NCBI GenBank assembly: GCA_018266055.1
Contig: JAFDYT010000008.1
Coordinates: 450,978 to 514,977, forward strand
Direction: 5' to 3'
DNA: 64,000 nucleotides
Source of the DNA: Bacteroidota bacterium
Lineage (GTDB): Bacteria > Bacteroidota > Bacteroidia > Cytophagales > Cyclobacteriaceae
Made by a program: the position numbers and the translations under genes. The notes beneath the pieces are model-generated. The model was given only the letters and a program-made list of their open reading frames with translations. It did no database searches and was not told where the DNA came from. Position 1 is the first letter of the stretch, and every line of letters begins with the position of its first letter. Of this stretch, positions 1 to 64,000 are shown piece after piece.

Positions 1-2
1 CA

Positions 3-587
3 GTAGGGGCGGTGGATGCGTGGGGCAAGCGCAGCATGTTCAGCTCGGTAGGCCCAACTGCCGATAAACGAGTAAAACCTGACGTGAGCGCTATGGGTAC
101 CAGCGATGTGCTTTTTACCGTCAGTGGATGTTGTGGTACCGGCGATGGCACTTCTTTTTCATGCCCGTTGGTGGCGGGGTTAGTTGCCGATATGCGGCAG
201 ATGCTTCCACAGTCGTCGGCCGCCGATATCTACGATAGATTGATCAAAGCGTCGTCTCAATACACTCAACCCGACAGCCTTTTGGGATACGGTATTCCAA
301 ATTTTAAATGGACCGAAGTGATCCCGTTGAAAGACAGCGAAGTCGATTTTTTCCCCAACCCCTTTAAAGATGAATTAAAACTTCAGTTTAAAGAAGTAAA
401 AGGACAACCCTTTGAAGTCTGGGTTTATAATTCTACCGGTGAGTGTTTGCTTCATGCGAAGGAAACGGTAAGCTGGGCCATGAACCCTTACCCGATAAAT
501 TTTTTACCCATGGCTGGTGGCCTTTACATTATAAAGGTTCGAACACCGGATGCTATCGAAATCAAAAAAGTGATCAGGATAAATTAA
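3..587 (+). CDS. S8 subtilisin-like serine protease, C-terminal part, with T9SS sorting domain (5' truncated)
   Basis: The reading frame is open from the first bases of the window, so the N-terminus, with the Asp and His of the catalytic triad, lies upstream. The visible part holds the S8 signature around the nucleophile, GTSFSCP, where the Ser of GTS is catalytic, preceded by the SSVGPTADKRVKPDVSAMG block typical of Bacteroidota S8 peptidases. The last roughly 75 residues (FFPNPF... to ...KKVIRIN) match a type A T9SS C-terminal sorting domain, so the enzyme is probably secreted through the outer membrane by T9SS and anchored or released. The substrate cannot be told. Family assignment is firm; full length is unknown. 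Confidence 0.88.
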   Translation, partial: VGAVDAWGKRSMFSSVGPTADKRVKPDVSAMGTSDVLFTVSGCCGTGDGTSFSCPLVAGLVADMRQMLPQSSAADIYDRLIKASSQYTQPDSLLGYGIPNFKWTEVIPLKDSEVDFFPNPFKDELKLQFKEVKGQPFEVWVYNSTGECLLHAKETVSWAMNPYPINFLPMAGGLYIIKVRTPDAIEIKKVIRIN

Positions 588-626
588 TTCTTATCTTTAA
601 AAGCGACCAATTTTTTATAAAGATCT

Positions 627-2588
627 ATGGCTGGCTCTGAAGCTAAAGTTTCAGTTTGGAAAAATATTTTTAAGCTGATTCTTCCTCACTGGAGGAAATT
701 TGTGTTGATTGTTTTTATTGGGTTGCTTGCCACTGGGGCAAACCTGATTGAACCTTTGATTTATCGGGAGGCTATCAACGACGTGGCCGGTCTGTTTATT
801 CAAAAAGCAAAAGACGAGACTCGCGATAAGTATCAGCCCCAGACCGATTCTGTGCAGGTGGATGACGTAGTGGAGGAAGAACCGTCTGAACTGGATTTCA
901 TCACCAAGAAACTGATTTCCAAAGAGCCGCACAGCAAGCACGAGGTAGCCGGACGTACGCCGTTGCAAGCAATTCAGACGTTGATGCTGGCAGTAATTTT
1001 ACTTTTTGTTGTCAACCTGCTCGGCCAGTTGTTTTTGTTGCTGGGAGAAAACCTCAACGTGCGTTTCTCTTGCAGCATTGAGCAAAGTTTCATTCGAAGT
1101 ACATTTGGGCATGTGCTGCGGCTTCCGCTCAGTTTTTTTAGCAAGAGATCAAGCGCCGCATTGGCCAAACAGATCAACCAGTCGGAAGAAGTTTCAGGAA
1201 TTGTCAATGGATTCTCACAACAGATTTTACCAGAGGTGATCAGTCTGTTAGGAATATTGGCGATCATGTTCTGGCAAAATCTTACCCTCACCTTAATTTC
1301 GCTTGCGGTAATTCCATTCTATTTATTGATCGCCTGGCGATCGGCCAAGCGGCTGGAGTCTGGCCTTTCCAGTTTCTATGATCGGTGGGAAGAAGTCTCC
1401 GCGCGAATGCAGGATGCCCTGGCGGGAATAAAAACAGTAAAGCTTTCCGGTGCCGAGCAACGCGAAGTGATGCGTTTTTCGCAAATATCCGACGAAGCCT
1501 ACCGCGATTATGTGAGTCGCACCAAGCTGGCGAATAAGTATGTTTTCTGGGAAAACATGCTCACACGCCTTTCCTCGGCGCTGGTGTTGGGATATGGAGG
1601 ATACCTTACGCTCGAACATCAGCTTACTCCTGGTGATGTCGTTATGTTTGTGGCCTACCTTGACCGGCTCTATGGCCCCATTGATTCATTGGCTAGCCTT
1701 TGGGTGAACCTTCAGCAAAACGTAGCCTCCATTGCCCGGGCGTTCAAACTGGTGGATCATCGTCATGAGGAGAAGCGTGGTGAAGATTGGCCGATCAAAC
1801 ATGGTAAAGTAGAGTTCAAAAATGTGCGGTTCGGCTATACCAAAGAGAGAGAGATACTGAAAGGGTTGTCGTTTACCATACAGCCGGGCAAAGTCACGGC
1901 CATCGTAGGCACATCAGGAGCGGGTAAAACCACGACAGTAGACCTTCTGATGAAATTGTACGAGCCGGATAGTGGGGAAATCCTGATTGACGGGAAACCA
2001 CTTTCTGCCATTGACGCTTCGGCCGTGCGAAGACAGATGGGGATGGTTGCCGCCGATGGCGCTGTATTTCGAGGCACCCTTGCCGACAATATTCGCTACA
2101 AACGACCTGACGCTACCGACGATGAAGTGAGGCACGCTGCTACGGCTGCAGGCATGGAAGGAACGTTGCAGCGGTTGCCCGACGGCTTGAAGACAAAAGT
2201 GGGAGAGAGTGGGTTCGGCCTTTCGGTTGGCGAACGCCAGCGCATACAGATTGCCCGCATACTCATTGCCCAACCCAAAATTCTGATTTTGGATGAGGCT
2301 ACCGCCAATCTCGACTTTGCGACTGAAGCGGAAGTGAAGAAAACCGTGAAGGAAGTGGGCAAAGAGAACACCGTCATTGTAATCGCACACCGCTTTTCGA
2401 TGGTAAAAGATGCTGACCATGTGATCGTGCTGTCTGCCGGTGAGTTAATGGAAGAAGGTAGCCCGGCAGAATTGATTGCCAAAGACGGATGGTTTGCACG
2501 ATTTGCCCATGCTGTGGAAGAAGATGAAGCTACTGGAGAAGAAATAGAGGAGGAGGATGAAGAAGGCGAAGAGGAATCACAGGAATAA
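627..2588 (+). CDS. ABC transporter, fused permease and ATP-binding protein (type I exporter)
   Basis: A 653-residue half-transporter with membrane domain first and nucleotide-binding domain last. Transmembrane segments fill residues 1-360. The ATPase has Walker A GTSGAGKTT near residue 427, signature LSVGERQRI near 531 (LSVGE instead of the usual LSGGE), Walker B ILILDEATANLD near 552 and an H-loop VIVIAHR near 585. It probably works as a homodimer exporting a lipid, peptide or drug. Two oddities: a loop of about 65 acidic residues between the first two membrane segments, and a very acidic tail after the ATPase (EEIEEEDEEGEEESQE). The gene lies 39 nt after the protease and 78 nt before the polysaccharide locus; a role in either is unproven. 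Confidence 0.9.
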   Translation: MAGSEAKVSVWKNIFKLILPHWRKFVLIVFIGLLATGANLIEPLIYREAINDVAGLFIQKAKDETRDKYQPQTDSVQVDDVVEEEPSELDFITKKLISKEPHSKHEVAGRTPLQAIQTLMLAVILLFVVNLLGQLFLLLGENLNVRFSCSIEQSFIRSTFGHVLRLPLSFFSKRSSAALAKQINQSEEVSGIVNGFSQQILPEVISLLGILAIMFWQNLTLTLISLAVIPFYLLIAWRSAKRLESGLSSFYDRWEEVSARMQDALAGIKTVKLSGAEQREVMRFSQISDEAYRDYVSRTKLANKYVFWENMLTRLSSALVLGYGGYLTLEHQLTPGDVVMFVAYLDRLYGPIDSLASLWVNLQQNVASIARAFKLVDHRHEEKRGEDWPIKHGKVEFKNVRFGYTKEREILKGLSFTIQPGKVTAIVGTSGAGKTTTVDLLMKLYEPDSGEILIDGKPLSAIDASAVRRQMGMVAADGAVFRGTLADNIRYKRPDATDDEVRHAATAAGMEGTLQRLPDGLKTKVGESGFGLSVGERQRIQIARILIAQPKILILDEATANLDFATEAEVKKTVKEVGKENTVIVIAHRFSMVKDADHVIVLSAGELMEEGSPAELIAKDGWFARFAHAVEEDEATGEEIEEEDEEGEEESQE

Positions 2589-2666
2589 TCTCCTAACTCA
2601 GCCCTTCAAACCCTGAAATTTTATATGTCTGTGATTATTTCCTAATTTTCGAGATTATTTTAATAG

Positions 2667-3476
2667 ATGACCTCATTCATGCGCAATTCAACCATTATTT
2701 TTTTGGGTCTGATTTTACTTTTTTCTTCTTGCGTAACCAATAAAAAATTTCTTTATCTGCAGAAAAAGGGAGACCTCAGCAGGAAGATAAATCCACCGGA
2801 TACTTCTGTGCGAAACTACACCCTCGAAAATTTTGATTACCGGATTCAAACCAATGATATTCTTTCTGTTCGTTACCAAACGTTAACGGCGAAGGAGTTT
2901 GATTTTCTCGCCACACAAAATCAACAAACCCCAGCCGGCATGAATGGTGCTATTGGAGGGGCGCTATTAATTGGTGAATTGGTAGATGAGAAGGGGGAAA
3001 TCCCCGTGCCTGTAATCGGAAGAGTTAAAGTAGCCGGCCTTTCGGTTTTTCAAGCACAGGATACAATCCAAAAGTTGGCTAACCGATATCTGGATTCACC
3101 GATTGTTAAAGTACGTTTGCTGAACTACAGGGCCACTATTTTAGGTGAAGTAAACAAAGAAGGTTCAGTAACATTTAATAACAATCGAGTAAGTTTAATG
3201 GAAGCCATAGGCCTTGCAGGTGGCTTGAATGAGTTGGCTGACCGATCAAATATTAAATTGGTAAGGCAAGTGGGGTCAAAAACTGAAGTACATTACATTA
3301 ATTTATTGAAAGAAGATTTTTTAACATCCCAGTATTATTATATCCATCAGAATGATCTACTAATTGTTCCGCCTTTGCGGCAACGTCCGTTCAGGATGTA
3401 TTTTGGACCTAACTTCTCTCTAATTCTCTCTTCTGTTTCTTTTTTGTTGGTCATAATATCGTTAACCAAAAAGTGA
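2667..3476 (+). CDS. Polysaccharide export outer-membrane lipoprotein, Wza-like
   Basis: A 269-residue member of the Poly_export/SLBB family, which forms the outer-membrane channel for capsule or exopolysaccharide. A signal peptide ends in a lipobox (LLFSSC, Cys22 from this start), so it is lipid-anchored. The Poly_export core follows (YRIQTNDILSVRYQ...), then an SLBB segment around VRLLNYRATILGEVNKEG. The C-terminus has a single hydrophobic helix (SLILSSVSFLLVIISL), as in many Bacteroidota homologues. It ends one base before the Wzc-like kinase gene, the usual partner in a trans-envelope complex. An alternative start at 2679 would shorten it by four residues without affecting the signal peptide. 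Confidence 0.93.
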   Translation: MTSFMRNSTIIFLGLILLFSSCVTNKKFLYLQKKGDLSRKINPPDTSVRNYTLENFDYRIQTNDILSVRYQTLTAKEFDFLATQNQQTPAGMNGAIGGALLIGELVDEKGEIPVPVIGRVKVAGLSVFQAQDTIQKLANRYLDSPIVKVRLLNYRATILGEVNKEGSVTFNNNRVSLMEAIGLAGGLNELADRSNIKLVRQVGSKTEVHYINLLKEDFLTSQYYYIHQNDLLIVPPLRQRPFRMYFGPNFSLILSSVSFLLVIISLTKK

Positions 3477-3477
3477 T

Positions 3478-5823
3478 ATGAACCAACACTTCGACGTACA
3501 GAAAGAAGGCTTTAAAATCGACTTTAAAAGGATCGGTTACAGGGTGCTGCGATACTGGTATCTTGTGGTATTATCACTAGGGATGTGTATCGGTGTGGCT
3601 TATTTTAAAAATAGGTATTCGCCAAAAATCTATCCGGTCACGGCATCAGTTATCATTCGGGAAAAGGAGGAAGCGAGTGGAGCGGACCTTCTGTACAAAA
3701 ACTCGTTAATTGAAGGATATCGAAATTATCTCAATGAGCCGTACATCATAAAGTCCTACCCTTTGATAGGAAATGTTATAAAGAAACTGAATTTCGAAGT
3801 AGTCTTCATCAATGAAGGGAAGATTAAAACATCAGAAGCATATAAGCTACCAGTTAAGGTAAGGCTTTTGAAAAGAAACGGATCATATGGGGCGTCGTTG
3901 GTCTTTAAAGTCATAAATGAAAAAATATACTCAGTAAAAAATGCCACGGAAAACGTAGAGGAGAAAGAGGCAATGTTTTACTTCAGCGACAGTGTTGAAT
4001 TCAATGGGCATCATTTTATTGTTTTCCAAGATTCACTTGATGATGTAAAAAGAATTTTGAACATGCCCTATAAACTGACTTTCCTTGATCCTAATAGTGT
4101 GACAGAAAATTATGTGGGGAGACTGAATGTACAATGGGCTGAAGAAGGTTCAGGTGTATTGAATCTAAGCATCAATGGGTCAAATCCGGAAAAGGAAATT
4201 GATTTTATGAATGGCCTCATCTCTACGTATCAACAGTACGATCTTGAGAAAAAAAATCAGACCGCTGAACGAACTATTCAATTTATTAAGAAACAATTAA
4301 CCGAAATTTCTGATTCGCTTAAAATCTCTGAAGCTCAATTGGAGCAATTCAAGATCAGTAATTCCTCTGAGAAATTGGATGATGAAGCTAAACGATTGTT
4401 TGATAAGTTGGCTCCATTGGAAAGTCAAAGGAGTGAACTTGTGATCAGAGCTAATTATTACTCCTACTTAATGAATTATATTACAAAAGGAGATAATCTT
4501 GACTTAATTGTTTTGCCCGCTGCTGTTGGAGTAAATGATCCGATACTCAGCAGCCTGGTAGAGAAAATGATTAACTCCCAGCTTGATTTGAAGCTTTTCC
4601 TCGGTAAGGGAAAAGATGAGAATCCATTGGTAAAGGGAGGTGTAAAACGATTGGATGAACTGAGGAAAGATCTTATTGAATCAGTGAAAACACTCAGGGC
4701 CACAGACAACCTGAAGGCAGAGCTAATCAAAAAAGAAATTAGCGACCTTGACAAACTTATTGATCACTTACCTGTGGCACAGCGTCAGTTTATTTCAATT
4801 CAACGGAACTATACGCTGCTGGATAACTTGTATATTTTCCTGATGCAAAAGATGTCAGAAGCAGGAATCTCTAAAGCCTCGAACGTATCTGATATTGTAC
4901 CGGTAAACCCTCCGATGAAGGGGGCAATCATTTCACCGAACACGAGTCAAAATTACTTTATAGGCTGGGTAATCGGATTACTGATTCCTATAGCTGCGTT
5001 TGTGCTTATAGAATTTTTGAATCAGAAAATTCAGTCGAGAGAAGACCTTGATAAAATTACGACCATTCCATTTATTGGAGGTATCGGTCATTATCAAACA
5101 AAAGATAATCTAGCCGTAAGCAATAAGCCCAAATCGCCAGTCGCTGAGTCGTTTCGCGCCATTCGGTCTAATCTAAGTTTTTTCACTTCTAATCAAACCA
5201 AAAAGGTTTTTATGGTGAGTAGCTCCATCAGCGGAGAAGGAAAAACATTTTCAACTATAAATCTGGCAACGGTGTTTGCTATGTCTGGTCGTAAGACGCT
5301 CATTATAGGTGCCGATATGCGGAAGCCGAAGATATTTTCTGATTTTGGTCTCACCAACGATAGGGGTTTAAGTGGATACCTTAGCATGTTAAATTCCTTG
5401 TCAGATGTAATCCAGGAAACTTCAATAGAAAACCTTGACCTTATCAGTAGCGGCCCGGTACCACCTAACCCTTCGGAGTTGCTGCTCAGTGATAGGATTG
5501 GAAATTTAATTACTGAGGCGCTTCAACTTTATGATTATATTCTAATCGACACGCCACCTATGGCCATCGTTACAGACGCGTTTGTGATTTCTAAATACGC
5601 TGATCATACTATTTTTGTCACTCGTCAAAATTATACCCCCAAGGCCTTTTTAAGAGATATACAGGAATTCTATAGCGCTGGCAAGCTAAAAAATATTAGC
5701 CTTGTGCTGAATGATATCTATCGAACAGGCTTAGGTTATGGTTATGGTTACGGATATGGAAATGGTTATGGATATGGCTACGGGTATGGTAAATCGAAAG
5801 GTGACGGGGGGTATTATTCCTAA
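3478..5823 (+). CDS. Polysaccharide co-polymerase / tyrosine autokinase, Wzc-like
   Basis: A 781-residue fused chain-length regulator and bacterial tyrosine kinase. A Wzz-type domain is bounded by TM1 (about 23-43) and TM2 (about 492-515), with a coiled-coil-rich periplasmic part between. The cytoplasmic BY-kinase has Walker A SSSISGEGKTFS (580-591), Walker A' LIIGADMRKP (609-618) and Walker B ILIDTPP (687-693). The C-terminus is a Tyr cluster: an imperfect Gly-Tyr repeat with eight YG units, then YYS, the expected autophosphorylation tail. In the family, cycling of Tyr phosphorylation controls chain length and export with the Wza partner, encoded immediately upstream. Confidence 0.94.
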   Translation: MNQHFDVQKEGFKIDFKRIGYRVLRYWYLVVLSLGMCIGVAYFKNRYSPKIYPVTASVIIREKEEASGADLLYKNSLIEGYRNYLNEPYIIKSYPLIGNVIKKLNFEVVFINEGKIKTSEAYKLPVKVRLLKRNGSYGASLVFKVINEKIYSVKNATENVEEKEAMFYFSDSVEFNGHHFIVFQDSLDDVKRILNMPYKLTFLDPNSVTENYVGRLNVQWAEEGSGVLNLSINGSNPEKEIDFMNGLISTYQQYDLEKKNQTAERTIQFIKKQLTEISDSLKISEAQLEQFKISNSSEKLDDEAKRLFDKLAPLESQRSELVIRANYYSYLMNYITKGDNLDLIVLPAAVGVNDPILSSLVEKMINSQLDLKLFLGKGKDENPLVKGGVKRLDELRKDLIESVKTLRATDNLKAELIKKEISDLDKLIDHLPVAQRQFISIQRNYTLLDNLYIFLMQKMSEAGISKASNVSDIVPVNPPMKGAIISPNTSQNYFIGWVIGLLIPIAAFVLIEFLNQKIQSREDLDKITTIPFIGGIGHYQTKDNLAVSNKPKSPVAESFRAIRSNLSFFTSNQTKKVFMVSSSISGEGKTFSTINLATVFAMSGRKTLIIGADMRKPKIFSDFGLTNDRGLSGYLSMLNSLSDVIQETSIENLDLISSGPVPPNPSELLLSDRIGNLITEALQLYDYILIDTPPMAIVTDAFVISKYADHTIFVTRQNYTPKAFLRDIQEFYSAGKLKNISLVLNDIYRTGLGYGYGYGYGNGYGYGYGYGKSKGDGGYYS
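5734..5790 (+). repeat. Hexanucleotide GGNTAY tandem repeat encoding Gly-Tyr
   Basis: About nine imperfect copies of a 6-nt unit (ggttat, ggttac, ggatat and similar) lie at the 3' end of the Wzc-like gene. They encode alternating Gly and Tyr, interrupted once by Asn-Gly. Codon third positions vary, so selection seems to act on the protein repeat. Repeats of this kind can still change length by slippage, which would alter the number of phosphorylatable tyrosines in frame. Confidence 0.85.
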
Positions 5824-5910
5824 ACCTAAGGGTAGTTAATCTATTTATTCTGTCCGATTGGAGTTTTAAATGAGTAGAAGTCTTCAGTGACGATAAAAGA
5901 TAGTTTACTA

Positions 5911-6732
5911 ATGACCATGACGAATGTTGTTATTGAAAGAGGAAGGACTCAAAAGAACTATTGGCGGGATTTGTGGCGTTTTCGCGAGCTTTTCTACATT
6001 CTCGCATGGCGCGACGTAAAAGTGAGGTATAAGCAGACGGTGATTGGGGCAGCCTGGAGTGTGATACGACCTCTGCTCACTACTATTATTTTTACAATGG
6101 TGTTTAGTAGAGTTGCCAAACTTGGTGTACCTGGTGATGCTCCTTATGCGATTATGGTCTTTGTTGGGATGTTGCCCTGGCAATTTTTCGCTACCGCTCT
6201 TAGTGATTCAAGCAATAGTTTGATCGGTAATTCCAATCTTGTTTCTAAAGTTTATTTCCCCCGAATGATCATCCCGGCCAGTTCCATTATCATGGGATTA
6301 GTTGATTTTTCCATATCGTTCTTTCTTTTGTTAGTCATGTTTTTATTCTATCAATATGTGCCTGACATAAAAATCTTTTTACTTCCGTTCTTCGTGATAA
6401 TGGCACTTGCTGCTTCATTCGGAATTGGCCTTTATGTTACCGCCCTGAATGTAAAGTATCGTGATTTCAGATACATTATACCCTTCATTGTTCAAATCGG
6501 CCTGTATATCAGTCCAGTAGGCTTTAGCAGCAGTGTAGTGCCTGAGCGTTGGCGCTTATTATATTCATTAAATCCTATGACAGGCGTGATTGATGGATTT
6601 CGTTGGTGTGTGTTAGGTCAGCCCCTTTACTGGCCAGGCTTTGCAATATCCTGTGTTATTGTAGTGTTTTTCTTATGGGTTGGTATAGCCTATTTTAGAA
6701 AAACTGAACGAGGTTTTGCTGATAATATTTAA
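5911..6732 (+). CDS. Polysaccharide ABC transporter permease, Wzm-like
   Basis: An ABC-2 type permease of the O-antigen/teichoic acid export family (Wzm/TagG), about 273 residues, with six predicted membrane segments. The N-terminus carries the typical LFYILAWRDVKVRYKQT block and the middle has PYAIMVFVGMLPWQFF. A GTG start at 5887 would add eight residues; ATG 5911 is preferred here but 5917 is also possible. It is followed after three bases by its ATPase partner. Together they would flip an undecaprenyl-linked glycan across the inner membrane. Confidence 0.92.
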   Translation: MTMTNVVIERGRTQKNYWRDLWRFRELFYILAWRDVKVRYKQTVIGAAWSVIRPLLTTIIFTMVFSRVAKLGVPGDAPYAIMVFVGMLPWQFFATALSDSSNSLIGNSNLVSKVYFPRMIIPASSIIMGLVDFSISFFLLLVMFLFYQYVPDIKIFLLPFFVIMALAASFGIGLYVTALNVKYRDFRYIIPFIVQIGLYISPVGFSSSVVPERWRLLYSLNPMTGVIDGFRWCVLGQPLYWPGFAISCVIVVFFLWVGIAYFRKTERGFADNI

Positions 6733-6735
6733 CCC

Positions 6736-7998
6736 ATGACAGACGCAATTATACGGGCTGAGAATGTTTCGAAACATTTTATTATTTCACATCAACAACG
6801 AGAAAAGTATACATCCCTGCGTGATGTTTTGGCTGGAAAAGCTGGTCGTCTTTTTTCTTTAAGGAGTAATAGCCGATCAGGGCCAATCTCAAAAGAAGAG
6901 TTTTGGGCTTTAAAGGATATTAATTTTGAGATTAAACAGGGAGACCGTGTTGGAATAATTGGTAGAAACGGCGCTGGAAAAAGTACCTTGCTAAAAATCT
7001 TAAGCCGAATTACTGAACCTACCTCTGGGCGAGTGATTATGCGCGGCAGAGTTGCATCTCTTCTGGAGGTGGGTACCGGATTTCATCAAGAGCTCACGGG
7101 GCGTGAAAATATTTTTCTAAATGGTGCAATTCTCGGCATGAGCCGCGCTGAAATCAAAAGTAAGTTTGATGAGATAGTGGCTTTCGCAGAAGTTGAGAAA
7201 TTTCTAGATACTCCTGTAAAGCGCTACAGTAGTGGGATGTACGTAAGGTTGGCGTTTGCTATAGCCGCTCATCTTGAACCAGAAATATTAATTGTAGATG
7301 AAGTGCTGGCGGTTGGCGATACGCAGTTCCAACGAAAATGCATGGGCAAGATGGAAGATGTGAGTAAACGCGAAGGCCGAACAGTTCTCTTTGTAAGTCA
7401 CGACCTTAATGCAGTTAACAAACTTTGTAATTCGGCAATCATGTTGGAAAAGGGGAAATTGTTTAAAAACGATACCGTAGAGAATGTGATTGATGCTTAC
7501 CTCAGTTTAAGCCTGATGCCCGGATCGGCTAGTCAAAGCAGTCGAACTGGTACCAGCGAGATTTCACTTATTAGTTTGAAATTTAAAAATTCTGATCAGG
7601 CGGAAATTCAAAACCTTACAGCTGGTGCGGCATTGTATATAGAAATGACTTGTGAAGCTAAAGCTGACATGAAAAACGTGCAGTTTGCAATATGTTTTAA
7701 CGATATGTATAACACGAGGATAACGAGTATATGGTCCGCATTTAAAGGGAAGTCTTTTGACATAACAAGGGGGGTATTTAAAGTTGAATTTAAAATTGAT
7801 TCCCTTGGCCTAATTCCAGGAAACTATCAGGTTATATCTTATATAAATTTGGGGGAAATTACCGTTGAACGGATCGATAATCTACGAATGGTGAACGTAA
7901 TTTTTAATGAGAAGAAAATCGACTGCACCATACCGAGCGTTTCGCAAGGCTTTTATGTTGAACAGTTTGAAACTTCGGTACAAGCTTTAAAAAAATGA
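6736..7998 (+). CDS. Polysaccharide ABC transporter ATP-binding protein with C-terminal glycan-binding domain, Wzt-like
   Basis: 420 residues. The ATPase domain has Walker A GRNGAGKS (76-83), signature YSSGM (about 164) and Walker B ILIVDEVLAVGD (about 184-195). From about residue 260 on there is a beta-rich extension matching the Wzt C-terminal domain. In characterised ABC-dependent O-antigen systems that domain recognises the modified non-reducing end of the finished chain. The extension suggests the exported glycan carries a terminal cap. Its stop overlaps the start of a methyltransferase gene (ATGA), a candidate capping enzyme. Confidence 0.92.
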   Translation: MTDAIIRAENVSKHFIISHQQREKYTSLRDVLAGKAGRLFSLRSNSRSGPISKEEFWALKDINFEIKQGDRVGIIGRNGAGKSTLLKILSRITEPTSGRVIMRGRVASLLEVGTGFHQELTGRENIFLNGAILGMSRAEIKSKFDEIVAFAEVEKFLDTPVKRYSSGMYVRLAFAIAAHLEPEILIVDEVLAVGDTQFQRKCMGKMEDVSKREGRTVLFVSHDLNAVNKLCNSAIMLEKGKLFKNDTVENVIDAYLSLSLMPGSASQSSRTGTSEISLISLKFKNSDQAEIQNLTAGAALYIEMTCEAKADMKNVQFAICFNDMYNTRITSIWSAFKGKSFDITRGVFKVEFKIDSLGLIPGNYQVISYINLGEITVERIDNLRMVNVIFNEKKIDCTIPSVSQGFYVEQFETSVQALKK

Positions 7999-8888
7999 AT
8001 TTATTTTCGCGCTTTAAAAACTATTTAAAACGAGTCATTAGATTACTGATTCATCGGATTAAGTTGGAAATACTTCTTCCTTTAGGGTATTACGACCAAA
8101 AGTTGTTAGATAAAAAGATCTCTATCAATTGGGATGAAAGGATAAAGGACGTTGTTGGATGCCCTGATAATTCTAAGATTAAACGCGATGGAAACGCAGG
8201 TGAAATAAGGAAGGGCGCACAATTTATGCACAATGGTATTCGCATCACATTAGGTGGATATTACGGCGCTGAGATAGCTCAGATGCTGGTCAAAAATAAG
8301 GGGGTGCATGAGCCACAAGAAGAATACGCGTTTGGCCTGGTTTTAAAGGATATTAAGAAGGGAGCAACGATCATTGAGCTCGGCAGCTATTGGGCCTTTT
8401 ATTCCATGTGGTTTTTAAGAACAATAAACGGAGCAAAAGCTTATTTGATTGAACCTGATGTTTTCAATATGGCCTATGGTAAAAATAATTTCAAACTGAA
8501 TCGTTTGAAGGGAGATTTTACCACGGCTTTTGTTGGCGCAAACACATGCTTCAATGAAAATGGCGAGAAGGTTGTATCGGTGGCCGATTTTATCAGGCAA
8601 AAAAAGATCGACTTTGTAGACATACTTCATTCTGATATTCAAGGAAGTGAGTTAGTTATGCTTCAAAGCATTAACAAAATATTGGCCGAAAAACGGATTG
8701 GATATCTTTTTGTTTCTACTCACAGCAATGAATTACACTACGATTGTTTAAGTTTATTGGAAGAGTCTGGGTATCAACTGGTGTGTCATGCAGATCTTGA
8801 TAATTCCTTTTCTGTGGATGGCTTGATTGTAGCAAAGTCACCAATGTATCCTGGAATAGAAAAAATTGAAATTTCTGACAAGAAATAA
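7995..8888 (+). CDS. FkbM-type SAM-dependent methyltransferase
   Basis: 297 residues. A Rossmann methyltransferase core starts with IIELGSYWAFYSMWFLR (from about residue 126), followed by AYLIEPDVFNMAYGKNNF, the acidic SAM-ribose strand, as in FkbM-family O-methyltransferases. The N-terminal 40 residues are basic and amphipathic. Four bases overlap with the Wzt-like gene, suggesting translational coupling and a role in modifying the glycan that Wzt recognises. The sugar position methylated cannot be read from sequence. Confidence 0.78.
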   Translation: MNLFSRFKNYLKRVIRLLIHRIKLEILLPLGYYDQKLLDKKISINWDERIKDVVGCPDNSKIKRDGNAGEIRKGAQFMHNGIRITLGGYYGAEIAQMLVKNKGVHEPQEEYAFGLVLKDIKKGATIIELGSYWAFYSMWFLRTINGAKAYLIEPDVFNMAYGKNNFKLNRLKGDFTTAFVGANTCFNENGEKVVSVADFIRQKKIDFVDILHSDIQGSELVMLQSINKILAEKRIGYLFVSTHSNELHYDCLSLLEESGYQLVCHADLDNSFSVDGLIVAKSPMYPGIEKIEISDKK

Positions 8889-8934
8889 CTCGTGTGATTG
8901 TTTAAAATTTTCATGAATCCTGAATTATTGAATA

Positions 8935-9819
8935 ATGATTGAATCTATTGACAGATTTTTGTTTAGGGTGTTAGATTATTTTCATCGCAAAGCAAAGAAT
9001 CGTGTAGTAAACAATGAAGCGAGAAACAACGAAGAAAAGTGGAGCGCTCTTTTTGGTGGCAAGGATTCAATCTTGTTTGCGCTTAATAACAAAGTGAAAA
9101 TAAAACTTCTTAAAGCCAATGTACTTTCAAGGTTAATCTTTGATGGGTTTGAGGAAAATGAAATAGAATTTGTAACAAAGGCATTAAAGAAAGGAGATGT
9201 GTTTGTGGATATTGGTGCAAACATCGGACTGTTTTCTCTAATTGCTTCTCCACTTGTTGATAGTACGGGTAAAGTGATCTCTTTCGAACCATCGCCTGAA
9301 ACATTTTCCCGCCTTATTGAAAATGTCTCGCTGAATAACCTGACAAACATTTCAGCTAGAAATATAGGCCTATCGGACAGCGAGGGTGAGTTAATGCTAA
9401 ATGTTTCTGGCGATGGACATGATGCGTGGAATACATTTGCAGCTGTCAGTGATGAGAAATTTCATTCAACCAAGTCTGTTCCTGTCTTTACATTAGATGA
9501 TCAACTAGTAGAAGAGGCCAAAGAAAAAATTTCGCTTGTAAAAATTGATGTGGAGGGTTGGGAGAAATTTGTATTAGTGGGAGGGAAGACTTTCTTTCAG
9601 AAATTTGCGCCAGTAGTAATGATGGAATTTACGGAGTCAAATACTTTTTCGGCCGGATATATGGTGCAAGAGTTATATGACCTTATGGTAAGTTGGGGTT
9701 ATCGTTGGTATAGCTACAAAAATGGTGAGCTACATCCAGAAGCGAAAAGATTGCACTATCCGTATGATAACCTTATCGCTACCAAAGATATTGAGATCCT
9801 TCGTAAGCGATTAGGATAG
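8935..9819 (+). CDS. FkbM family methyltransferase
   Basis: 294 residues, a clearer FkbM member than the gene before it. The SAM-binding motif is VFVDIGANIGLFSLIA (from about residue 89), then VISFEPSPETFSRL, and late motifs LVKIDVEGWEKFVL and VVMMEFT. It probably O-methylates a sugar of the locus product. It sits between the first methyltransferase and a run of glycosyltransferases, all on the same strand, and is likely part of the same transcript. Confidence 0.87.
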   Translation: MIESIDRFLFRVLDYFHRKAKNRVVNNEARNNEEKWSALFGGKDSILFALNNKVKIKLLKANVLSRLIFDGFEENEIEFVTKALKKGDVFVDIGANIGLFSLIASPLVDSTGKVISFEPSPETFSRLIENVSLNNLTNISARNIGLSDSEGELMLNVSGDGHDAWNTFAAVSDEKFHSTKSVPVFTLDDQLVEEAKEKISLVKIDVEGWEKFVLVGGKTFFQKFAPVVMMEFTESNTFSAGYMVQELYDLMVSWGYRWYSYKNGELHPEAKRLHYPYDNLIATKDIEILRKRLG

Positions 9820-9844
9820 CAAGTACTGCATTATTATAGCGCCT

Positions 9845-10618
9845 ATGTTATATAGCGTAGTGACTGTAAATTTTAATAATGTAGAAGGACTGAAAAAGAC
9901 CTTTCTTTCTGTCTTTGGTCAAAAAAATGTTCCCTTTGAATACATCGTGATTGATGGAGAGTCATCCGATGGTAGCAAGGAGTTGATTAAAGAAAATGAG
10001 CATCGTATTACCTATTGGGTATCTGAAAAGGATAATGGGGTTTATCATGCCATGAATAAAGGCGTGATGAGCGCCAAGGGAACCTATGTTATTTTCTTGA
10101 ATTCTGGTGACTGTTTTGTTAATGAGAATTCCTTAAATCTGCTGGCGAATTCAAATCAGAATAATGACATTATATATGGTGACTTGGTATTGGATCAGAG
10201 TGGACAAATTCGAATAAAACGTTATCCGGATATACTGACTTTCGGTTATTTCATCAATGACACATTGCCTCATCCCGCCACCTTGATTAAAAGGGACCTT
10301 TTGCTCTCAACGCCATATAATGAAAAAAATAAAATTGTATCAGATTGGGAATTCTTCGTTTCCTGCATTTGTAAGAACAACGTATCGTACAGGCATGTTC
10401 CAGCCGAAATTTCAGTATTTGATTTATCCGGGATGAGCTCGGATACAGCAAACCAAGAACTAATTCGAATTGAGAAGGATGAATTTCTAAATTCTACCTT
10501 TCCTCTGTTCATGAAAGAGTATGAGGAACTGCAGGCATTACGTAAAAGAATGGAAAATAAGTCTCTATTAAAGATGATAAAGAGGTTTGTGATAAATCGC
10601 CTGGCCTTTAATAACTGA
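9845..10618 (+). CDS. Glycosyltransferase family 2
   Basis: 257 residues with a GT-A fold. The nucleotide-sugar binding start is SVVTVNFNNVEGLKKT, then VIDGESSDGSKELI, a KDNGVYHAMNKGV block typical of WcaA-like enzymes, and the metal-binding acidic motif in LNSGDCF near residue 86. It would add one sugar to the lipid-linked repeat unit on the cytoplasmic face. Donor and acceptor are unknown. About 160 nt without a gene follow, the first sizeable gap in the locus. Confidence 0.9.
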   Translation: MLYSVVTVNFNNVEGLKKTFLSVFGQKNVPFEYIVIDGESSDGSKELIKENEHRITYWVSEKDNGVYHAMNKGVMSAKGTYVIFLNSGDCFVNENSLNLLANSNQNNDIIYGDLVLDQSGQIRIKRYPDILTFGYFINDTLPHPATLIKRDLLLSTPYNEKNKIVSDWEFFVSCICKNNVSYRHVPAEISVFDLSGMSSDTANQELIRIEKDEFLNSTFPLFMKEYEELQALRKRMENKSLLKMIKRFVINRLAFNN

Positions 10619-10781
10619 TTAAATTAGAGAGAATGATTTTTTATTAACCTTGTCAGTCGGAATTTATTTGAGTACTGGAGTTTGCTTTGTGCGGTGGAGA
10701 AAAAGAGCGAAGAAAATCTATTAGAGAGCTTATGTTCTTGATTGCTAACAAAAAAATATTGCAATACATTTGAAGTCCTTT

Positions 10782-11606
10782 ATGGAGAGCCCCATAGTTT
10801 CTGTTGTAATACCTTGCTATAACCAAGCCGAATTTTTACCTGAAGCTATTGAAAGTGTCATTACTCAGAGCTATCCTTCGTGGGAGTGTATCTTAGTAGA
10901 TGATGGCTCAACTGACAATACGGCCTCTGTCATTGAATATTATTTGAATAAAGATAGCCGTATTAAATCCATTAAAAAGGAAAATGGAGGTCTGGTAAGC
11001 GCCCGAAATGAAGGGATTAAGGCAGCGCTTGGAAAATACATTTTACCATTGGATGGAGATGATAAAATTGCAAGCAAATATTTGCAATTCGGGATCGATA
11101 AACTAGAGAAAGACTCTGACTTAAAAGTGGTGTATTGCAGGGCTGAGTTTTTTGGAGCCAGGTCGGGTGCTTGGGCACTGCCTGACTTTAGCCTGGCAAT
11201 GTTAGCTCAAACCAATTTGATTTTTTGCAGTGCCATATTTAAGAAGTCAGATTGGGTGAACGTCGGTGGTTATGACCCTCAAATGAAATATGGTCTGGAG
11301 GATTGGGAATTTTGGATAAACCTGTTGAAGGATGGAAAAGGCAGGGTACATAGATTGGATTATGTTGGTTTTTTTTATAGAATAAAAGCCATTTCAATGT
11401 TTTCCCAGATGAGTGACGAGCATATAAAAGTGCTTGAAGATTATATCAGTGCCAAACATTCCAATTTTATTATTTCAATAATTGGTAACCCAATACGCCT
11501 TCATCGTAGGTTGGATTATTATCAGCAACGCGTAGAAAGAATTGAGCGAACCCCGATTTATAGAATCTATCAATATGTGTCGTCTTTAATCAGAAGTAAA
11601 AGATGA
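10782..11606 (+). CDS. Glycosyltransferase family 2
   Basis: 274 residues from the ATG used here; a TTG at 10770 would add four. GT-A motifs are clear: VSVVIPCYNQAEFLPEAI, LVDDGSTDNT and the DXD-like LPLDGDDKI. The late LEDWEFWINLLKDG block is typical of family 2 enzymes acting on surface glycans. It is preceded by a 150-nt gap in which no gene and no convincing promoter was seen. Its stop overlaps the next glycosyltransferase start by four bases. Confidence 0.9.
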   Translation: MESPIVSVVIPCYNQAEFLPEAIESVITQSYPSWECILVDDGSTDNTASVIEYYLNKDSRIKSIKKENGGLVSARNEGIKAALGKYILPLDGDDKIASKYLQFGIDKLEKDSDLKVVYCRAEFFGARSGAWALPDFSLAMLAQTNLIFCSAIFKKSDWVNVGGYDPQMKYGLEDWEFWINLLKDGKGRVHRLDYVGFFYRIKAISMFSQMSDEHIKVLEDYISAKHSNFIISIIGNPIRLHRRLDYYQQRVERIERTPIYRIYQYVSSLIRSKR

Positions 11607-12589
11607 ACGAAAAGGATCTGGCGATCGTTATCCCCGCTTATAAGAGTAAATTTTTTCGCGAAGCGCTTCAATCGCTGGCTAGCCAAACGGTTAAAGACTT
11701 TACTATTTATGTTGGAGATGATTGCAGCCCTGAAGATTTAAAATCAGTAGTGGACGAGTTCCCTGACCTTGATATTTTCTACTATCGTTTTGAAGAAAAC
11801 CTTGGAGGTAAGGATTTGGTTGGGCAATGGACCAGATGTGTGGCACTTTCAAAAAATGAAAGATGGATCTGGTTGTTTTCGGATGATGACATTGTTGATC
11901 CGATCTGTGTAGAAAAGTTTTACGAGACGAGTAAGGAATCTACAGTAGACGTGCTGCGCTTTAATACTGCGGTGATCGATGGAGATGGCAGGATAGGCAG
12001 TTATGCTCCGGTGGGGCCCGAGTTTGAGTCATCGGAGATGATGGCATACTATATACTTCGCGGGGAGCGCGGCAATTCGATGCCTGACCATATTTTTTCA
12101 CGCTCAGTTTATGATCAGAAGAAAGGATTCGTGAATACAGCTTACGGCCAGTCAGCCGATTGGGCTACCTCAATACTTTTTTCGCAGGATAAGGGGATTC
12201 GTATTATTCCACATGCGATCGTCTATTGGCGAAGGAGCGGCGAAAATATTTCTAGCTTAGCTGCTAAAAAAAAGGCATCCATCCAGACTGGGTATATTCA
12301 GTTTATATATTGGGTTGCAGATCATTTTCAGTATTTAAGACAAAACAAAGGAAACATTCTGTATGCACAGATGCTTGACGCTATACGATTAAATTTTCTC
12401 ATTGTGATGACGGGGCATTATCAAGGCTTTTCATTGAAAAATTTACAAGCGATCGTAGCGGTAATGCGAGGGCCACTCGAGTTGTCATGGTTTAAATGCT
12501 TTGCCTATACAATGAAAATTTACTCTAAGACAGGGCCTATTGTTAAGTTTCTTGTGAAATGTAAGCGTATGATTAAAAAGATTAGCTAA
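11603..12589 (+). CDS. Glycosyltransferase family 2
   Basis: 328 residues. The GT-A signature opens the protein (LAIVIPAYKSKFFREALQSL), followed by YVGDDCSPEDLKSV and the acidic metal-binding motif LFSDDDIV. The remainder lacks membrane segments. The start overlaps the previous stop (ATGA) and the fucosyltransferase gene follows after two bases, so the three are probably co-translated. Sugar specificity is unknown. Confidence 0.88.
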   Translation: MNEKDLAIVIPAYKSKFFREALQSLASQTVKDFTIYVGDDCSPEDLKSVVDEFPDLDIFYYRFEENLGGKDLVGQWTRCVALSKNERWIWLFSDDDIVDPICVEKFYETSKESTVDVLRFNTAVIDGDGRIGSYAPVGPEFESSEMMAYYILRGERGNSMPDHIFSRSVYDQKKGFVNTAYGQSADWATSILFSQDKGIRIIPHAIVYWRRSGENISSLAAKKKASIQTGYIQFIYWVADHFQYLRQNKGNILYAQMLDAIRLNFLIVMTGHYQGFSLKNLQAIVAVMRGPLELSWFKCFAYTMKIYSKTGPIVKFLVKCKRMIKKIS

Positions 12590-12591
12590 GC

Positions 12592-13467
12592 ATGTTGATC
12601 ATCAAGATACACTATGGGCTGGGCAACCAGATGTTTCAATACGCGCTTGGTCGGCGTTTGTCGATCGAAAAGAAAACAGAGTTCAAACTTGATGTTTCCT
12701 TTTTTTCTAAACAAAGGCCGGAGGAATCCCAACGTGAGTATAGCCTGAGTGGATTTTTCATTCAAGAACAAATCGCCTCCCGGAAAGAGATTTTAGAATT
12801 TGAATCAAGAACTTTACTTAGCCGCTTTAAGAATTTTTTCGAGAGATTATTTTTACCCTATTACCTGCGATCCATTGTTTTTGAAAAAGGTCCAGTCTAT
12901 GACGCCAAGGTGCTGAGAACACGCAACCACTGTTATTTGAACGGTTACTGGCAGCAGGAGAAATACTTTAAACCGATTGAAAAGTTACTTCGTCAGGATT
13001 TTACTTTTCGTGGTGAGACGGACGAAATTAACGACGGGGTACTGTCCACTATTAAATCCAAGGAAACGCCTGTAGCTATCCACATTCGCCGTGGTGATTA
13101 CCTTAGCGACTCGATGATTTTGTCAGTGTTACACCAATGTACCATGGATTATTATTTACGCGCGACAAATTATATTGCATCTTGTACCAGGAACCCCTTC
13201 TTCTTCATATTCTCAGACGATTACGAATGGGTAAAAGAAAATTTCAAAATCAATCACCCTAGCCAATTCATTACGAATTACAATTCGGAAAAACCATTAG
13301 AAGATTTAAGACTCATGTCAGCATGCTCGCATTTTGTGATTGCCAATAGTAGCTTTAGTTGGTGGGCAGCTTGGTTAGGTCAAGCGAAAGATAAGATAGT
13401 AGTGGCTCCGGAAAAATGGTACAAAAATGGACTTAATATTGCGTGCGAGGAATGGGTAAGAATGTAA
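12592..13467 (+). CDS. Alpha-1,2-fucosyltransferase-like, family GT11
   Basis: 291 residues. It starts with the GT11 block IKIHYGLGNQMFQYALGRRL, then the GDP-binding HIRRGDYL motif (from His164), the FSDDYEWVKENF block and the C-terminal FVIANSSFSWWAAWLG. These match alpha-1,2-fucosyltransferases that use GDP-L-fucose. Gmd and Fcl, which make GDP-fucose, are not in the window, so the donor must come from elsewhere, or the enzyme uses another GDP-sugar. Confidence 0.9.
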   Translation: MLIIKIHYGLGNQMFQYALGRRLSIEKKTEFKLDVSFFSKQRPEESQREYSLSGFFIQEQIASRKEILEFESRTLLSRFKNFFERLFLPYYLRSIVFEKGPVYDAKVLRTRNHCYLNGYWQQEKYFKPIEKLLRQDFTFRGETDEINDGVLSTIKSKETPVAIHIRRGDYLSDSMILSVLHQCTMDYYLRATNYIASCTRNPFFFIFSDDYEWVKENFKINHPSQFITNYNSEKPLEDLRLMSACSHFVIANSSFSWWAAWLGQAKDKIVVAPEKWYKNGLNIACEEWVRM

Positions 13468-13512
13468 AGTGCAAACGCTTGTGAATTCAATATAGATGCA
13501 AATGACAATTTT

Positions 13513-14238
13513 ATGGATAAAGAAATTAACTACGTTCACACTGAAGAGTATCATAATACAGGTTCACCGAGCCTAGTCTTACCTTACATCATTCAACTAA
13601 TCTCGCCATCTAACATTCTTGATGTGGGATGCGGAACAGGAACATGGCTTTCGGTAGCGAAGCAATTAGGAGTAAAAGATGTGAAGGGTGTGGATGGAAT
13701 TCATGTTGACAGAAAACTCATGAAGCTTAGCGATGATGAATTTCTTCAACAGAACCTTACACACCCGCTTGTGTTGAACAGAAAATTTGATCTCGTTATC
13801 TGCCTGGAGGTGGCAGAGCATCTCCCGGACAACGCTGCTGATGGCTTAGTGAACTCGCTAGTAGGTCACGCAGATATTGTTTTGTTTTCAGCGGGAATCC
13901 CCGGGCAGGGAGGACAGTATCATATTAACGAGCAATGGCCATCATATTGGCAAAAAAAATTTCAACAACATGGATTCGTGACCTATGATTTCTTGCGAGA
14001 TAAGTTCTGGGAAGAAGCGCGGATTCAGTGGTGGTACAAGCAAAACATGTTCATCTTTGCAAAACCTGGAAATGCCAGACTAAACGCCTATCAGCCAGTT
14101 GAGAAAATCAAAAACCTGGTTCACCCAGATTTGTTGGAGCAAATCAATACAGACCTGACTTTTTACTCTGAGATGGTAAAGAGACCAAAGTTTTTGCCCT
14201 CGTTAAAGTTATTGGTAAAGTCAATCCTTCGCAAATAA
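13513..14238 (+). CDS. Class I SAM-dependent methyltransferase
   Basis: 241 residues. Methyltransferase motif I is ILDVGCGTGTWLSVA (about 36-50), then VKGVDGIHVD for the acidic strand, and FDLVICLEVAEHLP as motif II. The middle has a WPSYWQKKFQQHGF segment seen in many sugar or lipid methyltransferases of polysaccharide loci. It is the third methyltransferase in the locus and may modify a sugar hydroxyl or carboxyl. A 45-nt gap separates it from the fucosyltransferase. Confidence 0.84.
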   Translation: MDKEINYVHTEEYHNTGSPSLVLPYIIQLISPSNILDVGCGTGTWLSVAKQLGVKDVKGVDGIHVDRKLMKLSDDEFLQQNLTHPLVLNRKFDLVICLEVAEHLPDNAADGLVNSLVGHADIVLFSAGIPGQGGQYHINEQWPSYWQKKFQQHGFVTYDFLRDKFWEEARIQWWYKQNMFIFAKPGNARLNAYQPVEKIKNLVHPDLLEQINTDLTFYSEMVKRPKFLPSLKLLVKSILRK

Positions 14239-14247
14239 CTTGCTGGA

Positions 14248-15204
14248 ATGAATAATGCGCTTGTTAGTGTAATAATTCCTGTTTTCAATGCTCGTCTCTA
14301 TCTCAGAGAATCGATTGACTCGGCATTGAATCAAACCTATGCTAACATCGAAATTATTATTGTAAATGATGGGTCAACCGATGGATCCTTGGAGTTGTTG
14401 CAGGAAGTTTATGGTTACGAGCCGAAGGTAAAAATCCTCACCGGCGAAAATCACGGACAATCCTCAGCTTGCAACCTTGGCTTTGCTAACTCTACAGGTG
14501 ACTACATTAAGTTTCTGGATAGTGACGATATTATAAACCTGCATTTTATTGAGGCTCAGATGAAGTTGATCGGAGGATCCACCACCATGATTTCTTCGGC
14601 TAGTTGGGGCAGATTTTATAATAATGATCTTTCAACGTTTAGATTGAACTATGAATCAGTCTGGCGCGATATGAAGCCTATCGATTGGATTGTGGAGTCG
14701 CTTGAGAATGGATCTAACATGATGCAGTGTGCGCTTTGGTTAATTCCAAGGGAAGTTTTGCTTAAGAGTGGATTGTGGAATGAAAGATTAAGTTTAAATA
14801 ACGATTTCGATTTTATCGTTAGGGTTTTGCTAGCCGCTTCTGCCATTAAGTATTCGAAGGAATCAACTCTCTATTATCGATCGGGGATGAATAACAGTCT
14901 ATCGCAAAGACGATCTGCGAAAGCGTGGGAGTCTGGTGTGAATTCCAATATGTGGGGAGTAGAGAACATTTTAGCGTTCGAGAATTCGCCCCGTACCAGG
15001 TATGCCTGTGGGAAAAACCTTTGCTATTGGCTTTTTCAAACTTACTACCCTTATCCGGCATTAAGCAAACCTATTGAAAAGAAAATTAAAGAAATGGAAT
15101 TTATCATCGTTTATGGTGCCCGACCGATGACCAAAATGATTTCTCGCGTAGTGGGATGGAAATTTCTTCTTTGGCTTAAATTTAAAGTTAGGCTTGCTCC
15201 CTAA
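14248..15204 (+). CDS. Glycosyltransferase family 2
   Basis: 318 residues. GT-A motifs: LVSVIIPVFNARLYLRESI, IIVNDGSTDGSLELL and the DXD region KFLDSDDIIN. The NNDFDFIVRVLLAAS block plays the role of the family's late ED-type catalytic motif. It starts nine bases after the methyltransferase stop. No membrane anchor. The sugar is not predictable. Confidence 0.9.
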   Translation: MNNALVSVIIPVFNARLYLRESIDSALNQTYANIEIIIVNDGSTDGSLELLQEVYGYEPKVKILTGENHGQSSACNLGFANSTGDYIKFLDSDDIINLHFIEAQMKLIGGSTTMISSASWGRFYNNDLSTFRLNYESVWRDMKPIDWIVESLENGSNMMQCALWLIPREVLLKSGLWNERLSLNNDFDFIVRVLLAASAIKYSKESTLYYRSGMNNSLSQRRSAKAWESGVNSNMWGVENILAFENSPRTRYACGKNLCYWLFQTYYPYPALSKPIEKKIKEMEFIIVYGARPMTKMISRVVGWKFLLWLKFKVRLAP

Positions 15205-15229
15205 TTAATTAACTAATCCAAGGAACTAA

Positions 15230-15260
15230 TTGTTTTCAATTTAATTGATCAGTAGTTTTA
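15230..15260 (+). promoter_or_regulatory. Candidate Bacteroidota-type promoter before the second half of the glycosyltransferase run
   Basis: TTG at 15230-15232 and TAGTTTTA at 15253-15260 resemble the -33 and -7 elements (consensus TTTG and TAnnTTTG, 7 of 8 here) with a 20-nt spacer. The pair sits in a 68-nt intergenic gap, 12 nt before the start codon of the next glycosyltransferase. Inferred from motif and position only. Confidence 0.4.
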
Positions 15261-15272
15261 AGGTTTTATTCA

Positions 15273-16307
15273 ATGAAAATTTCAATTTGCATTCCACAAT
15301 ACAATCGGATAAAATACCTGCTCCGAAGCCTCTCCATCATTGAGCAACAAACCTATCCGGATATAGAGATTTCGATCAGCGACGATTGCTCTTCTGACGA
15401 TACCGATGCAGAGATTAAAAAGTTGATGACAACGTATCGGTATCCCATTGTTTATGATCGTAACCCGGTTAATCTTGGGTATGACAGAAATTATCGGAAG
15501 TGCATCGAAATGGCAAGCGGAGACTATGCAGTGGTGATTGGTAATGATGATTCGATATATAAACCCGATGGAATTGAAAACCTAGTAAAATTTTTACAAC
15601 AAAATAATTTACCAGACATCGGATTTTCCAATATGATAGAAGAGCGCACAGGTAATACCTTAATTGAAAGAGCTCTAAAAACGACTGTCATCGGCTCTGG
15701 ACCTGATATAGCCACTCGTCATTATTCGTGCTTTAGTTTTGTTGGGGGGCTTATTTACAAAAGATCAACATTCATACAATTCAATACCGATAAATATGAC
15801 GGAAGTATCTATTCTCAAATGTATATGGGGGTTTATATGATTTCAAAAGGCTGCATACTATTCAGTATCTATGAGCCTCTTGTGATAAAAGACTTATTGA
15901 TTGATGGCATATTTAGAAAATCGTACAGAGAACGAATAGCAAAAAAATGGAGCGACTATAAAGTTGTGGACGCAGGATTACCCTCTGTGATCAATGTACT
16001 AATAGGAGGTATAACCGATGCTGGAGCAGCTACGCAGAAAAGAGTATTTTACATTTTTAGACGGATCTATTCGATTACTTTTCCGCATTGGATTTTGGAC
16101 TATAAAGAAAACGGCGCCTTACCAGAGGCGATGGGCCTGATTGCGGGGCTCAACCCAAAGAAAAATAGGAACTATTCAAAACTAACCTTTACCAACCAAT
16201 TAGCTTTATACATTATTTATTTGGGCGCCGCCCTCATGGCATTGATAACGCCAGTATTTTTCTTTAAAAAGTACAAGCATAAACTCTATGCTTTTTTTAA
16301 GAAATAA
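15273..16307 (+). CDS. Glycosyltransferase family 2
   Basis: 344 residues. Opens with ISICIPQYNRIKYLLRSLSI, then ISISDDCSSDDTDAEI and the acidic motif VVIGNDDSIY, defining a GT-A family 2 enzyme. The C-terminal 40 residues include a hydrophobic stretch (LALYIIYLGAALMALITPVF), so this one may be attached to the inner membrane. It is separated from the previous gene by a gap with a possible promoter, and the next gene follows after two bases. Confidence 0.87.
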   Translation: MKISICIPQYNRIKYLLRSLSIIEQQTYPDIEISISDDCSSDDTDAEIKKLMTTYRYPIVYDRNPVNLGYDRNYRKCIEMASGDYAVVIGNDDSIYKPDGIENLVKFLQQNNLPDIGFSNMIEERTGNTLIERALKTTVIGSGPDIATRHYSCFSFVGGLIYKRSTFIQFNTDKYDGSIYSQMYMGVYMISKGCILFSIYEPLVIKDLLIDGIFRKSYRERIAKKWSDYKVVDAGLPSVINVLIGGITDAGAATQKRVFYIFRRIYSITFPHWILDYKENGALPEAMGLIAGLNPKKNRNYSKLTFTNQLALYIIYLGAALMALITPVFFFKKYKHKLYAFFKK

Positions 16308-16309
16308 CT

Positions 16310-17341
16310 ATGCGACTATTAGTTGTCGGTGCTGACACCCCGTATGCAATAGAGCGCCCTTACCTGAGGTATTTAGCAGAGATCAAAGGCGTTGATGCGA
16401 TTACTTTGTTTCCTGCACAAAATATTTTCCTGGAGTATTACCGTAAAAATCTTACTAATAAACTGCTGTTCAGAGCTGGGTTAAGTACAATAATGACTCA
16501 AATTAACCTAAGGCTGAAACAGGTTGTTGCGGAATTCACACCAGACATAGTTTGGGTATTTAAGGGAATGGAAGTATTGCCGGAAACAATTACTTGGTTA
16601 AAAAAAAGAGGAGTAAAGGTGGTTAATTATAACCCAGATAATCCTTTCATTTTTTCAGGTCGGGGGAGTGGAAATAGCAACGTTACCCGATCAATAGGTT
16701 TGTTCGATTTACATCTTTCCTATGATAAAATGGTAAAGCGAAAAATCGAAAATGATTTCGGAATTGACTGCCACCTGTTACCATTTGGGTTTGACCTTGA
16801 ACCAGAAGTGTTTGAAAAAGCGAAGCGAGCAGAGGAAAATGTAGGAGTTTGCTTCTTGGGAAGTGCCGATCCGTATCGTGCAAAATTTATTACCCAATTG
16901 ATCGACCGTGGTGTAGCATTGGATCTTTATGGCAATGGATGGAAAAAATACCTTAGCTCTAATACGAATGTAGGTATATATAACGCTACGTATGGGGAAG
17001 ATTTTTGGTCTGTGCTTCGTCAATATCGTGTTCAGCTCAATATGATGAGGCCGCATAATCTGCAATCGCATAATATGCGCACGTTTGAGGTGCCTGGCGT
17101 AGGTGGGATTGAACTTGCCCCGGCCACAATTGACCATGAAACTTACTTTGAACCTGGTCTAGAGATTATCGTTTACCGTGATGTGGATGATTGTGTTGAC
17201 CAAATCAATACTTTGCTTTCAATACCTGAAAGAGAAGCGAATGATATTCGGCATAAAGCGAGAGTACGATCACTGAATTCTGGTTATACATATAAGGATA
17301 GGGCAAATCAGGTTTTCGAAATACTAAATCGTTTAATCTGA
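16310..17341 (+). CDS. CgeB-like glycosyltransferase (GT4-type C-terminal domain)
   Basis: 343 residues. The N-terminal half contains VWVFKGMEVLPETITWLKK and VNYNPDNPF, and the C-terminal half SHNMRTFEVPGVGG, a block typical of the CgeB / Glyco_trans_1_2 group with a GT-B fold. Such proteins are usually retaining glycosyltransferases of spore-coat or surface glycan clusters. The stop codon overlaps the next start (ATGA), so expression is coupled to the following GT-B enzyme. Confidence 0.78.
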   Translation: MRLLVVGADTPYAIERPYLRYLAEIKGVDAITLFPAQNIFLEYYRKNLTNKLLFRAGLSTIMTQINLRLKQVVAEFTPDIVWVFKGMEVLPETITWLKKRGVKVVNYNPDNPFIFSGRGSGNSNVTRSIGLFDLHLSYDKMVKRKIENDFGIDCHLLPFGFDLEPEVFEKAKRAEENVGVCFLGSADPYRAKFITQLIDRGVALDLYGNGWKKYLSSNTNVGIYNATYGEDFWSVLRQYRVQLNMMRPHNLQSHNMRTFEVPGVGGIELAPATIDHETYFEPGLEIIVYRDVDDCVDQINTLLSIPEREANDIRHKARVRSLNSGYTYKDRANQVFEILNRLI

Positions 17342-18501
17342 TGACGACCGTTGCGTTGGTTCATTTTTCTGCTGTTGAACTCTATCCTCCTGTAAGAAAT
17401 TTGATTCGTGAATTAGAAAAAAATCAGTCTTTTGATCGGTTAATTGTTTTGACCACTGCACCCCAAAAAAACATAGAGCGGTTTTATGTTGCTGATCCCC
17501 GAATTAAAATTTTTCGATTAAATGAATTTGATAGGAGACAAGGAACAATAAGGCGGTTATGGAATTACTTTGTATTTAATTTCACGAGCCTTTTGCTCCT
17601 AATTTTTTATAACCCCGCTTCGGTATTATATTTTGAAACACTCTCTTCCTTTCCAGTTTTCCTTTTCAAAAGGTTTTTTAAACCTCGTGTAAAATTGTTG
17701 GTTCATTATCATGAGTACATTAGCCCTGATGAATTTCGAACTGGAATGGTTCTACTCCGCTGGTTTCATCAGTATGAAAAGTGGTTATACCCCAGGTCGG
17801 TGTGGGTTTCTCACACTAATGAGTTTAGAATGGAGTTATTTAAGCAAGATATAGCACCGGTTCAAGTCCCTCATTCATTTATACTTCCAAATTATCCTCC
17901 CGCAAGCTGGCTTACTATTCGAAAGCCTTCGACTACCTGGCCTGTAAAAATAGTTTACATTGGCGCTTTTAGTTTAAAAATGATGTACACACGAGAATTT
18001 GCTCAATGGGTAATAGATCAGGCGGGGACAGTGATTTGGCATGTGTACTCTTCTAATTTTTCGAAGGACGCAAATGATTATCTAAAATCGTTAAATACTG
18101 AATTTATTGATTTAAAGCCCGGGGTTGATTATGATAAGCTGCCAGAGATTTTGAAAGGGTATGAGGTAGGTGTAATCCTTTATTCTGGAGCCATCCCGAA
18201 TCATACTTTGAACGTGCCCAATAAACTATCGGAATACCTATCTTGTGGGCTGGATGTGTGGTTTCCAAGCGAAATAAAAGGAAGTTTATCATATTGCAAT
18301 CAGGATGCTTATCCCAAGGTTATGGCGCTGGATTTTAAATCAGCAAACGGTTGGATTTTACAGGAGATGATGAACAAGGATGGCCTGAAGCAAAACTTGA
18401 TCACCTTTTCTTGCGAAGAGGCGCTTATGCCATTGATTCATTGTTTGATGGATGACTCGAAATTGCAGAAAGCCGCAGTTTCATCAAAATCAGAAAAATA
18501 A
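17341..18501 (+). CDS. Glycosyltransferase, GT-B fold (GT4-like)
   Basis: 386 residues with weak but recognisable GT4-like layout: an N-terminal domain with a hydrophobic patch (NFTSLLLLIFYNPASVLYFE) that may contact the membrane, a linker near PVKIVYIGAFSLK, and a C-terminal domain with GVILYSGAIPNHTLNVPNKLSEYLSCGLD split by motif positions typical for donor binding (the NKLSEYL segment). It overlaps both neighbours by one base. Assignment to the exact CAZy family is uncertain. Confidence 0.7.
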   Translation: MTTVALVHFSAVELYPPVRNLIRELEKNQSFDRLIVLTTAPQKNIERFYVADPRIKIFRLNEFDRRQGTIRRLWNYFVFNFTSLLLLIFYNPASVLYFETLSSFPVFLFKRFFKPRVKLLVHYHEYISPDEFRTGMVLLRWFHQYEKWLYPRSVWVSHTNEFRMELFKQDIAPVQVPHSFILPNYPPASWLTIRKPSTTWPVKIVYIGAFSLKMMYTREFAQWVIDQAGTVIWHVYSSNFSKDANDYLKSLNTEFIDLKPGVDYDKLPEILKGYEVGVILYSGAIPNHTLNVPNKLSEYLSCGLDVWFPSEIKGSLSYCNQDAYPKVMALDFKSANGWILQEMMNKDGLKQNLITFSCEEALMPLIHCLMDDSKLQKAAVSSKSEK

Positions 18502-19832
18502 TGGTGCTTATTGTATTTACTTTTTTTCTGTTTTATTTCCTTTTCACTTATAAGGCTGGGAAAACATATCCATTGTTGTACCTGATGCTTTTTGTGTATT
18601 TCGTGCAATACGTTTTTACGGTCTATCTCATTTACAATGTTTATCCGGTGTTACGCCGACAAATGCCCATTCCTCAGGAACAACTTTTTGAGTATGTAAT
18701 ACCGGCATTGTTATGTTTATTCTTGGGTGTTTTTCTCTTCAATAAAGACATTAATTTCTCTAAGCATTTCGCTAAAATAAATCCAGAACTGGCTGCGCGT
18801 TTAGGTCATTTACTCTTATTCGTTTCATTTACTTTTGAGTTCCTTTCGTTTCTCGGATTTCCTGGACTAGGCTCAATAATTTCTTTTACTTACTTTCTTC
18901 GGTTTGCGGGAGCAATGTGCTATTTATTTTCACCTTCAATTCTGAACTATGTATTGCTGACTTTGGTTTATCTCGGGTTAACGCGAGATGCTCTTAGAGG
19001 CGGTGTTTTCATTGATTTTTTCATGTGGATGACCTACTTGTATTTGATTTTTGTACACAAGTATAACTGGTCAATGAAGCTACGCTCAACATTTGTTTTA
19101 CTCGCAGTACCATTACTAGTTATCATTCAATCGGTAAAAGATGATTACAGAAAGGCTACCTGGACTGGTCGCAGAGAATCTGGGGTAGAGTTGTTTACTG
19201 AATTAGCTCAAAAGAAAAATTTTGATGAAGGTGATGAATTCCAGAATTCGGATGCTGTGATCAGTACGGTGGGACGATTAAATCAAGGGTGGCATTTAGG
19301 TATGGTACTGAAACGAGTGCCAAACAAAGAACCTTTTTCAAATGGAGAAGATTTTATTTCTGATATTAAAGGGATATTCTCCCTTCGCTTAATAGCGCCT
19401 GATAAAAAAAAGATTGGTTCCAAAGACAAGTTCGAAAAATTTACTGGTCATAAGCTAATCCGGAATACCTCAATGACAATAGGGGTTCTTGGCGATTTTT
19501 ACGTGAACTTCGGATATTGGGGCTCTTTCTTAGGTTTGTTCATATATGGTGCTGTTGCAGCTTTTCTCATTAATTTTTTTATTAAGAAGTATGTTGTCCC
19601 TGACCCCATAAAGATTGTCTGGGTTCCTTATTTATTTAGTTACTTGGTTAGGTCGGGGAATGATTTTTACATGGTGGCAAATTCCATAGTTAAAGGTTTT
19701 TTAATTTTTTTTGCGGTTAATGCTATTTATGAATTTCTTTGGTCGGATTTGCGTCGGAATAATTTACCTAATAAGTACATGCCTCGGCTGTCAAATAATG
19801 AGCCATTAGTACAGGCCAACAGTTTGGATTAA
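18501..19832 (+). CDS. Polytopic membrane protein, probable O-antigen / oligosaccharide repeat-unit polymerase (Wzy-like)
   Basis: 443 residues with about ten to eleven predicted membrane helices starting at residue 3, and a large hydrophilic loop after the middle helices (DDYRKATWTGRRESGVELF and following), the layout of Wzy/EpsG-type polymerases. Sequence conservation in this family is poor, so the call rests on topology, length and position among glycosyltransferases. It shares one base with each neighbour. A Wzy would link lipid-borne repeat units in the periplasm. An alternative is a non-polymerase membrane protein of the locus. Confidence 0.65.
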   Translation: MVLIVFTFFLFYFLFTYKAGKTYPLLYLMLFVYFVQYVFTVYLIYNVYPVLRRQMPIPQEQLFEYVIPALLCLFLGVFLFNKDINFSKHFAKINPELAARLGHLLLFVSFTFEFLSFLGFPGLGSIISFTYFLRFAGAMCYLFSPSILNYVLLTLVYLGLTRDALRGGVFIDFFMWMTYLYLIFVHKYNWSMKLRSTFVLLAVPLLVIIQSVKDDYRKATWTGRRESGVELFTELAQKKNFDEGDEFQNSDAVISTVGRLNQGWHLGMVLKRVPNKEPFSNGEDFISDIKGIFSLRLIAPDKKKIGSKDKFEKFTGHKLIRNTSMTIGVLGDFYVNFGYWGSFLGLFIYGAVAAFLINFFIKKYVVPDPIKIVWVPYLFSYLVRSGNDFYMVANSIVKGFLIFFAVNAIYEFLWSDLRRNNLPNKYMPRLSNNEPLVQANSLD

Positions 19833-20959
19833 TGAAGAAAAAAATCTTTCTCCTATATCCTTTTTATTGGCCCTTTTACAAAGCTGGAGGACCAGTTCAA
19901 TCGCTAGTTAATTTGTCGGAAACGCTTGCTGATATGTTTCAGTTTTCTGTTTTATCCAAAGATCATGACATAGATGGGTCAACTTCGCGTGTAGCTATTG
20001 AAAAAGAGAAATGGCAAAAGGGAAATCATAGTGAAATGATTTTTTACCTTCACAGAATTTCTTTTTTTTCTGTAAAGCGGTTGCTCGAACAGACAAAACC
20101 AGATGTGGTCATGGTGAACGGAATATTTAACATATCTACTACCATTCCGGGCATTGTGATGTCGCGATGGATGAAGTACAAAGTGGTAATGTCTCCACGT
20201 GGAATGCTTCAACAAGGAGCTCTTGCGGTTCATCCTTCAAAGAAAAAGGTGTTTCTACTTTTTTTTAAGCTCCTTAATTTTCAAAAGGGATTGATTTGGC
20301 ATGCAACCGACGAGCAGGAGAAAATCGATATTGAGCGGGCCTTTGGGTTTAATTCAATTGTCAAGATAGCTCCGAACATTCCCAAGCGTCCGTGGAAGAA
20401 GTTTGACAAACAAAAATCGAAAGGTCCTCTCCGAATTGTTTACCTCTCTTTAATCACGCAAAAAAAGAAAATTGACGTAGCCTTGCGTGCTCTTTCTCTG
20501 GTGGACTCTCCGGTAGTATTCCATATTTATGGGCCTATAAAAGATCAGTCGTACTGGAATGAATGCACTCCACTACTCATTTCCGATAAACATGACATCA
20601 AGTACAATGGCCCGGTAGATCCTGAGGAAGTTCAGCAGAAACTCTCAACTTATGATGTGATGATTTTACCAACTCAAGGAGAGAACTTTGGGCACTCAAT
20701 TTATGAAAGCTTAAGCGTTGGTACACCTGTTTTACTAAGTCCATATACTCCGTGGGGGAAATTACAAGATCATTATGCAGGAGTTACAGTTAATTCTTTT
20801 GAACCGCAGGATTGGGCAAATGGTATTCAGCAGGTCATTAATCTTGAAGAAACGCAGTATCAAATTCTTTCCTCAGGAGCATTGACCTTAGCAACTTCTT
20901 ATTTTGAAAAAGGAGATTTCGTCAACAAGTATCTTGAACTTTTTTCAGTAGAACCCTAG
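19832..20959 (+). CDS. Glycosyltransferase family 4
   Basis: 375 residues. The glycine-rich FKAGGPVQSLVNLSETL near the N-terminus binds the nucleotide sugar, and the C-terminal GENFGHSIYESLSVGTPVL with SPYTPWGKL is the family 4 EX7E region. RGMLQQGAL is also typical of the group. It probably transfers a hexose or deoxyhexose in repeat-unit assembly. It ends the first + strand block; 14 bases later comes the end of a minus-strand gene. Confidence 0.9.
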   Translation: MKKKIFLLYPFYWPFYKAGGPVQSLVNLSETLADMFQFSVLSKDHDIDGSTSRVAIEKEKWQKGNHSEMIFYLHRISFFSVKRLLEQTKPDVVMVNGIFNISTTIPGIVMSRWMKYKVVMSPRGMLQQGALAVHPSKKKVFLLFFKLLNFQKGLIWHATDEQEKIDIERAFGFNSIVKIAPNIPKRPWKKFDKQKSKGPLRIVYLSLITQKKKIDVALRALSLVDSPVVFHIYGPIKDQSYWNECTPLLISDKHDIKYNGPVDPEEVQQKLSTYDVMILPTQGENFGHSIYESLSVGTPVLLSPYTPWGKLQDHYAGVTVNSFEPQDWANGIQQVINLEETQYQILSSGALTLATSYFEKGDFVNKYLELFSVEP

Positions 20960-20973
20960 TACTTGGATAATTT

Positions 20974-22116
20974 TTAATTCACTTTGCCCTCAAGCTTATC
21001 ATTGATTTTTTTATCAAGCTCAGTGATGACCATTTCGGAAGTTATCCTTCGCATGCAGCGGTTATCGTAGGGACATTCTTCCAGAAAACAAGGTGAGCAT
21101 GGTTCTACAAAAGAACGCAACACAACACTGCCGCTACTGGCTGGTGGATACCATTGAATTGGGTAGTCCCTGGCGCTAAATAGAGCAATCACGGGAGTGC
21201 CCACCGCATAAGAAAGGTGCATTGGTCCCGTGTCATTGGAAATTGTGATGATACATTTAGACATAATCACCGCGGATTCCAAAGGAGTATATAGCCCGCA
21301 AAAATTATACACTTTAGGAAGGCCTACCACCGGTCTCGCAATTTCATCATCTTCTTTGCTTCCGATAAGCAAACAATTGAGACCTCTTTCAGAGGCAGCT
21401 TGAATCAATTCCTTAAAAAGCTCAATGGGCCATCGGTTAGTTCTTCTTTTTGCACCAATAACAATGGCTATATTTTTTTCTTGGCGGAGAAGATTCAGCG
21501 AAGAAAGCTGTTTTTCAATTTCACTTTTCATTTCAGATGAAATGGCAAGAGGGTATGAAGGAGGATGTTCTCTCATGCCCTCTTTTCGCAGCAACCGCAG
21601 GTAACGATCCCTTACATTGATGAAATTCGTATTCCTTTCCTGAAATTTACTAAAGGTTCTTGTTGATATCAGTTCCCACCCTAAACCAATTTTCACACCA
21701 ATGCTTTTTGCGAACAGCATGTTGCGGACTTGTGTGCTAAAGGGTTCAAAGGTCTGGGGTAATTCAATGAACATTTCAAATCTTTCTGATCTTAACTTTC
21801 TAAACAAATCTGCTTTTGACCCTCCATAATAATTGATAATCTCAAAGTTCAATACAGGATCAATCAGGTATTCAATAGAAATATTTTTAGACCCTGGATT
21901 CGTTAATAGACTAATCTCCGCGTTAGGAAAATTCAGTCGGATCAGGTTAAGTGCAGGGAGGGCGCAGATACTATCCCCAATTGACCCAGTTCTGAAAATA
22001 AGTATTTTTCCTGATTGATAGGAGCTGATTGGTTTAAAAAGCAAATGCCTTATCCGATTTATAATTAGATTCTTTGAGAAATATTCAAATCGAACAATAG
22101 CTTTTTTATAACTCAT
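20974..22116 (-). CDS. Glycosyltransferase family 9 (heptosyltransferase-like)
   Basis: 380 residues. ILIFRTGSIGDSICALPAL is the family 9 N-terminal motif, SNDTGPMHLSYAVGTPVIAL the ADP-heptose binding block, and the C-terminal cysteine cluster (CSPCFLEECPYDNRCM) is common in heptosyltransferase homologues. It is the only minus-strand gene inside the polysaccharide locus, convergent with the upstream GT4 gene and divergent from the acyltransferase. It may act on lipopolysaccharide core rather than on the repeat unit. Confidence 0.88.
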   Translation of the reverse strand: MSYKKAIVRFEYFSKNLIINRIRHLLFKPISSYQSGKILIFRTGSIGDSICALPALNLIRLNFPNAEISLLTNPGSKNISIEYLIDPVLNFEIINYYGGSKADLFRKLRSERFEMFIELPQTFEPFSTQVRNMLFAKSIGVKIGLGWELISTRTFSKFQERNTNFINVRDRYLRLLRKEGMREHPPSYPLAISSEMKSEIEKQLSSLNLLRQEKNIAIVIGAKRRTNRWPIELFKELIQAASERGLNCLLIGSKEDDEIARPVVGLPKVYNFCGLYTPLESAVIMSKCIITISNDTGPMHLSYAVGTPVIALFSARDYPIQWYPPASSGSVVLRSFVEPCSPCFLEECPYDNRCMRRITSEMVITELDKKINDKLEGKVN

Positions 22117-22161
22117 TAAGAAAAATAAGCATTAACGTAGTCGAAAGATAATTGGTAGAGA

Positions 22162-22179
22162 TTTCATTTACGAATGAAA
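22162..22179. promoter_or_regulatory. Inverted repeat in a divergent intergenic region (operator candidate)
   Basis: TTTCATT (22162-22168) and AATGAAA (22173-22179) form a perfect 7-bp inverted repeat with spacer TACG. It lies between the divergently transcribed GT9 and acyltransferase genes, 46 nt from the GT9 start codon, where a regulator could affect both. No matching copy was noticed elsewhere in the window. Confidence 0.35.
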
Positions 22180-22233
22180 ATTACTAAGTAGGTTTTTATG
22201 GGTATCGGCTATAGTTAAATCGTCAAATTACTA

Positions 22234-22241
22234 TACTTTTG
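22234..22241 (+). promoter_or_regulatory. -7 box (TACTTTTG) before the acyltransferase gene
   Basis: An exact match to TAnnTTTG lies six bases before ATG 22248. A good -33 element is not seen at the expected distance. If used, transcription would start at or next to the ATG, giving a very short or absent leader. The TTG at 22239 falls within this box, which argues against that TTG as the start codon. Confidence 0.35.
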
Positions 22242-22247
22242 AAAACG

Positions 22248-23276
22248 ATGAACAAAGATACCAGAAACGCCACTTCTTCCGATTGGATTAGAGGTCTGGA
22301 TAGTATCCGTTTTTTCCTTGCCTTTATTGTATTATTGGCTCATTTCCAGAATCCATTCGTAGCTTATTTTAAATCCTCTTCGTTTTGGATTTTAAATATA
22401 TTGGGTGGCTTACTCAGCGTTTCATTTTGTGGCATAGGGGCAGTAATCGGCTTCTTCATTGTTTCTGGCTTTGTTATTCATTACCCTAATCGGGCTGGTA
22501 TACCTAGTGTTAAGAAATTTCTCATCAGACGATGGATGCGTATTGGGTTGCCGTTGGCAGTAATTTCATGCATTGGGTTTTCGATTGGCCACTTTGATTT
22601 CATTCCAATTTGGAGTCTCTATTGTGAATTGATTTACTATACCATTTATCCTATCCTCTCCAAAATTCAGCTCTCATGGCGGACGAAATTTGTATACGCT
22701 TTTTTGTTAGCGTTGCTTTTTATTTTCTTCCTGACCTACCACGATCTACAGTCGTTTATTTTTCAGAAAGACGTTTCTTTTTCAGGTTTATACTGGCAGC
22801 TTGGTACGGGATTGACATGGATTATAGGGCTTCCTTGCTGGTTGCTCGGTGTTTTGTTAGCAGAGCGAATTGATACCCACACTGCGAATATCAGACCACA
22901 GAAAATATGGATTTGGCGGATGATTGTGTTGATTATCTCGGTTGTTTTGGTGGCTGCACGTTTTCGTTATTTTCTGAGTTACATTATCTCAATGAACTTT
23001 TTTGGTCTTTTGTTATTCGGATGGATAAGGGCTGAGATTCTTTATTTCAAAGTTCAGAGCCCACTTAAATTTTTGGAGAGACTCGGCGGCTTCTCCTATT
23101 CAATCTATCTATGTCATGCATTTTGTTTTTATGTGTTGTATGAGGTAATTCCTCTGACAATTGCCACCTATGGTGTTTTCATAGTTATCACTTTATTTAT
23201 CTCTTATTTATTTTATCTGGCTGTGGAGAAACCTTCACATAAACTAGCAAAATTTGTCGCCCAAAAGGTAACATAA
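22248..23276 (+). CDS. Acyltransferase family 3 (OafA/NodX-like) membrane protein
   Basis: 342 residues and about ten membrane helices. The N-terminus RGLDSIRFFLAFIVLLAHF is the family's hallmark with the catalytic His, and RRWMRIGLPLAVI follows the early helices. C-terminal LERLGGFSYSIYLCHAFCFY is also typical. It would O-acetylate (or succinylate) the polysaccharide or LPS from the periplasmic side. ATG 22248 is preferred over TTG 22239, which would lie inside a likely promoter box. Confidence 0.9.
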   Translation: MNKDTRNATSSDWIRGLDSIRFFLAFIVLLAHFQNPFVAYFKSSSFWILNILGGLLSVSFCGIGAVIGFFIVSGFVIHYPNRAGIPSVKKFLIRRWMRIGLPLAVISCIGFSIGHFDFIPIWSLYCELIYYTIYPILSKIQLSWRTKFVYAFLLALLFIFFLTYHDLQSFIFQKDVSFSGLYWQLGTGLTWIIGLPCWLLGVLLAERIDTHTANIRPQKIWIWRMIVLIISVVLVAARFRYFLSYIISMNFFGLLLFGWIRAEILYFKVQSPLKFLERLGGFSYSIYLCHAFCFYVLYEVIPLTIATYGVFIVITLFISYLFYLAVEKPSHKLAKFVAQKVT

Positions 23277-23353
23277 GCTCTTTGGCAGAGTTATCGAACT
23301 TCAATTTTCAAAGATTATTTCAAATTCTAAGATTGGTATTTATCGGCGCGGAG

Positions 23354-23382
23354 TTGCAATCAAAAACAATTACTTAGTTTTG
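23354..23382 (+). promoter_or_regulatory. Candidate Bacteroidota-type promoter for the carbamoyltransferase
   Basis: TTG at 23354-23356 and TAGTTTTG at 23375-23382, an exact TAnnTTTG, are separated by 18 nt and lie 18 nt before the start codon, in a 124-nt intergenic region. It would start a second transcription unit covering the carbamoyltransferase and the initiation genes downstream. Motif evidence only. Confidence 0.5.
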
Positions 23383-23400
23383 TCTTTTACAGAAAATTAA

Positions 23401-25125
23401 ATGATCATTCTCGGTCTCAACGCCTATCACGCAGATTCATCAGCGGCAATTTTTAAAGATGGTGCCCTTATCGCAGCTACGGAAGAAGAGCGATTTCGTC
23501 GTATAAAACATTGGGCTGGATTTCCCTCTGAAGCGATCAAGTTTTGTCTGAAAGAAGCTGGTGTTACCTTAAAAGAGGTAGACTACATTTGTATTGGTCG
23601 CGACCCAAAAGCCAAAGTTTGGAAAAAGGTTCTCTTTGTTTTAAAAAACATCGGAAGAAAAAATACGCTGCTTTCAGATAGAATCAAGAATTCTGGTAAA
23701 GTAGCCTCAATTGAAACGGAATTGTCGGCGCTTAGTGGCCTCAGTGAAAAAGAATTAAAGCCAAAAATAGTTAATGTTGAACATCACCGGAGTCACCTTG
23801 CTTCCGCTTTTTTTGCTAGTCCGTTTCAGGAGTCTGCTATCTTAAGTATTGATGGTTCTGGTGACTTTACGACCACGATGATTGCCGTAGGAAAGGGAAA
23901 TCAGATTGAAGTGCTTGATTCTGTTGATTTTCCGGTTTCCGCTGGACTGTTTTATACGGCATTCACTCAATATTTAGGTTTTCCTCACTATGGTGATGAA
24001 TATAAAGTGATGGGCCTTGCCCCCTATGGTGAACCAAAATACCTTGATGAGGTAAGGAAAATTCTGATCTTAAAACCGGATGGATTGTTTGACTGGGAAA
24101 GTGAATACTTCGCACCAACCACAGAGATAAAGCTTGATTACTCAACCCATGTCCCGGTGATCTCAACTTTATATGGGCAAAAGATGATTGATGTGTTTGG
24201 CCCTTCCCGTCAGCCCGGGGATGAACTTACGCAGTACCACAAAGATCTTGCTGCCAGTGTGCAACGAGTTTGTGAAGAACTGATTTTGCACATTCTAAAT
24301 CATTTGCAGAAAAGAACTGGTCTAAAAAATATTTGTATCGCTGGTGGAGTGGCGCAAAATTCCGTTGCCAATGGAAAAATAGTTGAAAAGACAAATTTTG
24401 AGAATCTTTACCTTCCCTCTGCCGGACACGACGCAGGAATAAGTATGGGAAGCGCGCTTTACGCTTACAACCATATCTTTAAAAGCTCAAGGGGAAGTGC
24501 AGTGTATTCGGCCTATACAGGAAGCCGATTTTCAAATGAAGAGATTGAGGACGTATTGAAGAAAAATAATGTGAAGTATCAGCGCTTGAGCGATGAAGTA
24601 CTCTTTGAAAAAATTGTGGATAAACTGATTGAACCAGGCGTGGTCGGTTGGTTTAGCGGACGCGCAGAGTTTGGACCAAGAGCACTAGGGGCAAGATCAA
24701 TAATAGCTGACCCAAGAAATCCTAAAGCAAAGGACTTGTTGAACTCAAAGATAAAGCGGCGAGAAAGCTTTAGGCCGTTTGCGCCATCTATTTTAAAAGA
24801 GTATACGGCCGAATTCTTCGAGAAAGTGGAAGATGTTCCATTCATGGAAAAGGTTTTTCCCATACGGAAAGAAAAAAGAGAATTAATTCCAGCCGTCACC
24901 CACGTGGATGGTACGGGGCGTTTGCAGACTGTAGCCCGTGAAGTTTCACCACGGTATTACGCTTTAATTGATCAGTTCCGGCAAAAGACAGGTGTTCCTA
25001 TTTTGTTGAATACGTCCTTCAATGAAAACGAACCAATTGTCAATACCCCTCAGGAAGCGCTAGATTGTTTTTTGCGCACCCAAATGGATATGCTGGTATT
25101 AGAAAACTGTGTGGTTGAAAGATGA
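23401..25125 (+). CDS. Carbamoyltransferase, NodU/CmcH family
   Basis: 574 residues. The N-terminal Kae1-like domain begins ILGLNAYHADSSAAIFKDG, contains NVEHHRSHLASAFF (metal-binding His residues) and FYTAFTQYLGFPHYGDEYKV split across the core. The C-terminal domain has WFSGRAEFGPRALGARSI and the carbamoyl-AMP binding region near ILLNTSFNENEPIV. It transfers a carbamoyl group from carbamoyl phosphate, through carbamoyl-AMP, to a hydroxyl, here presumably of a sugar in the polysaccharide. It ends 19 bases before the next glycosyltransferase start. Confidence 0.93.
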   Translation: MIILGLNAYHADSSAAIFKDGALIAATEEERFRRIKHWAGFPSEAIKFCLKEAGVTLKEVDYICIGRDPKAKVWKKVLFVLKNIGRKNTLLSDRIKNSGKVASIETELSALSGLSEKELKPKIVNVEHHRSHLASAFFASPFQESAILSIDGSGDFTTTMIAVGKGNQIEVLDSVDFPVSAGLFYTAFTQYLGFPHYGDEYKVMGLAPYGEPKYLDEVRKILILKPDGLFDWESEYFAPTTEIKLDYSTHVPVISTLYGQKMIDVFGPSRQPGDELTQYHKDLAASVQRVCEELILHILNHLQKRTGLKNICIAGGVAQNSVANGKIVEKTNFENLYLPSAGHDAGISMGSALYAYNHIFKSSRGSAVYSAYTGSRFSNEEIEDVLKKNNVKYQRLSDEVLFEKIVDKLIEPGVVGWFSGRAEFGPRALGARSIIADPRNPKAKDLLNSKIKRRESFRPFAPSILKEYTAEFFEKVEDVPFMEKVFPIRKEKRELIPAVTHVDGTGRLQTVAREVSPRYYALIDQFRQKTGVPILLNTSFNENEPIVNTPQEALDCFLRTQMDMLVLENCVVER

Positions 25126-25144
25126 AGATTCAGGCTTTGCAAAA

Positions 25145-25897
25145 ATGAAAATCTCGCTCATCACAGTTTCTTACAATTCAGCTGCCACGATCAAAGACAC
25201 AATCGACTCCATTCGTTCTCAGGATTATCCTGATATCGAATACATCGTTGTGGACGGGAATTCAAAGGATAATACCGTTGAGATTCTTAAAGAAAATACG
25301 TCCTTAATTGATCGATGGATAAGCGAACCTGACAAAGGCATATATGATGCCATGAATAAGGCTTTAAAACTTGCTACTGGTGAAGTGGTTGGTATTCTTA
25401 ACTCAGATGATTTTTATTCGAGCAATCAGATTATCTCTCAAGTGGCCACGGCGTTTCAGGATCCAACTACTGATGCTGTTTTTGGTGATCTTGTTTTTGT
25501 TGATCCACGGAACTTAAAGAAAGTAGTGAGGAAATATTCCTCTGCCAATTGGCACCCAAAAAAATTTGCACGAGGATTTATGCCTGCTCATCCTACTTTT
25601 TTTGTGCGGAGAAAATTCTATGAGCAATTTGGTTTGTTTAAAACGGATTATAGAATTGCGGCCGACTACGAGTTGCTGATTCGCTTCTTATATGTCCACA
25701 AGCTCAGGTACAAATACTTGCCTATTACAATGGTGAACATGCGGAAAGGCGGTGTCAGTTCTAACGGAATAAAAAGCAACATTATACTTAACAATGAGAT
25801 AATCCGCGGCTGTCGCGAAAACGGAATCTCAACGAATGTCTTCAAAGTTTACCCGAAGTATTTCATAAAACTATTTGAATTGTTTCATCTTAAATGA
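25145..25897 (+). CDS. Glycosyltransferase family 2 (WcaA/colanic-acid-like)
   Basis: 250 residues from ATG 25145; a GTG at 25109 would overlap the carbamoyltransferase and add 12 residues not expected in the family. Motifs: ISLITVSYNSAATIKDTI, VVDGNSKDNTVEIL, DKGIYDAMNKAL and the acidic ILNSDDFY. MPAHPTFFVRRKFYEQFG is typical of the acceptor side. The stop overlaps the next start (ATGA). Confidence 0.92.
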   Translation: MKISLITVSYNSAATIKDTIDSIRSQDYPDIEYIVVDGNSKDNTVEILKENTSLIDRWISEPDKGIYDAMNKALKLATGEVVGILNSDDFYSSNQIISQVATAFQDPTTDAVFGDLVFVDPRNLKKVVRKYSSANWHPKKFARGFMPAHPTFFVRRKFYEQFGLFKTDYRIAADYELLIRFLYVHKLRYKYLPITMVNMRKGGVSSNGIKSNIILNNEIIRGCRENGISTNVFKVYPKYFIKLFELFHLK

Positions 25898-26829
25898 AGA
25901 GGGTTTTACTAACAGGAGTAACTGGTTTTGTGGGCACCAATTTAGTGTCGTCCCTCAGCAGATCGGCACAGTACCGTATCTTTGGGCACTCTCGTAACCG
26001 AGAAAAGGCAAAACTGGTTTTTAAAGATTTTCAGATTACATTGGTCGATCAGGTTTCCTCAGACTTGTTGAATGAACTGAAGATTGACACTGTAATTCAT
26101 TTGGCTGGGATTGCACACGATCTCTCAGGCAAATACAAACCTCAGGATTATTATGAAGTAAATCAAAAACAAACAGGTCAATTGTTTGATGAGTTTGTAA
26201 AATCAAATTCCACTCAGTTTATTTTTTTGAGCTCGATAAAAGCTGCTGTGGATCATTCTTCTCAGCCAGCCGATGAGTCTATTCAACCATTACCAGCCTC
26301 TGATTATGGTAAGTCGAAATTGTTGGCTGAACGGCACATCCAGAAACAGGCTTTACCTAGTGGAAAGAAGTTTTATATCCTACGTCCTTGTATGATACAC
26401 GGCCCAGGAAACAAAGGTAACCTGAATTTACTTTACCGGTTTGTAAAAATGGGGATTCCGTATCCACTGGCAGCATTTCACAATCAGAGGTCTTTTCTTA
26501 GTATTGATAATTTCGCTTATGTGGTGGAGAAAATTATGAGCAGTAATATTGACTCGGGAGTTTACCATGTAGCAGATAACGGGTTTTTATCGACCCTTGA
26601 ATTGTACGAGCTTATCGCGCAAGCCTCTTCAAAAAAACCAAGAGTGTGGACCCTTCCTAAGAACATGGTTCGATGGATGGCAAGAGCCAGTGGTAATCGA
26701 AAACGATTGTCAAAACTCACTGAAGATCTGATGGTGTCAAATCAAAAACTTTTGACCAATTTGAATTGTAAACTCCCGTTTGAAATGAAAGAGGGTTTGA
26801 TCAAAACAATAAAGTCTTTTCGTGGATAA
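25894..26829 (+). CDS. NAD-dependent sugar epimerase/dehydratase (WbpV/QuiNAc 4-reductase-like)
   Basis: 311 residues, extended short-chain dehydrogenase. The NAD motif is GVTGFVGTNL at the N-terminus and the catalytic pair is in YGKSK (YxxxK). IHLAGIAHDL and ILRPCMIHGPGNKGNL are typical of the subgroup that includes WbpV/WreQ-like 4-ketosugar reductases. Because a WecA/WbpL-like transferase overlaps it and a WbpM-type 4,6-dehydratase is at the 3' end of the locus, reduction of a 4-keto-6-deoxy UDP-HexNAc is a reasonable guess; other epimerase roles remain possible. Confidence 0.82.
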   Translation: MKRVLLTGVTGFVGTNLVSSLSRSAQYRIFGHSRNREKAKLVFKDFQITLVDQVSSDLLNELKIDTVIHLAGIAHDLSGKYKPQDYYEVNQKQTGQLFDEFVKSNSTQFIFLSSIKAAVDHSSQPADESIQPLPASDYGKSKLLAERHIQKQALPSGKKFYILRPCMIHGPGNKGNLNLLYRFVKMGIPYPLAAFHNQRSFLSIDNFAYVVEKIMSSNIDSGVYHVADNGFLSTLELYELIAQASSKKPRVWTLPKNMVRWMARASGNRKRLSKLTEDLMVSNQKLLTNLNCKLPFEMKEGLIKTIKSFRG

Positions 26830-27784
26830 TTATTTCCTGATAGCTCTGGGACCGGCCTTGCTTGCGATTGAATTAGGCTACATTCGTTTCGCTAAGTCTG
26901 CGGGTGTGCTTGATAACCCGAATAACAGAAGCCTTCACGAAAATCCGACCATTCGGGGTGGAGGTATTATTTTTCCTTTGGCCATTGTTTTACTTTATTT
27001 CTTTAGCTCTGAAGTGAGCTTGCCGTTACTCTCAGCTATTGTACTCATAGCCATTGTTGGTATTGTCGACGATATGAAGGACTTGAGTCGGCTTCTACGA
27101 TTTGGAGCGCAGGCATTGGTCGTCTTTCTTATATTCTATGACGTGGGGGTCTTCGCTCATTCGTGGTGGGTAATTGTGTTATTATTGGTTATCGCCGTAG
27201 GCACTGTAAATGCCTACAACTTTATGGACGGAATCAACGGCATTACCAGTGGATATAGCTTGGTTTTATTGTTGAGTCTCTTGTACATCAATTCTTATGT
27301 GGTGGCTTTTGTTGGCGATGGTCTGATCCTAACAATGATAATAGCCCTGCTGGTTTTTAGTGTGTTTAACTTCCGCACAAAAGCACTTTGTTTTGCCGGC
27401 GACGTGGGAAGCTTGTCTATCGGTGTTGCTGTAATCTACTTGATCGTAAAGCTCACTATGATTTCGCACAATTACTTCAGCATCCTTCTTCTTTCTGTAT
27501 ACGGCGTTGATAGTGTTCTCACCATTATCCATCGCCTATGGTTGAAGCAGAATATTTTTAAAGCGCACCGGCTGCATCTTTATCAAGTCGTAATCGCGGC
27601 GACCAAGATGCCACACTTGCGGATGGTTTTTTTATACATGTTGGCTCAGGCGATTATTGATGCTTTGGTCATTGGTTTATTCCATAGTGATATTTGGGTT
27701 CACCTGTGGCTGACAACTTGCGTATTCGGAGTATTGAGCCTTATTTATGTCTTTGTTAAACGGAAGTATTTTAATTCCATTTAA
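26822..27784 (+). CDS. Undecaprenyl-phosphate HexNAc-1-phosphate transferase, MraY/WecA/WbpL family
   Basis: 320 residues with ten or eleven membrane helices. The GTG start overlaps the epimerase stop by eight bases and no better start exists. Motifs: NRSLHENPTIRGGGI, IGIVDDMKDLSRL region for Mg2+-binding aspartates, NAYNFMDGINGI and FAGDVGSLSIG. It transfers a UDP-HexNAc phospho-sugar to undecaprenyl phosphate, starting a repeat unit. The overlap with the epimerase suggests the two act in sequence, as WbpV and WbpL do in other O-antigen loci. Confidence 0.92.
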   Translation: MDNYFLIALGPALLAIELGYIRFAKSAGVLDNPNNRSLHENPTIRGGGIIFPLAIVLLYFFSSEVSLPLLSAIVLIAIVGIVDDMKDLSRLLRFGAQALVVFLIFYDVGVFAHSWWVIVLLLVIAVGTVNAYNFMDGINGITSGYSLVLLLSLLYINSYVVAFVGDGLILTMIIALLVFSVFNFRTKALCFAGDVGSLSIGVAVIYLIVKLTMISHNYFSILLLSVYGVDSVLTIIHRLWLKQNIFKAHRLHLYQVVIAATKMPHLRMVFLYMLAQAIIDALVIGLFHSDIWVHLWLTTCVFGVLSLIYVFVKRKYFNSI

Positions 27785-28365
27785 TGTTTTACTCTAATTA
27801 CGGCAAACGCATTCTGGATATTGCTCTAATTCTTATAGGCTTCCTGATTTTGTGTTGGCTGTTTATTTTCATTCTAATTGTATACGTCGCTTTATTTGAA
27901 TTCCCAATTTTCTTCAAGCAATACCGAACAGGAAAAAACGGTGAGCCCTTTGTGTTTTGGAAATTTAGAACGCTAAAGGTTGCTGAATCGGATGACAGTG
28001 TGGACCGGTCTTTTGGTTGGGGAAAATTTCTCCGTTTTACCAGTTTGGATGAACTACCTCAGTTGTTTAATGTGCTGAAAGGGGAGATGTCTTTGGTAGG
28101 CCCGCGACCACTACCCGTTGACTACGAAAAATTTTATTCAGCTAGTCAGCGCCAAAGGCATCTGGTTAGGCCTGGGATTACGGGGTGGGCTCAGGTAAAT
28201 GGAAAAAACAGTATTCCATGGGAAAGAAAATTTGAGCTTGATAATTATTACGTGAATAATCTTTCCTTGAAACTTGATCTTCTTATTCTGATCAAAACGG
28301 TCGTGTTGTTATTTTCTTTCAATAAGGATGTATCTTTGAAAGAGAAGAAATTTACCGGAAGTTGA
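27784..28365 (+). CDS. Polyprenyl-phosphate sugar-1-phosphate transferase, PglC/WcaJ catalytic type
   Basis: 193 residues, the short form with one N-terminal re-entrant membrane helix and the catalytic domain, like PglC. Motifs: FFKQYRTGKNGEPFVFWKFR, then TSLDELPQLFNVLKGEMSLV, GPRPLPVDYE and HLVRPGITGWAQVNGKN. It would transfer a phospho-sugar to undecaprenyl phosphate. It is a second initiating enzyme directly after the WecA-like one (TAATG overlap), and is followed by a PglD-like acetyltransferase, pointing to a bacillosamine-type sugar. Confidence 0.92.
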   Translation: MFYSNYGKRILDIALILIGFLILCWLFIFILIVYVALFEFPIFFKQYRTGKNGEPFVFWKFRTLKVAESDDSVDRSFGWGKFLRFTSLDELPQLFNVLKGEMSLVGPRPLPVDYEKFYSASQRQRHLVRPGITGWAQVNGKNSIPWERKFELDNYYVNNLSLKLDLLILIKTVVLLFSFNKDVSLKEKKFTGS

Positions 28366-29021
28366 AAAATAAAATTGCTATTTATGGGGCAGGTGGATTA
28401 GGTCGCGAAATTGCCGTGATGATCCATCAAATCAATGCCTTAAATTACCTAGGCGATCTAATTGGCTTTTTCGATGATGGCGTGACCAAAGGAACTCGTG
28501 TCGATGATTTACCCGTCATCGGGGGGATGAATGAACTGAATACTTATGGTGATGATCTGAGTCTTTGCGTAGCGATTGCGGATCCTCTACTGAGAAGTAG
28601 TTTGGTGAAAAAAATTTCGAACCCTAAAATCAGTTTCCCTGTGATTGCTCATCCTTCCGCTATTCTTGGCGATACAAAGAGAAATAAAATAGAACGGGGC
28701 GCTATCATTACTGCAGGGGTAATCATGACTACAGGAATTACCGTCGGCGAGTTTAGTATTTTAAACTTATCATGCACCATTGGCCACGATGTAGTGGTGG
28801 GGCGCTGCAGCACACTGATGCCGTCTTGTAGTATTTCGGGAAATGTAGCCATAGGAAATGAAACGGTAATTGGTACTGGTTCCCGGATAATTCAAGGTGT
28901 ATCAGTAGGAGAGAGATGCATGGTGGGCGCGGGTGCAGTGGTCACCAAAAGCGTTGGCGCAAACTTTAAGTTGCTTGGCGTACCTGCTAGAAAACGAATA
29001 AACCATGTGGAAGGAGTTTAG
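28362..29021 (+). CDS. Sugar O/N-acetyltransferase, PglD/NeuD family
   Basis: 219 residues. An N-terminal UDP-sugar binding domain starts with KIAIYGAGGLGREIAVMI, and a left-handed beta-helix of hexapeptide repeats follows (GEFSILNLSCTIGHDVVVG region), ending GVPARKRI. In PglD the acetyl group goes to the 4-amino of UDP-4-amino-4,6-dideoxy-GlcNAc. The start is a TTG inside the stop of the previous gene (TTGA); no nearby ATG preserves the first beta strand. Its neighbours fit the PglD assignment. Confidence 0.88.
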   Translation: MKNKIAIYGAGGLGREIAVMIHQINALNYLGDLIGFFDDGVTKGTRVDDLPVIGGMNELNTYGDDLSLCVAIADPLLRSSLVKKISNPKISFPVIAHPSAILGDTKRNKIERGAIITAGVIMTTGITVGEFSILNLSCTIGHDVVVGRCSTLMPSCSISGNVAIGNETVIGTGSRIIQGVSVGERCMVGAGAVVTKSVGANFKLLGVPARKRINHVEGV

Positions 29022-29541
29022 GCCCGCAATTCGTTTCGTCGCCCTCTTTGTCGGAATTTACCTTGTGGGCAACATACTCTATGGCGTATACATCTCTTCC
29101 AATGATAATAGACCAGACATTGTCACAAAAATAGTGGCGCATCAGACTGTGTCAGTCTTAAATAGTTGCGGTTTTGAGGTGCGTGATGAAGTGAACTCAA
29201 CGGGACCAACAGTATTTCTTAAGACAGGCAACCGAACGATTCTGAATGTTTTTGAAGGATGCAATGGAATCAATGTAATCATCGTATTCGTCTCTTTTCT
29301 GATTGCCTTTCGTGGGCCGCCCAAAATGTACCTATGGTTTATTCCAGCAGGAGTTTTGATTGTACATGCGTCTAATATTGTAAGAATTGGGATGCTTTAC
29401 TGGGTTGCAGTCGGTCATCAACGATATTTCTATTATGTTCACAAGTATGTATTTACAGGAGTAATTTACCTTGTAGTATTTGCACTGTGGTTATTTTGGA
29501 TAAGAAAGACAAATGGCCAAAGAAGCGCATCCTCGAATTAA
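29005..29541 (+). CDS. xrtF: Exosortase family protein, XrtF type
   Basis: 178 residues, about five membrane helices. The exosortase catalytic triad is visible: Cys86 in FEGCNGIN, Arg127 in HASNIVRIGM and His146 in YYVHKYVF. The short length and the small companion gene directly downstream match the Bacteroidota XrtF group. Exosortases are inner-membrane cysteine transpeptidase-like enzymes that cut C-terminal sorting signals and probably attach cargo to a glycan or lipid. The gene overlaps the PglD-like gene by 17 bases and its partner by 29, so it is embedded in the polysaccharide operon. Confidence 0.88.
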   Translation: MWKEFRPAIRFVALFVGIYLVGNILYGVYISSNDNRPDIVTKIVAHQTVSVLNSCGFEVRDEVNSTGPTVFLKTGNRTILNVFEGCNGINVIIVFVSFLIAFRGPPKMYLWFIPAGVLIVHASNIVRIGMLYWVAVGHQRYFYYVHKYVFTGVIYLVVFALWLFWIRKTNGQRSASSN

Positions 29542-29947
29542 ATGGTGGCTGGTGGGGCTATGTCTCATTGGGCTTTCTGTTGTCTATGTATTTCAAAGGA
29601 CAGATTATTATTTGATTTTTTTTGGCTTCTATGAAAAGCAGGTAAGTGCTTTCATTTTTAATAAAACATTTAGGCTTGTTATAAATGACCTGCTTTGTTT
29701 GCTACTCATTTATGCCTTGTTTCACGATAAAAAATATTTAAAGCTTGCGTCTGTGATTTTACTTATTGAGCTTTTTGTCATTATGCCTATTTATTTTTGG
29801 ATTAAATTGAAAGTGGAAGGCAGTTCTGAAATTTCGTCACCGCTACTTTCTCAGATACACCGCTTAATTGTGAATCCTTTGCTGATGGGAATATTGATTA
29901 TCGGCCTCTACTATCAAAAATACTGGGCTAATAGAAATGAAATCTAA
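29513..29947 (+). CDS. Exosortase F system-associated membrane protein
   Basis: 144 residues with four predicted membrane helices and a short basic cytoplasmic N-terminus. Size, topology and position immediately after XrtF match the family named exosortase F system-associated protein. Its biochemical role is unknown; a chaperone-like or complex partner role for the exosortase is inference. It overlaps the exosortase by 29 bases and the aminotransferase by 11. Confidence 0.8.
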   Translation: MAKEAHPRIKWWLVGLCLIGLSVVYVFQRTDYYLIFFGFYEKQVSAFIFNKTFRLVINDLLCLLLIYALFHDKKYLKLASVILLIELFVIMPIYFWIKLKVEGSSEISSPLLSQIHRLIVNPLLMGILIIGLYYQKYWANRNEI

Positions 29948-31037
29948 ATTCGATATTCCTCTTTCGTACAATGCTATTCCGGGGCAACAGCTTGCCTCGA
30001 AAATTCAGCAGTATGCTGACCGTCACCATGACGACTTCATCAGTGATTTTGAAAAAACGATATGTGCAATAACCGGAGCGAAACACGCTATTGCCCTGAG
30101 TTCAGGTACCGCGGCAATTCATTTAGGGTTAAAGGCGCTGCAAGTTCAGCAGCACGACATTGTGATGGCGTCCTCTTTCACCTACGTGGCTTCGATTAAC
30201 CCAATTGTATATCTGGGAGCGGAGCCATTTTTCATAGACAGCTCGCCTACCGACTGGAATATGGATCCCAATCTGTTGGAGGAAGGTGTTAAAGTATGCA
30301 TATCCCGCAATAAAAAACCCAAAGCTATCCTGGTGGTTCACACCTATGGCATGCCGGCAGACATGAACTCCATCATGGATATTTCCAGGAGATATAACAT
30401 TCCAGTCCTGGAAGATGCTGCGGAGGCCTTGGGCTCAAGGTTGGGCGATGTTTCGGTTGGAACTTTCGGAAAGGTTGGGGTATTTTCGTTTAACAACAAT
30501 AAACTCATCACCACCTATGGTGGGGGAGCCCTTGTGACTGATGACCAATCAGTCGCAGCCAATATTAACCTTTGGGCAAGCCAGTCGCGCGACAACTTAC
30601 CCTTTTACGAGCATAGGGAAATAGGATACAACTACAAAATGGGTCCAATAAATGCAGCCGTTGGGCTTTCCCAAATTGAGGCGTTAGACTCAAAAATTAA
30701 ACACAGAAGGGAAATCTTTACCTTGTATAAAGATCGATTTGGGCATGAAATGTTATGGCAGAGCGAAGGAAAGAACGTTTTTACCAACAGGTGGATCACG
30801 GCTGGTCGTTTTGGCACGAATATGGACTGTAGAGCGCTTCAAAGAAAGTTGGCAGCTGCGGGAATAGAAACTCGCCTGCTCTGGAAGCCTATGCATCTTC
30901 AACCGGTTTTTCAGGGGTTTCAAGCTCAGGAAAATGGCACCGGCGAAGGCCTTTTTTTGAATGGATTATCTTTTCCTTCCGGGGATGATATGACACCTGA
31001 GAAAATTGACAGGATATATTCTCTGCTCAGGGGTTAA
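29937..31037 (+). CDS. DegT/DnrJ/EryC1/StrS PLP-dependent sugar aminotransferase (PglE-like)
   Basis: 366 residues. The PLP Lys is K189 in SFNNNKLITTYGGGALV, with ALSSGTAAIHLGLKAL for phosphate binding, ASSFTYVASINPIVYLGA, and VLEDAAEALGS supplying the ring-binding Asp. Members convert 4-keto sugar nucleotides to 4-amino sugars. Next to PglD- and PglC-like genes and upstream of a PglF-like dehydratase, a PglE role (UDP-4-amino-4,6-dideoxy-GlcNAc synthesis) is likely. It starts 11 bases inside the exosortase partner gene. Confidence 0.91.
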   Translation: MKSKFDIPLSYNAIPGQQLASKIQQYADRHHDDFISDFEKTICAITGAKHAIALSSGTAAIHLGLKALQVQQHDIVMASSFTYVASINPIVYLGAEPFFIDSSPTDWNMDPNLLEEGVKVCISRNKKPKAILVVHTYGMPADMNSIMDISRRYNIPVLEDAAEALGSRLGDVSVGTFGKVGVFSFNNNKLITTYGGGALVTDDQSVAANINLWASQSRDNLPFYEHREIGYNYKMGPINAAVGLSQIEALDSKIKHRREIFTLYKDRFGHEMLWQSEGKNVFTNRWITAGRFGTNMDCRALQRKLAAAGIETRLLWKPMHLQPVFQGFQAQENGTGEGLFLNGLSFPSGDDMTPEKIDRIYSLLRG

Positions 31038-31155
31038 ACTCTGGTATAAAGAGGTGAATAATAGAGCATTCGGTCGGATGGCTAAACGATCAGTCAATCC
31101 GGTTACGAGTTAAGCTAAACAGGTATAAACTCTCTTAAAAACCATATATTGTTGT

Positions 31156-31163
31156 TATTTTTG
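31156..31163 (+). promoter_or_regulatory. -7 box (TATTTTTG) before the giant T9SS protein gene
   Basis: Exact TAnnTTTG match. No clear -33 TTTG lies at 19-21 nt upstream. If used, transcription would begin around 31170, leaving almost no leader for ATG 31174 but about 20 nt for ATG 31192, which supports the latter as the start codon. Confidence 0.4.
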
Positions 31164-31191
31164 TGGATTAACTATGAGGAAGACTAACGCT

Positions 31192-34100
31192 ATGAAGGAT
31201 TTGAAGATTTATTTTATCAGCCTAATTGCGCTGATGGTGCAAACCACCGTGGTTGGTCAAACCGTTACCTCTACTAAAGATGGCAATTGGGATGATCCCA
31301 CTGTTTGGAGCTGGAGCGCAAGCCCCCAATCGTATCCAACAAGTAGCAACTCTACCAGGATAAACGTCAATCATAAGATTACTGTTAGTTCTACAGCCTT
31401 TCCGGTGGGTGGTGACTTGATAATAGACCAGACTACCATCGCCAACTCAGCTGCGGCAGATTTAATTATTAATTCAGGAGCAGGAGTCATTCTAAGTAAT
31501 GGAACTGGCACCGATCTAACGTTTACAGGCACATCGGGAAAGATCGACGTCTCCGGGCAATTCGCTGCCAATACGGGTACCACTTTCTCAGCAGGATACA
31601 CCGCAGCTCAATTTAACTTCTTAGCAGGATCAACCTACGAACACAAAGCAGTTTCTCCCAATACAGCTTTGCCCGTAGCAAGCTATAACGCAACGAGTAC
31701 AGTATTGATTGATGGTTACACGGGTGGAGGTACTTATACAGCTGCTTGGAATGTGGCTTTGGGAAATGTAACCTACAATTGCCCGAGCCAAGCTGCAGGT
31801 ATCACCAATTTCGCAGGGTTTCTTAGAAACATTCAAGGCGATCTTACTATTTTAAATACGGGTACAACGGGAAGAATATATTTCAACTCTACTGGTACTT
31901 CAACTGCGGCTTCCTCTTCTGCTATAAATATTGCTGGGAATTTTTCTGTATCAGGTGTTTCCAGGGTTTTTATGACAACAACCGGAAATGTTGAAGTGTA
32001 TGTGACAAAAGATTTCTTCTTCAATACCAGCACCGCTAATAATTCGGGCAGTGTGGCTGGAAGTGGCACCGGATTACTTCAGGTTACTGGCAATACTTCA
32101 ATGGCAGGATCTTCCTCATGGAATTTTTCAAGTGGGGCCAATGGCAATGGTACGATAAAGATGTTGGGCAATCTTACCTGTGGTATTACTGCTACTGAAA
32201 GTGGTACGGGCTCGTCGCAAGGAAACTTTACCTTCTCAGGCGTTTCAGGTCAACAAAGTTTTGATCCAACCGGAGCAACGTTTACCAATAATGTTAATGT
32301 AACAGTCAACAATGCATCGGGAGTAAATTTGGCTGCCGATCTTGTTCTTTCTGGTGGTCTTAACCTGACAAATGGGGCGTTATCATTACCTGGTATTAGC
32401 CTTACTTTAAATGGCGCTGTTAGCCAAACGTCTGGCTCCATTGCATCTCCCGCTAATTCGACGCTTATCATTGGTGGATCAGGAACTCTTCCAGCCAACT
32501 TAACGATAGGGGCAGGATCTACCTTCGATACTTTTGAAATGAATCGGTCAGCTACCACACTGACCACTAATTCAACATTTACAGTTACTAACCTTCACCT
32601 TTATGCCGGAACCTTGGCCAACACGGCTAATGCCATTACGATGAACAGTGGTCTGGTAGACTTGCATGCCCTTTCTGCTGCTAACACAGGCGTTCTTTCC
32701 AATGTGTTAGCCGGAACATATGATCTTCAGTATACCAATAATGTTACTTTGAGCACAGGCGCTGAGCTACCTACATCCACCACAGCATTAAATAATTTAA
32801 CAAAGCTTGGAACGAGCACACTTACCGTGACCAAGAACATAACTATCAACGGAGATCTTACCGTTTCGGCGGGCACCATTACAGATGGAGGTACTGCCCG
32901 AACTATCAATCTTGATGGAAATTACGTAAGTGGTGGCACGGCATCAACTTGGAGTGCTACGGGTACAACGTTTAATTTTTCCGGATTATCGGTGAGTACT
33001 TTTTCTGGTGCCATTTCTCCGGCCTTCAATGTGTTGAATTTTGCGAATGATGTAAATATCTCTTCAGGATTTAGCGTCACTGGAAATCTTACTGTTTCGT
33101 CAGGGAAATCAGTTACTGCAACTGCAGGAACTTGTACTTTCAGTGGAACAACGACGCTTACCAATAACGGGACACTTAATCTATTTGGAGTAACTATCCC
33201 TGCAGGAGGTACACTAAACTCTTCAGGCTCATTTAGTGTGGCAAGTACGTTCAATATCAATAGTACTGGAATTCTCAACTCGACGGGGACGATCACTTTT
33301 AATGGAACAACCAGCCTTACAGGAACCAGTGCTAACAAGGCCTTTAAGAATATCACCGTGACCAGTGGAAGCACTTTTGGAGGCGCTGTAAATTGGATAA
33401 TTAGCGGTACGCTTGACAATAGTGGTACTGTAAATTTCACCGCAGGGTCTTTGACTGTCAATGGAGCTGTTACTTTTCAAAACACCGGAGCTTTTGGGTT
33501 CAGCGGAATCTCAATTTTGGCAAGTCAATCACTTACCGCCAATTCTGATTTTGCGATGGCCGGTAGCTTGTCTGCCACTGGAAGTTTCCTTTCTTCAAAG
33601 AAAGTGACTATTACTGGTGCTAACACCATGACTGGAGCTGCTTCAAAAACATTTACAGATCTTACCATAAATGGAGGGGCTAGCTTTACACCAAATTCGA
33701 TATACACGATTACAGGTAATATGGTAGTGAATGGTACCCTGAATGCTGGAAACAGCACCACCACATTCGGTGGCACTACTGCCTTGTCGGGCTCTGGTGC
33801 GGCCACATTCAATAACCTTATAATTAGTGCCGGAAATTCGTTAAATGCTTCAATGCCTCTTACTGTTTCGGGAAGTACGTTCACCAATAACAATGTATTC
33901 TCAAACACTGCCCTCACAACATTTTCTCGTGCAGGAACTACCACCATTTCAGGTGCAGGAACTTCGTCCTTTGGGGCACTGACTATCAATACCGGAACTA
34001 CTTTAACGCCAAATCAGGCTTACTCCGTCGGCGGAAACTTGATTGTGAATGGAACGCTAAACGCAGGTGCTGCTACTTTTAACGGCACCACGACTATTAG

Positions 34101-36633
34101 CGGAACCCCTACAGCAATCAACTTCAGTAATGTGACTATTAGTGGCTCTTTGACCTCTTACTCAGGAAACATTACGGTGACTGGAAATTTCACGAATAAC
34201 GGCACCTTCGCAGGCAATGGTGGTACGGTGATTTTCTCAGCGCTTGCTGCCGGAACACATACTATCTCAGGATCAAGTCCCTCAACGTTCAGCAACATTA
34301 ACGTATTGGGAGGAGCCACGGCCACCGATGTGACGCTGGCAAGTAGCCATAATTTGGCTGGAGTTTTAACATTGTCTGCCAACGGAGTGCTTAGCTCAGG
34401 TGGTTTTCTTACACTCCTTTCAACCGGCGATAACCCAACGGTGGATGCGAGTGTAGCGGCGATTCCAGCAGGAGCAAGTGTTACCGGAGATGTGATTGTA
34501 CAACGCTATATGACAATCGAAGGGGCGAATAATACTCGCATTTATAGATATATTTCTTCGCCTGTCCAAAACGCTACTATTGCTGACCTTCAGAATGAAA
34601 TACCCGTCACGGGACCTTTTACCGGGTCAAGCGTTTGTTCCGGCTGTACTACCACCGCATCAATGTTCTGGTACGACGAAACAGTTGCAGGTGCGCAATC
34701 CAATGGGTACACAGCGTATCCCACGACTTCAAATGCTCAGACTTTTGTTGTTGGAAGGGGGTATGCAACCTTTGTAAGGGGTAATCTGCTTAGCGGTTCT
34801 GCGAAGTTCGATCTTCATGGCCCAATTAATTCAGGATTGATCAATTACGGAGTAACCTATACCTCAACATCGGGTGGTGCAGCAAACGACGGCTGGAATC
34901 TAGTGGGCAATCCTTATCCATCTACTATTGACTGGAATTCAGCTGCCGGTTGGACCAAGACCAATGTGGGAGGAACCATATACATGACCGACAATGGGTC
35001 AAATCCTAGTAAGGTAGCGACCTGGAATGGCTCTGTAAGTCAAAATGGAGGCTCACGGTACATATCTACTGGCCAGGCATTCTTTATCCAGACAACGGCA
35101 GCTGCTCCAGTACTGACGTCTACTGAGAGCATAAAAGCCGCCGCGGGTACGCAAACCACATTTATCCGTGAAGCTGCCCCTTCGAATGTACTTAGGATTA
35201 CGCTCAGCCAAGGATTAGTTCAGGATGAGGCCGTGATTCATTTCCGAGATAGTGCAACTGTCAATTTTGATTTTAAATATGACGCTGTGAAACTTAAAAA
35301 TCTTAAAAATGACAATAGCAGCACACCGTACATGAACCTATCTACGATTTCAGCTGATAATAATAAATTAGCAATCAACTCAATGCCATTATCCGTATCA
35401 GAGTGTTCAACAGTTGTGTCTTTAGATGTATCTGATGTTCCGGTAGGGACCTACAATCTTAATTTCTCAAGCCAAAATACTTTTAACGCGTTAGCCTCTT
35501 TTCAATTGAAAGATAATTTTACATCAACAGTGGTAGATTTGGGGAAGCAGTCAGATTATACTTTTCAAGTGACTTCAGATGCAGCAAGTTACGGATCCGG
35601 TCGCTTCTCAATCACGGTTTCGTACCCTCAGGCACCAAGTCAGTTGGCATTAAAAACTGCTGATGTTTGTAAAGGCACCAATGCTAGTCTTACGGTATCC
35701 AATTCCATTCAAGGGTTGAATTACTTTGTAACTCTCGGAGGAAAATCGATGAGCACGGTGACGGCAGGCACGGGTGCGGATCTTAATTTTTCAATTGCAA
35801 AAGATAGTCTGAAAGTAGGATTAGATACCTTGGTTGTGGTTGCAAAATCTCAATTCTGTTCGTCGTCATACTCCCAAAAAATTGCTCTTGCAGTTCAAGA
35901 TATTTATGCGATAAGCAAAGTATCTTCAACTTCTGCTTGTCAGTCTGGAACAGTAATGTTATCTGCTAGTGGAGCCCCCGCAAACGGCTACTACAAATGG
36001 TATTTGAATTTGTCGGATACGGTTGCAATTGCCGGCGAGACTTCTGCTTCATATACGACCTCACAATTATCAAAGCCACGCAGTTACTATGTTTCAACCG
36101 TCAATGCACTTGGGTGCGAGGGAACCAGATATGAAGTAAAAGCCAACATTATTAACTACGAGGATGCAACGGTGACCTTGTTGAACGACCTCAAGACTCT
36201 GCAATCAAACTACACTACAGGTAACCAATGGAATTTTGAAGGGCAACCAATTTCAGGGGCCATTACTGACGTGTACAAACCGACAAAATCAGGGAACTAC
36301 TCCGTCACTGTCTCCACCTTAGGTTGCTCCACGACTTCATCACCGGTTAGTTATTTGATCACTGGTGTAGAGAGTGAATTCAATGTTGAAGGAAATCACA
36401 TTTACCCGAACCCCACTTCGGGAGCGTTTACCATTCAAGCGAAGTTGTCAACCGAATCAACTGCTCAAATAATCGATGGTCAGGGAAAACAAATTGGAGT
36501 GACGCCAATGGTTTATACTGGCGGCGAATATTATAAGGGTAGTTATGATTTGACTTCCCAGCCTTCTGGTATTTATTTGATCAGGATCGCTGATGGTAAT
36601 GGTTGGATAACTCAAAAGGTGATCCGTAAGTAA
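31192..36633 (+). CDS. Very large secreted surface protein with beta-helix-like repeats and T9SS type A sorting domain
   Basis: 1813 residues from ATG 31192 (ATG 31174 would add six). A signal peptide (MKDLKIYFISLIALMVQ...VGQ) is followed by a GNWDDPTVW domain common at the N-terminus of Bacteroidota surface proteins. Then come about 1,000 residues rich in Ser, Thr, Gly and Asn made of irregular repeats such as VNGTLNAG, FNGTTTISG and LTINxG, suggesting a long parallel beta-helix. A GWNLVGNPYPSTIDWNS domain, Ig-like segments with paired Cys and a type A sorting domain (IYPNPTSGAFTIQ to VIRK) complete it. Likely an adhesin or matrix protein. It is followed 10 bases later by a tiny exosortase-signal protein. 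Confidence 0.88.
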   Translation: MKDLKIYFISLIALMVQTTVVGQTVTSTKDGNWDDPTVWSWSASPQSYPTSSNSTRINVNHKITVSSTAFPVGGDLIIDQTTIANSAAADLIINSGAGVILSNGTGTDLTFTGTSGKIDVSGQFAANTGTTFSAGYTAAQFNFLAGSTYEHKAVSPNTALPVASYNATSTVLIDGYTGGGTYTAAWNVALGNVTYNCPSQAAGITNFAGFLRNIQGDLTILNTGTTGRIYFNSTGTSTAASSSAINIAGNFSVSGVSRVFMTTTGNVEVYVTKDFFFNTSTANNSGSVAGSGTGLLQVTGNTSMAGSSSWNFSSGANGNGTIKMLGNLTCGITATESGTGSSQGNFTFSGVSGQQSFDPTGATFTNNVNVTVNNASGVNLAADLVLSGGLNLTNGALSLPGISLTLNGAVSQTSGSIASPANSTLIIGGSGTLPANLTIGAGSTFDTFEMNRSATTLTTNSTFTVTNLHLYAGTLANTANAITMNSGLVDLHALSAANTGVLSNVLAGTYDLQYTNNVTLSTGAELPTSTTALNNLTKLGTSTLTVTKNITINGDLTVSAGTITDGGTARTINLDGNYVSGGTASTWSATGTTFNFSGLSVSTFSGAISPAFNVLNFANDVNISSGFSVTGNLTVSSGKSVTATAGTCTFSGTTTLTNNGTLNLFGVTIPAGGTLNSSGSFSVASTFNINSTGILNSTGTITFNGTTSLTGTSANKAFKNITVTSGSTFGGAVNWIISGTLDNSGTVNFTAGSLTVNGAVTFQNTGAFGFSGISILASQSLTANSDFAMAGSLSATGSFLSSKKVTITGANTMTGAASKTFTDLTINGGASFTPNSIYTITGNMVVNGTLNAGNSTTTFGGTTALSGSGAATFNNLIISAGNSLNASMPLTVSGSTFTNNNVFSNTALTTFSRAGTTTISGAGTSSFGALTINTGTTLTPNQAYSVGGNLIVNGTLNAGAATFNGTTTISGTPTAINFSNVTISGSLTSYSGNITVTGNFTNNGTFAGNGGTVIFSALAAGTHTISGSSPSTFSNINVLGGATATDVTLASSHNLAGVLTLSANGVLSSGGFLTLLSTGDNPTVDASVAAIPAGASVTGDVIVQRYMTIEGANNTRIYRYISSPVQNATIADLQNEIPVTGPFTGSSVCSGCTTTASMFWYDETVAGAQSNGYTAYPTTSNAQTFVVGRGYATFVRGNLLSGSAKFDLHGPINSGLINYGVTYTSTSGGAANDGWNLVGNPYPSTIDWNSAAGWTKTNVGGTIYMTDNGSNPSKVATWNGSVSQNGGSRYISTGQAFFIQTTAAAPVLTSTESIKAAAGTQTTFIREAAPSNVLRITLSQGLVQDEAVIHFRDSATVNFDFKYDAVKLKNLKNDNSSTPYMNLSTISADNNKLAINSMPLSVSECSTVVSLDVSDVPVGTYNLNFSSQNTFNALASFQLKDNFTSTVVDLGKQSDYTFQVTSDAASYGSGRFSITVSYPQAPSQLALKTADVCKGTNASLTVSNSIQGLNYFVTLGGKSMSTVTAGTGADLNFSIAKDSLKVGLDTLVVVAKSQFCSSSYSQKIALAVQDIYAISKVSSTSACQSGTVMLSASGAPANGYYKWYLNLSDTVAIAGETSASYTTSQLSKPRSYYVSTVNALGCEGTRYEVKANIINYEDATVTLLNDLKTLQSNYTTGNQWNFEGQPISGAITDVYKPTKSGNYSVTVSTLGCSTTSSPVSYLITGVESEFNVEGNHIYPNPTSGAFTIQAKLSTESTAQIIDGQGKQIGVTPMVYTGGEYYKGSYDLTSQPSGIYLIRIADGNGWITQKVIRK
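33655..34150 (+). repeat. Internal repeats of the giant surface protein
   Basis: Two adjacent stretches of about 100 residues share the pattern LTIN-G-TPN-Y---GN--VNGTLNAG followed by F-GTT--SG and a short NL-I or NVTI segment; the DNA copies share segments around gtgaatgg and ctgaatgctgg-type words but are diverged. Less regular units of the same style extend both ways from about 32,200 to 34,400. These are protein-level repeats consistent with beta-helix coils. Confidence 0.6.
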
Positions 36634-36643
36634 AATTGAACCT

Positions 36644-36835
36644 ATGAAAATTAGAAGCTTAGTATTTTTTTTATTTTTCATCTTAGTCATTGGAACCATT
36701 GCAGTGAAGGCTCAACCTGGCGACCCTGGTGGTGGTGACCCGGATGTACCGATCACAGGTATTGAATACTTGGTTGGCGCAGGAGCACTTTTGGGGATTA
36801 GGAAATTCATTAAGAAAAATAGCAACAGGGCTTAA
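36644..36835 (+). CDS. Small protein with exosortase-type C-terminal sorting signal (PID-CTERM-like), likely XrtF substrate
   Basis: 63 residues. A Sec signal peptide ends near Ala23 (TIAVKA), leaving about 40 residues: a Gly/Pro/Asp-rich spacer (QPGDPGGGDPDV), then PITG at 36-39, a short hydrophobic helix IEYLVGAGALLGI and a basic end RKFIKKNSNRA. Motif, helix and basic tail are the layout of PEP-CTERM-like signals; PIT/PID variants with such short mature parts are found in Bacteroidota. It sits 10 bases from both neighbours, so it belongs to the operon. Pairing with the exosortase 6.7 kb upstream is inference. Confidence 0.75.
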   Translation: MKIRSLVFFLFFILVIGTIAVKAQPGDPGGGDPDVPITGIEYLVGAGALLGIRKFIKKNSNRA

Positions 36836-36844
36836 TTTTACGAG

Positions 36845-38755
36845 GTGCTTCGAATATTCACAAAGTTTATCCGCAACCTTAGAATATTACCACGTTGGGT
36901 AATCATTTTTATTGATTTAGTTCTTATTTCCTTTTCTGCGTTACTAGGTTACCTTCTGCGGTTTAACTTTTCTTTGCGGGAGCTTGAGTATTATAGTTTT
37001 CAGAACGGCATATTATTATACACGATATGCGGATTGGTTTCTATCCTAATCACAAACAGCTATAAAGGGATTATCCGTTACACCGGAATTCAGGATGGCG
37101 CGAGAATATTTATAATGACCATCTTGAACGTGGCGTTGGTTTGTGCTTCTAACTTAATTTTCTTTTATAACGACCGAGGGAATATAGTTCCTTACTCGGT
37201 TGTAATGATTAGCCTTCTGTCGTCTTTCCTGTTGCTGTTCAATTACAGGTTGCTGGTGAAGTACATTTTCTCCTATTATAGAAACCTGATGATCAACAAA
37301 GCCCGTGTAATTATTTTTGGGGCAGGCCAGACAGGGATCATTACGCGTCATGTGCTTGAATCTACGCCACGGATGAAGGTAGCTGGATTCATTGAAGATG
37401 ATCCTAACAAGGCGGGAAAAATCCTTGACGGTATAACAATCTATAAAGGAGATAAAGAAGAGCTGCCTCGCCTGTTGAATGAACTGGATGTTGATGAACT
37501 TATTTTTACCGCAAAGGATATTTCGTTGGAACGAAAAAATGAAGTAGTCAATGCATGTATAAAAAATCAAATAAAGGTTAGAACAGTCCCGCCAGTCGAA
37601 AAGTGGGTAAAGGGCGAGTTAAGTTTTAACCAGATTAAAGAAATTAACATTGAAGACCTGTTAGGACGCGAAACAATTGTTCTAAACAATTCCAATGTGC
37701 AGTCGTCGTTGCGGGGAAAGAAAATTCTAATTACAGGAGCCGCTGGTTCGATTGGTTCCGAGTTATTCAGACAAGTGATATTAAACAGGCCATCGGTTGT
37801 TGTTCTGGTCGATCAATCCGAGTCAGCTCTTTATGAATTGGAAAGAGAGGCCTATAACGCTGACACCTCCGCGCGTTGTTTTTGTTACCTGGCCGATATC
37901 AATAACAAAGAGAGAATTCGTTTTTTATTTGAAGAGCATAAGCCGGACATAGTCTATCATGCGGCTGCCTATAAGCACGTACCCATGATGGAAAGCAATC
38001 CTTCAGAGGCTATTGTTTGCAATATTTTGGGAACAAAGATATTGGCTGATCTGGCGGTGGAATTTGGTGTGTCTAGATTTGTAATGATTTCTACTGACAA
38101 AGCCGTCAACCCTACGAACGTTATGGGTTGCTCGAAGCGAATCGCTGAGATATATGTTCAGTCGTACAATGACTATTTAGAATCGCGAGGTGTCGGCCAT
38201 ACCGCCTTTATTACCACCAGATTCGGAAACGTTCTTGGCTCAAATGGTTCTGTTATTCCTCTCTTTAAGAAGCAAATTCAGGAAGGCGGACCTATTACGG
38301 TTACACATCCTGAAATAACCCGCTATTTCATGACTATCCCGGAAGCTTGCCAGTTGGTGCTTGAGGCTGGTAGTATGGGCAAAGGAGGGGAGATCTTCAT
38401 TTTTGATATGGGTAAGTCTGTGAAGATTCTTGACCTAGCTGAAAAAATGATATGGCTATCTGGCCTTGAGCCAGGAAAGGATATTGAAATTGTATTTACC
38501 GGACTTCGTGAAGGCGAAAAGCTTTATGAAGAATTATTGAACAATTCGGAAAATACCACGCGGACTCATAACCAGAAAATAATGATCGCTAAGGTGAGTC
38601 ATTATTCCTACGAGGAGGTAAACCGCTACGTCGAGCTATTCAATGATTTGATTAATGATCGCAATGAATTAAAAAGCGTAGCCTTGATGAAAGAACTGGT
38701 TCCTGAATACAAAAGCAACTATTCCCGCTACGAAGTTCTTGATAAAGAGAAGTAG
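36845..38755 (+). CDS. Membrane UDP-HexNAc 4,6-dehydratase, WbpM/PglF/CapD family
   Basis: 636 residues with a GTG start ten bases after the previous gene. Four N-terminal membrane helices (residues 18-135), a CoA-binding-like domain (RVIIFGAGQTGIITRHVLES), then an extended SDR domain: KILITGAAGSIGSELFRQV binds NAD, AAAYKHVPMMESNP is family-specific, and MISTDKAVNPTNVMGCSKR has Met in place of the usual catalytic Tyr, as in WbpM/FlaA1-type dehydratases. It makes a 4-keto-6-deoxy UDP-sugar, the shared precursor for the PglE/D and WbpV-like enzymes upstream. Last + strand gene of the locus. Confidence 0.93.
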   Translation: MLRIFTKFIRNLRILPRWVIIFIDLVLISFSALLGYLLRFNFSLRELEYYSFQNGILLYTICGLVSILITNSYKGIIRYTGIQDGARIFIMTILNVALVCASNLIFFYNDRGNIVPYSVVMISLLSSFLLLFNYRLLVKYIFSYYRNLMINKARVIIFGAGQTGIITRHVLESTPRMKVAGFIEDDPNKAGKILDGITIYKGDKEELPRLLNELDVDELIFTAKDISLERKNEVVNACIKNQIKVRTVPPVEKWVKGELSFNQIKEINIEDLLGRETIVLNNSNVQSSLRGKKILITGAAGSIGSELFRQVILNRPSVVVLVDQSESALYELEREAYNADTSARCFCYLADINNKERIRFLFEEHKPDIVYHAAAYKHVPMMESNPSEAIVCNILGTKILADLAVEFGVSRFVMISTDKAVNPTNVMGCSKRIAEIYVQSYNDYLESRGVGHTAFITTRFGNVLGSNGSVIPLFKKQIQEGGPITVTHPEITRYFMTIPEACQLVLEAGSMGKGGEIFIFDMGKSVKILDLAEKMIWLSGLEPGKDIEIVFTGLREGEKLYEELLNNSENTTRTHNQKIMIAKVSHYSYEEVNRYVELFNDLINDRNELKSVALMKELVPEYKSNYSRYEVLDKEK

Positions 38756-38771
38756 GACTATCTTCTCTTTA
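38743..38771. terminator. Bidirectional hairpin at the junction of convergent genes
   Basis: TAAAGAGAAG (38743-38752) and CTTCTCTTTA (38762-38771) form a perfect 10-bp inverted repeat with a 9-nt loop. The loop contains the stop codons of both convergent genes, and the stem arms are coding on each side. No U-run follows, so simple intrinsic termination is uncertain; it may protect mRNA 3' ends. Confidence 0.55.
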
Positions 38772-39660
38772 GGCCTCCACGCTTGTTGTAGCGATACATA
38801 GATTTGTTACGACTTCTCTTAAGTAAGCCATTTCCGTTTCTTCCCTGAGTGAACGGTAAGTAGTATTCCACTTTTACGTTCAAAAGAAAATAGCTGTCGG
38901 TATTAGTGGGGTTTCCTCTTTTGGATCCTGCTTTGTAGTTATTTAAATCCGTAGTAGCAGCAGGGTTATAAAGCGGATTATTAGGATTTTCAAAGTAGTT
39001 GGCAATGGGGTCGGTACCAGGAGCGATGTATTTAGAACTCACATCGTCAAGGTAATCGGTAAAGGTTTTTCTGTAACCTCCTTCAAACACAATATTTGTA
39101 TTTGGTCCGGTTTTGATGCGTACTCCAAGTCCTACAGGAATTACAGGTACAACTCTGCTGTAACTCACACCTTCGGTATGCAAAGGCTCTAAAGAATAGC
39201 TCTTTCCCTTATAATCAGCTTTAGGGTTAAAATACAGTAGGCCAATGCCGGTGAAGGCATAGACATCAAGTCCAGGTCTTCTATAATACCGATTTCCATT
39301 AGCATAGAGGTTAATGGCTCCTGTTGCACTAATTTCAAAACAACTCGAATGAAATGAAAGTCCACGTACTTTTCTGGACGCGCTGTTGGCCTGAGCATCA
39401 GAACCTTCAAGAGAAAACCAGTTTAATTCTCCCCGAACGCTTATGCGTGGAGATACATAACGCTGAAGACCAACATTCAAATTGGGTTGAAACTTAATAG
39501 TGGTTCCTGGATTAGACAATTCTCCGTAATACGTGGAAGAACCTGTTCCAGCAGTTAAGATGAGCGTCCGCTCGCGCCGTACAGCAAAAAAGCTTTGTGC
39601 ATTGGTCAGTTCGGGTAAAACCGAAATCGCAATCAACAATACGGGTAGTAAACCTCTCAT
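38758..39660 (-). CDS. Outer-membrane beta-barrel protein, DUF6089-type
   Basis: 300 residues. A signal peptide (MRGLLPVLLIAISVLPELTNAQ) is followed by alternating amphipathic strands, with TAGTGSSTYYGELSNPG near the N-terminus and GGYRKTFTDYLDDVSSKYI near the middle, both typical of Bacteroidota DUF6089 barrel proteins. The C-terminal KVEYYLPFTQ strand is followed by a basic tail (RSRNKSMYRYNKRGGLKRR) unusual for a barrel end. Function unknown; it converges with the polysaccharide locus with only two bases between stops. Confidence 0.82.
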   Translation of the reverse strand: MRGLLPVLLIAISVLPELTNAQSFFAVRRERTLILTAGTGSSTYYGELSNPGTTIKFQPNLNVGLQRYVSPRISVRGELNWFSLEGSDAQANSASRKVRGLSFHSSCFEISATGAINLYANGNRYYRRPGLDVYAFTGIGLLYFNPKADYKGKSYSLEPLHTEGVSYSRVVPVIPVGLGVRIKTGPNTNIVFEGGYRKTFTDYLDDVSSKYIAPGTDPIANYFENPNNPLYNPAATTDLNNYKAGSKRGNPTNTDSYFLLNVKVEYYLPFTQGRNGNGLLKRSRNKSMYRYNKRGGLKRR

Positions 39661-39713
39661 TATGCAAAATTTGCTACTAATTTATGCAAATAACCCCAAT
39701 AAGGAAACCTCGG

Positions 39714-40925
39714 TTAAGCCAGAACCTCCTTAATTCGCTCGGCCGCTTCCTTCAACAAAATCGCAGAAAAGACTTTAAGTCCTGATTCTTTGATGATTTT
39801 GGCGCCTTCTTCCGCATTTGTGCCTTGTAAGCGCACGATGATCGGAACGGGGATATTGCCCACTTTCTTATACGCTTCCACTACGCCATTGGCAACGCGG
39901 TCGCAACGCACAATTCCTCCAAAAATATTGATAAGAATGGCTTTTACGTTGGGGTCTTTTAGGATGATCCTGAATCCGGCCTCTACGGTTTCGGCATTCG
40001 CACCGCCGCCCACGTCCAGAAAGTTGGCAGGCTCACCGCCCGATAGCTTGATGATATCCATCGTAGCCATCGCCAATCCTGCTCCATTTACCATACAACC
40101 CACATTTCCATCAAGTTTTACATAGTTTAGACCAGATTTACCGGCTTCCACCTCGAGCGGATCTTCTTCGCTAATGTCTCTCAGTTCTTCCAGATCTTTG
40201 TGACGGTAAAGCGCGTTATCGTCTAGGTTTACCTTTCCGTCCACGGCGAGGATCTTGCTGTCGGAAGTTTTCAATACGGGATTAATTTCAAACATGGAAG
40301 CGTCAAGGCCTATATAAGCCGCATAGAGGGCATTAACGAATTTCACCATTTCCTTAAAGGCATTTCCTTCCAGACCGAGTGCAAAAGCGATTTTACGTGC
40401 CTGAAAGGGTTGAATTCCGATCGCAGGATCAATCCATTCTTTTACAATCTTGTCGGGATGAGTGGCCGCCACTTCTTCAATATTCATTCCACCTTCAGTA
40501 CTCGCCATGATCACGGGCTTACTTTTAGAGCGATCGAGGAGGATGCTCATGTAGTATTCTTTAGGCTCGGATTCTCCAGGATAGTAAACATCTTCTGCGA
40601 TCAATACTTTATTCACCTTCTTACCGGCAGGTCCGGTTTGCAACGTCACCAATGTCCCACCTAGGATAGCTTTAGATTTATCAAATACTTCATCCACACT
40701 TTTAGCAAGAACTACCCCTTTTGATCCGGATTCTTTCACGGTACCTTTACCACGACCACCGGCATGGATTTGCGATTTTACCACAAACCACTTTGATCCA
40801 GTATCGGTTTGCAAGCTCTTGGCAGCTGCCACAGCTTTATCGGGGGTGTCAGCGACGATGCCGCGCTGAACAGCCACACCATATTTTTTAAGGAGTTCTT
40901 TCGCTTGGTATTCGTGAATGTTCAT
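39714..40925 (-). CDS. sucC: Succinate-CoA ligase (ADP-forming) beta subunit
   Basis: 403 residues. N-terminal ATP-grasp starts [17 protein letters not shown], with the [16 protein letters not shown] nucleotide-binding loop, and the C-terminal CoA-ligase domain contains [17 protein letters not shown] and [17 protein letters not shown]. It makes succinate and ATP from succinyl-CoA in the citric acid cycle with SucD, which is not in the window. Separate location of sucC and sucD is common in Bacteroidota. Length is normal for the family. Confidence 0.96.
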
Positions 40926-41017
40926 GAGAATTAAATTTTGGAAGCAAGCTACTTTTTTTAAACCTTTATTTCAAATTACAAGCTCGAGAGTTCGCAATAA
41001 TAGTTTAACAGAAATTT

Positions 41018-41671
41018 ATGCTGGTAGCCACCGATATAAGAAAGAACTACGGCAAATTACCCGTGTTGAAGGGAGTGAGTCTAGAGGTAGAAAAAGGAAG
41101 CATTGTAGCCATTGTAGGCGCCTCTGGCGCGGGTAAAAGTACCCTTCTGCACATTGTCAGTTCGCTGGATACGCCCGATGCCGGTGAAGTGAAAATTAAT
41201 GGTAAGAATCTATTTGCTCAATCGCCCAGGGAGTTGGCCGAATTCAGAAATAAGAACCTCGGTTTTGTATTTCAGTTTCATAACCTTCTTCCGGAGTTTT
41301 CGGCCGTTGAAAATGTTATGATCCCCGGGCTGATTGGAAAAGTTGATGAAAAGAAGGTAAGAAACAGGGCGATGGAGTTGTTGACTTCATTAAATCTTGA
41401 AGCTCGTGTTGATCATAAACCAAGTGAGCTATCGGGTGGGGAGCAGCAGAGGGTGGCTGTGGCCAGGGCCTTGGTAAATTCTCCGGTATTGATATTTGCC
41501 GATGAACCGAGTGGAAATCTTGATTCCAAAAACGCCTCAGAGTTACACCAGCTATTCTTTCAGTTAAGAAAGGATTTCGGACAGACTTTTGTGATCGTTA
41601 CTCACAATCAGGAATTCGCAACCATGGCCGACCGTAAAGTGGAAATTAAAGACGGCGTGATTGTATCCTGA
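41018..41671 (+). CDS. lolD: ABC transporter ATP-binding protein, LolD-like
   Basis: 217 residues. Walker A GASGAGKS (34-41), Q-loop FVFQFHNLLPEFSAVENV, signature LSGGEQQRVAVARAL, Walker B LIFADEPSGNLD. The FVFQFHNLLPEFSA and DEPSGNLD forms are typical of the LolD/MacB group that drives lipoprotein release from the inner membrane. No LolC/E permease adjoins it, so the partner must lie elsewhere. Divergent from sucC over 92 nt. Confidence 0.87.
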   Translation: MLVATDIRKNYGKLPVLKGVSLEVEKGSIVAIVGASGAGKSTLLHIVSSLDTPDAGEVKINGKNLFAQSPRELAEFRNKNLGFVFQFHNLLPEFSAVENVMIPGLIGKVDEKKVRNRAMELLTSLNLEARVDHKPSELSGGEQQRVAVARALVNSPVLIFADEPSGNLDSKNASELHQLFFQLRKDFGQTFVIVTHNQEFATMADRKVEIKDGVIVS

Positions 41672-41674
41672 TTA

Positions 41675-41836
41675 TCAGAATAATGAGTGATGCGGCTTGT
41701 TGTGACGCGAATATTTTGACTGAGCTTTCTTACCGTGGCTGGTAGTCAGGTTAGTCTGTCCATACGAATGACAGCTGTATTCAATAGAGCACGAGGTGAG
41801 TACCAATGCTGCGAGGAGAATCATTAAAGCCTTCAT
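41675..41836 (-). CDS. Small hypothetical lipoprotein
   Basis: 53 residues from ATG 41836. MKALMILLAALVLTSC is a compact lipoprotein signal with lipobox LTSC (Cys16). The mature part is short and rich in His, Ser, Lys and Tyr (EYSCHSYGQTN, RHNKPHHSLF), with one further Cys. A start at 41878 would put 14 polar residues before the signal, so the inner ATG is preferred. No family recognised. It converges with the LolD-like gene with three bases between stops, which fits a real gene. Confidence 0.6.
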   Translation of the reverse strand: MKALMILLAALVLTSCSIEYSCHSYGQTNLTTSHGKKAQSKYSRHNKPHHSLF

Positions 41837-42013
41837 ATTTCTTTTGGTTTTGATAAGACAAAGGTACTCGTGCCCCACAGGGCAGGTTTAGCGTTGTCGA
41901 TCTCAAAAAAATATGTGTATGGTGAAGGGGTAAAATCTGAAAAAAACTCTGTAGAAGGATTTTTTTGACTATTTGAAGATCAAACCTTACGCCTTCCGCA
42001 CGTCAAAAAGGTC

Positions 42014-42032
42014 GTTAAAGAAACACTTTAAC
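42014..42032 (-). terminator. Possible terminator after mtaB
   Basis: GTTAAAG (42014-42020) and CTTTAAC (42026-42032) form a perfect 7-bp hairpin with a 5-nt loop, four bases past the mtaB stop on the minus strand. Reading in that direction the stem is followed by GACCTTTTTG, a short T-run. AT-rich stem, so moderate strength. The rest of 41879-42035 shows no gene. Confidence 0.45.
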
Positions 42033-42035
42033 CCG

Positions 42036-43355
42036 TTAATGTGCAGGCATTACAGTGGCCAAGTCTTCCACAGTAACTAATCCTTTTTCGGAGAGACCGG
42101 AAAGATGCACTTTCTTCAGTTCATTAATCAGCACAGGGTCATACTTTGCAGTTACGCGAACATAGTTTTCGGTAAAGCCGTGCATATGCCCATCTTCAAT
42201 ATCATTTTCAAACAAAACTGTGAGTTCTCGCCCAAGGTTTGCCTCGTAAAAGGCGCGTCTTTTCTTCTCCGAAAGATTATGCAACATTTTGGAGCGCAGG
42301 TTTCTATCCTTCATAGGAACAACCTCTTTCATGGAGATCGCCAGGGTGTTGTCTCTTTCCGAATAGGTGAAAACATGCAGGTAGGAAATATCCAGCCTAT
42401 TAAGGAATTCGTAGGTTTCCAGAAAATCCTCATGCGTTTCGCCAGGAAATCCTACGATTACATCTACTCCAATGCAGGCAATGGGCATTTCCTTTTTAAT
42501 CTTTTCCACTCTGGCGGCATACAATTCCCGCAGATAGCGCCTTCGCATCAGTTTGAGGACTTTGTTGGATCCGGATTGCAGCGGAACATGGAAATGAGGT
42601 ACAAACCGGTTTGAACTGGCAACAAATTCGATTACCTCGTCGTGCAGGAGGTTAGGCTCAATTGATGAAATCCGGAAGCGGTCGATTCCTTCTACGTTAT
42701 CCAATTCTTTGATGAGATCGATAAAACGCTCCTTCCTTTCGCCATTTTGCAAACCGAAATCTCCCGTATTTACTCCTGTGAGTACGATCTCTTTTACTTC
42801 GGTTTTTGCGATCTCGCGAGCTGTCTTCAGGATGTTTTCAACAGAGTCGCTGCGGCTTTTGCCACGGGCTAGGGGAATAGTGCAAAAGGAACACGAATAA
42901 TCGCATCCATCCTGAACTTTCAGGAAAGTTCTCGTGCGATCGAAAATTGAATACGAGGTATTAAATCCGTTTACATGCTCTATTTCCGAACTAAGAACTT
43001 TGGCAGTTTTGGGTCGCTTAAAGCCATCAAGCAATTCAATAAGCCTGAATTTCTCGGATGCGCCTAAAACCGCGTCCACTCCCGGAATTTCTGAAATCTC
43101 TTTAGGCTTTAGCTGAGCATAGCATCCGATAATCGCCACATAACCGTTGGGAGAAATGGCTCTGGCTTCACGAACCACTTTAGCGCACTTCTTGTCCGCA
43201 TTTTCTGTTACCGAACAGGTGTTGATAATGAAGATGTCCGGAGTCTCGGTGAATTCAACCTTGCGATAGCCTTTCTCTTCAAATTTACGAGCAATCGTAG
43301 AAGTTTCGGAGTAGTTAAGCTTGCAGCCGAGCGTATAAAATGCAACTTTCTTCAT
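42036..43355 (-). CDS. mtaB: tRNA t6A37 methylthiotransferase MtaB
   Basis: 439 residues. The N-terminal domain has the three cluster-binding cysteines Cys11, Cys47 and Cys78, the radical SAM motif is C151-DYS-C155-SF-C158, and a TRAM-like domain ends the protein. The N-terminal VAFYTLGCKLNYSETS is typical of MtaB rather than MiaB or RimO. It adds a methylthio group to threonylcarbamoyladenosine at tRNA position 37. Length is normal. Confidence 0.93.
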   Translation of the reverse strand: MKKVAFYTLGCKLNYSETSTIARKFEEKGYRKVEFTETPDIFIINTCSVTENADKKCAKVVREARAISPNGYVAIIGCYAQLKPKEISEIPGVDAVLGASEKFRLIELLDGFKRPKTAKVLSSEIEHVNGFNTSYSIFDRTRTFLKVQDGCDYSCSFCTIPLARGKSRSDSVENILKTAREIAKTEVKEIVLTGVNTGDFGLQNGERKERFIDLIKELDNVEGIDRFRISSIEPNLLHDEVIEFVASSNRFVPHFHVPLQSGSNKVLKLMRRRYLRELYAARVEKIKKEMPIACIGVDVIVGFPGETHEDFLETYEFLNRLDISYLHVFTYSERDNTLAISMKEVVPMKDRNLRSKMLHNLSEKKRRAFYEANLGRELTVLFENDIEDGHMHGFTENYVRVTAKYDPVLINELKKVHLSGLSEKGLVTVEDLATVMPAH

Positions 43356-43410
43356 GCGGAAGCTGCAAAGATAATGGTTTGGCGGAAAATGAATGCCAAC
43401 GCTTGTTCAG

Positions 43411-44097
43411 CTATTTGGCGTTGATATAATTAAGGAATTCGCGCTTAATGTTTTCGTCCTTAAATTTTCCGGAGAAATACGCTGTACCAGTTTTGCTGTT
43501 GGTATCACTCACGCCACGTGAGGCTACACAAAGATGATTGGCATCGATTACTACGGCGACATCTTCAGTGTTAAGCACACGCTCCAGTTCTTTGCCGATT
43601 TGTACGGTTAATCTTTCCTGCACTTGAGGACGCTTGGCGAAGAATTGCACGAAGCGATTGATCTTACTAAGACCTATCACTTTGCCTGAAGAGAAATACG
43701 CCACGTGGGCTTTGCCATAAATGGGCACGAAGTGATGCTCACAATGCGAGTAGAACGTAATGTCTTTCTCCACCAGCATCTGGTCGTACTTGTATTTGTT
43801 TTCGAAGAGACGGGTCACAGGGCGATTAGCCGGATTCAATCCACTGAAGGCTTCCTGTACAAACATTTTTGCTACTCTTCGCGGTGTGCCGTTGAGGCTG
43901 TCGTCGGTTAAGTCAAGACCAAGCGTGACCATGATTTCACGAAAGTGACTTTCAATTTTATCTATTTTCTCTTCGTCAGAAAGAAGGAACGCATCCTCAC
44001 GTAAAGGCGTGTTATAAGAACCTACTGGATGCTCGTCGTCTTCGAGGTCAACGGGCTTAATGGGCCGGATATTCAACGCAATTTCTTTCTGTCTCAT
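43411..44097 (-). CDS. folE: GTP cyclohydrolase I
   Basis: 228 residues. The Zn ligands are Cys119 and His122 in YSHCEHHFVP and Cys190 in NHLCVASRGV, with the same 71-residue separation as in the E. coli enzyme. GKVIGLSKINRFV and QVQERLTVQI complete the active site. It converts GTP to dihydroneopterin triphosphate, feeding folate or the pterin/queuosine route. Its start lies 41 bases inside the upstream pterin synthase gene, with no alternative ATG before the conserved domain. Confidence 0.95.
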   Translation of the reverse strand: MRQKEIALNIRPIKPVDLEDDEHPVGSYNTPLREDAFLLSDEEKIDKIESHFREIMVTLGLDLTDDSLNGTPRRVAKMFVQEAFSGLNPANRPVTRLFENKYKYDQMLVEKDITFYSHCEHHFVPIYGKAHVAYFSSGKVIGLSKINRFVQFFAKRPQVQERLTVQIGKELERVLNTEDVAVVIDANHLCVASRGVSDTNSKTGTAYFSGKFKDENIKREFLNYINAK

Positions 44098-44467
44098 AGA
44101 GCTTAATTTTCAATTCTAACTTGTTGTCAATATGTTGCCGAAGTATTCTCCAAATCACTACCGCAATGTTTTCGGCCGTCGGATTCAAATTCTTAAAATA
44201 GGGAGTATCTAAATTAAGGTTTTTATGGTCAAATTGTTTTAAAATATTTTCTTCAACTAGGTCACTTAAAAGTTTGAGATCATACACGTAACCAGTTTCC
44301 GGATCGGGGTCTCCAATTATGGTTACGATCACTTCGTAATTATGTCCATGAAAATTGGGGTTATTACACTTCCCAAAGACAGCTGCATTCTTTTCGTCGC
44401 TCCAGTCAGGATTGTATAATCGATGGGCAGCATTAAAATGTTCTTTTCTGGAGACCGCTATTTTCAT
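44057..44467 (-). CDS. queD: 6-pyruvoyl-tetrahydropterin synthase / 6-carboxytetrahydropterin synthase family (QueD-like)
   Basis: 136 residues. Zn-binding histidines are His15 (HFNAAH), His40 and His42 (FHGHNY), and the catalytic Cys34 lies in GKCNNPNFHGHNY. The CNNPN spacing is that of PTPS-like members, so the product could be 6-pyruvoyl-tetrahydropterin or 6-carboxytetrahydropterin. It uses dihydroneopterin triphosphate, the FolE product, and the two genes overlap by 41 bases, consistent with coupled translation in one pathway. Confidence 0.88.
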   Translation of the reverse strand: MKIAVSRKEHFNAAHRLYNPDWSDEKNAAVFGKCNNPNFHGHNYEVIVTIIGDPDPETGYVYDLKLLSDLVEENILKQFDHKNLNLDTPYFKNLNPTAENIAVVIWRILRQHIDNKLELKIKLYETERNCVEYPAH

Positions 44468-44583
44468 TTACAGCACTTTTAACATGAAAGTATCAAAAAA
44501 GTTCAATCAGAAATTATACTTTTCTTTTCGTGGCCATAAATCGTTGAATGATTTTTTACAAATTGGTGTTTGCTTTCCACATT

Positions 44584-46167
44584 ATGGAGAATATTACCGT
44601 TGTATTGATCCTGCTCGCTGTTGTTACTGCCTTGGCTGAAATAGCAGACCGTGTCAAAATCCCTTATCCAATTTTGCTGGTGCTGGCTGGAATCGCGATT
44701 AGCGTCATGCCTGGTCTGCCTTCCGTTTCGCTCGATCCTGATCTTATCTTTTTGATTTTTCTTCCTCCCGTTCTTTATTCGGCCGCGTGGACTACCTCGT
44801 GGCCTGACTTCAAAGCCGCAAAGCGAGCGATCAGTTTGCTGGCCATCGGTTGTGTTTTGTTCACCACAGTATTAGTCGCCGTAGTTGCTCATTATTTTAT
44901 TCCTGGGTTTAATTGGCCCGAAGCATTTGTATTGGGAGCCATTATCTCACCTCCGGATGCAGTAGCTGCGAGTGCAGCGACAAAGGGTCTCGGTATTCCG
45001 CGACGAATTACAACCATTCTGGAAGGCGAGAGTCTTGTCAACGACGCTACCGGATTAATTGCTTACCGTTATGGAATTGCGGCGGCAGCATCAGGCTCGT
45101 TTATTTTTTGGTTGGCCGGAATGAATTTTTTCTACGTAGCCGGCGTGGGCATTGCCATTGGCCTTGTACTTGGACAAATTTTCAAATGGATTCATAAAAT
45201 CACGCCGGATAATCCAATTAATGACACCACGCTGACTTTCATTGCGCCTTACACGGCGTATCTTGTAGCCGAGCAGATTCATGTTTCGGGCGTGCTTTCA
45301 GTAGTCGCGTGCGGGCTCTTCCTTAGCTGGAATTCAGCCACAATCTTTAAGCATCAATCCAGACTGAATGCTGTTTCCGTTTGGAATACCGTCATATTTA
45401 TTTTGAATGGATTGATTTTCATACTGATTGGTTTGCAACTGCCAATCATCTTCAAGAACATCCATGACCACTCGTTTGCCGAATTGCTTTTTTACGCCTC
45501 GATTATCAGTGTGGCCACTATTTTGTTGCGCCTCATCTGGGTTTATCCTGGCGCCTACCTTCCGAGATGGTTTAGTAAACGCATTCGAAAAGCCGAGCCT
45601 CGCCCAGATCCACGATTGGTGACGATTGTTGCGTGGAGTGGTATGCGCGGAGTAGTGTCACTGGCGGCAGCATTGGCGTTACCTCTTACTGTAGGCAGTG
45701 CTCCATTTCCCCATCGAGATCTGATTATTTTTCTCACTTTCTCCGTAATTTTTGCTACGCTGGTGATCCAGGGAATTTCACTTCCTCACTTAGTGAAATG
45801 GCTCGGAATAAAACCTAGCGACGAGGAGATGAAAGAAGAGCAAGAGGCGCGATTGAAGATCGTGTCGCATGTGATTGAACACATCGAGGAGAACTACTCC
45901 ATCGGATTGAGTGACGAGGTGCTCAATCAGATAAAAACCAAATACGAAATTCGGGTGCAGCGAATTCGCAAAACCGAAAGCACAGGAAAGCTAAGCCTGG
46001 ATCAGGTGACTGACTTCCATCGCGTGCAGAAAGAAATTATTCAACTCGAACGATCGGTGCTGAACACGATGCGAAAGGAGGGAAGAATAAGTGAGGAGGC
46101 TTCGCGTAAGATCGAGTATGAACTTGATTTGGAAGAGACCAGACTTATTCTGGAAACACAAAACTAA
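44584..46167 (+). CDS. Na+/H+ antiporter, CPA1 family
   Basis: 527 residues from ATG 44584; ATG 44548 would add 12 residues before the first helix. About 12 membrane helices. The transport site is in FVLGAIISPPDAVAAS and ILEGESLVNDATGL (the ND pair), and WSGMRGVVSLAAALALP is typical of bacterial NhaP/YjcE-type CPA1 antiporters. A hydrophilic C-terminal tail of about 110 residues is helical. It exports Na+ (or K+) in exchange for protons. Transcription probably ends at the hairpin four bases downstream. Confidence 0.93.
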   Translation: MENITVVLILLAVVTALAEIADRVKIPYPILLVLAGIAISVMPGLPSVSLDPDLIFLIFLPPVLYSAAWTTSWPDFKAAKRAISLLAIGCVLFTTVLVAVVAHYFIPGFNWPEAFVLGAIISPPDAVAASAATKGLGIPRRITTILEGESLVNDATGLIAYRYGIAAAASGSFIFWLAGMNFFYVAGVGIAIGLVLGQIFKWIHKITPDNPINDTTLTFIAPYTAYLVAEQIHVSGVLSVVACGLFLSWNSATIFKHQSRLNAVSVWNTVIFILNGLIFILIGLQLPIIFKNIHDHSFAELLFYASIISVATILLRLIWVYPGAYLPRWFSKRIRKAEPRPDPRLVTIVAWSGMRGVVSLAAALALPLTVGSAPFPHRDLIIFLTFSVIFATLVIQGISLPHLVKWLGIKPSDEEMKEEQEARLKIVSHVIEHIEENYSIGLSDEVLNQIKTKYEIRVQRIRKTESTGKLSLDQVTDFHRVQKEIIQLERSVLNTMRKEGRISEEASRKIEYELDLEETRLILETQN

Positions 46168-46170
46168 AAA

Positions 46171-46190
46171 AGGCCACTGTTACGTGGCCT
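46171..46190. terminator. Bidirectional intrinsic terminator
   Basis: AGGCCAC (46171-46177) and GTGGCCT (46184-46190) form a perfect 7-bp stem with a 6-nt loop. It is preceded by five A and followed by CTTTCT, so it can terminate in both directions. It sits between the convergent antiporter and bacilliredoxin genes. Confidence 0.8.
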
Positions 46191-46215
46191 CTTTCTATAA
46201 TTTGAGAATACGTTT

Positions 46216-46632
46216 TTAACAAAATTCGTCGAACACTTCGATCAAATGCTGACCAATCATTTGGGCATTACGACCCTCGATGTGATGCCGCTCGATGAAG
46301 TGAACCAATTCGCCGTCTTTGAACAAAGCGATAGAAGGCGATGATGGAGGATACGGCAACGTATATTCACGAGCCTTGGCTACAGCTTCTTTGTCAACAC
46401 CTGCAAACACAGTCGTGAGCTTTGCTGGTTTCTTGGATGAATTTTGAAGTGCCCATTTAATACCTGGCCTTGCTGCACCGGCAGCGCAACCGCACACGGA
46501 GTTGATCACCAAAAGATTGGTGCCCTTCTGATCTTTCAATTCCTGATCTACGTCGGAAGCTGATTTTAATTCTTTAAAGCCTGCTACCGTCAAATCGGTG
46601 CGCATGGGGGCTACTAATTGTTCGGGATACAT
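46216..46632 (-). CDS. Bacilliredoxin, BrxA/BrxB family
   Basis: 138 residues. The CGC redox motif (Cys47, Cys49) is in INSVCGCAAGAARPG, with MYPEQLVAPMR at the N-terminus, both hallmarks of the YphP/YqiW group. In Firmicutes these proteins remove bacillithiol from mixed disulfides. It is the last gene of the suf transcription unit, 69 bases after the DUF59 gene, which suggests thiol repair linked to iron-sulfur assembly or oxidative stress. Confidence 0.93.
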   Translation of the reverse strand: MYPEQLVAPMRTDLTVAGFKELKSASDVDQELKDQKGTNLLVINSVCGCAAGAARPGIKWALQNSSKKPAKLTTVFAGVDKEAVAKAREYTLPYPPSSPSIALFKDGELVHFIERHHIEGRNAQMIGQHLIEVFDEFC

Positions 46633-46701
46633 ATTTTCTATTTTAAGGATTCAAAATTATTAAATATCTGTCAAAACCAATCTTAGTTCGATTTAGTTCG
46701 G

Positions 46702-47052
46702 CTACATAAAACCGAGTTCCAGCTTCGCAGCTTCGCTCATCATGTCTTGCGAATAAGGTGGATCAAACGTCAATTCAACTTTCACGTCATTCACCCCTTC
46801 AATTTCTTTCAGCTTTTGTTCCACCTCACCAGGAATTACCTCCGCCGACGGGCACGACGGCGAAGTAAGCGTCATCAGCACATATACATTATTGATCGGG
46901 AAGACGTTGATTTCATAGATAAGGCCAAGCTCATAGATATCCACGGGGATTTCCGGATCGTACACCGTTTTAATGGCAGCAAGTACCTTCTCCCGAAGGT
47001 CGCTTTCCGCTGAGGGTGTGACTTGCTCTTCTTTTCGCTCTACGTCATTCAT
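46702..47052 (-). CDS. DUF59/MIP18-family SUF-associated protein (SufT-like)
   Basis: 116 residues. The DUF59 core holds YDPEIPVDIYELGLIYEI and the conserved Cys67 in LTSPSCPSAEVIP. Such proteins help assemble or deliver iron-sulfur clusters and are regularly found in Bacteroidota suf operons. It overlaps sufE by four bases. The first 20 residues are polar and poorly conserved. Confidence 0.9.
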   Translation of the reverse strand: MNDVERKEEQVTPSAESDLREKVLAAIKTVYDPEIPVDIYELGLIYEINVFPINNVYVLMTLTSPSCPSAEVIPGEVEQKLKEIEGVNDVKVELTFDPPYSQDMMSEAAKLELGFM

Positions 47053-47483
47053 GCTTTTTCAGCCAATTGTGTTTTGAAAGCAAGGGCATACATTTTCATT
47101 TGCCTTATCATCGAAGCAAAACCGTTGGAACGTTGCGTACCAATAAAACGATCCATTCCGATTTTATTCATGAAATACAAATCCGTGTTCAAAATAGTTT
47201 CCGGACTTTGTCCGCTAAAAATACGAATCAATAAACTCACCAGGCCTTTCGTAATCGCTGTGTTGCTGTCGCCAGAGAAAAGAACCTTACCGTCATGCAG
47301 AGTGGCCGTAAGCCATACTTTGGATTGACAGCCTTTGACAATATTTTCTTCCGTCTTGTCACTTTCATTCATGGCTGGCAATTTTTGTCCTAATTCCATG
47401 ATGTAAAAGACAGTCATTTCCATGTCGCCATCGAGCAACGAAAATTCATTGATTATTTCGTCTTGAGTTTCTGTGACACTCAT
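47049..47483 (-). CDS. sufE: Cysteine desulfuration protein SufE
   Basis: 144 residues. The persulfide-accepting Cys52 is in IVKGCQSKVWL, with SGDSNTAITKGLVSLLIRI in the second half. SufE takes sulfur from SufS and passes it to the SufBCD scaffold. It overlaps sufS by four bases and the DUF59 gene by four, so the three are co-translated. Confidence 0.94.
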   Translation of the reverse strand: MSVTETQDEIINEFSLLDGDMEMTVFYIMELGQKLPAMNESDKTEENIVKGCQSKVWLTATLHDGKVLFSGDSNTAITKGLVSLLIRIFSGQSPETILNTDLYFMNKIGMDRFIGTQRSNGFASMIRQMKMYALAFKTQLAEKA

Positions 47484-48715
47484 GGTTTCATGAAGTTTAC
47501 CACCCGGTTAAGCGCATCGACCATACTGTCGATTTCTTCTTTGGTATTGTAGATCGAAAAAGAAGCACGTACTGTTCCTTCAATCCCAAACCGATCCATA
47601 AGGGGTTGGGTGCAATGATGGCCCGTTCGTACGGCCACGCCTCGTGCATCGAGCATCTGCCCGATATCGAAATGATGAATTCCTTCTATCACAAAAGATT
47701 GAACCGCAACTTTGCTCGCCGATGTGCCGATCCATTTAATGCCGGGAATGCCGGCTGCTTTCTCCACAAAATAGGAGAGAAGCTCATGCTCGTGCGCAGC
47801 GATTACGTCTTTGCCGAGATCGTTAATAAAATTCACCGCCTCGTTCAGTGCAATCACGTCGGCGATGTTAGGTGTGCCAGCTTCAAATTTGTAGGGCAGA
47901 TCGTTGTACGTCGTTTTTGCAAACGTCACCTCTTTGATCATCTCACCGCCACCCATGTATGGGGGCATTGTCTGGAGAATTTCTTTTTTACCGTATAAAA
48001 TTCCAGCGCCGGTTGGGCCGTACATTTTGTGAGATGAAATACAATAGAAATCGCAATCCAACTCCTGCACATCGATAGTAAGATGGGCTGCTGCCTGTGC
48101 GCCGTCGATTAAGACAACTGCACCAAAAGCATGAGCTTCTGAAATAATTTCCTTGACGGGATTAATGGTTCCCAAACTGTTCGACGCATGGTTAATGGCG
48201 ACCAGTTTTGTTTTTGGAGAAAGTAATTTTTTGAACGCGTCGAAATCAATCTCACCATTATTGAAAACGGGGATAACTTTCAGTGTGGCCTTTTTTTCAT
48301 CGCAGATCATCTGCCAGGGCACAATGTTCGAATGATGTTCCAACCCGGAAATAATCACCTCATCACCGGCATTGAAAAATGCGCGGCCATAGGTTGCCGC
48401 AACAAGGTTGATACTTTCGGTAACGCCTCGTGTGAAAATGATTTCTTCTTCCGACGCCGCGTTTACAAATTTCTGCATCGACCGGCGTGTGGTTTCAAAA
48501 GCTTTCGTAGCCCGTTCGGCGAGCGTGTGGATGCCACGATGAATGTTGGCGTTGTATCCCGAGTAATAATTCACCAACGCGTCGATCACCTGCTGCGGCT
48601 TTTGGTTGGTGGCGGCATTGTCAAAATAGATGAGCGGCTTACCGTTAACCTTTTGATGAAGTACGGGAAACTTCGCTCTTATTTTTTCAATATCAGGTGC
48701 CGTGGTTGCCGTCAT
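47480..48715 (-). CDS. sufS: Cysteine desulfurase SufS
   Basis: 411 residues. The PLP Lys near residue 230 is in ISSHKMYGPTGAGIL, the catalytic Cys in VRTGHHCTQPLM, and the N-terminus has FPVLHQKVNGKPLIYFDNAA. Type II desulfurase: it releases sulfur from cysteine as a persulfide for SufE. Overlaps sufD by four bases and sufE by four. Length is normal. Confidence 0.96.
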   Translation of the reverse strand: MTATTAPDIEKIRAKFPVLHQKVNGKPLIYFDNAATNQKPQQVIDALVNYYSGYNANIHRGIHTLAERATKAFETTRRSMQKFVNAASEEEIIFTRGVTESINLVAATYGRAFFNAGDEVIISGLEHHSNIVPWQMICDEKKATLKVIPVFNNGEIDFDAFKKLLSPKTKLVAINHASNSLGTINPVKEIISEAHAFGAVVLIDGAQAAAHLTIDVQELDCDFYCISSHKMYGPTGAGILYGKKEILQTMPPYMGGGEMIKEVTFAKTTYNDLPYKFEAGTPNIADVIALNEAVNFINDLGKDVIAAHEHELLSYFVEKAAGIPGIKWIGTSASKVAVQSFVIEGIHHFDIGQMLDARGVAVRTGHHCTQPLMDRFGIEGTVRASFSIYNTKEEIDSMVDALNRVVNFMKP

Positions 48716-49998
48716 TTTGTTGCGTCAAGCCGATTGAGACGTTTTGAAATTAAAGTGTCGAGGTAATTTTTTATTGTTTCGTTTTTGATCGGCGCCAGCG
48801 TCTCCATCGCAAAAGCGTAAAGCAGCATGGCTTTGGCTTCACCCATTGGAATGCCACGCGACTGAAGATAGAAGAGCGCTTCTTCATCCAGTTGACCGGT
48901 GGTACATCCGTGCGAACATTTCACGTCATCGGCCCAGATCTCAAGCTGAGGCTTTGTATTGATCGTAGCAGTGTCAGTCATCAGGATGTTCCGGTTAGAC
49001 TGAAACGCATTGGTTAATTGTGCGTGAGGTCTAACGAAGATTTTTCCATTGAACACACCTTTCGCATATTCATCCATCACACCTTTGTACAATTCATTGC
49101 TATGTGAATTGGGTTTCAGGTGATCAACCACCGTGTGATTGTCGGCAATGGTATTACCATTCAATAAATACAAACCGTAAAAATGCGATTCACAATTTTC
49201 GCCATCGACAGCGATGTTAAAATTATTTCGGATTAGCGTTCCGCTCAGCGTCAGGGTAAATGTGTTGAGAATGCTGTTGTCGGCCTGACGAATCAGAGAG
49301 GTAGCAACCTGATGAAGTTTTCCTTCGTCGTTCTGTATCTTGATGTAGTCGAGTGAAGCCTTTTCGGCGATTTTAATTTCTTCCACGAAAGTGTGAAAGA
49401 TTGGATTCTCGCCGATGGACGCACTTCGTTCAATCAGTGTGAGCGAACTATCATTTTCTACCGTTACCTGAAGCCGTGTGTGGTTGACGGATTGATTACT
49501 TGACGCATCGCTGACATGAAGAATGAACACGGGCAGCTCAACATTGGTATTGGCTGGAACGCGGATCGAAAGGCCGTCGTGCCAAAGTGCGGAGTTCAAC
49601 AAAACAAAACTGTCCGTCGAAGTTGTTAGTGTCTTAGCATCTGACGCTGAAAGTGGCGTAATCTGAATTTCCTTTGCGGAACTAACAACTGTAGATAAAC
49701 TTTTTGAATATCGGCCGTTTACAAAAACCAACACATTAGCTTCTAGGCCGGGAATTAAAAACGAATCAATTGAGGTAAGATTGGACTCAGCCGGACTTAC
49801 TTTATCAAAATCGAAATTCTTTTCCAGCAATCGCGCAACAGGAGTGAAGCGGTATTCCTCTGATTTGTTGGTGGGCAAACCCATTTTCAAAAAACCAGCG
49901 AGCGCATTTTTACGATCCGCATTCTGATGATCAGGATGCGCCTCAAAAGCCTTTGCTATTTTACTTTTCAGATCAATATCGGAAGTAGTGGTACTCAT
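48712..49998 (-). CDS. sufD: Fe-S cluster assembly protein SufD
   Basis: 428 residues. The C-terminal beta-helix carries DDVKCSHGCTTGQLDEEALFYL split at the motif CSHGCTTG, typical of SufD, and FVRPHAQLTNAFQSNRNIL. With SufB and SufC it forms the SufBC2D scaffold for cluster assembly. It starts three bases after sufC and overlaps sufS. Confidence 0.94.
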   Translation of the reverse strand: MSTTTSDIDLKSKIAKAFEAHPDHQNADRKNALAGFLKMGLPTNKSEEYRFTPVARLLEKNFDFDKVSPAESNLTSIDSFLIPGLEANVLVFVNGRYSKSLSTVVSSAKEIQITPLSASDAKTLTTSTDSFVLLNSALWHDGLSIRVPANTNVELPVFILHVSDASSNQSVNHTRLQVTVENDSSLTLIERSASIGENPIFHTFVEEIKIAEKASLDYIKIQNDEGKLHQVATSLIRQADNSILNTFTLTLSGTLIRNNFNIAVDGENCESHFYGLYLLNGNTIADNHTVVDHLKPNSHSNELYKGVMDEYAKGVFNGKIFVRPHAQLTNAFQSNRNILMTDTATINTKPQLEIWADDVKCSHGCTTGQLDEEALFYLQSRGIPMGEAKAMLLYAFAMETLAPIKNETIKNYLDTLISKRLNRLDATK

Positions 49999-50001
49999 CG
50001 T

Positions 50002-50757
50002 TTACGCTAGCGCAAGGTCATTTTTAATCCAATCGTATCCTTTGGCTTCCAGTTCAAGAGCCAATTCCTTACCACCCGATTTCACAATTTTTCCTTTGTA
50101 AAGCACGTGTACAAAATCCGGTACGATATACTCAAGCAGACGCTGATAGTGAGTGACTACTATGGTTGCGTTTTCTTTAGACCGCAGTTTAGTTACACCA
50201 TTCGAAACGATACGCAGCGCATCGATATCAAGGCCTGAATCAGTTTCATCGAGAATAGCCAGCTTAGGTTCAAGCATGGCCATTTGAAAAATTTCATTGC
50301 GTTTCTTTTCACCGCCGGAGAAACCTTCGTTAAGTGCGCGACTTAAAAGTGATTGGTCTATTTCCACCAGCTTCATTTTCTCTTTCATCAGTTGCAGAAA
50401 AGCCACTGCATCAAGCGCAGGCTGGCCTCGGTATTCCCTGATTTTGTTGAGCGCCGTCTTCATGAAGTTCACGGTGCTTACTCCCGGAATTTCTACCGGA
50501 TATTGAAAGGCCAGAAATATTCCTTCACAAGCGCGTTCGTTCGGTTCAAGTTCAAGGAGATTCTTTCCGAAAAAACTTACTTCGCCTTCCGTCACTTCGT
50601 ATTCTTCGCGTCCTGCCAACACAGAAGCGAGCGTACTTTTGCCGGATCCGTTGGGTCCCATGATGGCATGCACCTCACCGGCTTTTACTTCCAGGTTGAT
50701 TCCGTTAAGAATCTGCTTGTCGCCTATTTTCGCTTTTAGATTTTTTACACGTAACAT
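50002..50757 (-). CDS. sufC: Fe-S cluster assembly ATPase SufC
   Basis: 251 residues. Walker A GPNGSGKS, signature GFSGGEKKRNEI, Walker B LAILDETDSGLDIDAL, all typical of SufC. It powers rearrangement of the SufBC2D complex. It follows sufB by 63 bases and precedes sufD by three. Confidence 0.96.
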   Translation of the reverse strand: MLRVKNLKAKIGDKQILNGINLEVKAGEVHAIMGPNGSGKSTLASVLAGREEYEVTEGEVSFFGKNLLELEPNERACEGIFLAFQYPVEIPGVSTVNFMKTALNKIREYRGQPALDAVAFLQLMKEKMKLVEIDQSLLSRALNEGFSGGEKKRNEIFQMAMLEPKLAILDETDSGLDIDALRIVSNGVTKLRSKENATIVVTHYQRLLEYIVPDFVHVLYKGKIVKSGGKELALELEAKGYDWIKNDLALA

Positions 50758-50820
50758 ATCTGACTTTAACTCTTCTTAAAACAATCCCTTATTCAGTCAA
50801 CTTTAATTTTCATCTATCTT

Positions 50821-52266
50821 TTATCCGACACTTCCTTCCAGCGTCAGCGCTAATAATTTCTGCGCTTCTACGGCAAATTCCATCGGCAACTGATTCAATA
50901 CTTCTTTTGCATATCCATTGACGATCAAAGCCACTGCAGCTTCTTCGTCAATGCCGCGCTGAAGGCAATAGAAGATCTGGTCTTCGCCAATTTTTGAAGT
51001 GGTGGCTTCGTGCTCTATTCTTGCTGAACTGTTTTCTACATCAATGTAAGGGAACGTATGTGCGCCGCACTGATCTCCCATTAATAAGGAATCGCATTGC
51101 GAAAAATTCCTCGCATTGGTGGCGCGCTTCATTACCTGCACCTGGCCACGATAACTATTCTGCGATTTGCCGGCTGAGATTCCTTTGGAAACAATGCGCG
51201 AACGTGTGTTCTTTCCGATGTGAATCATCTTGGTGCCAGTGTCGGCTTGCTGATAGTTGTTGGTGACCGCCACAGAGTAAAACTCGCCCATGGAGTAATC
51301 ACCTTTGAGCACGCACGAAGGATATTTCCACGTGATAGCTGAACCGGTTTCCACCTGTGTCCATGAAATCTTAGAATGGTCGCCGGCACACAGGCCGCGC
51401 TTGGTCACAAAATTGTAAATGCCGCCTTTGCCTTCCTTGTCGCCGGGATACCAGTTTTGCACCGTGCTGTACTTTATTTCGGCGTCCTTCATCGCGTAAA
51501 GTTCTACTACTGCGGCGTGCAGCTGGTTTTCGTCGCGCATCGGCGCAGTACAACCTTCAAGGTAACTTACGTACGATCCTTCTTCCGCCACAATCAACGT
51601 GCGCTCAAACTGTCCGGTGTTGGCGGCGTTGATTCGGAAATACGTTGACAACTCCATCGGGCAACGAACGCCTTTCGGAATGTAACAGAATGAGCCATCG
51701 CTGAATACTGCAGAATTGAGCGCAGCAAAATAATTATCGGTCATGGGCACCACACTACCCAGGTATTTTTTAATAAGTTCGGGATGCTCGCGTACAGCTT
51801 CGCTGAAAGAACAGAAAATAACACCAAGTTTGCTGAGTGTGTCTTTGAACGTGGTAGCCACCGAAACACTGTCGATAACCGCGTCAACTGCAATTCCAGA
51901 CAATCGCTTTTGCTCTGTTAATGAGATGCCCAACTTTTCAAAGGTTTTGATCAGTTCGGGATCAACTTCATCCAAACTGTTGGGAGCGACTTTCTTCTTA
52001 GGTGCTGAATAATATATAATGTCCTGATAATTGATCTGCGGATAGTGGACGTTAGGCCATTTAGGCTCTTCCAATTTCAGCCAATGACGAAATGCCTTCA
52101 GCCTCCACTCCAACAGCCATTCCGGCTCCTGCTTCTTTTTTGAAATGAATCGAACCGTATCTTCCGTCAGGCCTTTGGGAGATTCATCGGCCTCCAAATC
52201 CACAGACCAGCCATGCTCATATTCTTTGGAGGTAATCTCTTCTAAGACTTGATTATCCTTGGCCAT
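50821..52266 (-). CDS. sufB: Fe-S cluster assembly protein SufB
   Basis: 481 residues. GAINHTRLQ-like early parts are absent as expected for SufB; instead [39 protein letters not shown] and [19 protein letters not shown] are present. It is the main scaffold and site of nascent cluster formation. First gene of the suf operon, preceded by an Lrp-type regulator 86 bases upstream and by a candidate -7 box. Confidence 0.96.
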
Positions 52267-52273
52267 CCTAATC

Positions 52274-52309
52274 TATTTAGACTAATTTTAAATAAAACCC
52301 TCAAATTTA
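52274..52309 (-). promoter_or_regulatory. Candidate suf promoter -7 box with adjacent inverted repeat
   Basis: On the minus strand TAAATTTG (52309 to 52302) is an exact TAnnTTTG about 36 nt before the sufB start. No -33 TTTG at standard distance. Just downstream, where transcription would begin, TATTTA and TAAATA (52274-52279 and 52289-52294 on the + strand) form an inverted repeat with a 9-nt spacer, a possible operator. Confidence 0.35.
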
Positions 52310-52352
52310 AAACAAAATCCCATCCATAAGGTTCTGCGGCCTCTAGTTTTAT

Positions 52353-52820
52353 TTAATTGGAGAGCTTCAGTGTTCTATTCAGGCTTTCCTCCAGGGATAT
52401 CATCGTTTCGGTGCGTTCTATGCCTTCTACTTGCTGCATTTTGTCGTGCAGTACTTCTTTCAGGTGGTTGGTGTCGCGGCAGTGGATTTTGAGGAACATG
52501 GAGTAGTTGCCGGTTGTATAGTGGATGTTCACGATCTCGGGAATATCCTTGAGTTTGGCCAGCACTTTTTCGTACAAAGCGCTTTTTTCGAGGTAAATTC
52601 CAATAAATGCGGTGATGTCAAAACCCAATTTATTGTAATTGATGCGCAGGGTGGTTTTATCCAGCACACCGGTTTCCTCCATTTTATTCATTCGAACATG
52701 GACCGTGCCTGGTGAAACATTTACCTTTTTGGCCACTTCAGTATAGGGGCGTTTGGCATCGTCAGTGAGCAATTCCAGGATTTTGAGGTCGGTATTATCG
52801 AATTGGTAATTTTGGGCCAT
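52353..52820 (-). CDS. Lrp/AsnC family transcriptional regulator
   Basis: 155 residues from ATG 52820 (ATG 52826 would add two). An N-terminal winged helix-turn-helix (DLKILELLTDDAKRPYTEVA, VSPGTVHVRMNKMEETGVL) is followed by an alpha-beta RAM ligand domain with the usual YTTGNYSMFLKI. Lrp/AsnC proteins bind amino acids and form octamers. It is co-directional with suf, 86 bases upstream of sufB, but whether it controls that operon is unknown. Confidence 0.93.
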   Translation of the reverse strand: MAQNYQFDNTDLKILELLTDDAKRPYTEVAKKVNVSPGTVHVRMNKMEETGVLDKTTLRINYNKLGFDITAFIGIYLEKSALYEKVLAKLKDIPEIVNIHYTTGNYSMFLKIHCRDTNHLKEVLHDKMQQVEGIERTETMISLEESLNRTLKLSN

Positions 52821-52950
52821 AATCATGACTTTATATTGATGATATTTTAATATAATGGCTAATGTATTAAATATATTGTAAATTTTGTGACGTATTATTG
52901 ATTTAAAATCAAAATCAGTATTCCTTTGCTAAAGAATTTACAATGTAGGT

Positions 52951-52965
52951 GCTGATCAGATCAGC
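52951..52965. repeat. Perfect 15-nt palindrome
   Basis: GCTGATCAGATCAGC is self-complementary around a central A, with 7-bp arms. It lies in the 544-nt gene-poor stretch upstream of the Lrp gene and before the tRNA-like repeats. The bases just before it (aatgtaggt) resemble the starts of those repeats, so it may be part of an older third copy. Confidence 0.5.
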
Positions 52966-52982
52966 GAAAAGCACTAAAAATT

Positions 52983-53044
52983 GAAATGTTCTTAAAATAT
53001 ACTGTAGGGTGTTGATCCCGATAGCCATCGGGATGGCAGACATG
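52983..53044 (+). repeat. Direct repeat copy 1: upstream region plus 5' half of a tRNA-like gene, with hairpin insert
   Basis: The 33 bases at 52983-53015 recur exactly at 53056-53088, 73 nt later. They hold an AT-rich leader, then TGTAGGG and TGTTGA, equal to the acceptor and D-arm start of the tRNA-like locus. After TTGA this copy has an 8-bp hairpin (A TCCCGAT AGCC ATCGGGA T, 53015-53034) where copy 2 has AAC, then rejoins at TGGCAGACATG (53034-53044) and stops matching. It looks like a truncated duplicate. Confidence 0.8.
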
Positions 53045-53055
53045 AAAACGGTATA

Positions 53056-53102
53056 GAAATGTTCTTAAAATATACTGTAGGGTGTTGAAACTGGCAGACA
53101 TG
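53056..53102 (+). repeat. Direct repeat copy 2, continuous with the tRNA-like locus
   Basis: Second copy of the 33-nt repeat (53056-53088), followed by AAC and TGGCAGACATG (53092-53102). This copy continues into a complete tRNA-like fold, so it is the likely parent of copy 1. The conserved AT-rich leader before the acceptor strand may be the promoter of the RNA. Confidence 0.8.
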
Positions 53103-53221
53103 CCCTCCTGTCTCGGGGGTGAGGAGTCAAGGATAAACGCAGGATAAAGGGTTGACCACTAAAGTTTTCTTTGTGTCCTGTAGCTAACTTCCTCGTGGAG
53201 GTTCGAACCCTCCCTCTACAG
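53076..53221 (+). tRNA. Class II tRNA-like gene (Leu-like D arm) with enlarged variable arm; possible pseudogene
   Basis: Acceptor TGTAGGG (53076-53082) pairs with CTCTACA (53214-53220) at all seven positions, one as G-U. Then T8, a Leu-like D arm (TTGAAACTGGCAGACAT, with A14 and GG), anticodon stem CCCTC/GGGGG around loop CTGTCTC (T33 present) and a perfect T arm GGAGG-TTCGAAC-CCTCC (53197-53213). The variable arm closes with GAGGA/TCCTC but has a 64-nt loop, so the gene is 146 nt rather than about 87. The loop would read GTC, odd for a class II body, with T at 37. CCA is not encoded. Functional status uncertain. Confidence 0.5.
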
Positions 53222-53244
53222 CAAGTGGATTAAGTTAAGAATTG

Positions 53245-53277
53245 AAAGCCTGAAGAAATTCAGGCTTTCTTTTTTTG
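53245..53277 (+). terminator. Strong rho-independent terminator after the tRNA-like gene
   Basis: AAAGCCTGAA (53245-53254) pairs perfectly with TTCAGGCTTT (53259-53268) around a GAAA tetraloop, followed by C and seven T. It lies 24 nt past the tRNA-like 3' end, so that locus is probably transcribed rightward and stopped here before the acyl-CoA synthetase gene. Confidence 0.88.
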
Positions 53278-53364
53278 CGCCACGTCAAATCCAAGTTCCA
53301 TATACTTACAAACGATTGCTATTGCCTGTTTTTTTTAGCTATTTGGGCTTTTGATTGTTCTTTT

Positions 53365-55044
53365 ATGAAAGACTTCCCTTGGTTTAAGAAATATCCGGCT
53401 GGTATTCCCCATGAAATAGGCAAACTTCCTTTCAACTCCTTAGTAGAATTGTATGAAGCAGCCTCAAAAAAATACCATCCCTTGGTGGCATTCGAAAACC
53501 TGGGTGGAAGCCTCACTTTTGGAGAAGTCGATAAGCTTTCCACTGACTTTGCCGCTTATCTTCAGAAAGACCTGGGACTGAAAAAAGGGGAGAGGATCGC
53601 CATACAAATGCCCAACCTGCTACAGTTTCCTGTAGCCTTTATGGGAGCCCTCAAGGCCGGATTAATCGTAGTAAATACCAATCCGTTGTACACTGCTCGC
53701 GAAATGGAGCATCAGTTTAAAGATGCCGGTATCTCGGCCATCGTGATCGTGGCCAATTTTGCTCAGACCCTTCAAACTATTGTCGATAAAATTCCAGCCA
53801 AGCATATTATCGTTACCGAAATGGGCGATCTGGTTGGCGGCTTCAAAGGTTGGATGATCAATTTCGTAGTGAAGAAAGTAAAGAAGCTGGTGCCGGAGTA
53901 CAACATTCCGAAGGCCGTGGCATTCAAGGATGCCATGAAGAAAGGCGCACAACTCACTCTTGATAAGCCGAAAATTGATGTGGAAGACCTGGCGGTACTG
54001 CAATATACCGGTGGCACTACGGGCATTTCGAAAGGAGCTCAATTATCACATCGCAACTTGATTGCGCACAATGAAATGATTGCCTTGTGGTTTAAGCCAT
54101 TACTCACCGAGAAGCAGCAGGAGATCGTCATCACGGCATTGCCGATGTATCACATCTTTGCCTTGTCGGTAAATCTTACCCTGATGTATCATAGCGGGTT
54201 GAAGAACATTCTGATTACCAACCCCCGCGATATGGAGGGTTTCATGAAAGAACTCAAGAAGCACAAGTTCTCTATCATCCTTGGCGTAAATACCTTGTTT
54301 AATGGAATGTTGCATCATCCCAAATTCGCGACGCTTGATTTCTCTCATCTGAAAGGAGCTGTTGGCGGAGGTATGGCGGTGCAAGATGCGGTGGCCATCA
54401 AGTGGCAGGAAATGACGAAGAGCCCGCTGGTGGAAGGTTATGGGTTGAGCGAGACATCGCCCGTATTGTGTTGCAACCCGCTGGATGGAAATCAGAAACG
54501 TGGTACCATTGGGTTGCCCATGCCAAGCACCGAGGTGGCAATCTTCGACGACGATGGAAATATGCTCGTCCAAGGCGAAACCGGCGAAATATGTGCGCGT
54601 GGCCCGCAAGTAATGCGAGGCTATTGGGAGAAAGACAACGCTGGTGTTTTCTTTAACAACGAATGGTTTCGCACCGGCGACATTGGCTTTCAGGATGCTG
54701 AAGGATTCTTCAAGATTGTTGATCGCAAGAAAGATATGATTAAAGTGTCGGGCTTCAATGTGTTCCCGAATGAAATCGAAAATGTAATTGCATCGCATCC
54801 CAAAGTTCTGGAAGTGGCCGCCATCGGTGTGCCCGATGCCAAATCGGGTGAAGTAATTAAAGTGTTTATCGTAAAAAAGGATGCAAGCCTTACAGAAGAA
54901 GAATTAAAAAAATTCTGCCACGAAAACATGACCAATTACAAAGTGCCGCGGCATTTTGAGTTCCGTACAGACCTGCCCAAGACCAACGTCGGTAAAATTC
55001 TACGAAGAGTGCTCAAAGACGAAGAGTCGGCAAAAGCAGCGTAA
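53365..55044 (+). CDS. fadD: Long-chain fatty acid-CoA ligase
   Basis: 559 residues from ATG 53365; a start at 53275 would begin next to the terminator and add 30 residues foreign to the family. AMP-binding motifs: LQYTGGTTGISKGA, EGYGLSETSPVL, WFRTGDIG and the C-terminal KTNVGKILRR with the adenylation Lys. PWFKKYPAGIPHEI is a typical FadD start. It activates fatty acids as acyl-CoA through acyl-AMP for degradation or lipid synthesis. Confidence 0.94.
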   Translation: MKDFPWFKKYPAGIPHEIGKLPFNSLVELYEAASKKYHPLVAFENLGGSLTFGEVDKLSTDFAAYLQKDLGLKKGERIAIQMPNLLQFPVAFMGALKAGLIVVNTNPLYTAREMEHQFKDAGISAIVIVANFAQTLQTIVDKIPAKHIIVTEMGDLVGGFKGWMINFVVKKVKKLVPEYNIPKAVAFKDAMKKGAQLTLDKPKIDVEDLAVLQYTGGTTGISKGAQLSHRNLIAHNEMIALWFKPLLTEKQQEIVITALPMYHIFALSVNLTLMYHSGLKNILITNPRDMEGFMKELKKHKFSIILGVNTLFNGMLHHPKFATLDFSHLKGAVGGGMAVQDAVAIKWQEMTKSPLVEGYGLSETSPVLCCNPLDGNQKRGTIGLPMPSTEVAIFDDDGNMLVQGETGEICARGPQVMRGYWEKDNAGVFFNNEWFRTGDIGFQDAEGFFKIVDRKKDMIKVSGFNVFPNEIENVIASHPKVLEVAAIGVPDAKSGEVIKVFIVKKDASLTEEELKKFCHENMTNYKVPRHFEFRTDLPKTNVGKILRRVLKDEESAKAA

Positions 55045-55072
55045 CTTTTTTTAACCACTAATTATACCCTCA

Positions 55073-56167
55073 ATGAAGAAGTATTTTTTTATCTGTCTCT
55101 TATTCGTTCCTGTGTTGTTTTCTTTTGACAAAAAAGAAAAGAGGAGCGTCAATGTGCCCGAAGATTCTGTGCTGTACGGACGGGAAAAACACTTTAAGAA
55201 CATCAAGCAACTAACCTTTGGCGCCGATAACGCCGAAGCCTATTGGAGTTTTGACGGGAAGTATTTTTCATTTCAATCCAATAATAAGGAGTGGGGAAGC
55301 AACTGCGATCAGATTTTCTATATGTCGGCCAATGGAATGGATCTGAGTAACGGTAAGAAGCCTCAGCGGATCAGTACAGGTATGGGGCGAACCACATGCT
55401 CATTCTTCATGCCTAACGGCAAATCTGTGTTGTATGCATCCACTCACCTTGGTGGGAAAGATTGTCCGCAGGATGTGGAGCGCAAACCCGGCGCCAAGTA
55501 TTTGTGGCCAGTGTATGATACCTACGACATCTTTGTGGCTGACCTGAAAGGCAACATCATCAAGCAGCTTACCAACACACCCGGCTATGATGCCGAAGCC
55601 ACCATTTCTCCTAAAAAAGACAAGATCGTTTTCACCTCCACACGCAATGGCGACCTGGATTTGTACACCATGGATATTGATGGTAAAAATGTAAAACAGA
55701 TTACCCACGAAATCGGCTATGACGGTGGTGCATTCTTTTCGCCTGATGGAAAGAAAATAGTTTTCAGAGCATCGCGGTTCAAAACAGAAGAGGAGAAAAA
55801 GGAATACCTCGATTATCTGAAACAAGGCTTGGTAGCACCCACGGCCATGGAGATTTTTACGTCCAACGTCGATGGCTCTGACCTCAAACAATTAACTCAT
55901 TTAGGCAAAGCCAACTGGGCGCCATTCTATCATCCTTCCGGCAAGAAAATTATTTTCAGCTCTAATCATAAAGGCAAGCGTGGTTTTGAATTCAACCTTT
56001 TCATGATGAATGAAGATGGCTCAGGGTTAGAACAAATCAGCTACGACAAGGTATTTGATTCATTTCCGATGTTTTCACCCGACGGAAAGAAGATTATTTT
56101 TTCATCGAATCGAAACAATGGAGGCACACACAATACCAACCTATTTGTAGCGGATTGGGTGGATTGA
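55073..56167 (+). CDS. Secreted TolB-like beta-propeller protein (PD40 repeats)
   Basis: 364 residues. A signal peptide (MKKYFFICLLFVPVLFSF) precedes several WD40-like PD40 blades: YWSFDGKYFSFQSN, FMPNGKSVLYAS, TISPKKDKIVFTSTRNGD, FFSPDGKKIVFRAS, YHPSGKKIIFSSNHKG, FSPDGKKIIFSSNR. About six blades, a periplasmic propeller like TolB without its N-terminal domain. Likely a binding or scaffolding protein; no catalytic motif seen. Confidence 0.88.
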   Translation: MKKYFFICLLFVPVLFSFDKKEKRSVNVPEDSVLYGREKHFKNIKQLTFGADNAEAYWSFDGKYFSFQSNNKEWGSNCDQIFYMSANGMDLSNGKKPQRISTGMGRTTCSFFMPNGKSVLYASTHLGGKDCPQDVERKPGAKYLWPVYDTYDIFVADLKGNIIKQLTNTPGYDAEATISPKKDKIVFTSTRNGDLDLYTMDIDGKNVKQITHEIGYDGGAFFSPDGKKIVFRASRFKTEEEKKEYLDYLKQGLVAPTAMEIFTSNVDGSDLKQLTHLGKANWAPFYHPSGKKIIFSSNHKGKRGFEFNLFMMNEDGSGLEQISYDKVFDSFPMFSPDGKKIIFSSNRNNGGTHNTNLFVADWVD

Positions 56168-56220
56168 AGTGATGCTGAAACAAACTTTGTCTGAACGGGG
56201 AAATTTTTAAAAGCCCAGGC

Positions 56221-57708
56221 ATGAAAACTATTTTTAGAGCTGCGCTCTGCTTCATACTGGCCTGTTCTCCTGCTGCTGTTAAAGGTCAGCTCAGCAAGGT
56301 CTATGATGTTGTGTTGAGCGGAGGCCGTGTTATCGATCCTGAGACCAAGCTCGATGGAATACGCAACATCGGAATAGTCGGAAATAGAATAGCAGCCATA
56401 TCTGTTGAACCGCTTCGCGGGAAAGAAATTATAGACGTGACTGGATTAGTGGTAGCTCCTGGTTTTATAGATCTCCACGTGCACGGACGAAGTAATAAAG
56501 AGCAAGAGTATCAGCTGCACGACGGAATTACTACTGCCCTCGAACTTGAATGGGGAATTGAGCACCTGAAAGAGTGGTATGCTTCCCGAACGTCCAAGGC
56601 GCTGATAAACTATGGTGCCAGTGTATGCTGGCCGTTTGAGCGATTTCGCTCGATGGACAAGTATAAAAATGGAGTAGAGCATCTAAGGCAGGTTACACTG
56701 AAAGGTGAGTCAAAGCTCGAGACACTATTCAATGTTATTGGTCCATCGTATGCAGATACACCAACTTCCGAGGAAAACAGTATTACGCTTAGTAATATCC
56801 GTAAGTCATTGGAAGACGGAGGAATAGGCATCGGAGTACCAATTGGCTATTTGCCTAAAACTAACCCAGAGGAAACATTCAGAGTCTATCAATTGGCCGG
56901 CGAACTTAATGCGCTGATCTTTTCGCACGTAAGGGAGCCAGGACTGATCAGCATTCATGAGGCTATTGCAAATGCTGCGGTTACCGGCGCACCACTGCAT
57001 CTTGTTCACATCAACTCTATGTCACTCGGCAAAATTCGTGTAGCACTCGAGTTGATCCAGGCGGCTAACAAAAAGGGCATTGACGTGAGCACAGAATTGT
57101 ATCCTTACACGGCAGCCTCAACCTTGATTCAAAGCGCCGTATTCAACGAAGGATGGCAGGAAAAGCTCGGCATGACGTACGGTGATCTGCAATGGGTTGC
57201 TACCGGCGAACGACTTACCAAAGAAACTTTTGATAAATATCGTGTGTCAGGCGGAGCAGCCATTATGCACATGATGAAACCTGAATGGATCAACACAGGC
57301 GTTTCGGCTCCAGGTGTAATGATTGCCTCGGATGGAATGCCATTTTCCGCACTGGCTCACCCACGAACAGCCGGAACTTTTTGCCGCGTACTAGGTAAAT
57401 ACGTGAGGGAAGACAAAGTGATTGATCTGCCCACAGCCATTGAGAAGATGACACTTTTACCAGCGAAACGATTGGAGGGAATATCGCCGCCGATGCATCG
57501 CAAAGGAAGGATACAGGTTGGAGCTGATGCCGATATTACTATTTTTAACGCTTCAACAGTCATCGACAAAGCAACTTTTGAGAAAGGACTTGAGTTTTCT
57601 CAGGGAATTGAATTTGTTATGGTGAATGGTGTATTTGTGCTGAGGAAAGGAAAAACTGTGAATGAAGTGTTTCCCGGTCAGCCTGTTTTTGGAAAGTTTA
57701 AGAAATAG
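56221..57708 (+). CDS. Secreted amidohydrolase, N-acyl-D-amino-acid deacylase-like
   Basis: 495 residues. A signal peptide (MKTIFRAALCFILACSPAAVKGQ) makes this periplasmic, unlike most family members. Metal-binding motif DLHVHG replaces the more common DxHxH, with FSHVREPG, LHLVHINSMS and IASDGMPFSALAHPRTAGTF as the later metal and catalytic blocks. The closing HRKGRIQVGADADITIFN is shared by D-aminoacylases and dihydroorotase-like enzymes. The substrate is unknown. A cupin gene follows after 14 bases. Confidence 0.85.
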   Translation: MKTIFRAALCFILACSPAAVKGQLSKVYDVVLSGGRVIDPETKLDGIRNIGIVGNRIAAISVEPLRGKEIIDVTGLVVAPGFIDLHVHGRSNKEQEYQLHDGITTALELEWGIEHLKEWYASRTSKALINYGASVCWPFERFRSMDKYKNGVEHLRQVTLKGESKLETLFNVIGPSYADTPTSEENSITLSNIRKSLEDGGIGIGVPIGYLPKTNPEETFRVYQLAGELNALIFSHVREPGLISIHEAIANAAVTGAPLHLVHINSMSLGKIRVALELIQAANKKGIDVSTELYPYTAASTLIQSAVFNEGWQEKLGMTYGDLQWVATGERLTKETFDKYRVSGGAAIMHMMKPEWINTGVSAPGVMIASDGMPFSALAHPRTAGTFCRVLGKYVREDKVIDLPTAIEKMTLLPAKRLEGISPPMHRKGRIQVGADADITIFNASTVIDKATFEKGLEFSQGIEFVMVNGVFVLRKGKTVNEVFPGQPVFGKFKK

Positions 57709-57722
57709 AAAAAATAATAATC

Positions 57723-58244
57723 ATGATTAATATCGATTTTTCGTTGAAGGCCTCAAAAGCTCAAGTGATGAAAGCTGTAGAGAGTTACCTGTCAGAAGTG
57801 GAGCTTTCAGTTGCATCACACGATTTCTCCCGCCCTTGGGGAGGTTTTTTCGTAATCGACGAAACTCAGGCCGACCGATTTATCAAATTGTATTTTCCAC
57901 ATCTTCAGGCTAAGGACCTGACCATTTCAGGAAAACTCAGCCCGAAGATCTTAATTGTGGAGCCTGGCCAGCGTTTATCGTGGCAGTACCATCACCGTCG
58001 CGCTGAGATATGGAAGCTGGTGGGCGGTGTAGCCGGTGTTGTCACCAGCCATACAGATGTGCAAGGAGAAGTAAAGAAACTCTCCATCGGAGAAATAATT
58101 CAACTGAAGCAAGGTCAACGGCATCGGCTTATAGGCTTGGCTGAGGGTTGGGGCATGATTGCCGAAATTTGGCAGCACACAGACGCCAACAAACCATCTG
58201 ACGAAGATGACATCGTCAGAGTTCAGGATGATTTTGGAAGGTAA
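57723..58244 (+). CDS. Cupin protein, type II phosphomannose isomerase-like
   Basis: 173 residues. SRPWGGFFVID begins the domain, and KILIVEPGQRLSWQYHHRRAE split at LSWQYHHRRAEIWKLVGG holds the cupin metal-binding histidines, with IIQLKQGQRHRLIG as the second motif and DEDDIVRVQDDFGR as the end. This is the layout of the C-terminal isomerase domain of bifunctional ManC/ManA-type proteins standing alone. It may interconvert mannose-6-phosphate and fructose-6-phosphate or act on another sugar. Confidence 0.82.
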   Translation: MINIDFSLKASKAQVMKAVESYLSEVELSVASHDFSRPWGGFFVIDETQADRFIKLYFPHLQAKDLTISGKLSPKILIVEPGQRLSWQYHHRRAEIWKLVGGVAGVVTSHTDVQGEVKKLSIGEIIQLKQGQRHRLIGLAEGWGMIAEIWQHTDANKPSDEDDIVRVQDDFGR

Positions 58245-58362
58245 TTCATCCTTACACTTGACAAAGGACAATTTTATCGCTTAATTCTGTTCAAGAATTC
58301 TATTAAAATAACCTCCCGCTATTCTGGTGTTAGCTATTTTCGTTTTATATCGTCATTCGATT

Positions 58363-58376
58363 TACGATTAATCGTA
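58363..58376. promoter_or_regulatory. Perfect 14-bp palindrome upstream of an outer-membrane protein gene
   Basis: TACGATTAATCGTA is fully self-complementary. It lies 15 nt before a TAnnTTTG box, covering roughly the -33 region, where a dimeric regulator would interfere with or recruit polymerase. A candidate operator; the cognate factor is unknown. Confidence 0.4.
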
Positions 58377-58391
58377 GAATTAAGGCTTCCC

Positions 58392-58399
58392 TATTTTTG
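58392..58399 (+). promoter_or_regulatory. -7 box (TATTTTTG) for the outer-membrane barrel gene
   Basis: Exact TAnnTTTG match 94 nt before the start codon, predicting a leader of about 85 nt. The -33 region is occupied by the palindrome rather than a clear TTTG. The rest of the 249-nt gap before it shows no gene. Confidence 0.45.
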
Positions 58400-58436
58400 A
58401 AAATGCGTAAGGACGCCTTTTTAAACACTTTTTGAA

Positions 58437-58455
58437 TTGGCACAGTAAATGCCAA
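58437..58455 (+). promoter_or_regulatory. Leader hairpin of the outer-membrane barrel mRNA
   Basis: TTGGCA (58437-58442) and TGCCAA (58450-58455) make a perfect 6-bp stem with a 7-nt loop, 38 nt before the start codon. A smaller GCGT/ACGC hairpin followed by a T-run precedes it around 58404-58421. The leader could affect mRNA stability or translation, as in many abundant porin mRNAs. Confidence 0.4.
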
Positions 58456-58493
58456 GCCATTTGTAGATTTTTTAAACCTAAATAATTTACAAA

Positions 58494-59087
58494 ATGAAAA
58501 AAGTGTTAGTAGTTCTCAGTCTCGTTCTTGTGATCGCGTTGAATGTCAATGCACAGGATTACAAAAAATTCAAAGTAGGCGTTGGCCTTGGGTATGGCGC
58601 AGCGTCTGGAAGTGGTTCTAAGGGTGGATTAATTTTTACTATTGAACCAGCCTACCGTCTCAGCGATAATTTTTCGTTGGGTCTGCGCATGGAGAGTGCT
58701 CTCCTTACGCGTGGGTATTCAGAGAGTATATCCGGAGGCTCTTTTGATGTAGCAGCCATTGGATCTTATACCTTGAATGGTCAGTACTACCTGAGTAAGA
58801 GTGGCTTTCGTCCGTTCGTTGGTGCTGGCTTAGGGATTTATTCCTTGGCGGCCGTTTCGGCTACAGCAAGCGGTGGCGGTGTTTCTGTTACAGCGGATGT
58901 AGCTGCTGCAGAATCGAAGATTGGTTTTTATCCTCGCGTTGGCTTTGATGCCGGCCACTTCACCATGTCGCTCGATTATAACTTAGTGTCGGCTACTAAG
59001 GTTGATGCTCAGCTTGGGGGAGGTGAGTTTAAAAACAATTATCTCGGCGTGCGCCTTGGATTCTTCCTTGGCGGAGGGAAGAAATAA
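58494..59087 (+). CDS. Outer-membrane beta-barrel protein (porin/OmpW-like)
   Basis: 197 residues. A signal peptide (MKKVLVVLSLVLVIALNVNAQ) is followed by about eight amphipathic strands: FKVGVGLGYGAASGSG, GLIFTIEPAYRLSDNFSLGL split over strands, FRPFVGAGLGIYSL, FYPRVGFDAGHFTMSLDYNL and LGVRLGFFLGGG at the end. This is the small eight-stranded OMP_b-brl fold. Its mRNA leader has several palindromes and the gene ends at a good terminator. Function unknown, probably structural or a narrow pore. Confidence 0.87.
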   Translation: MKKVLVVLSLVLVIALNVNAQDYKKFKVGVGLGYGAASGSGSKGGLIFTIEPAYRLSDNFSLGLRMESALLTRGYSESISGGSFDVAAIGSYTLNGQYYLSKSGFRPFVGAGLGIYSLAAVSATASGGGVSVTADVAAAESKIGFYPRVGFDAGHFTMSLDYNLVSATKVDAQLGGGEFKNNYLGVRLGFFLGGGKK

Positions 59088-59109
59088 CCTGTCGTTTGTT
59101 TAAGTGTTG

Positions 59110-59135
59110 GGGGCTTCGCAAGGAGCCCCTTTTTT
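59110..59135 (+). terminator. Rho-independent terminator
   Basis: GGGGCT (59110-59115) pairs with AGCCCC (59124-59129) around an 8-nt loop and is followed by six T. It closes the single-gene unit of the outer-membrane barrel gene, 23 nt past its stop. Confidence 0.88.
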
Positions 59136-59209
59136 ATTCTATTTATGATCCAAACCAGCTGGTCACATTTTCATTATTATAGCTCGTATTTTTCTTTTAA
59201 TTTGTGGCG

Positions 59210-60262
59210 ATGAAAACTATCAAAGGACCGGCCATTTTCCTCGCTCAGTTTTTAGGCGACGAAGCGCCATTCAATAACCTAAAATCAATTTGCAAGTGGG
59301 CAGCTTCTCATGGTTTTGTTGGCGTGCAGATTCCATCGTGGGACGCTCGCGCGATTGATCTTAAAAAAGCAGCAGAGAGTAAGGACTACGCCGATGAGAT
59401 CAAAGGTATAGTAGAATCTTGCGGACTACAGATCACAGAACTTTCCACTCACTTGCAGGGACAATTGGTAGCGGTTCATCCGGCTTACGATATTATGTTC
59501 GATGGGTTTGCTCCTAAAAGTGTGCATGGCAAGCCGAAGGAAAGAACTGCTTGGGCGGTTGATCAATTGAAGCTGGCGGCTAAGGCAAGTAAAAATCTTG
59601 GCTTAAATGCTCACGCAACTTTTTCTGGTGCGCTGATGTGGCATACGGTGTATCCATGGCCTCAACGGCCCGCTGGCTTGGTGGAAGATGGATTTAAAGA
59701 ATTGGCCAAACGATGGCTACCGATTCTCAACGCCTTTGATAAAGTAGGTGTAGATGTTTGCTATGAAATTCACCCTGGTGAGGATCTTCATGATGGGATC
59801 ACCTTCGAGCGTTTTTGGGAAGCTACCGGCAAGCACACTCGTGCCAATATTCTTTACGACCCTAGCCATTTTGTACTCCAGCAACTCGACTACCTTCAAT
59901 ACATTGATTTCTATCATTCTTTCATTAAGATGTTTCACGTAAAGGATGCCGAGTTTAATCCCACAGGTAAGAGCGGCGTGTACGGAGGTTTTCAGGATTG
60001 GGTAAATCGCCCGGGACGTTTCCGCTCGGTTGGAGATGGACAAGTAGATTTTAAATCCATTTTTTCTAAGCTCGCACAATACGGCTACGATGGTTGGGCC
60101 GTGCTCGAGTGGGAGTGCTGCATCAAACACCCTGAGCAAGGCGCTAAAGAAGGCGCTGAAAGAATCAAAGAGTATATAATTAAGGTAACTGAAAAAGCTT
60201 TCGATGACTTTGCTTCTACTGGAAAGAATCCCAAACTCAATAAACAGATTTTAGGCATTTAA
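59210..60262 (+). CDS. Sugar phosphate isomerase/epimerase (TIM barrel, AP-endonuclease-2 fold)
   Basis: 350 residues from ATG 59210; a GTG at 59204 would add two. Strands and metal ligands of the xylose-isomerase-like TIM barrel are visible: FVGVQIPSWDA, CGLQITELSTHLQGQLVA, VCYEIHPGEDLHDG, NILYDPSHFVLQQLDY, MFHVKDAEF and WAVLEWECCIKHP, giving Glu, Asp, His and Glu ligands. Members interconvert sugars or inositols such as 2-keto-myo-inositol. No signal peptide. Substrate unknown. Confidence 0.9.
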   Translation: MKTIKGPAIFLAQFLGDEAPFNNLKSICKWAASHGFVGVQIPSWDARAIDLKKAAESKDYADEIKGIVESCGLQITELSTHLQGQLVAVHPAYDIMFDGFAPKSVHGKPKERTAWAVDQLKLAAKASKNLGLNAHATFSGALMWHTVYPWPQRPAGLVEDGFKELAKRWLPILNAFDKVGVDVCYEIHPGEDLHDGITFERFWEATGKHTRANILYDPSHFVLQQLDYLQYIDFYHSFIKMFHVKDAEFNPTGKSGVYGGFQDWVNRPGRFRSVGDGQVDFKSIFSKLAQYGYDGWAVLEWECCIKHPEQGAKEGAERIKEYIIKVTEKAFDDFASTGKNPKLNKQILGI

Positions 60263-60280
60263 CTTTGTAACAATTAAACT

Positions 60281-60691
60281 ATGAAAAAAATATACACTAT
60301 TGCTCTGGCTGCATCGCTCACCTTTTTGATTTTCTCTTGTGGTTCGAAAAAAGAGAAAACCAATGTTGAAGATTATGGAACTCCAAAGGAAGAAGTCGCG
60401 GTTCCAAGCAACAGCGAAGCAATTGCACAAGGTGAATCGCTGGTGAAAGCCAATGATTGCAAGACCTGTCATCATCCTACCAACAAGATTATTGGTCCTG
60501 CTCATACCGATGTGGCCAAAAAGTATGAATTCACTGAGGCTAATGTAAAAATGCTCGCCGAAAAAATTATCAAAGGAGGTTCAGGGGTATGGGGCCAAAT
60601 TCCAATGACGCCGCATCCGGACATCACCGAGGCTGACGCTGAAAAAATGGCTCGCTATGTTCTCTCTCTCGATGGAGAAAAAGAACATTGA
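60281..60691 (+). CDS. Lipoprotein c-type cytochrome (small, monohaem)
   Basis: 136 residues. The signal peptide ends in a lipobox with Cys20 (LIFSCGSKK), so it is membrane-anchored. Haem binds at Cys60-xx-Cys63-His64 (NDCKTCHHP), and Met109 in GQIPMTPHP is the likely second axial ligand, as in cytochrome c-551/552. A flexible acidic linker separates anchor and domain. Probable electron carrier of the respiratory chain. The gene follows the isomerase by 18 bases. Confidence 0.92.
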   Translation: MKKIYTIALAASLTFLIFSCGSKKEKTNVEDYGTPKEEVAVPSNSEAIAQGESLVKANDCKTCHHPTNKIIGPAHTDVAKKYEFTEANVKMLAEKIIKGGSGVWGQIPMTPHPDITEADAEKMARYVLSLDGEKEH

Positions 60692-60806
60692 GATTGATCA
60701 AAGTAGGAGGAGTAAAAGGTTTTGAATACCGTACTCGGTTGCATAAATAAACTTTCCGGGGTGGTATCGATTTGTGATGTCAAGTTTGTATTTTGGGCAT
60801 CACAGC

Positions 60807-62255
60807 ATGAATTCATCACTTTTATTCGAAAACTACCCTCTGCCGGAAGGCATTTGGGATGAAATGTATGCCAGCGGAGATGTAAGGGCTCCATATAGAT
60901 CCATCTATGAGTTCTTACAATCTATTCCGCCGGATGAATTAAACAAAAAGGAGGAACTGGCCCGAAGGCTTTTCATGAGTCAGGGAATCACTTTCACCGT
61001 CTATTCAAGCGGCGAGGGGATTGAAAAGATTTTTCCTTTTGATATTATTCCGCGAATTGTCACTGCTGCTGAGTGGGACTTTATCGAGCGCGGCATTAAG
61101 CAACGCCTCAAAGCCCTCAACCTTTTTCTTAAAGACGTCTATCACGATCAGTTCATCATCAAAGACGGTGTTGTTCCTGCCGATTTGATTTACTCTTGCC
61201 CTCATTACATCCGCGAAATGATGGGCGTGAATGTGCCGCACGACATTTACGTGCATATTGCAGGCATCGATTTAATTCGCGATCACGACGGAACTTTTTA
61301 TATTCTTGAAGATAACCTGCGTACACCGTCGGGAGTGTCGTACATGATCGAAAACAGGGAAATCACCAAGCGAATTTTCCCCGATTTGATTCCGCAAAAT
61401 CATGTGCGCCCGGTGAATCAATACCCCACTATCCTGCATAAAAACCTGGTGGCTCTTTCTCCCCGGCCGGTGGCTAACCCCACGGTAGTGTTGCTTACGC
61501 CAGGCATGTACAATTCTGCTTATTTTGAACATACCACGTTGGCCCGTTTGATGGGAGTGGAGTTGGTGGAGGGGCGCGATCTAGTGGTGGAGAATCATAT
61601 TGTTTATATGAAGACAACCAACGGTCTTCAACAGGTGGATGTGATTTATCGCCGGGTGGACGACGATTATTTGGATCCTTTGGTTTTTAATCCTGCCAGT
61701 GAATTGGGAGTGTCTGGAATTTTATCAGCGTACCGCAAAGGGAATGTGGCGATTGTGAATGCCATAGGCAATGGTGTGGCCGACGACAAGGCCATCTATG
61801 TTTACGTTCCTGAAATGATAAAGTATTACCTCAATGAAGAGCCGCTGCTGAAAAACGTGCCCACGTATCAGCTGAAAAACCCTGATGAAAGCAAGCATGT
61901 GCTTGATAACATTACCAAAATGGTAGTGAAAAAGACAAATGGCTCAGGTGGCTATGGAATGCTTATGGGGCATGAAGCAAGTGATCAGGAAATTGCCGAT
62001 TATAAAAAAGAGATTTTGAAAGATCCGCGCCAATTCATTGCGCAGCCAGTAATCAGTTTATCATCCGCACCGTGTTATATCAACGGCAAAGCAAGACCGC
62101 GCCGCCTCGACTTGCGTCCTTTTGCTTTGTGCGGACCTTCTGGAATTGAAATTGTACCCGGCGGCCTGACACGTGTGGCACTCAAGGAAGGATCGCTCGT
62201 GGTAAATTCTTCGCAGGGCGGTGGAAGTAAAGACACCTGGGTCTTGTCGGTTTGA
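60807..62255 (+). CDS. Circularly permuted ATP-grasp family protein (DUF404/DUF407)
   Basis: 482 residues from ATG 60807; GTG 60774 or ATG 60777 would add 10-11. Family blocks include FPFDIIPRIVTAAEWDFIER split at RIVTAAEWDFIERGIKQRL, ILEDNLRTPSGVSYMIENR, and KKTNGSGGYGMLMG for nucleotide binding. Proposed role, from published gene-neighbourhood studies, is a peptide or amide ligase acting with an alpha-E protein and a transglutaminase-like protease, which are exactly the next two genes. The product is not characterised. Confidence 0.92.
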   Translation: MNSSLLFENYPLPEGIWDEMYASGDVRAPYRSIYEFLQSIPPDELNKKEELARRLFMSQGITFTVYSSGEGIEKIFPFDIIPRIVTAAEWDFIERGIKQRLKALNLFLKDVYHDQFIIKDGVVPADLIYSCPHYIREMMGVNVPHDIYVHIAGIDLIRDHDGTFYILEDNLRTPSGVSYMIENREITKRIFPDLIPQNHVRPVNQYPTILHKNLVALSPRPVANPTVVLLTPGMYNSAYFEHTTLARLMGVELVEGRDLVVENHIVYMKTTNGLQQVDVIYRRVDDDYLDPLVFNPASELGVSGILSAYRKGNVAIVNAIGNGVADDKAIYVYVPEMIKYYLNEEPLLKNVPTYQLKNPDESKHVLDNITKMVVKKTNGSGGYGMLMGHEASDQEIADYKKEILKDPRQFIAQPVISLSSAPCYINGKARPRRLDLRPFALCGPSGIEIVPGGLTRVALKEGSLVVNSSQGGGSKDTWVLSV

Positions 62256-62277
62256 ATTGAATAAAAATAATTGAATA

Positions 62278-63213
62278 ATGCTGAGTAGAGTTGCCGATTC
62301 TTTGTTTTGGATGTCGCGCTACATCGAGCGTACGGATGGCATTATGCGTATGCTGAAAATTCATTATGCCTCATCGCAAGACGATACGCATGATTTTGCA
62401 TGGAGGCCTGTGCTGAAGATATTCAGTTTTCTGGACGAGGCTGAGATGGCCCGGCTGGAAGGCAACAGCCGCGAGGTGCTTCGCTTCATGGTTGTTGACC
62501 GCGAAAATCCTAACTCAGTCTTAAACATGGTAACCAAGTCGCGCGAAAATGCACGCGCTGTGCAAGACCACATCACCAAAGAAGTTTGGCAATGCCTGAA
62601 TGAATTTTATCACATCGTGCGCGATGAAAAATTGGAACGAGCCCTTAAGTACGAAGACCCCATTACCGTGCTTGATTCTCTGATCAGGCAGGGGATGCTG
62701 TATTACGGTACTACGGAAATCACCATGGCACGGGGTGAGGGGATGTGCTTTATGAACATCGGCAAATATCTTGAGCGTGCTATTCAATCGGCCGATATTC
62801 TGCAGGTAAATTTCAGCGACCTGCATCTTGAAGCAGATAAAATGACGGATCCATCATACTGGAAATATTTCCTGATGTCGATTTCAGGGTATGAATTGTA
62901 TCTGAAGAATTACAGGTCAGGTTTTGAAACAAAAAATATTCTCGATCAGATCATTTTTAATATTAATTTTCCGCGGTCGATTCATTATTCCATACAGCAG
63001 ATGCACCGCTATTTTGAGCGCTTGAAAAACGAACGTAACCTTGACCAGTTTGAAAAAATACATTTTCAAATCGGTAAGCTGCGCAGCGCTGTTCAGTTTT
63101 CAAACGTTGACATGACACTCAACGAAGGGTTGCCGAATTACCTGGGTCGAATCCATAATGATTTGTACTCCATTGGCAACGCGCTCAACAAGCAATATTT
63201 TGCATACACGTAA
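62278..63213 (+). CDS. Alpha-E domain-containing protein (DUF403)
   Basis: 311 residues, all alpha. MLSRVADSLFWMSRYIER is the family signature, with KSRENARAVQDHITKEVWQC in the middle and LNEGLPNYLGRIHNDLYSIG near the end. Function unknown; it always travels with the ATP-grasp gene that precedes it here by 22 bases and with a transglutaminase gene that follows by seven. A binding or regulatory partner in a putative peptide-ligating system is inference. Confidence 0.93.
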   Translation: MLSRVADSLFWMSRYIERTDGIMRMLKIHYASSQDDTHDFAWRPVLKIFSFLDEAEMARLEGNSREVLRFMVVDRENPNSVLNMVTKSRENARAVQDHITKEVWQCLNEFYHIVRDEKLERALKYEDPITVLDSLIRQGMLYYGTTEITMARGEGMCFMNIGKYLERAIQSADILQVNFSDLHLEADKMTDPSYWKYFLMSISGYELYLKNYRSGFETKNILDQIIFNINFPRSIHYSIQQMHRYFERLKNERNLDQFEKIHFQIGKLRSAVQFSNVDMTLNEGLPNYLGRIHNDLYSIGNALNKQYFAYT

Positions 63214-63220
63214 GCCTTCT

Positions 63221-64000
63221 ATGTCAAAGTTTAAAATCAGGCACATTACCAAATATTCATACCAGGTTCCTGTTCGCGACAGCGCCAATCAGATTATCTT
63301 ATATCCCATTAAAGATAATTTTCAGGATGTGTTGCACCATCATATTTTGGTGAGCGGCGATGTACCTGTTGAAACGCACTTTGATTATTTTGGAAACAAA
63401 GTCGGAACCTTTACGCACTCGAAGCCACACACCGATTTAGTGATCGACTCGCAGGTAGTGGTGGTCACCAAGCCCAGAGATTTGCCAGATGATTCTTTGC
63501 CCGCTGACACACAATGGGAAGAAATAAAAAAGATCAGCTCGCAATATCAATTCATTGATTTTCTCCGACACGAAGCGGTAGCGAAGTCAGATGAGATCGA
63601 GGCCGTCATTGATCCCAAGCACCAGAAGACTCAGACTCCGCTGGCAATAGCTCAGCAGCTTTGTTTGTACGTGTACAAAAATTTTACTTACAAGAAGGGA
63701 ATCACCACCGTTGAGTCAACCTTTGATGAGGTTTGGAAAATCAAGACGGGTGTATGTCAGGATTTTGCGCATGTATTGCTATCCTTGTTGCGGCTCAGCG
63801 ATATACCGGCGCGCTACGTCAGCGGATATATTTGCCCGAACAAAAGTGGCATGCGAGGCGAAGGAGCGACGCATGCGTGGGTGGAAGCCTACATTCCATT
63901 CTATGGTTGGCTTGGATTTGATCCCACCAACAACTGTGTGGTCAATGAGACTCACGTTCGGCTGGCTGTGGGGAGAAATTTTTCCGATTGTTCACCCGTG
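63221..64000 (+). CDS. Transglutaminase-like cysteine protease family protein (3' truncated by window end)
   Basis: 260 codons are open from ATG 63221 to the window end, so the gene is cut off at the 3' side. An N-terminal beta domain (FKIRHITKYSYQVPVRDSAN, then ILYPIKDNF) precedes the transglutaminase core with the catalytic triad Cys179 (KTGVCQDFAHVLLSLLR), His218 (GATHAWVEAYIP) and Asp234 (LGFDPTNN). Probable cytoplasmic peptidase or amide-forming enzyme working with the two preceding genes. It starts seven bases after the alpha-E gene, indicating an operon. Confidence 0.92.
   Translation, partial: MSKFKIRHITKYSYQVPVRDSANQIILYPIKDNFQDVLHHHILVSGDVPVETHFDYFGNKVGTFTHSKPHTDLVIDSQVVVVTKPRDLPDDSLPADTQWEEIKKISSQYQFIDFLRHEAVAKSDEIEAVIDPKHQKTQTPLAIAQQLCLYVYKNFTYKKGITTVESTFDEVWKIKTGVCQDFAHVLLSLLRLSDIPARYVSGYICPNKSGMRGEGATHAWVEAYIPFYGWLGFDPTNNCVVNETHVRLAVGRNFSDCSPV

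Follow-up and report, generated by a model that had tools for sequence, protein, structure and literature searches.

The window analysed here is the whole 64,000-nucleotide stretch from a Bacteroidota bacterium of the family Cyclobacteriaceae (assembly GCA_018266055.1, contig JAFDYT010000008.1, positions 450,978 to 514,977). It carries a polysaccharide locus that encodes Wza/Wzc-like proteins (Poly_export and AAA_31), many glycosyltransferases, a carbamoyltransferase and an ABC exporter, the ATPase of which has a Wzt C-terminal domain. The downstream end of this locus is a block on one strand, running from a sugar transferase gene (27784) to a PglF-type gene (38755), that contains an exosortase gene and a gene for a very small protein. 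The genes of this region are given below, in part with the number of 49 same-family stretches around an XrtF gene ('XrtF stretches') in which each was found.

26822–27784, plus strand: WecA-like glycosyltransferase family 4 (PF00953, 80.9 bits; 6 of 49 XrtF stretches)
27784–28365, plus strand: bacterial sugar transferase of the phosphoglycosyl transferase type (PF02397, 190.5 bits; 38 of 49)
28362–29021, plus strand: NeuD/PglD-type acetyltransferase, overlapping the start of XrtF (TIGR03570, 184.7 bits, cut-off 160.8; 48 of 49)
29005–29541, plus strand: exosortase XrtF, 178 aa, triad C86/R127/H146 (TIGR04128, 133.7 bits)
29513–29947, plus strand: XrtF-associated membrane protein, 144 aa (TIGR04127, 44.3 bits)
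29937–31037, plus strand: DegT/DnrJ-type sugar aminotransferase (PF01041, 283 bits; 38 of 49)
31174–36633, plus strand: giant cargo protein of the type IX secretion system (T9SS), 1819 aa (TIGR04183, 40.7 bits; PF18962, 44.3 bits)
36644–36835, plus strand: 63-aa putative XrtF substrate, with signal peptide aa 1–23, cargo aa 24–35 and sorting signal aa 36–63 (ORF, alignment A1)
36845–38755, plus strand: PglF/CapD-type sugar-nucleotide dehydratase, 636 aa, the next gene downstream of the small gene (Polysacc_synt_2, 399 bits)

Exosortases are membrane enzymes thought to cut exported proteins and re-attach them. The ORF at 29005–29541 exceeded the cut-off of the XrtF model TIGR04128 (90 bits) and scored 119 bits against the XrtX model NF046081, below its cut-off of 170. 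The TIGR04128 cut-off is not exclusive, as three XrtX-type enzymes (L086, L088 and L234) also passed it with 91.5–95.5 bits; assignment to XrtF rather than XrtX came from a tree of 86 exosortases, which grouped the window enzyme with flavobacterial XrtF. In this tree the window enzyme and 48 others formed one clade (support 98/97), sister to nine flavobacterial XrtF rows (100/93), and the pair together was supported at 100/99. An earlier note on this DNA had described the Cys86/Arg127/His146 triad as intact, and the 86-row alignment agrees: Cys86 is present in all 86 rows, and Arg127 and His146 in 85 each, with one gap in each column. The enzyme is the single exosortase found in its genome and the single exo_archaeo match there. 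A search of PDB sequences with the XrtF profile returned no match at E 1. The TIGR04127 partner overlaps the XrtF ORF, scored above its cut-off of 35 and was present in 46 of the 49 XrtF stretches.

The 63-aa ORF reads MKIRSLVFFLFFILVIGTIAVKA / QPGDPGGGDPDV / PITGIEYLVGAGALLGIRKFIKKNSNRA in three parts, the last of which is a sorting signal of the VPITG type with a short helix and a basic tail. Twelve Gly/Pro/Asp-rich residues lie between the predicted signal-peptidase site and the P of PITG. Both the cargo of about 12 residues and the overall anatomy (signal peptide, spacer, PITG, helix, basic end) had been proposed in the earlier note, and both are borne out by the sequence and by alignment A1. 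This alignment comprises 33 small proteins, the window's included, drawn from small proteins near 60 XrtF-like places. The other 32 members are 30–54% identical to the 63-aa protein; Q24, P28, P36, G39, G47 and G51 are invariant, and the consensus contains AQPGxxPGGDPDVPIxGIExLLxAGGxLGxKK. The layout of an exosortase substrate is kept across all 33 members, and such conservation argues against a chance ORF.

Membership of the PID-CTERM family, as defined by the model NF046080, was rejected for the 63-aa protein (13.8 bits against a cut-off of 26); one of the 33 A1 members reached the model's level at an E-value chosen to match that cut-off. Within the window's own genome the model was too weak to be of use, giving three other matches, all weak (9.9–11.7 bits), in open frames of 250–989 aa. 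Outside the XrtF type, all 13 sampled small proteins matched NF046080 at 8.5e-6 or better. Seven of the nine exosortases scanned outside the XrtF clade passed the XrtX cut-off of 170 (L093, L095, L086, L088, L234, L239 and L220), while L188 (155 bits) and L204 (133.8 bits) scored below it. The window kind and the XrtX/PID-CTERM kind (NF046081, NF046080 and NF046082) would be two related systems. Both combine an exosortase with small signal-peptide proteins, and in both the sampled small genes often lie behind T9SS proteins. The XrtX kind has a P-I-D-G-G signal, whereas the window's VP[ILF]xG-type signal escapes the PID_CTERM model; the window kind usually has one copy, whereas 7–11 XrtX-type copies were examined in each of four genomes. 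The term PID-CTERM itself was not found in the literature searched.

The distribution of the small protein follows that of the exosortase. A set of 196 same-family genomes was profiled with XrtF and with alignment A1, using a cut of about 1e-5 for the small protein, and the best candidates in each genome, up to 31 in this set and up to 15 in a phylum set, were scored; copy counts and absences refer to those candidates. Among the matches listed, the small protein was present in 70 of the 74 exosortase-positive same-family genomes and in 4 of the 122 negative ones (p=6.5e-43). Among those listed for the phylum set (395 genomes), the counts were 69 of 115 and 0 of 280, respectively (p=2.0e-46); the absence from all 280 exosortase-negative genomes argues that the small protein depends on this branch of exosortases. 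The four exosortase-negative same-family genomes with a small gene are assemblies in 140–570 contigs with no credible XrtF match, and in one of them (G056) the XrtF partner lies near a contig start. Four exosortase-positive genomes (G032, G083, G131 and G147) had no small-protein match at 1e-5; their exosortases score below the XrtF cut-off, and G131 has a weak small-protein match (1.6e-4). Within the phylum set, again among the matches listed, 46 of the 115 exosortase-positive genomes were without a small-protein match. The picture is weaker in the flavobacterial lineage: its families f7 and f6 have the highest-scoring XrtF, and 22 of their 38 exosortase-positive genomes had no match, the small protein being listed for 16 of 30 genomes in f7 and 0 of 8 in f6.

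Within the XrtF clade the association was complete at the genome level. The earlier note had named related loci that keep the exosortase and glycan genes without the small gene as evidence that would count against its reading; each of the 50 genomes in the XrtF clade set, all from the window's family, keeps the small gene, as a single copy in 47 (among the matches listed). Physical linkage, which the note had also reported, recurs without being universal. Besides the window's own genome, 73 genomes of the family are exosortase-positive, and the exosortase neighbourhoods of 60 of them were covered; the small gene lay in 34 of the 49 XrtF stretches, always on the XrtF strand. In the other 15 it lies elsewhere in the genome, several of these stretches ending at contig ends. 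The PglF-type gene was likewise found in 34 of the 49 stretches, all of which also have the small gene, and was missing from the fetched part of 15. Because of the co-occurrence across genome sets, the note's reading of the 63-aa protein as an exosortase substrate is strongly supported for this family, and we strongly infer that the protein is a dedicated XrtF substrate.

The gene immediately upstream of the small gene encodes a T9SS type A cargo. The C-terminus of this 1819-aa protein matched both TIGR04183 (cut-off 23 bits) and PF18962, the protein contains an Ig_7 domain, and its stop codon lies 11 nucleotides (as a coordinate difference) before the start of the small gene. The same genome encodes the T9SS sortase PorU (NF033707, 1294 bits) and has 46 T9SS domain matches in all. 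This giant partner was absent from the earlier note.

The same arrangement was found repeatedly. Across 121 stretches our survey yielded 103 small genes, and an upstream ORF was present for 100 of them. In 89 of these 100 ORFs the C-terminal 110 residues matched TIGR04183 (E 0.001 or better), and 75 of the 100 matched PF18962. The spacing was tight: 96 of the 103 small genes had an upstream ORF of at least 500 aa, at a median distance of 11 nucleotides, with 17 overlapping and 76 within 30 nucleotides. The phylum set comprised 49 rows, the two pieces of the split gene L218 being counted separately. An upstream ORF was available for 40 of these rows; one ORF was a repeat, and 30 of the 39 scanned matched TIGR04183. 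The pairing in alignment A1 is partly selected, because its 32 typed members were first found near XrtF by their form or by their position upstream of PglF. That it is a mere by-product of one locus was rejected, as five genomes with an unlinked small gene (L126–L130) keep a large upstream ORF of 1438–1945 aa.

A held-out test used a local sorting-domain model built from XrtF loci only and applied to sets found later by profile search. These sets comprised 117 small genes with 105 upstream ORFs, and the model recognised 80 of the 105; of the 394 other ORFs in the same stretches that were at least 300 aa long, it recognised 41 (p=2.0e-39). With 41 such ORFs recognised, the background of T9SS-like long ORFs is not zero. 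Upstream ORFs were recognised for 17 of 18 XrtF-type copies that were unlinked or off-contig, 26 of 35 copies in multi-copy genomes, 4 of 4 at exosortase loci outside the XrtF clade, 5 of 8 in other same-family genomes and 25 of 28 elsewhere in the phylum. In Flavobacteriaceae the pairing is mostly broken: 12 of 18 small genes had an upstream ORF, and 3 of these 12 were T9SS-like.

Four XrtX-type genomes carry several copies (G007, G133, G161 and G112; 35 small genes), and TIGR04183 was matched by 27 of the 35 ORFs upstream of them, these 27 being among the 89 counted above. Within each genome the mature parts of the 6–10 parsed small proteins are alike (mean identity 0.67–0.84), while the proteins encoded upstream, compared by eye, differ at their N-termini. 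Alike mature parts behind differing giants suggest that the small product is interchangeable and accompanies a variety of giant proteins. More generally, the recurrent pairing of giant and small genes suggests that two surface-sorting systems, the exosortase and the T9SS, work together. We regard this T9SS partnership of a small exosortase substrate as the main new result. No description of such a gene pairing was found in the literature searched on exosortases, PID-CTERM and T9SS, while the NCBI comments on NF046080 may note it.

The composition of the cargo bears on what the product might do. A simple rule parsed 54 of 55 XrtF-type cargos, 33 of 48 in the second, XrtX-type set and 43 of 49 in the phylum set. 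XrtF-type cargos have a median of 13 residues, a few having been shortened by the rule at an early P-I or P-V, and consist of 32% Pro, 26% Gly and 13% Asp, with Lys at 0.7% of residues. Being short, rich in Pro, Gly and Asp, and free of any conserved acceptor side chain, the XrtF-type cargo looks like a flexible capped spacer.

On balance, and with modest confidence, we consider the 63-aa protein to be both an XrtF substrate and an accessory that is co-expressed with the giant T9SS protein, yielding a short, capped, envelope-tethered peptide that serves the giant. Sec would carry the 63-aa protein into the periplasm, where signal peptidase would expose an N-terminal Gln (Gln24) that is expected to become pyroglutamate, following the Q-rule given in an excerpt of PMC10653852. 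The C-terminal helix would retain the protein in the inner membrane. XrtF might then cleave near VPITG by means of its Cys/Arg/His triad and pass the new C-terminus to an acceptor in the envelope. Attachment of this C-terminus to a glycan or a lipid is possible; the most attractive candidate acceptor may be an amino-sugar glycan made by the linked NeuD, DegT, PglF and sugar-transferase genes. A portion of PMC7468200 refers to the exosortase acceptor as an "unidentified compound" and describes PorU and rhombosortase, two enzymes that set a precedent for joining a C-terminus to an acceptor in the envelope. We predict a peptide rich in Pro, Gly and Asp, about 12–16 residues long depending on where the cut falls, with both termini blocked and with a tether to the envelope. 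Produced together with the giant T9SS protein, this peptide could act on the cell surface as a handle or retention site for the giant, a role proposed because the small gene comes straight after the gene of a giant surface protein. What the data show is the anatomy of the sequence, the co-occurrence and the pairing of giant and small genes. The tether or handle is our hypothesis; it and the acceptor are read from gene context, and processing by XrtF is likewise something we infer. A wider proposal, which we advance tentatively and consider possible but doubtful, is that exosortases of the XrtF/XrtX branch serve the T9SS, each PIT/PID-CTERM peptide being a handle put on an envelope glycan or lipid and supplied with the particular T9SS protein that it retains or helps to assemble.

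Other explanations would account for parts of these data. The small protein might never be cut and might act as a single-span membrane helper that assists assembly or secretion of the T9SS protein encoded upstream, its association with the exosortase being indirect. The tight spacing with the giant gene would suit such a helper, as would the similar mature parts found behind diverse giants in multi-copy genomes. However, its complete absence, among the matches listed, from the exosortase-negative genomes of the phylum set would then be hard to place, its tripartite C-terminus matches exosortase signals, and every sampled relative outside the XrtF type is recognised by PID_CTERM; we therefore regard an uncut helper as unlikely. 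The earlier note had instead seen in the small protein a carrier or primer, with surface polysaccharide built on or attached to side chains of the cargo. The small gene does sit among polysaccharide genes, with sugar-nucleotide enzymes encoded beside it. Thr or Ser is present in 26 of the 33 parsed XrtX-type cargos and in 30 of the 43 from the phylum set, which runs against the composition argument given next. It is weakened for the XrtF type, which has no conserved acceptor: Ser and Thr are both missing from 34 of the 54 parsed cargos, and 18 of the 54 have none of S, T, N, K, Y and C. Related small genes in multi-copy genomes also lie away from the exosortase, mostly behind T9SS genes, and on this evidence a glycan carrier seems quite improbable.

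Two further readings accept cleavage and differ in the fate of the peptide. It could be a covalent linker between giant and envelope if PorU joined the C-terminus of the giant to it. PorU is encoded in this genome, and in the relevant section of PMC7468200 the C-termini of Porphyromonas gingivalis T9SS cargos are described as amide-linked to an amino-acid-bearing sugar. The expected pyroglutamate cap would block the N-terminal amine, however, and the rarity of Lys in XrtF-type cargos tells against a side-chain amine, making such a linker very improbable. Alternatively, the cut product could be freed as a secreted signalling peptide; a short Pro/Gly peptide, probably capped by pyroglutamate if the Q-rule as it appears in part of PMC10653852 applies, would indeed result. 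Pairing with a giant structural-protein gene would be odd for a signal, and so would several similar copies in each XrtX genome, and we consider this reading extremely improbable. Counting against the reading preferred here, a tethered peptide serving the giant T9SS protein, are the weaker co-occurrence and pairing in the flavobacterial lineage, the exosortase-positive phylum genomes with no small-protein match listed, the four same-family assemblies that have the small gene and no credible XrtF match, the four exosortase-positive ones with no match at 1e-5, the XrtF stretches with no PglF in the part covered, and the background of T9SS-like long ORFs.

The locus can be set beside better-known sorting systems. 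Like PEP-CTERM/EpsH, it combines a tripartite C-terminal signal, a triad enzyme and an exopolysaccharide locus; PEP-CTERM cargos are ordinary proteins present in many copies, whereas the window has one cargo of about 12 residues. PorU belongs to another enzyme family than the exosortases and works at another membrane. The anchoring of T9SS cargo to A-LPS by PorU, as outlined in part of PMC7468200, resembles our proposal in that a C-terminus is conjugated to an amine-bearing sugar in Bacteroidota, and differs in that the window's small protein would be an additional substrate, of the exosortase type, whose gene lies next to that of the T9SS cargo.

For the family of the window, these results provide a specific, mostly single-gene candidate for the XrtF substrate, and they suggest a link between exosortases and the T9SS that can be tested. 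The exosortase acceptor would also become approachable, because the product is short enough to be read directly by mass spectrometry. If the XrtF/XrtX branch does serve the T9SS, two surface-sorting systems that have been studied separately would form a single pathway across much of the phylum Bacteroidota. An experimental counterpart is the XrtF/Fjoh_1449 pair of Flavobacterium johnsoniae, which belongs to the same TIGR04128 and TIGR04127 families, flavobacterial XrtF being the sister clade; in contrast to the window, small relatives in Flavobacteriaceae mostly do not lie beside T9SS genes, and 14 of 30 family f7 genomes had no match. The accessible text of a 2024 study (PMC10936215) leaves the XrtF substrates of F. 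johnsoniae to future research and reports that F. johnsoniae requires both xrtF and the partner gene to form biofilm and to colonise sand, deletions being defective. The mutant table in that text lists xrtF and its partner together with porU, porV, porZ, sprA and a DegT gene, and if the link proposed here is real, such shared phenotypes of exosortase and T9SS mutants would make sense.

Around the exosortase gene XrtF lies a conserved gene set similar to the bacillosamine-type amino-sugar pathway of PglC, PglD, PglE and PglF. Its members in the window are:

27784-28365, sugar transferase
28362-29021, NeuD/PglD-type acetyltransferase
29937-31037, DegT aminotransferase
36845-38755, PglF-type dehydratase

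Two further glycan genes suggest that the window glycan is carbamoylated, and possibly also fucosylated:

23401-25125, carbamoyltransferase
12592-13467, glycosyltransferase family 11

The window giant (31174-36633), a type IX secretion (T9SS) cargo protein, was compared with the upstream ORFs of the related stretches L037-L092 and L126-L142. By eye, most XrtF-linked giants had in common a module at the N-terminus with the pattern SGxWxxxxTW and repeats after it; there was no Pfam match over this module in the window giant.

Additional small genes of the same kind as the putative XrtF substrate were seen in L143, L144 and L165, from two genomes (G136 and G104), with no large T9SS-like ORF directly preceding them. 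A different neighbourhood recurred in three Flavobacteriaceae stretches (L187, L191 and L202), where a methylmalonyl-CoA epimerase-like gene lies approximately 400 nt upstream of the small gene.

PID-CTERM proteins, the related kind associated with XrtX, had longer cargo in L321 (around 9627) and L204, each gene with a large ORF immediately upstream. In L218, a second PID-type small gene was seen as two short ORFs, also with a large ORF upstream, and appears to be a broken gene or a sequence error. Coordinates are on the reversed strand:

7911-8240, longer-cargo PID-CTERM gene, L204
5202-5452, split PID-type small gene, L218
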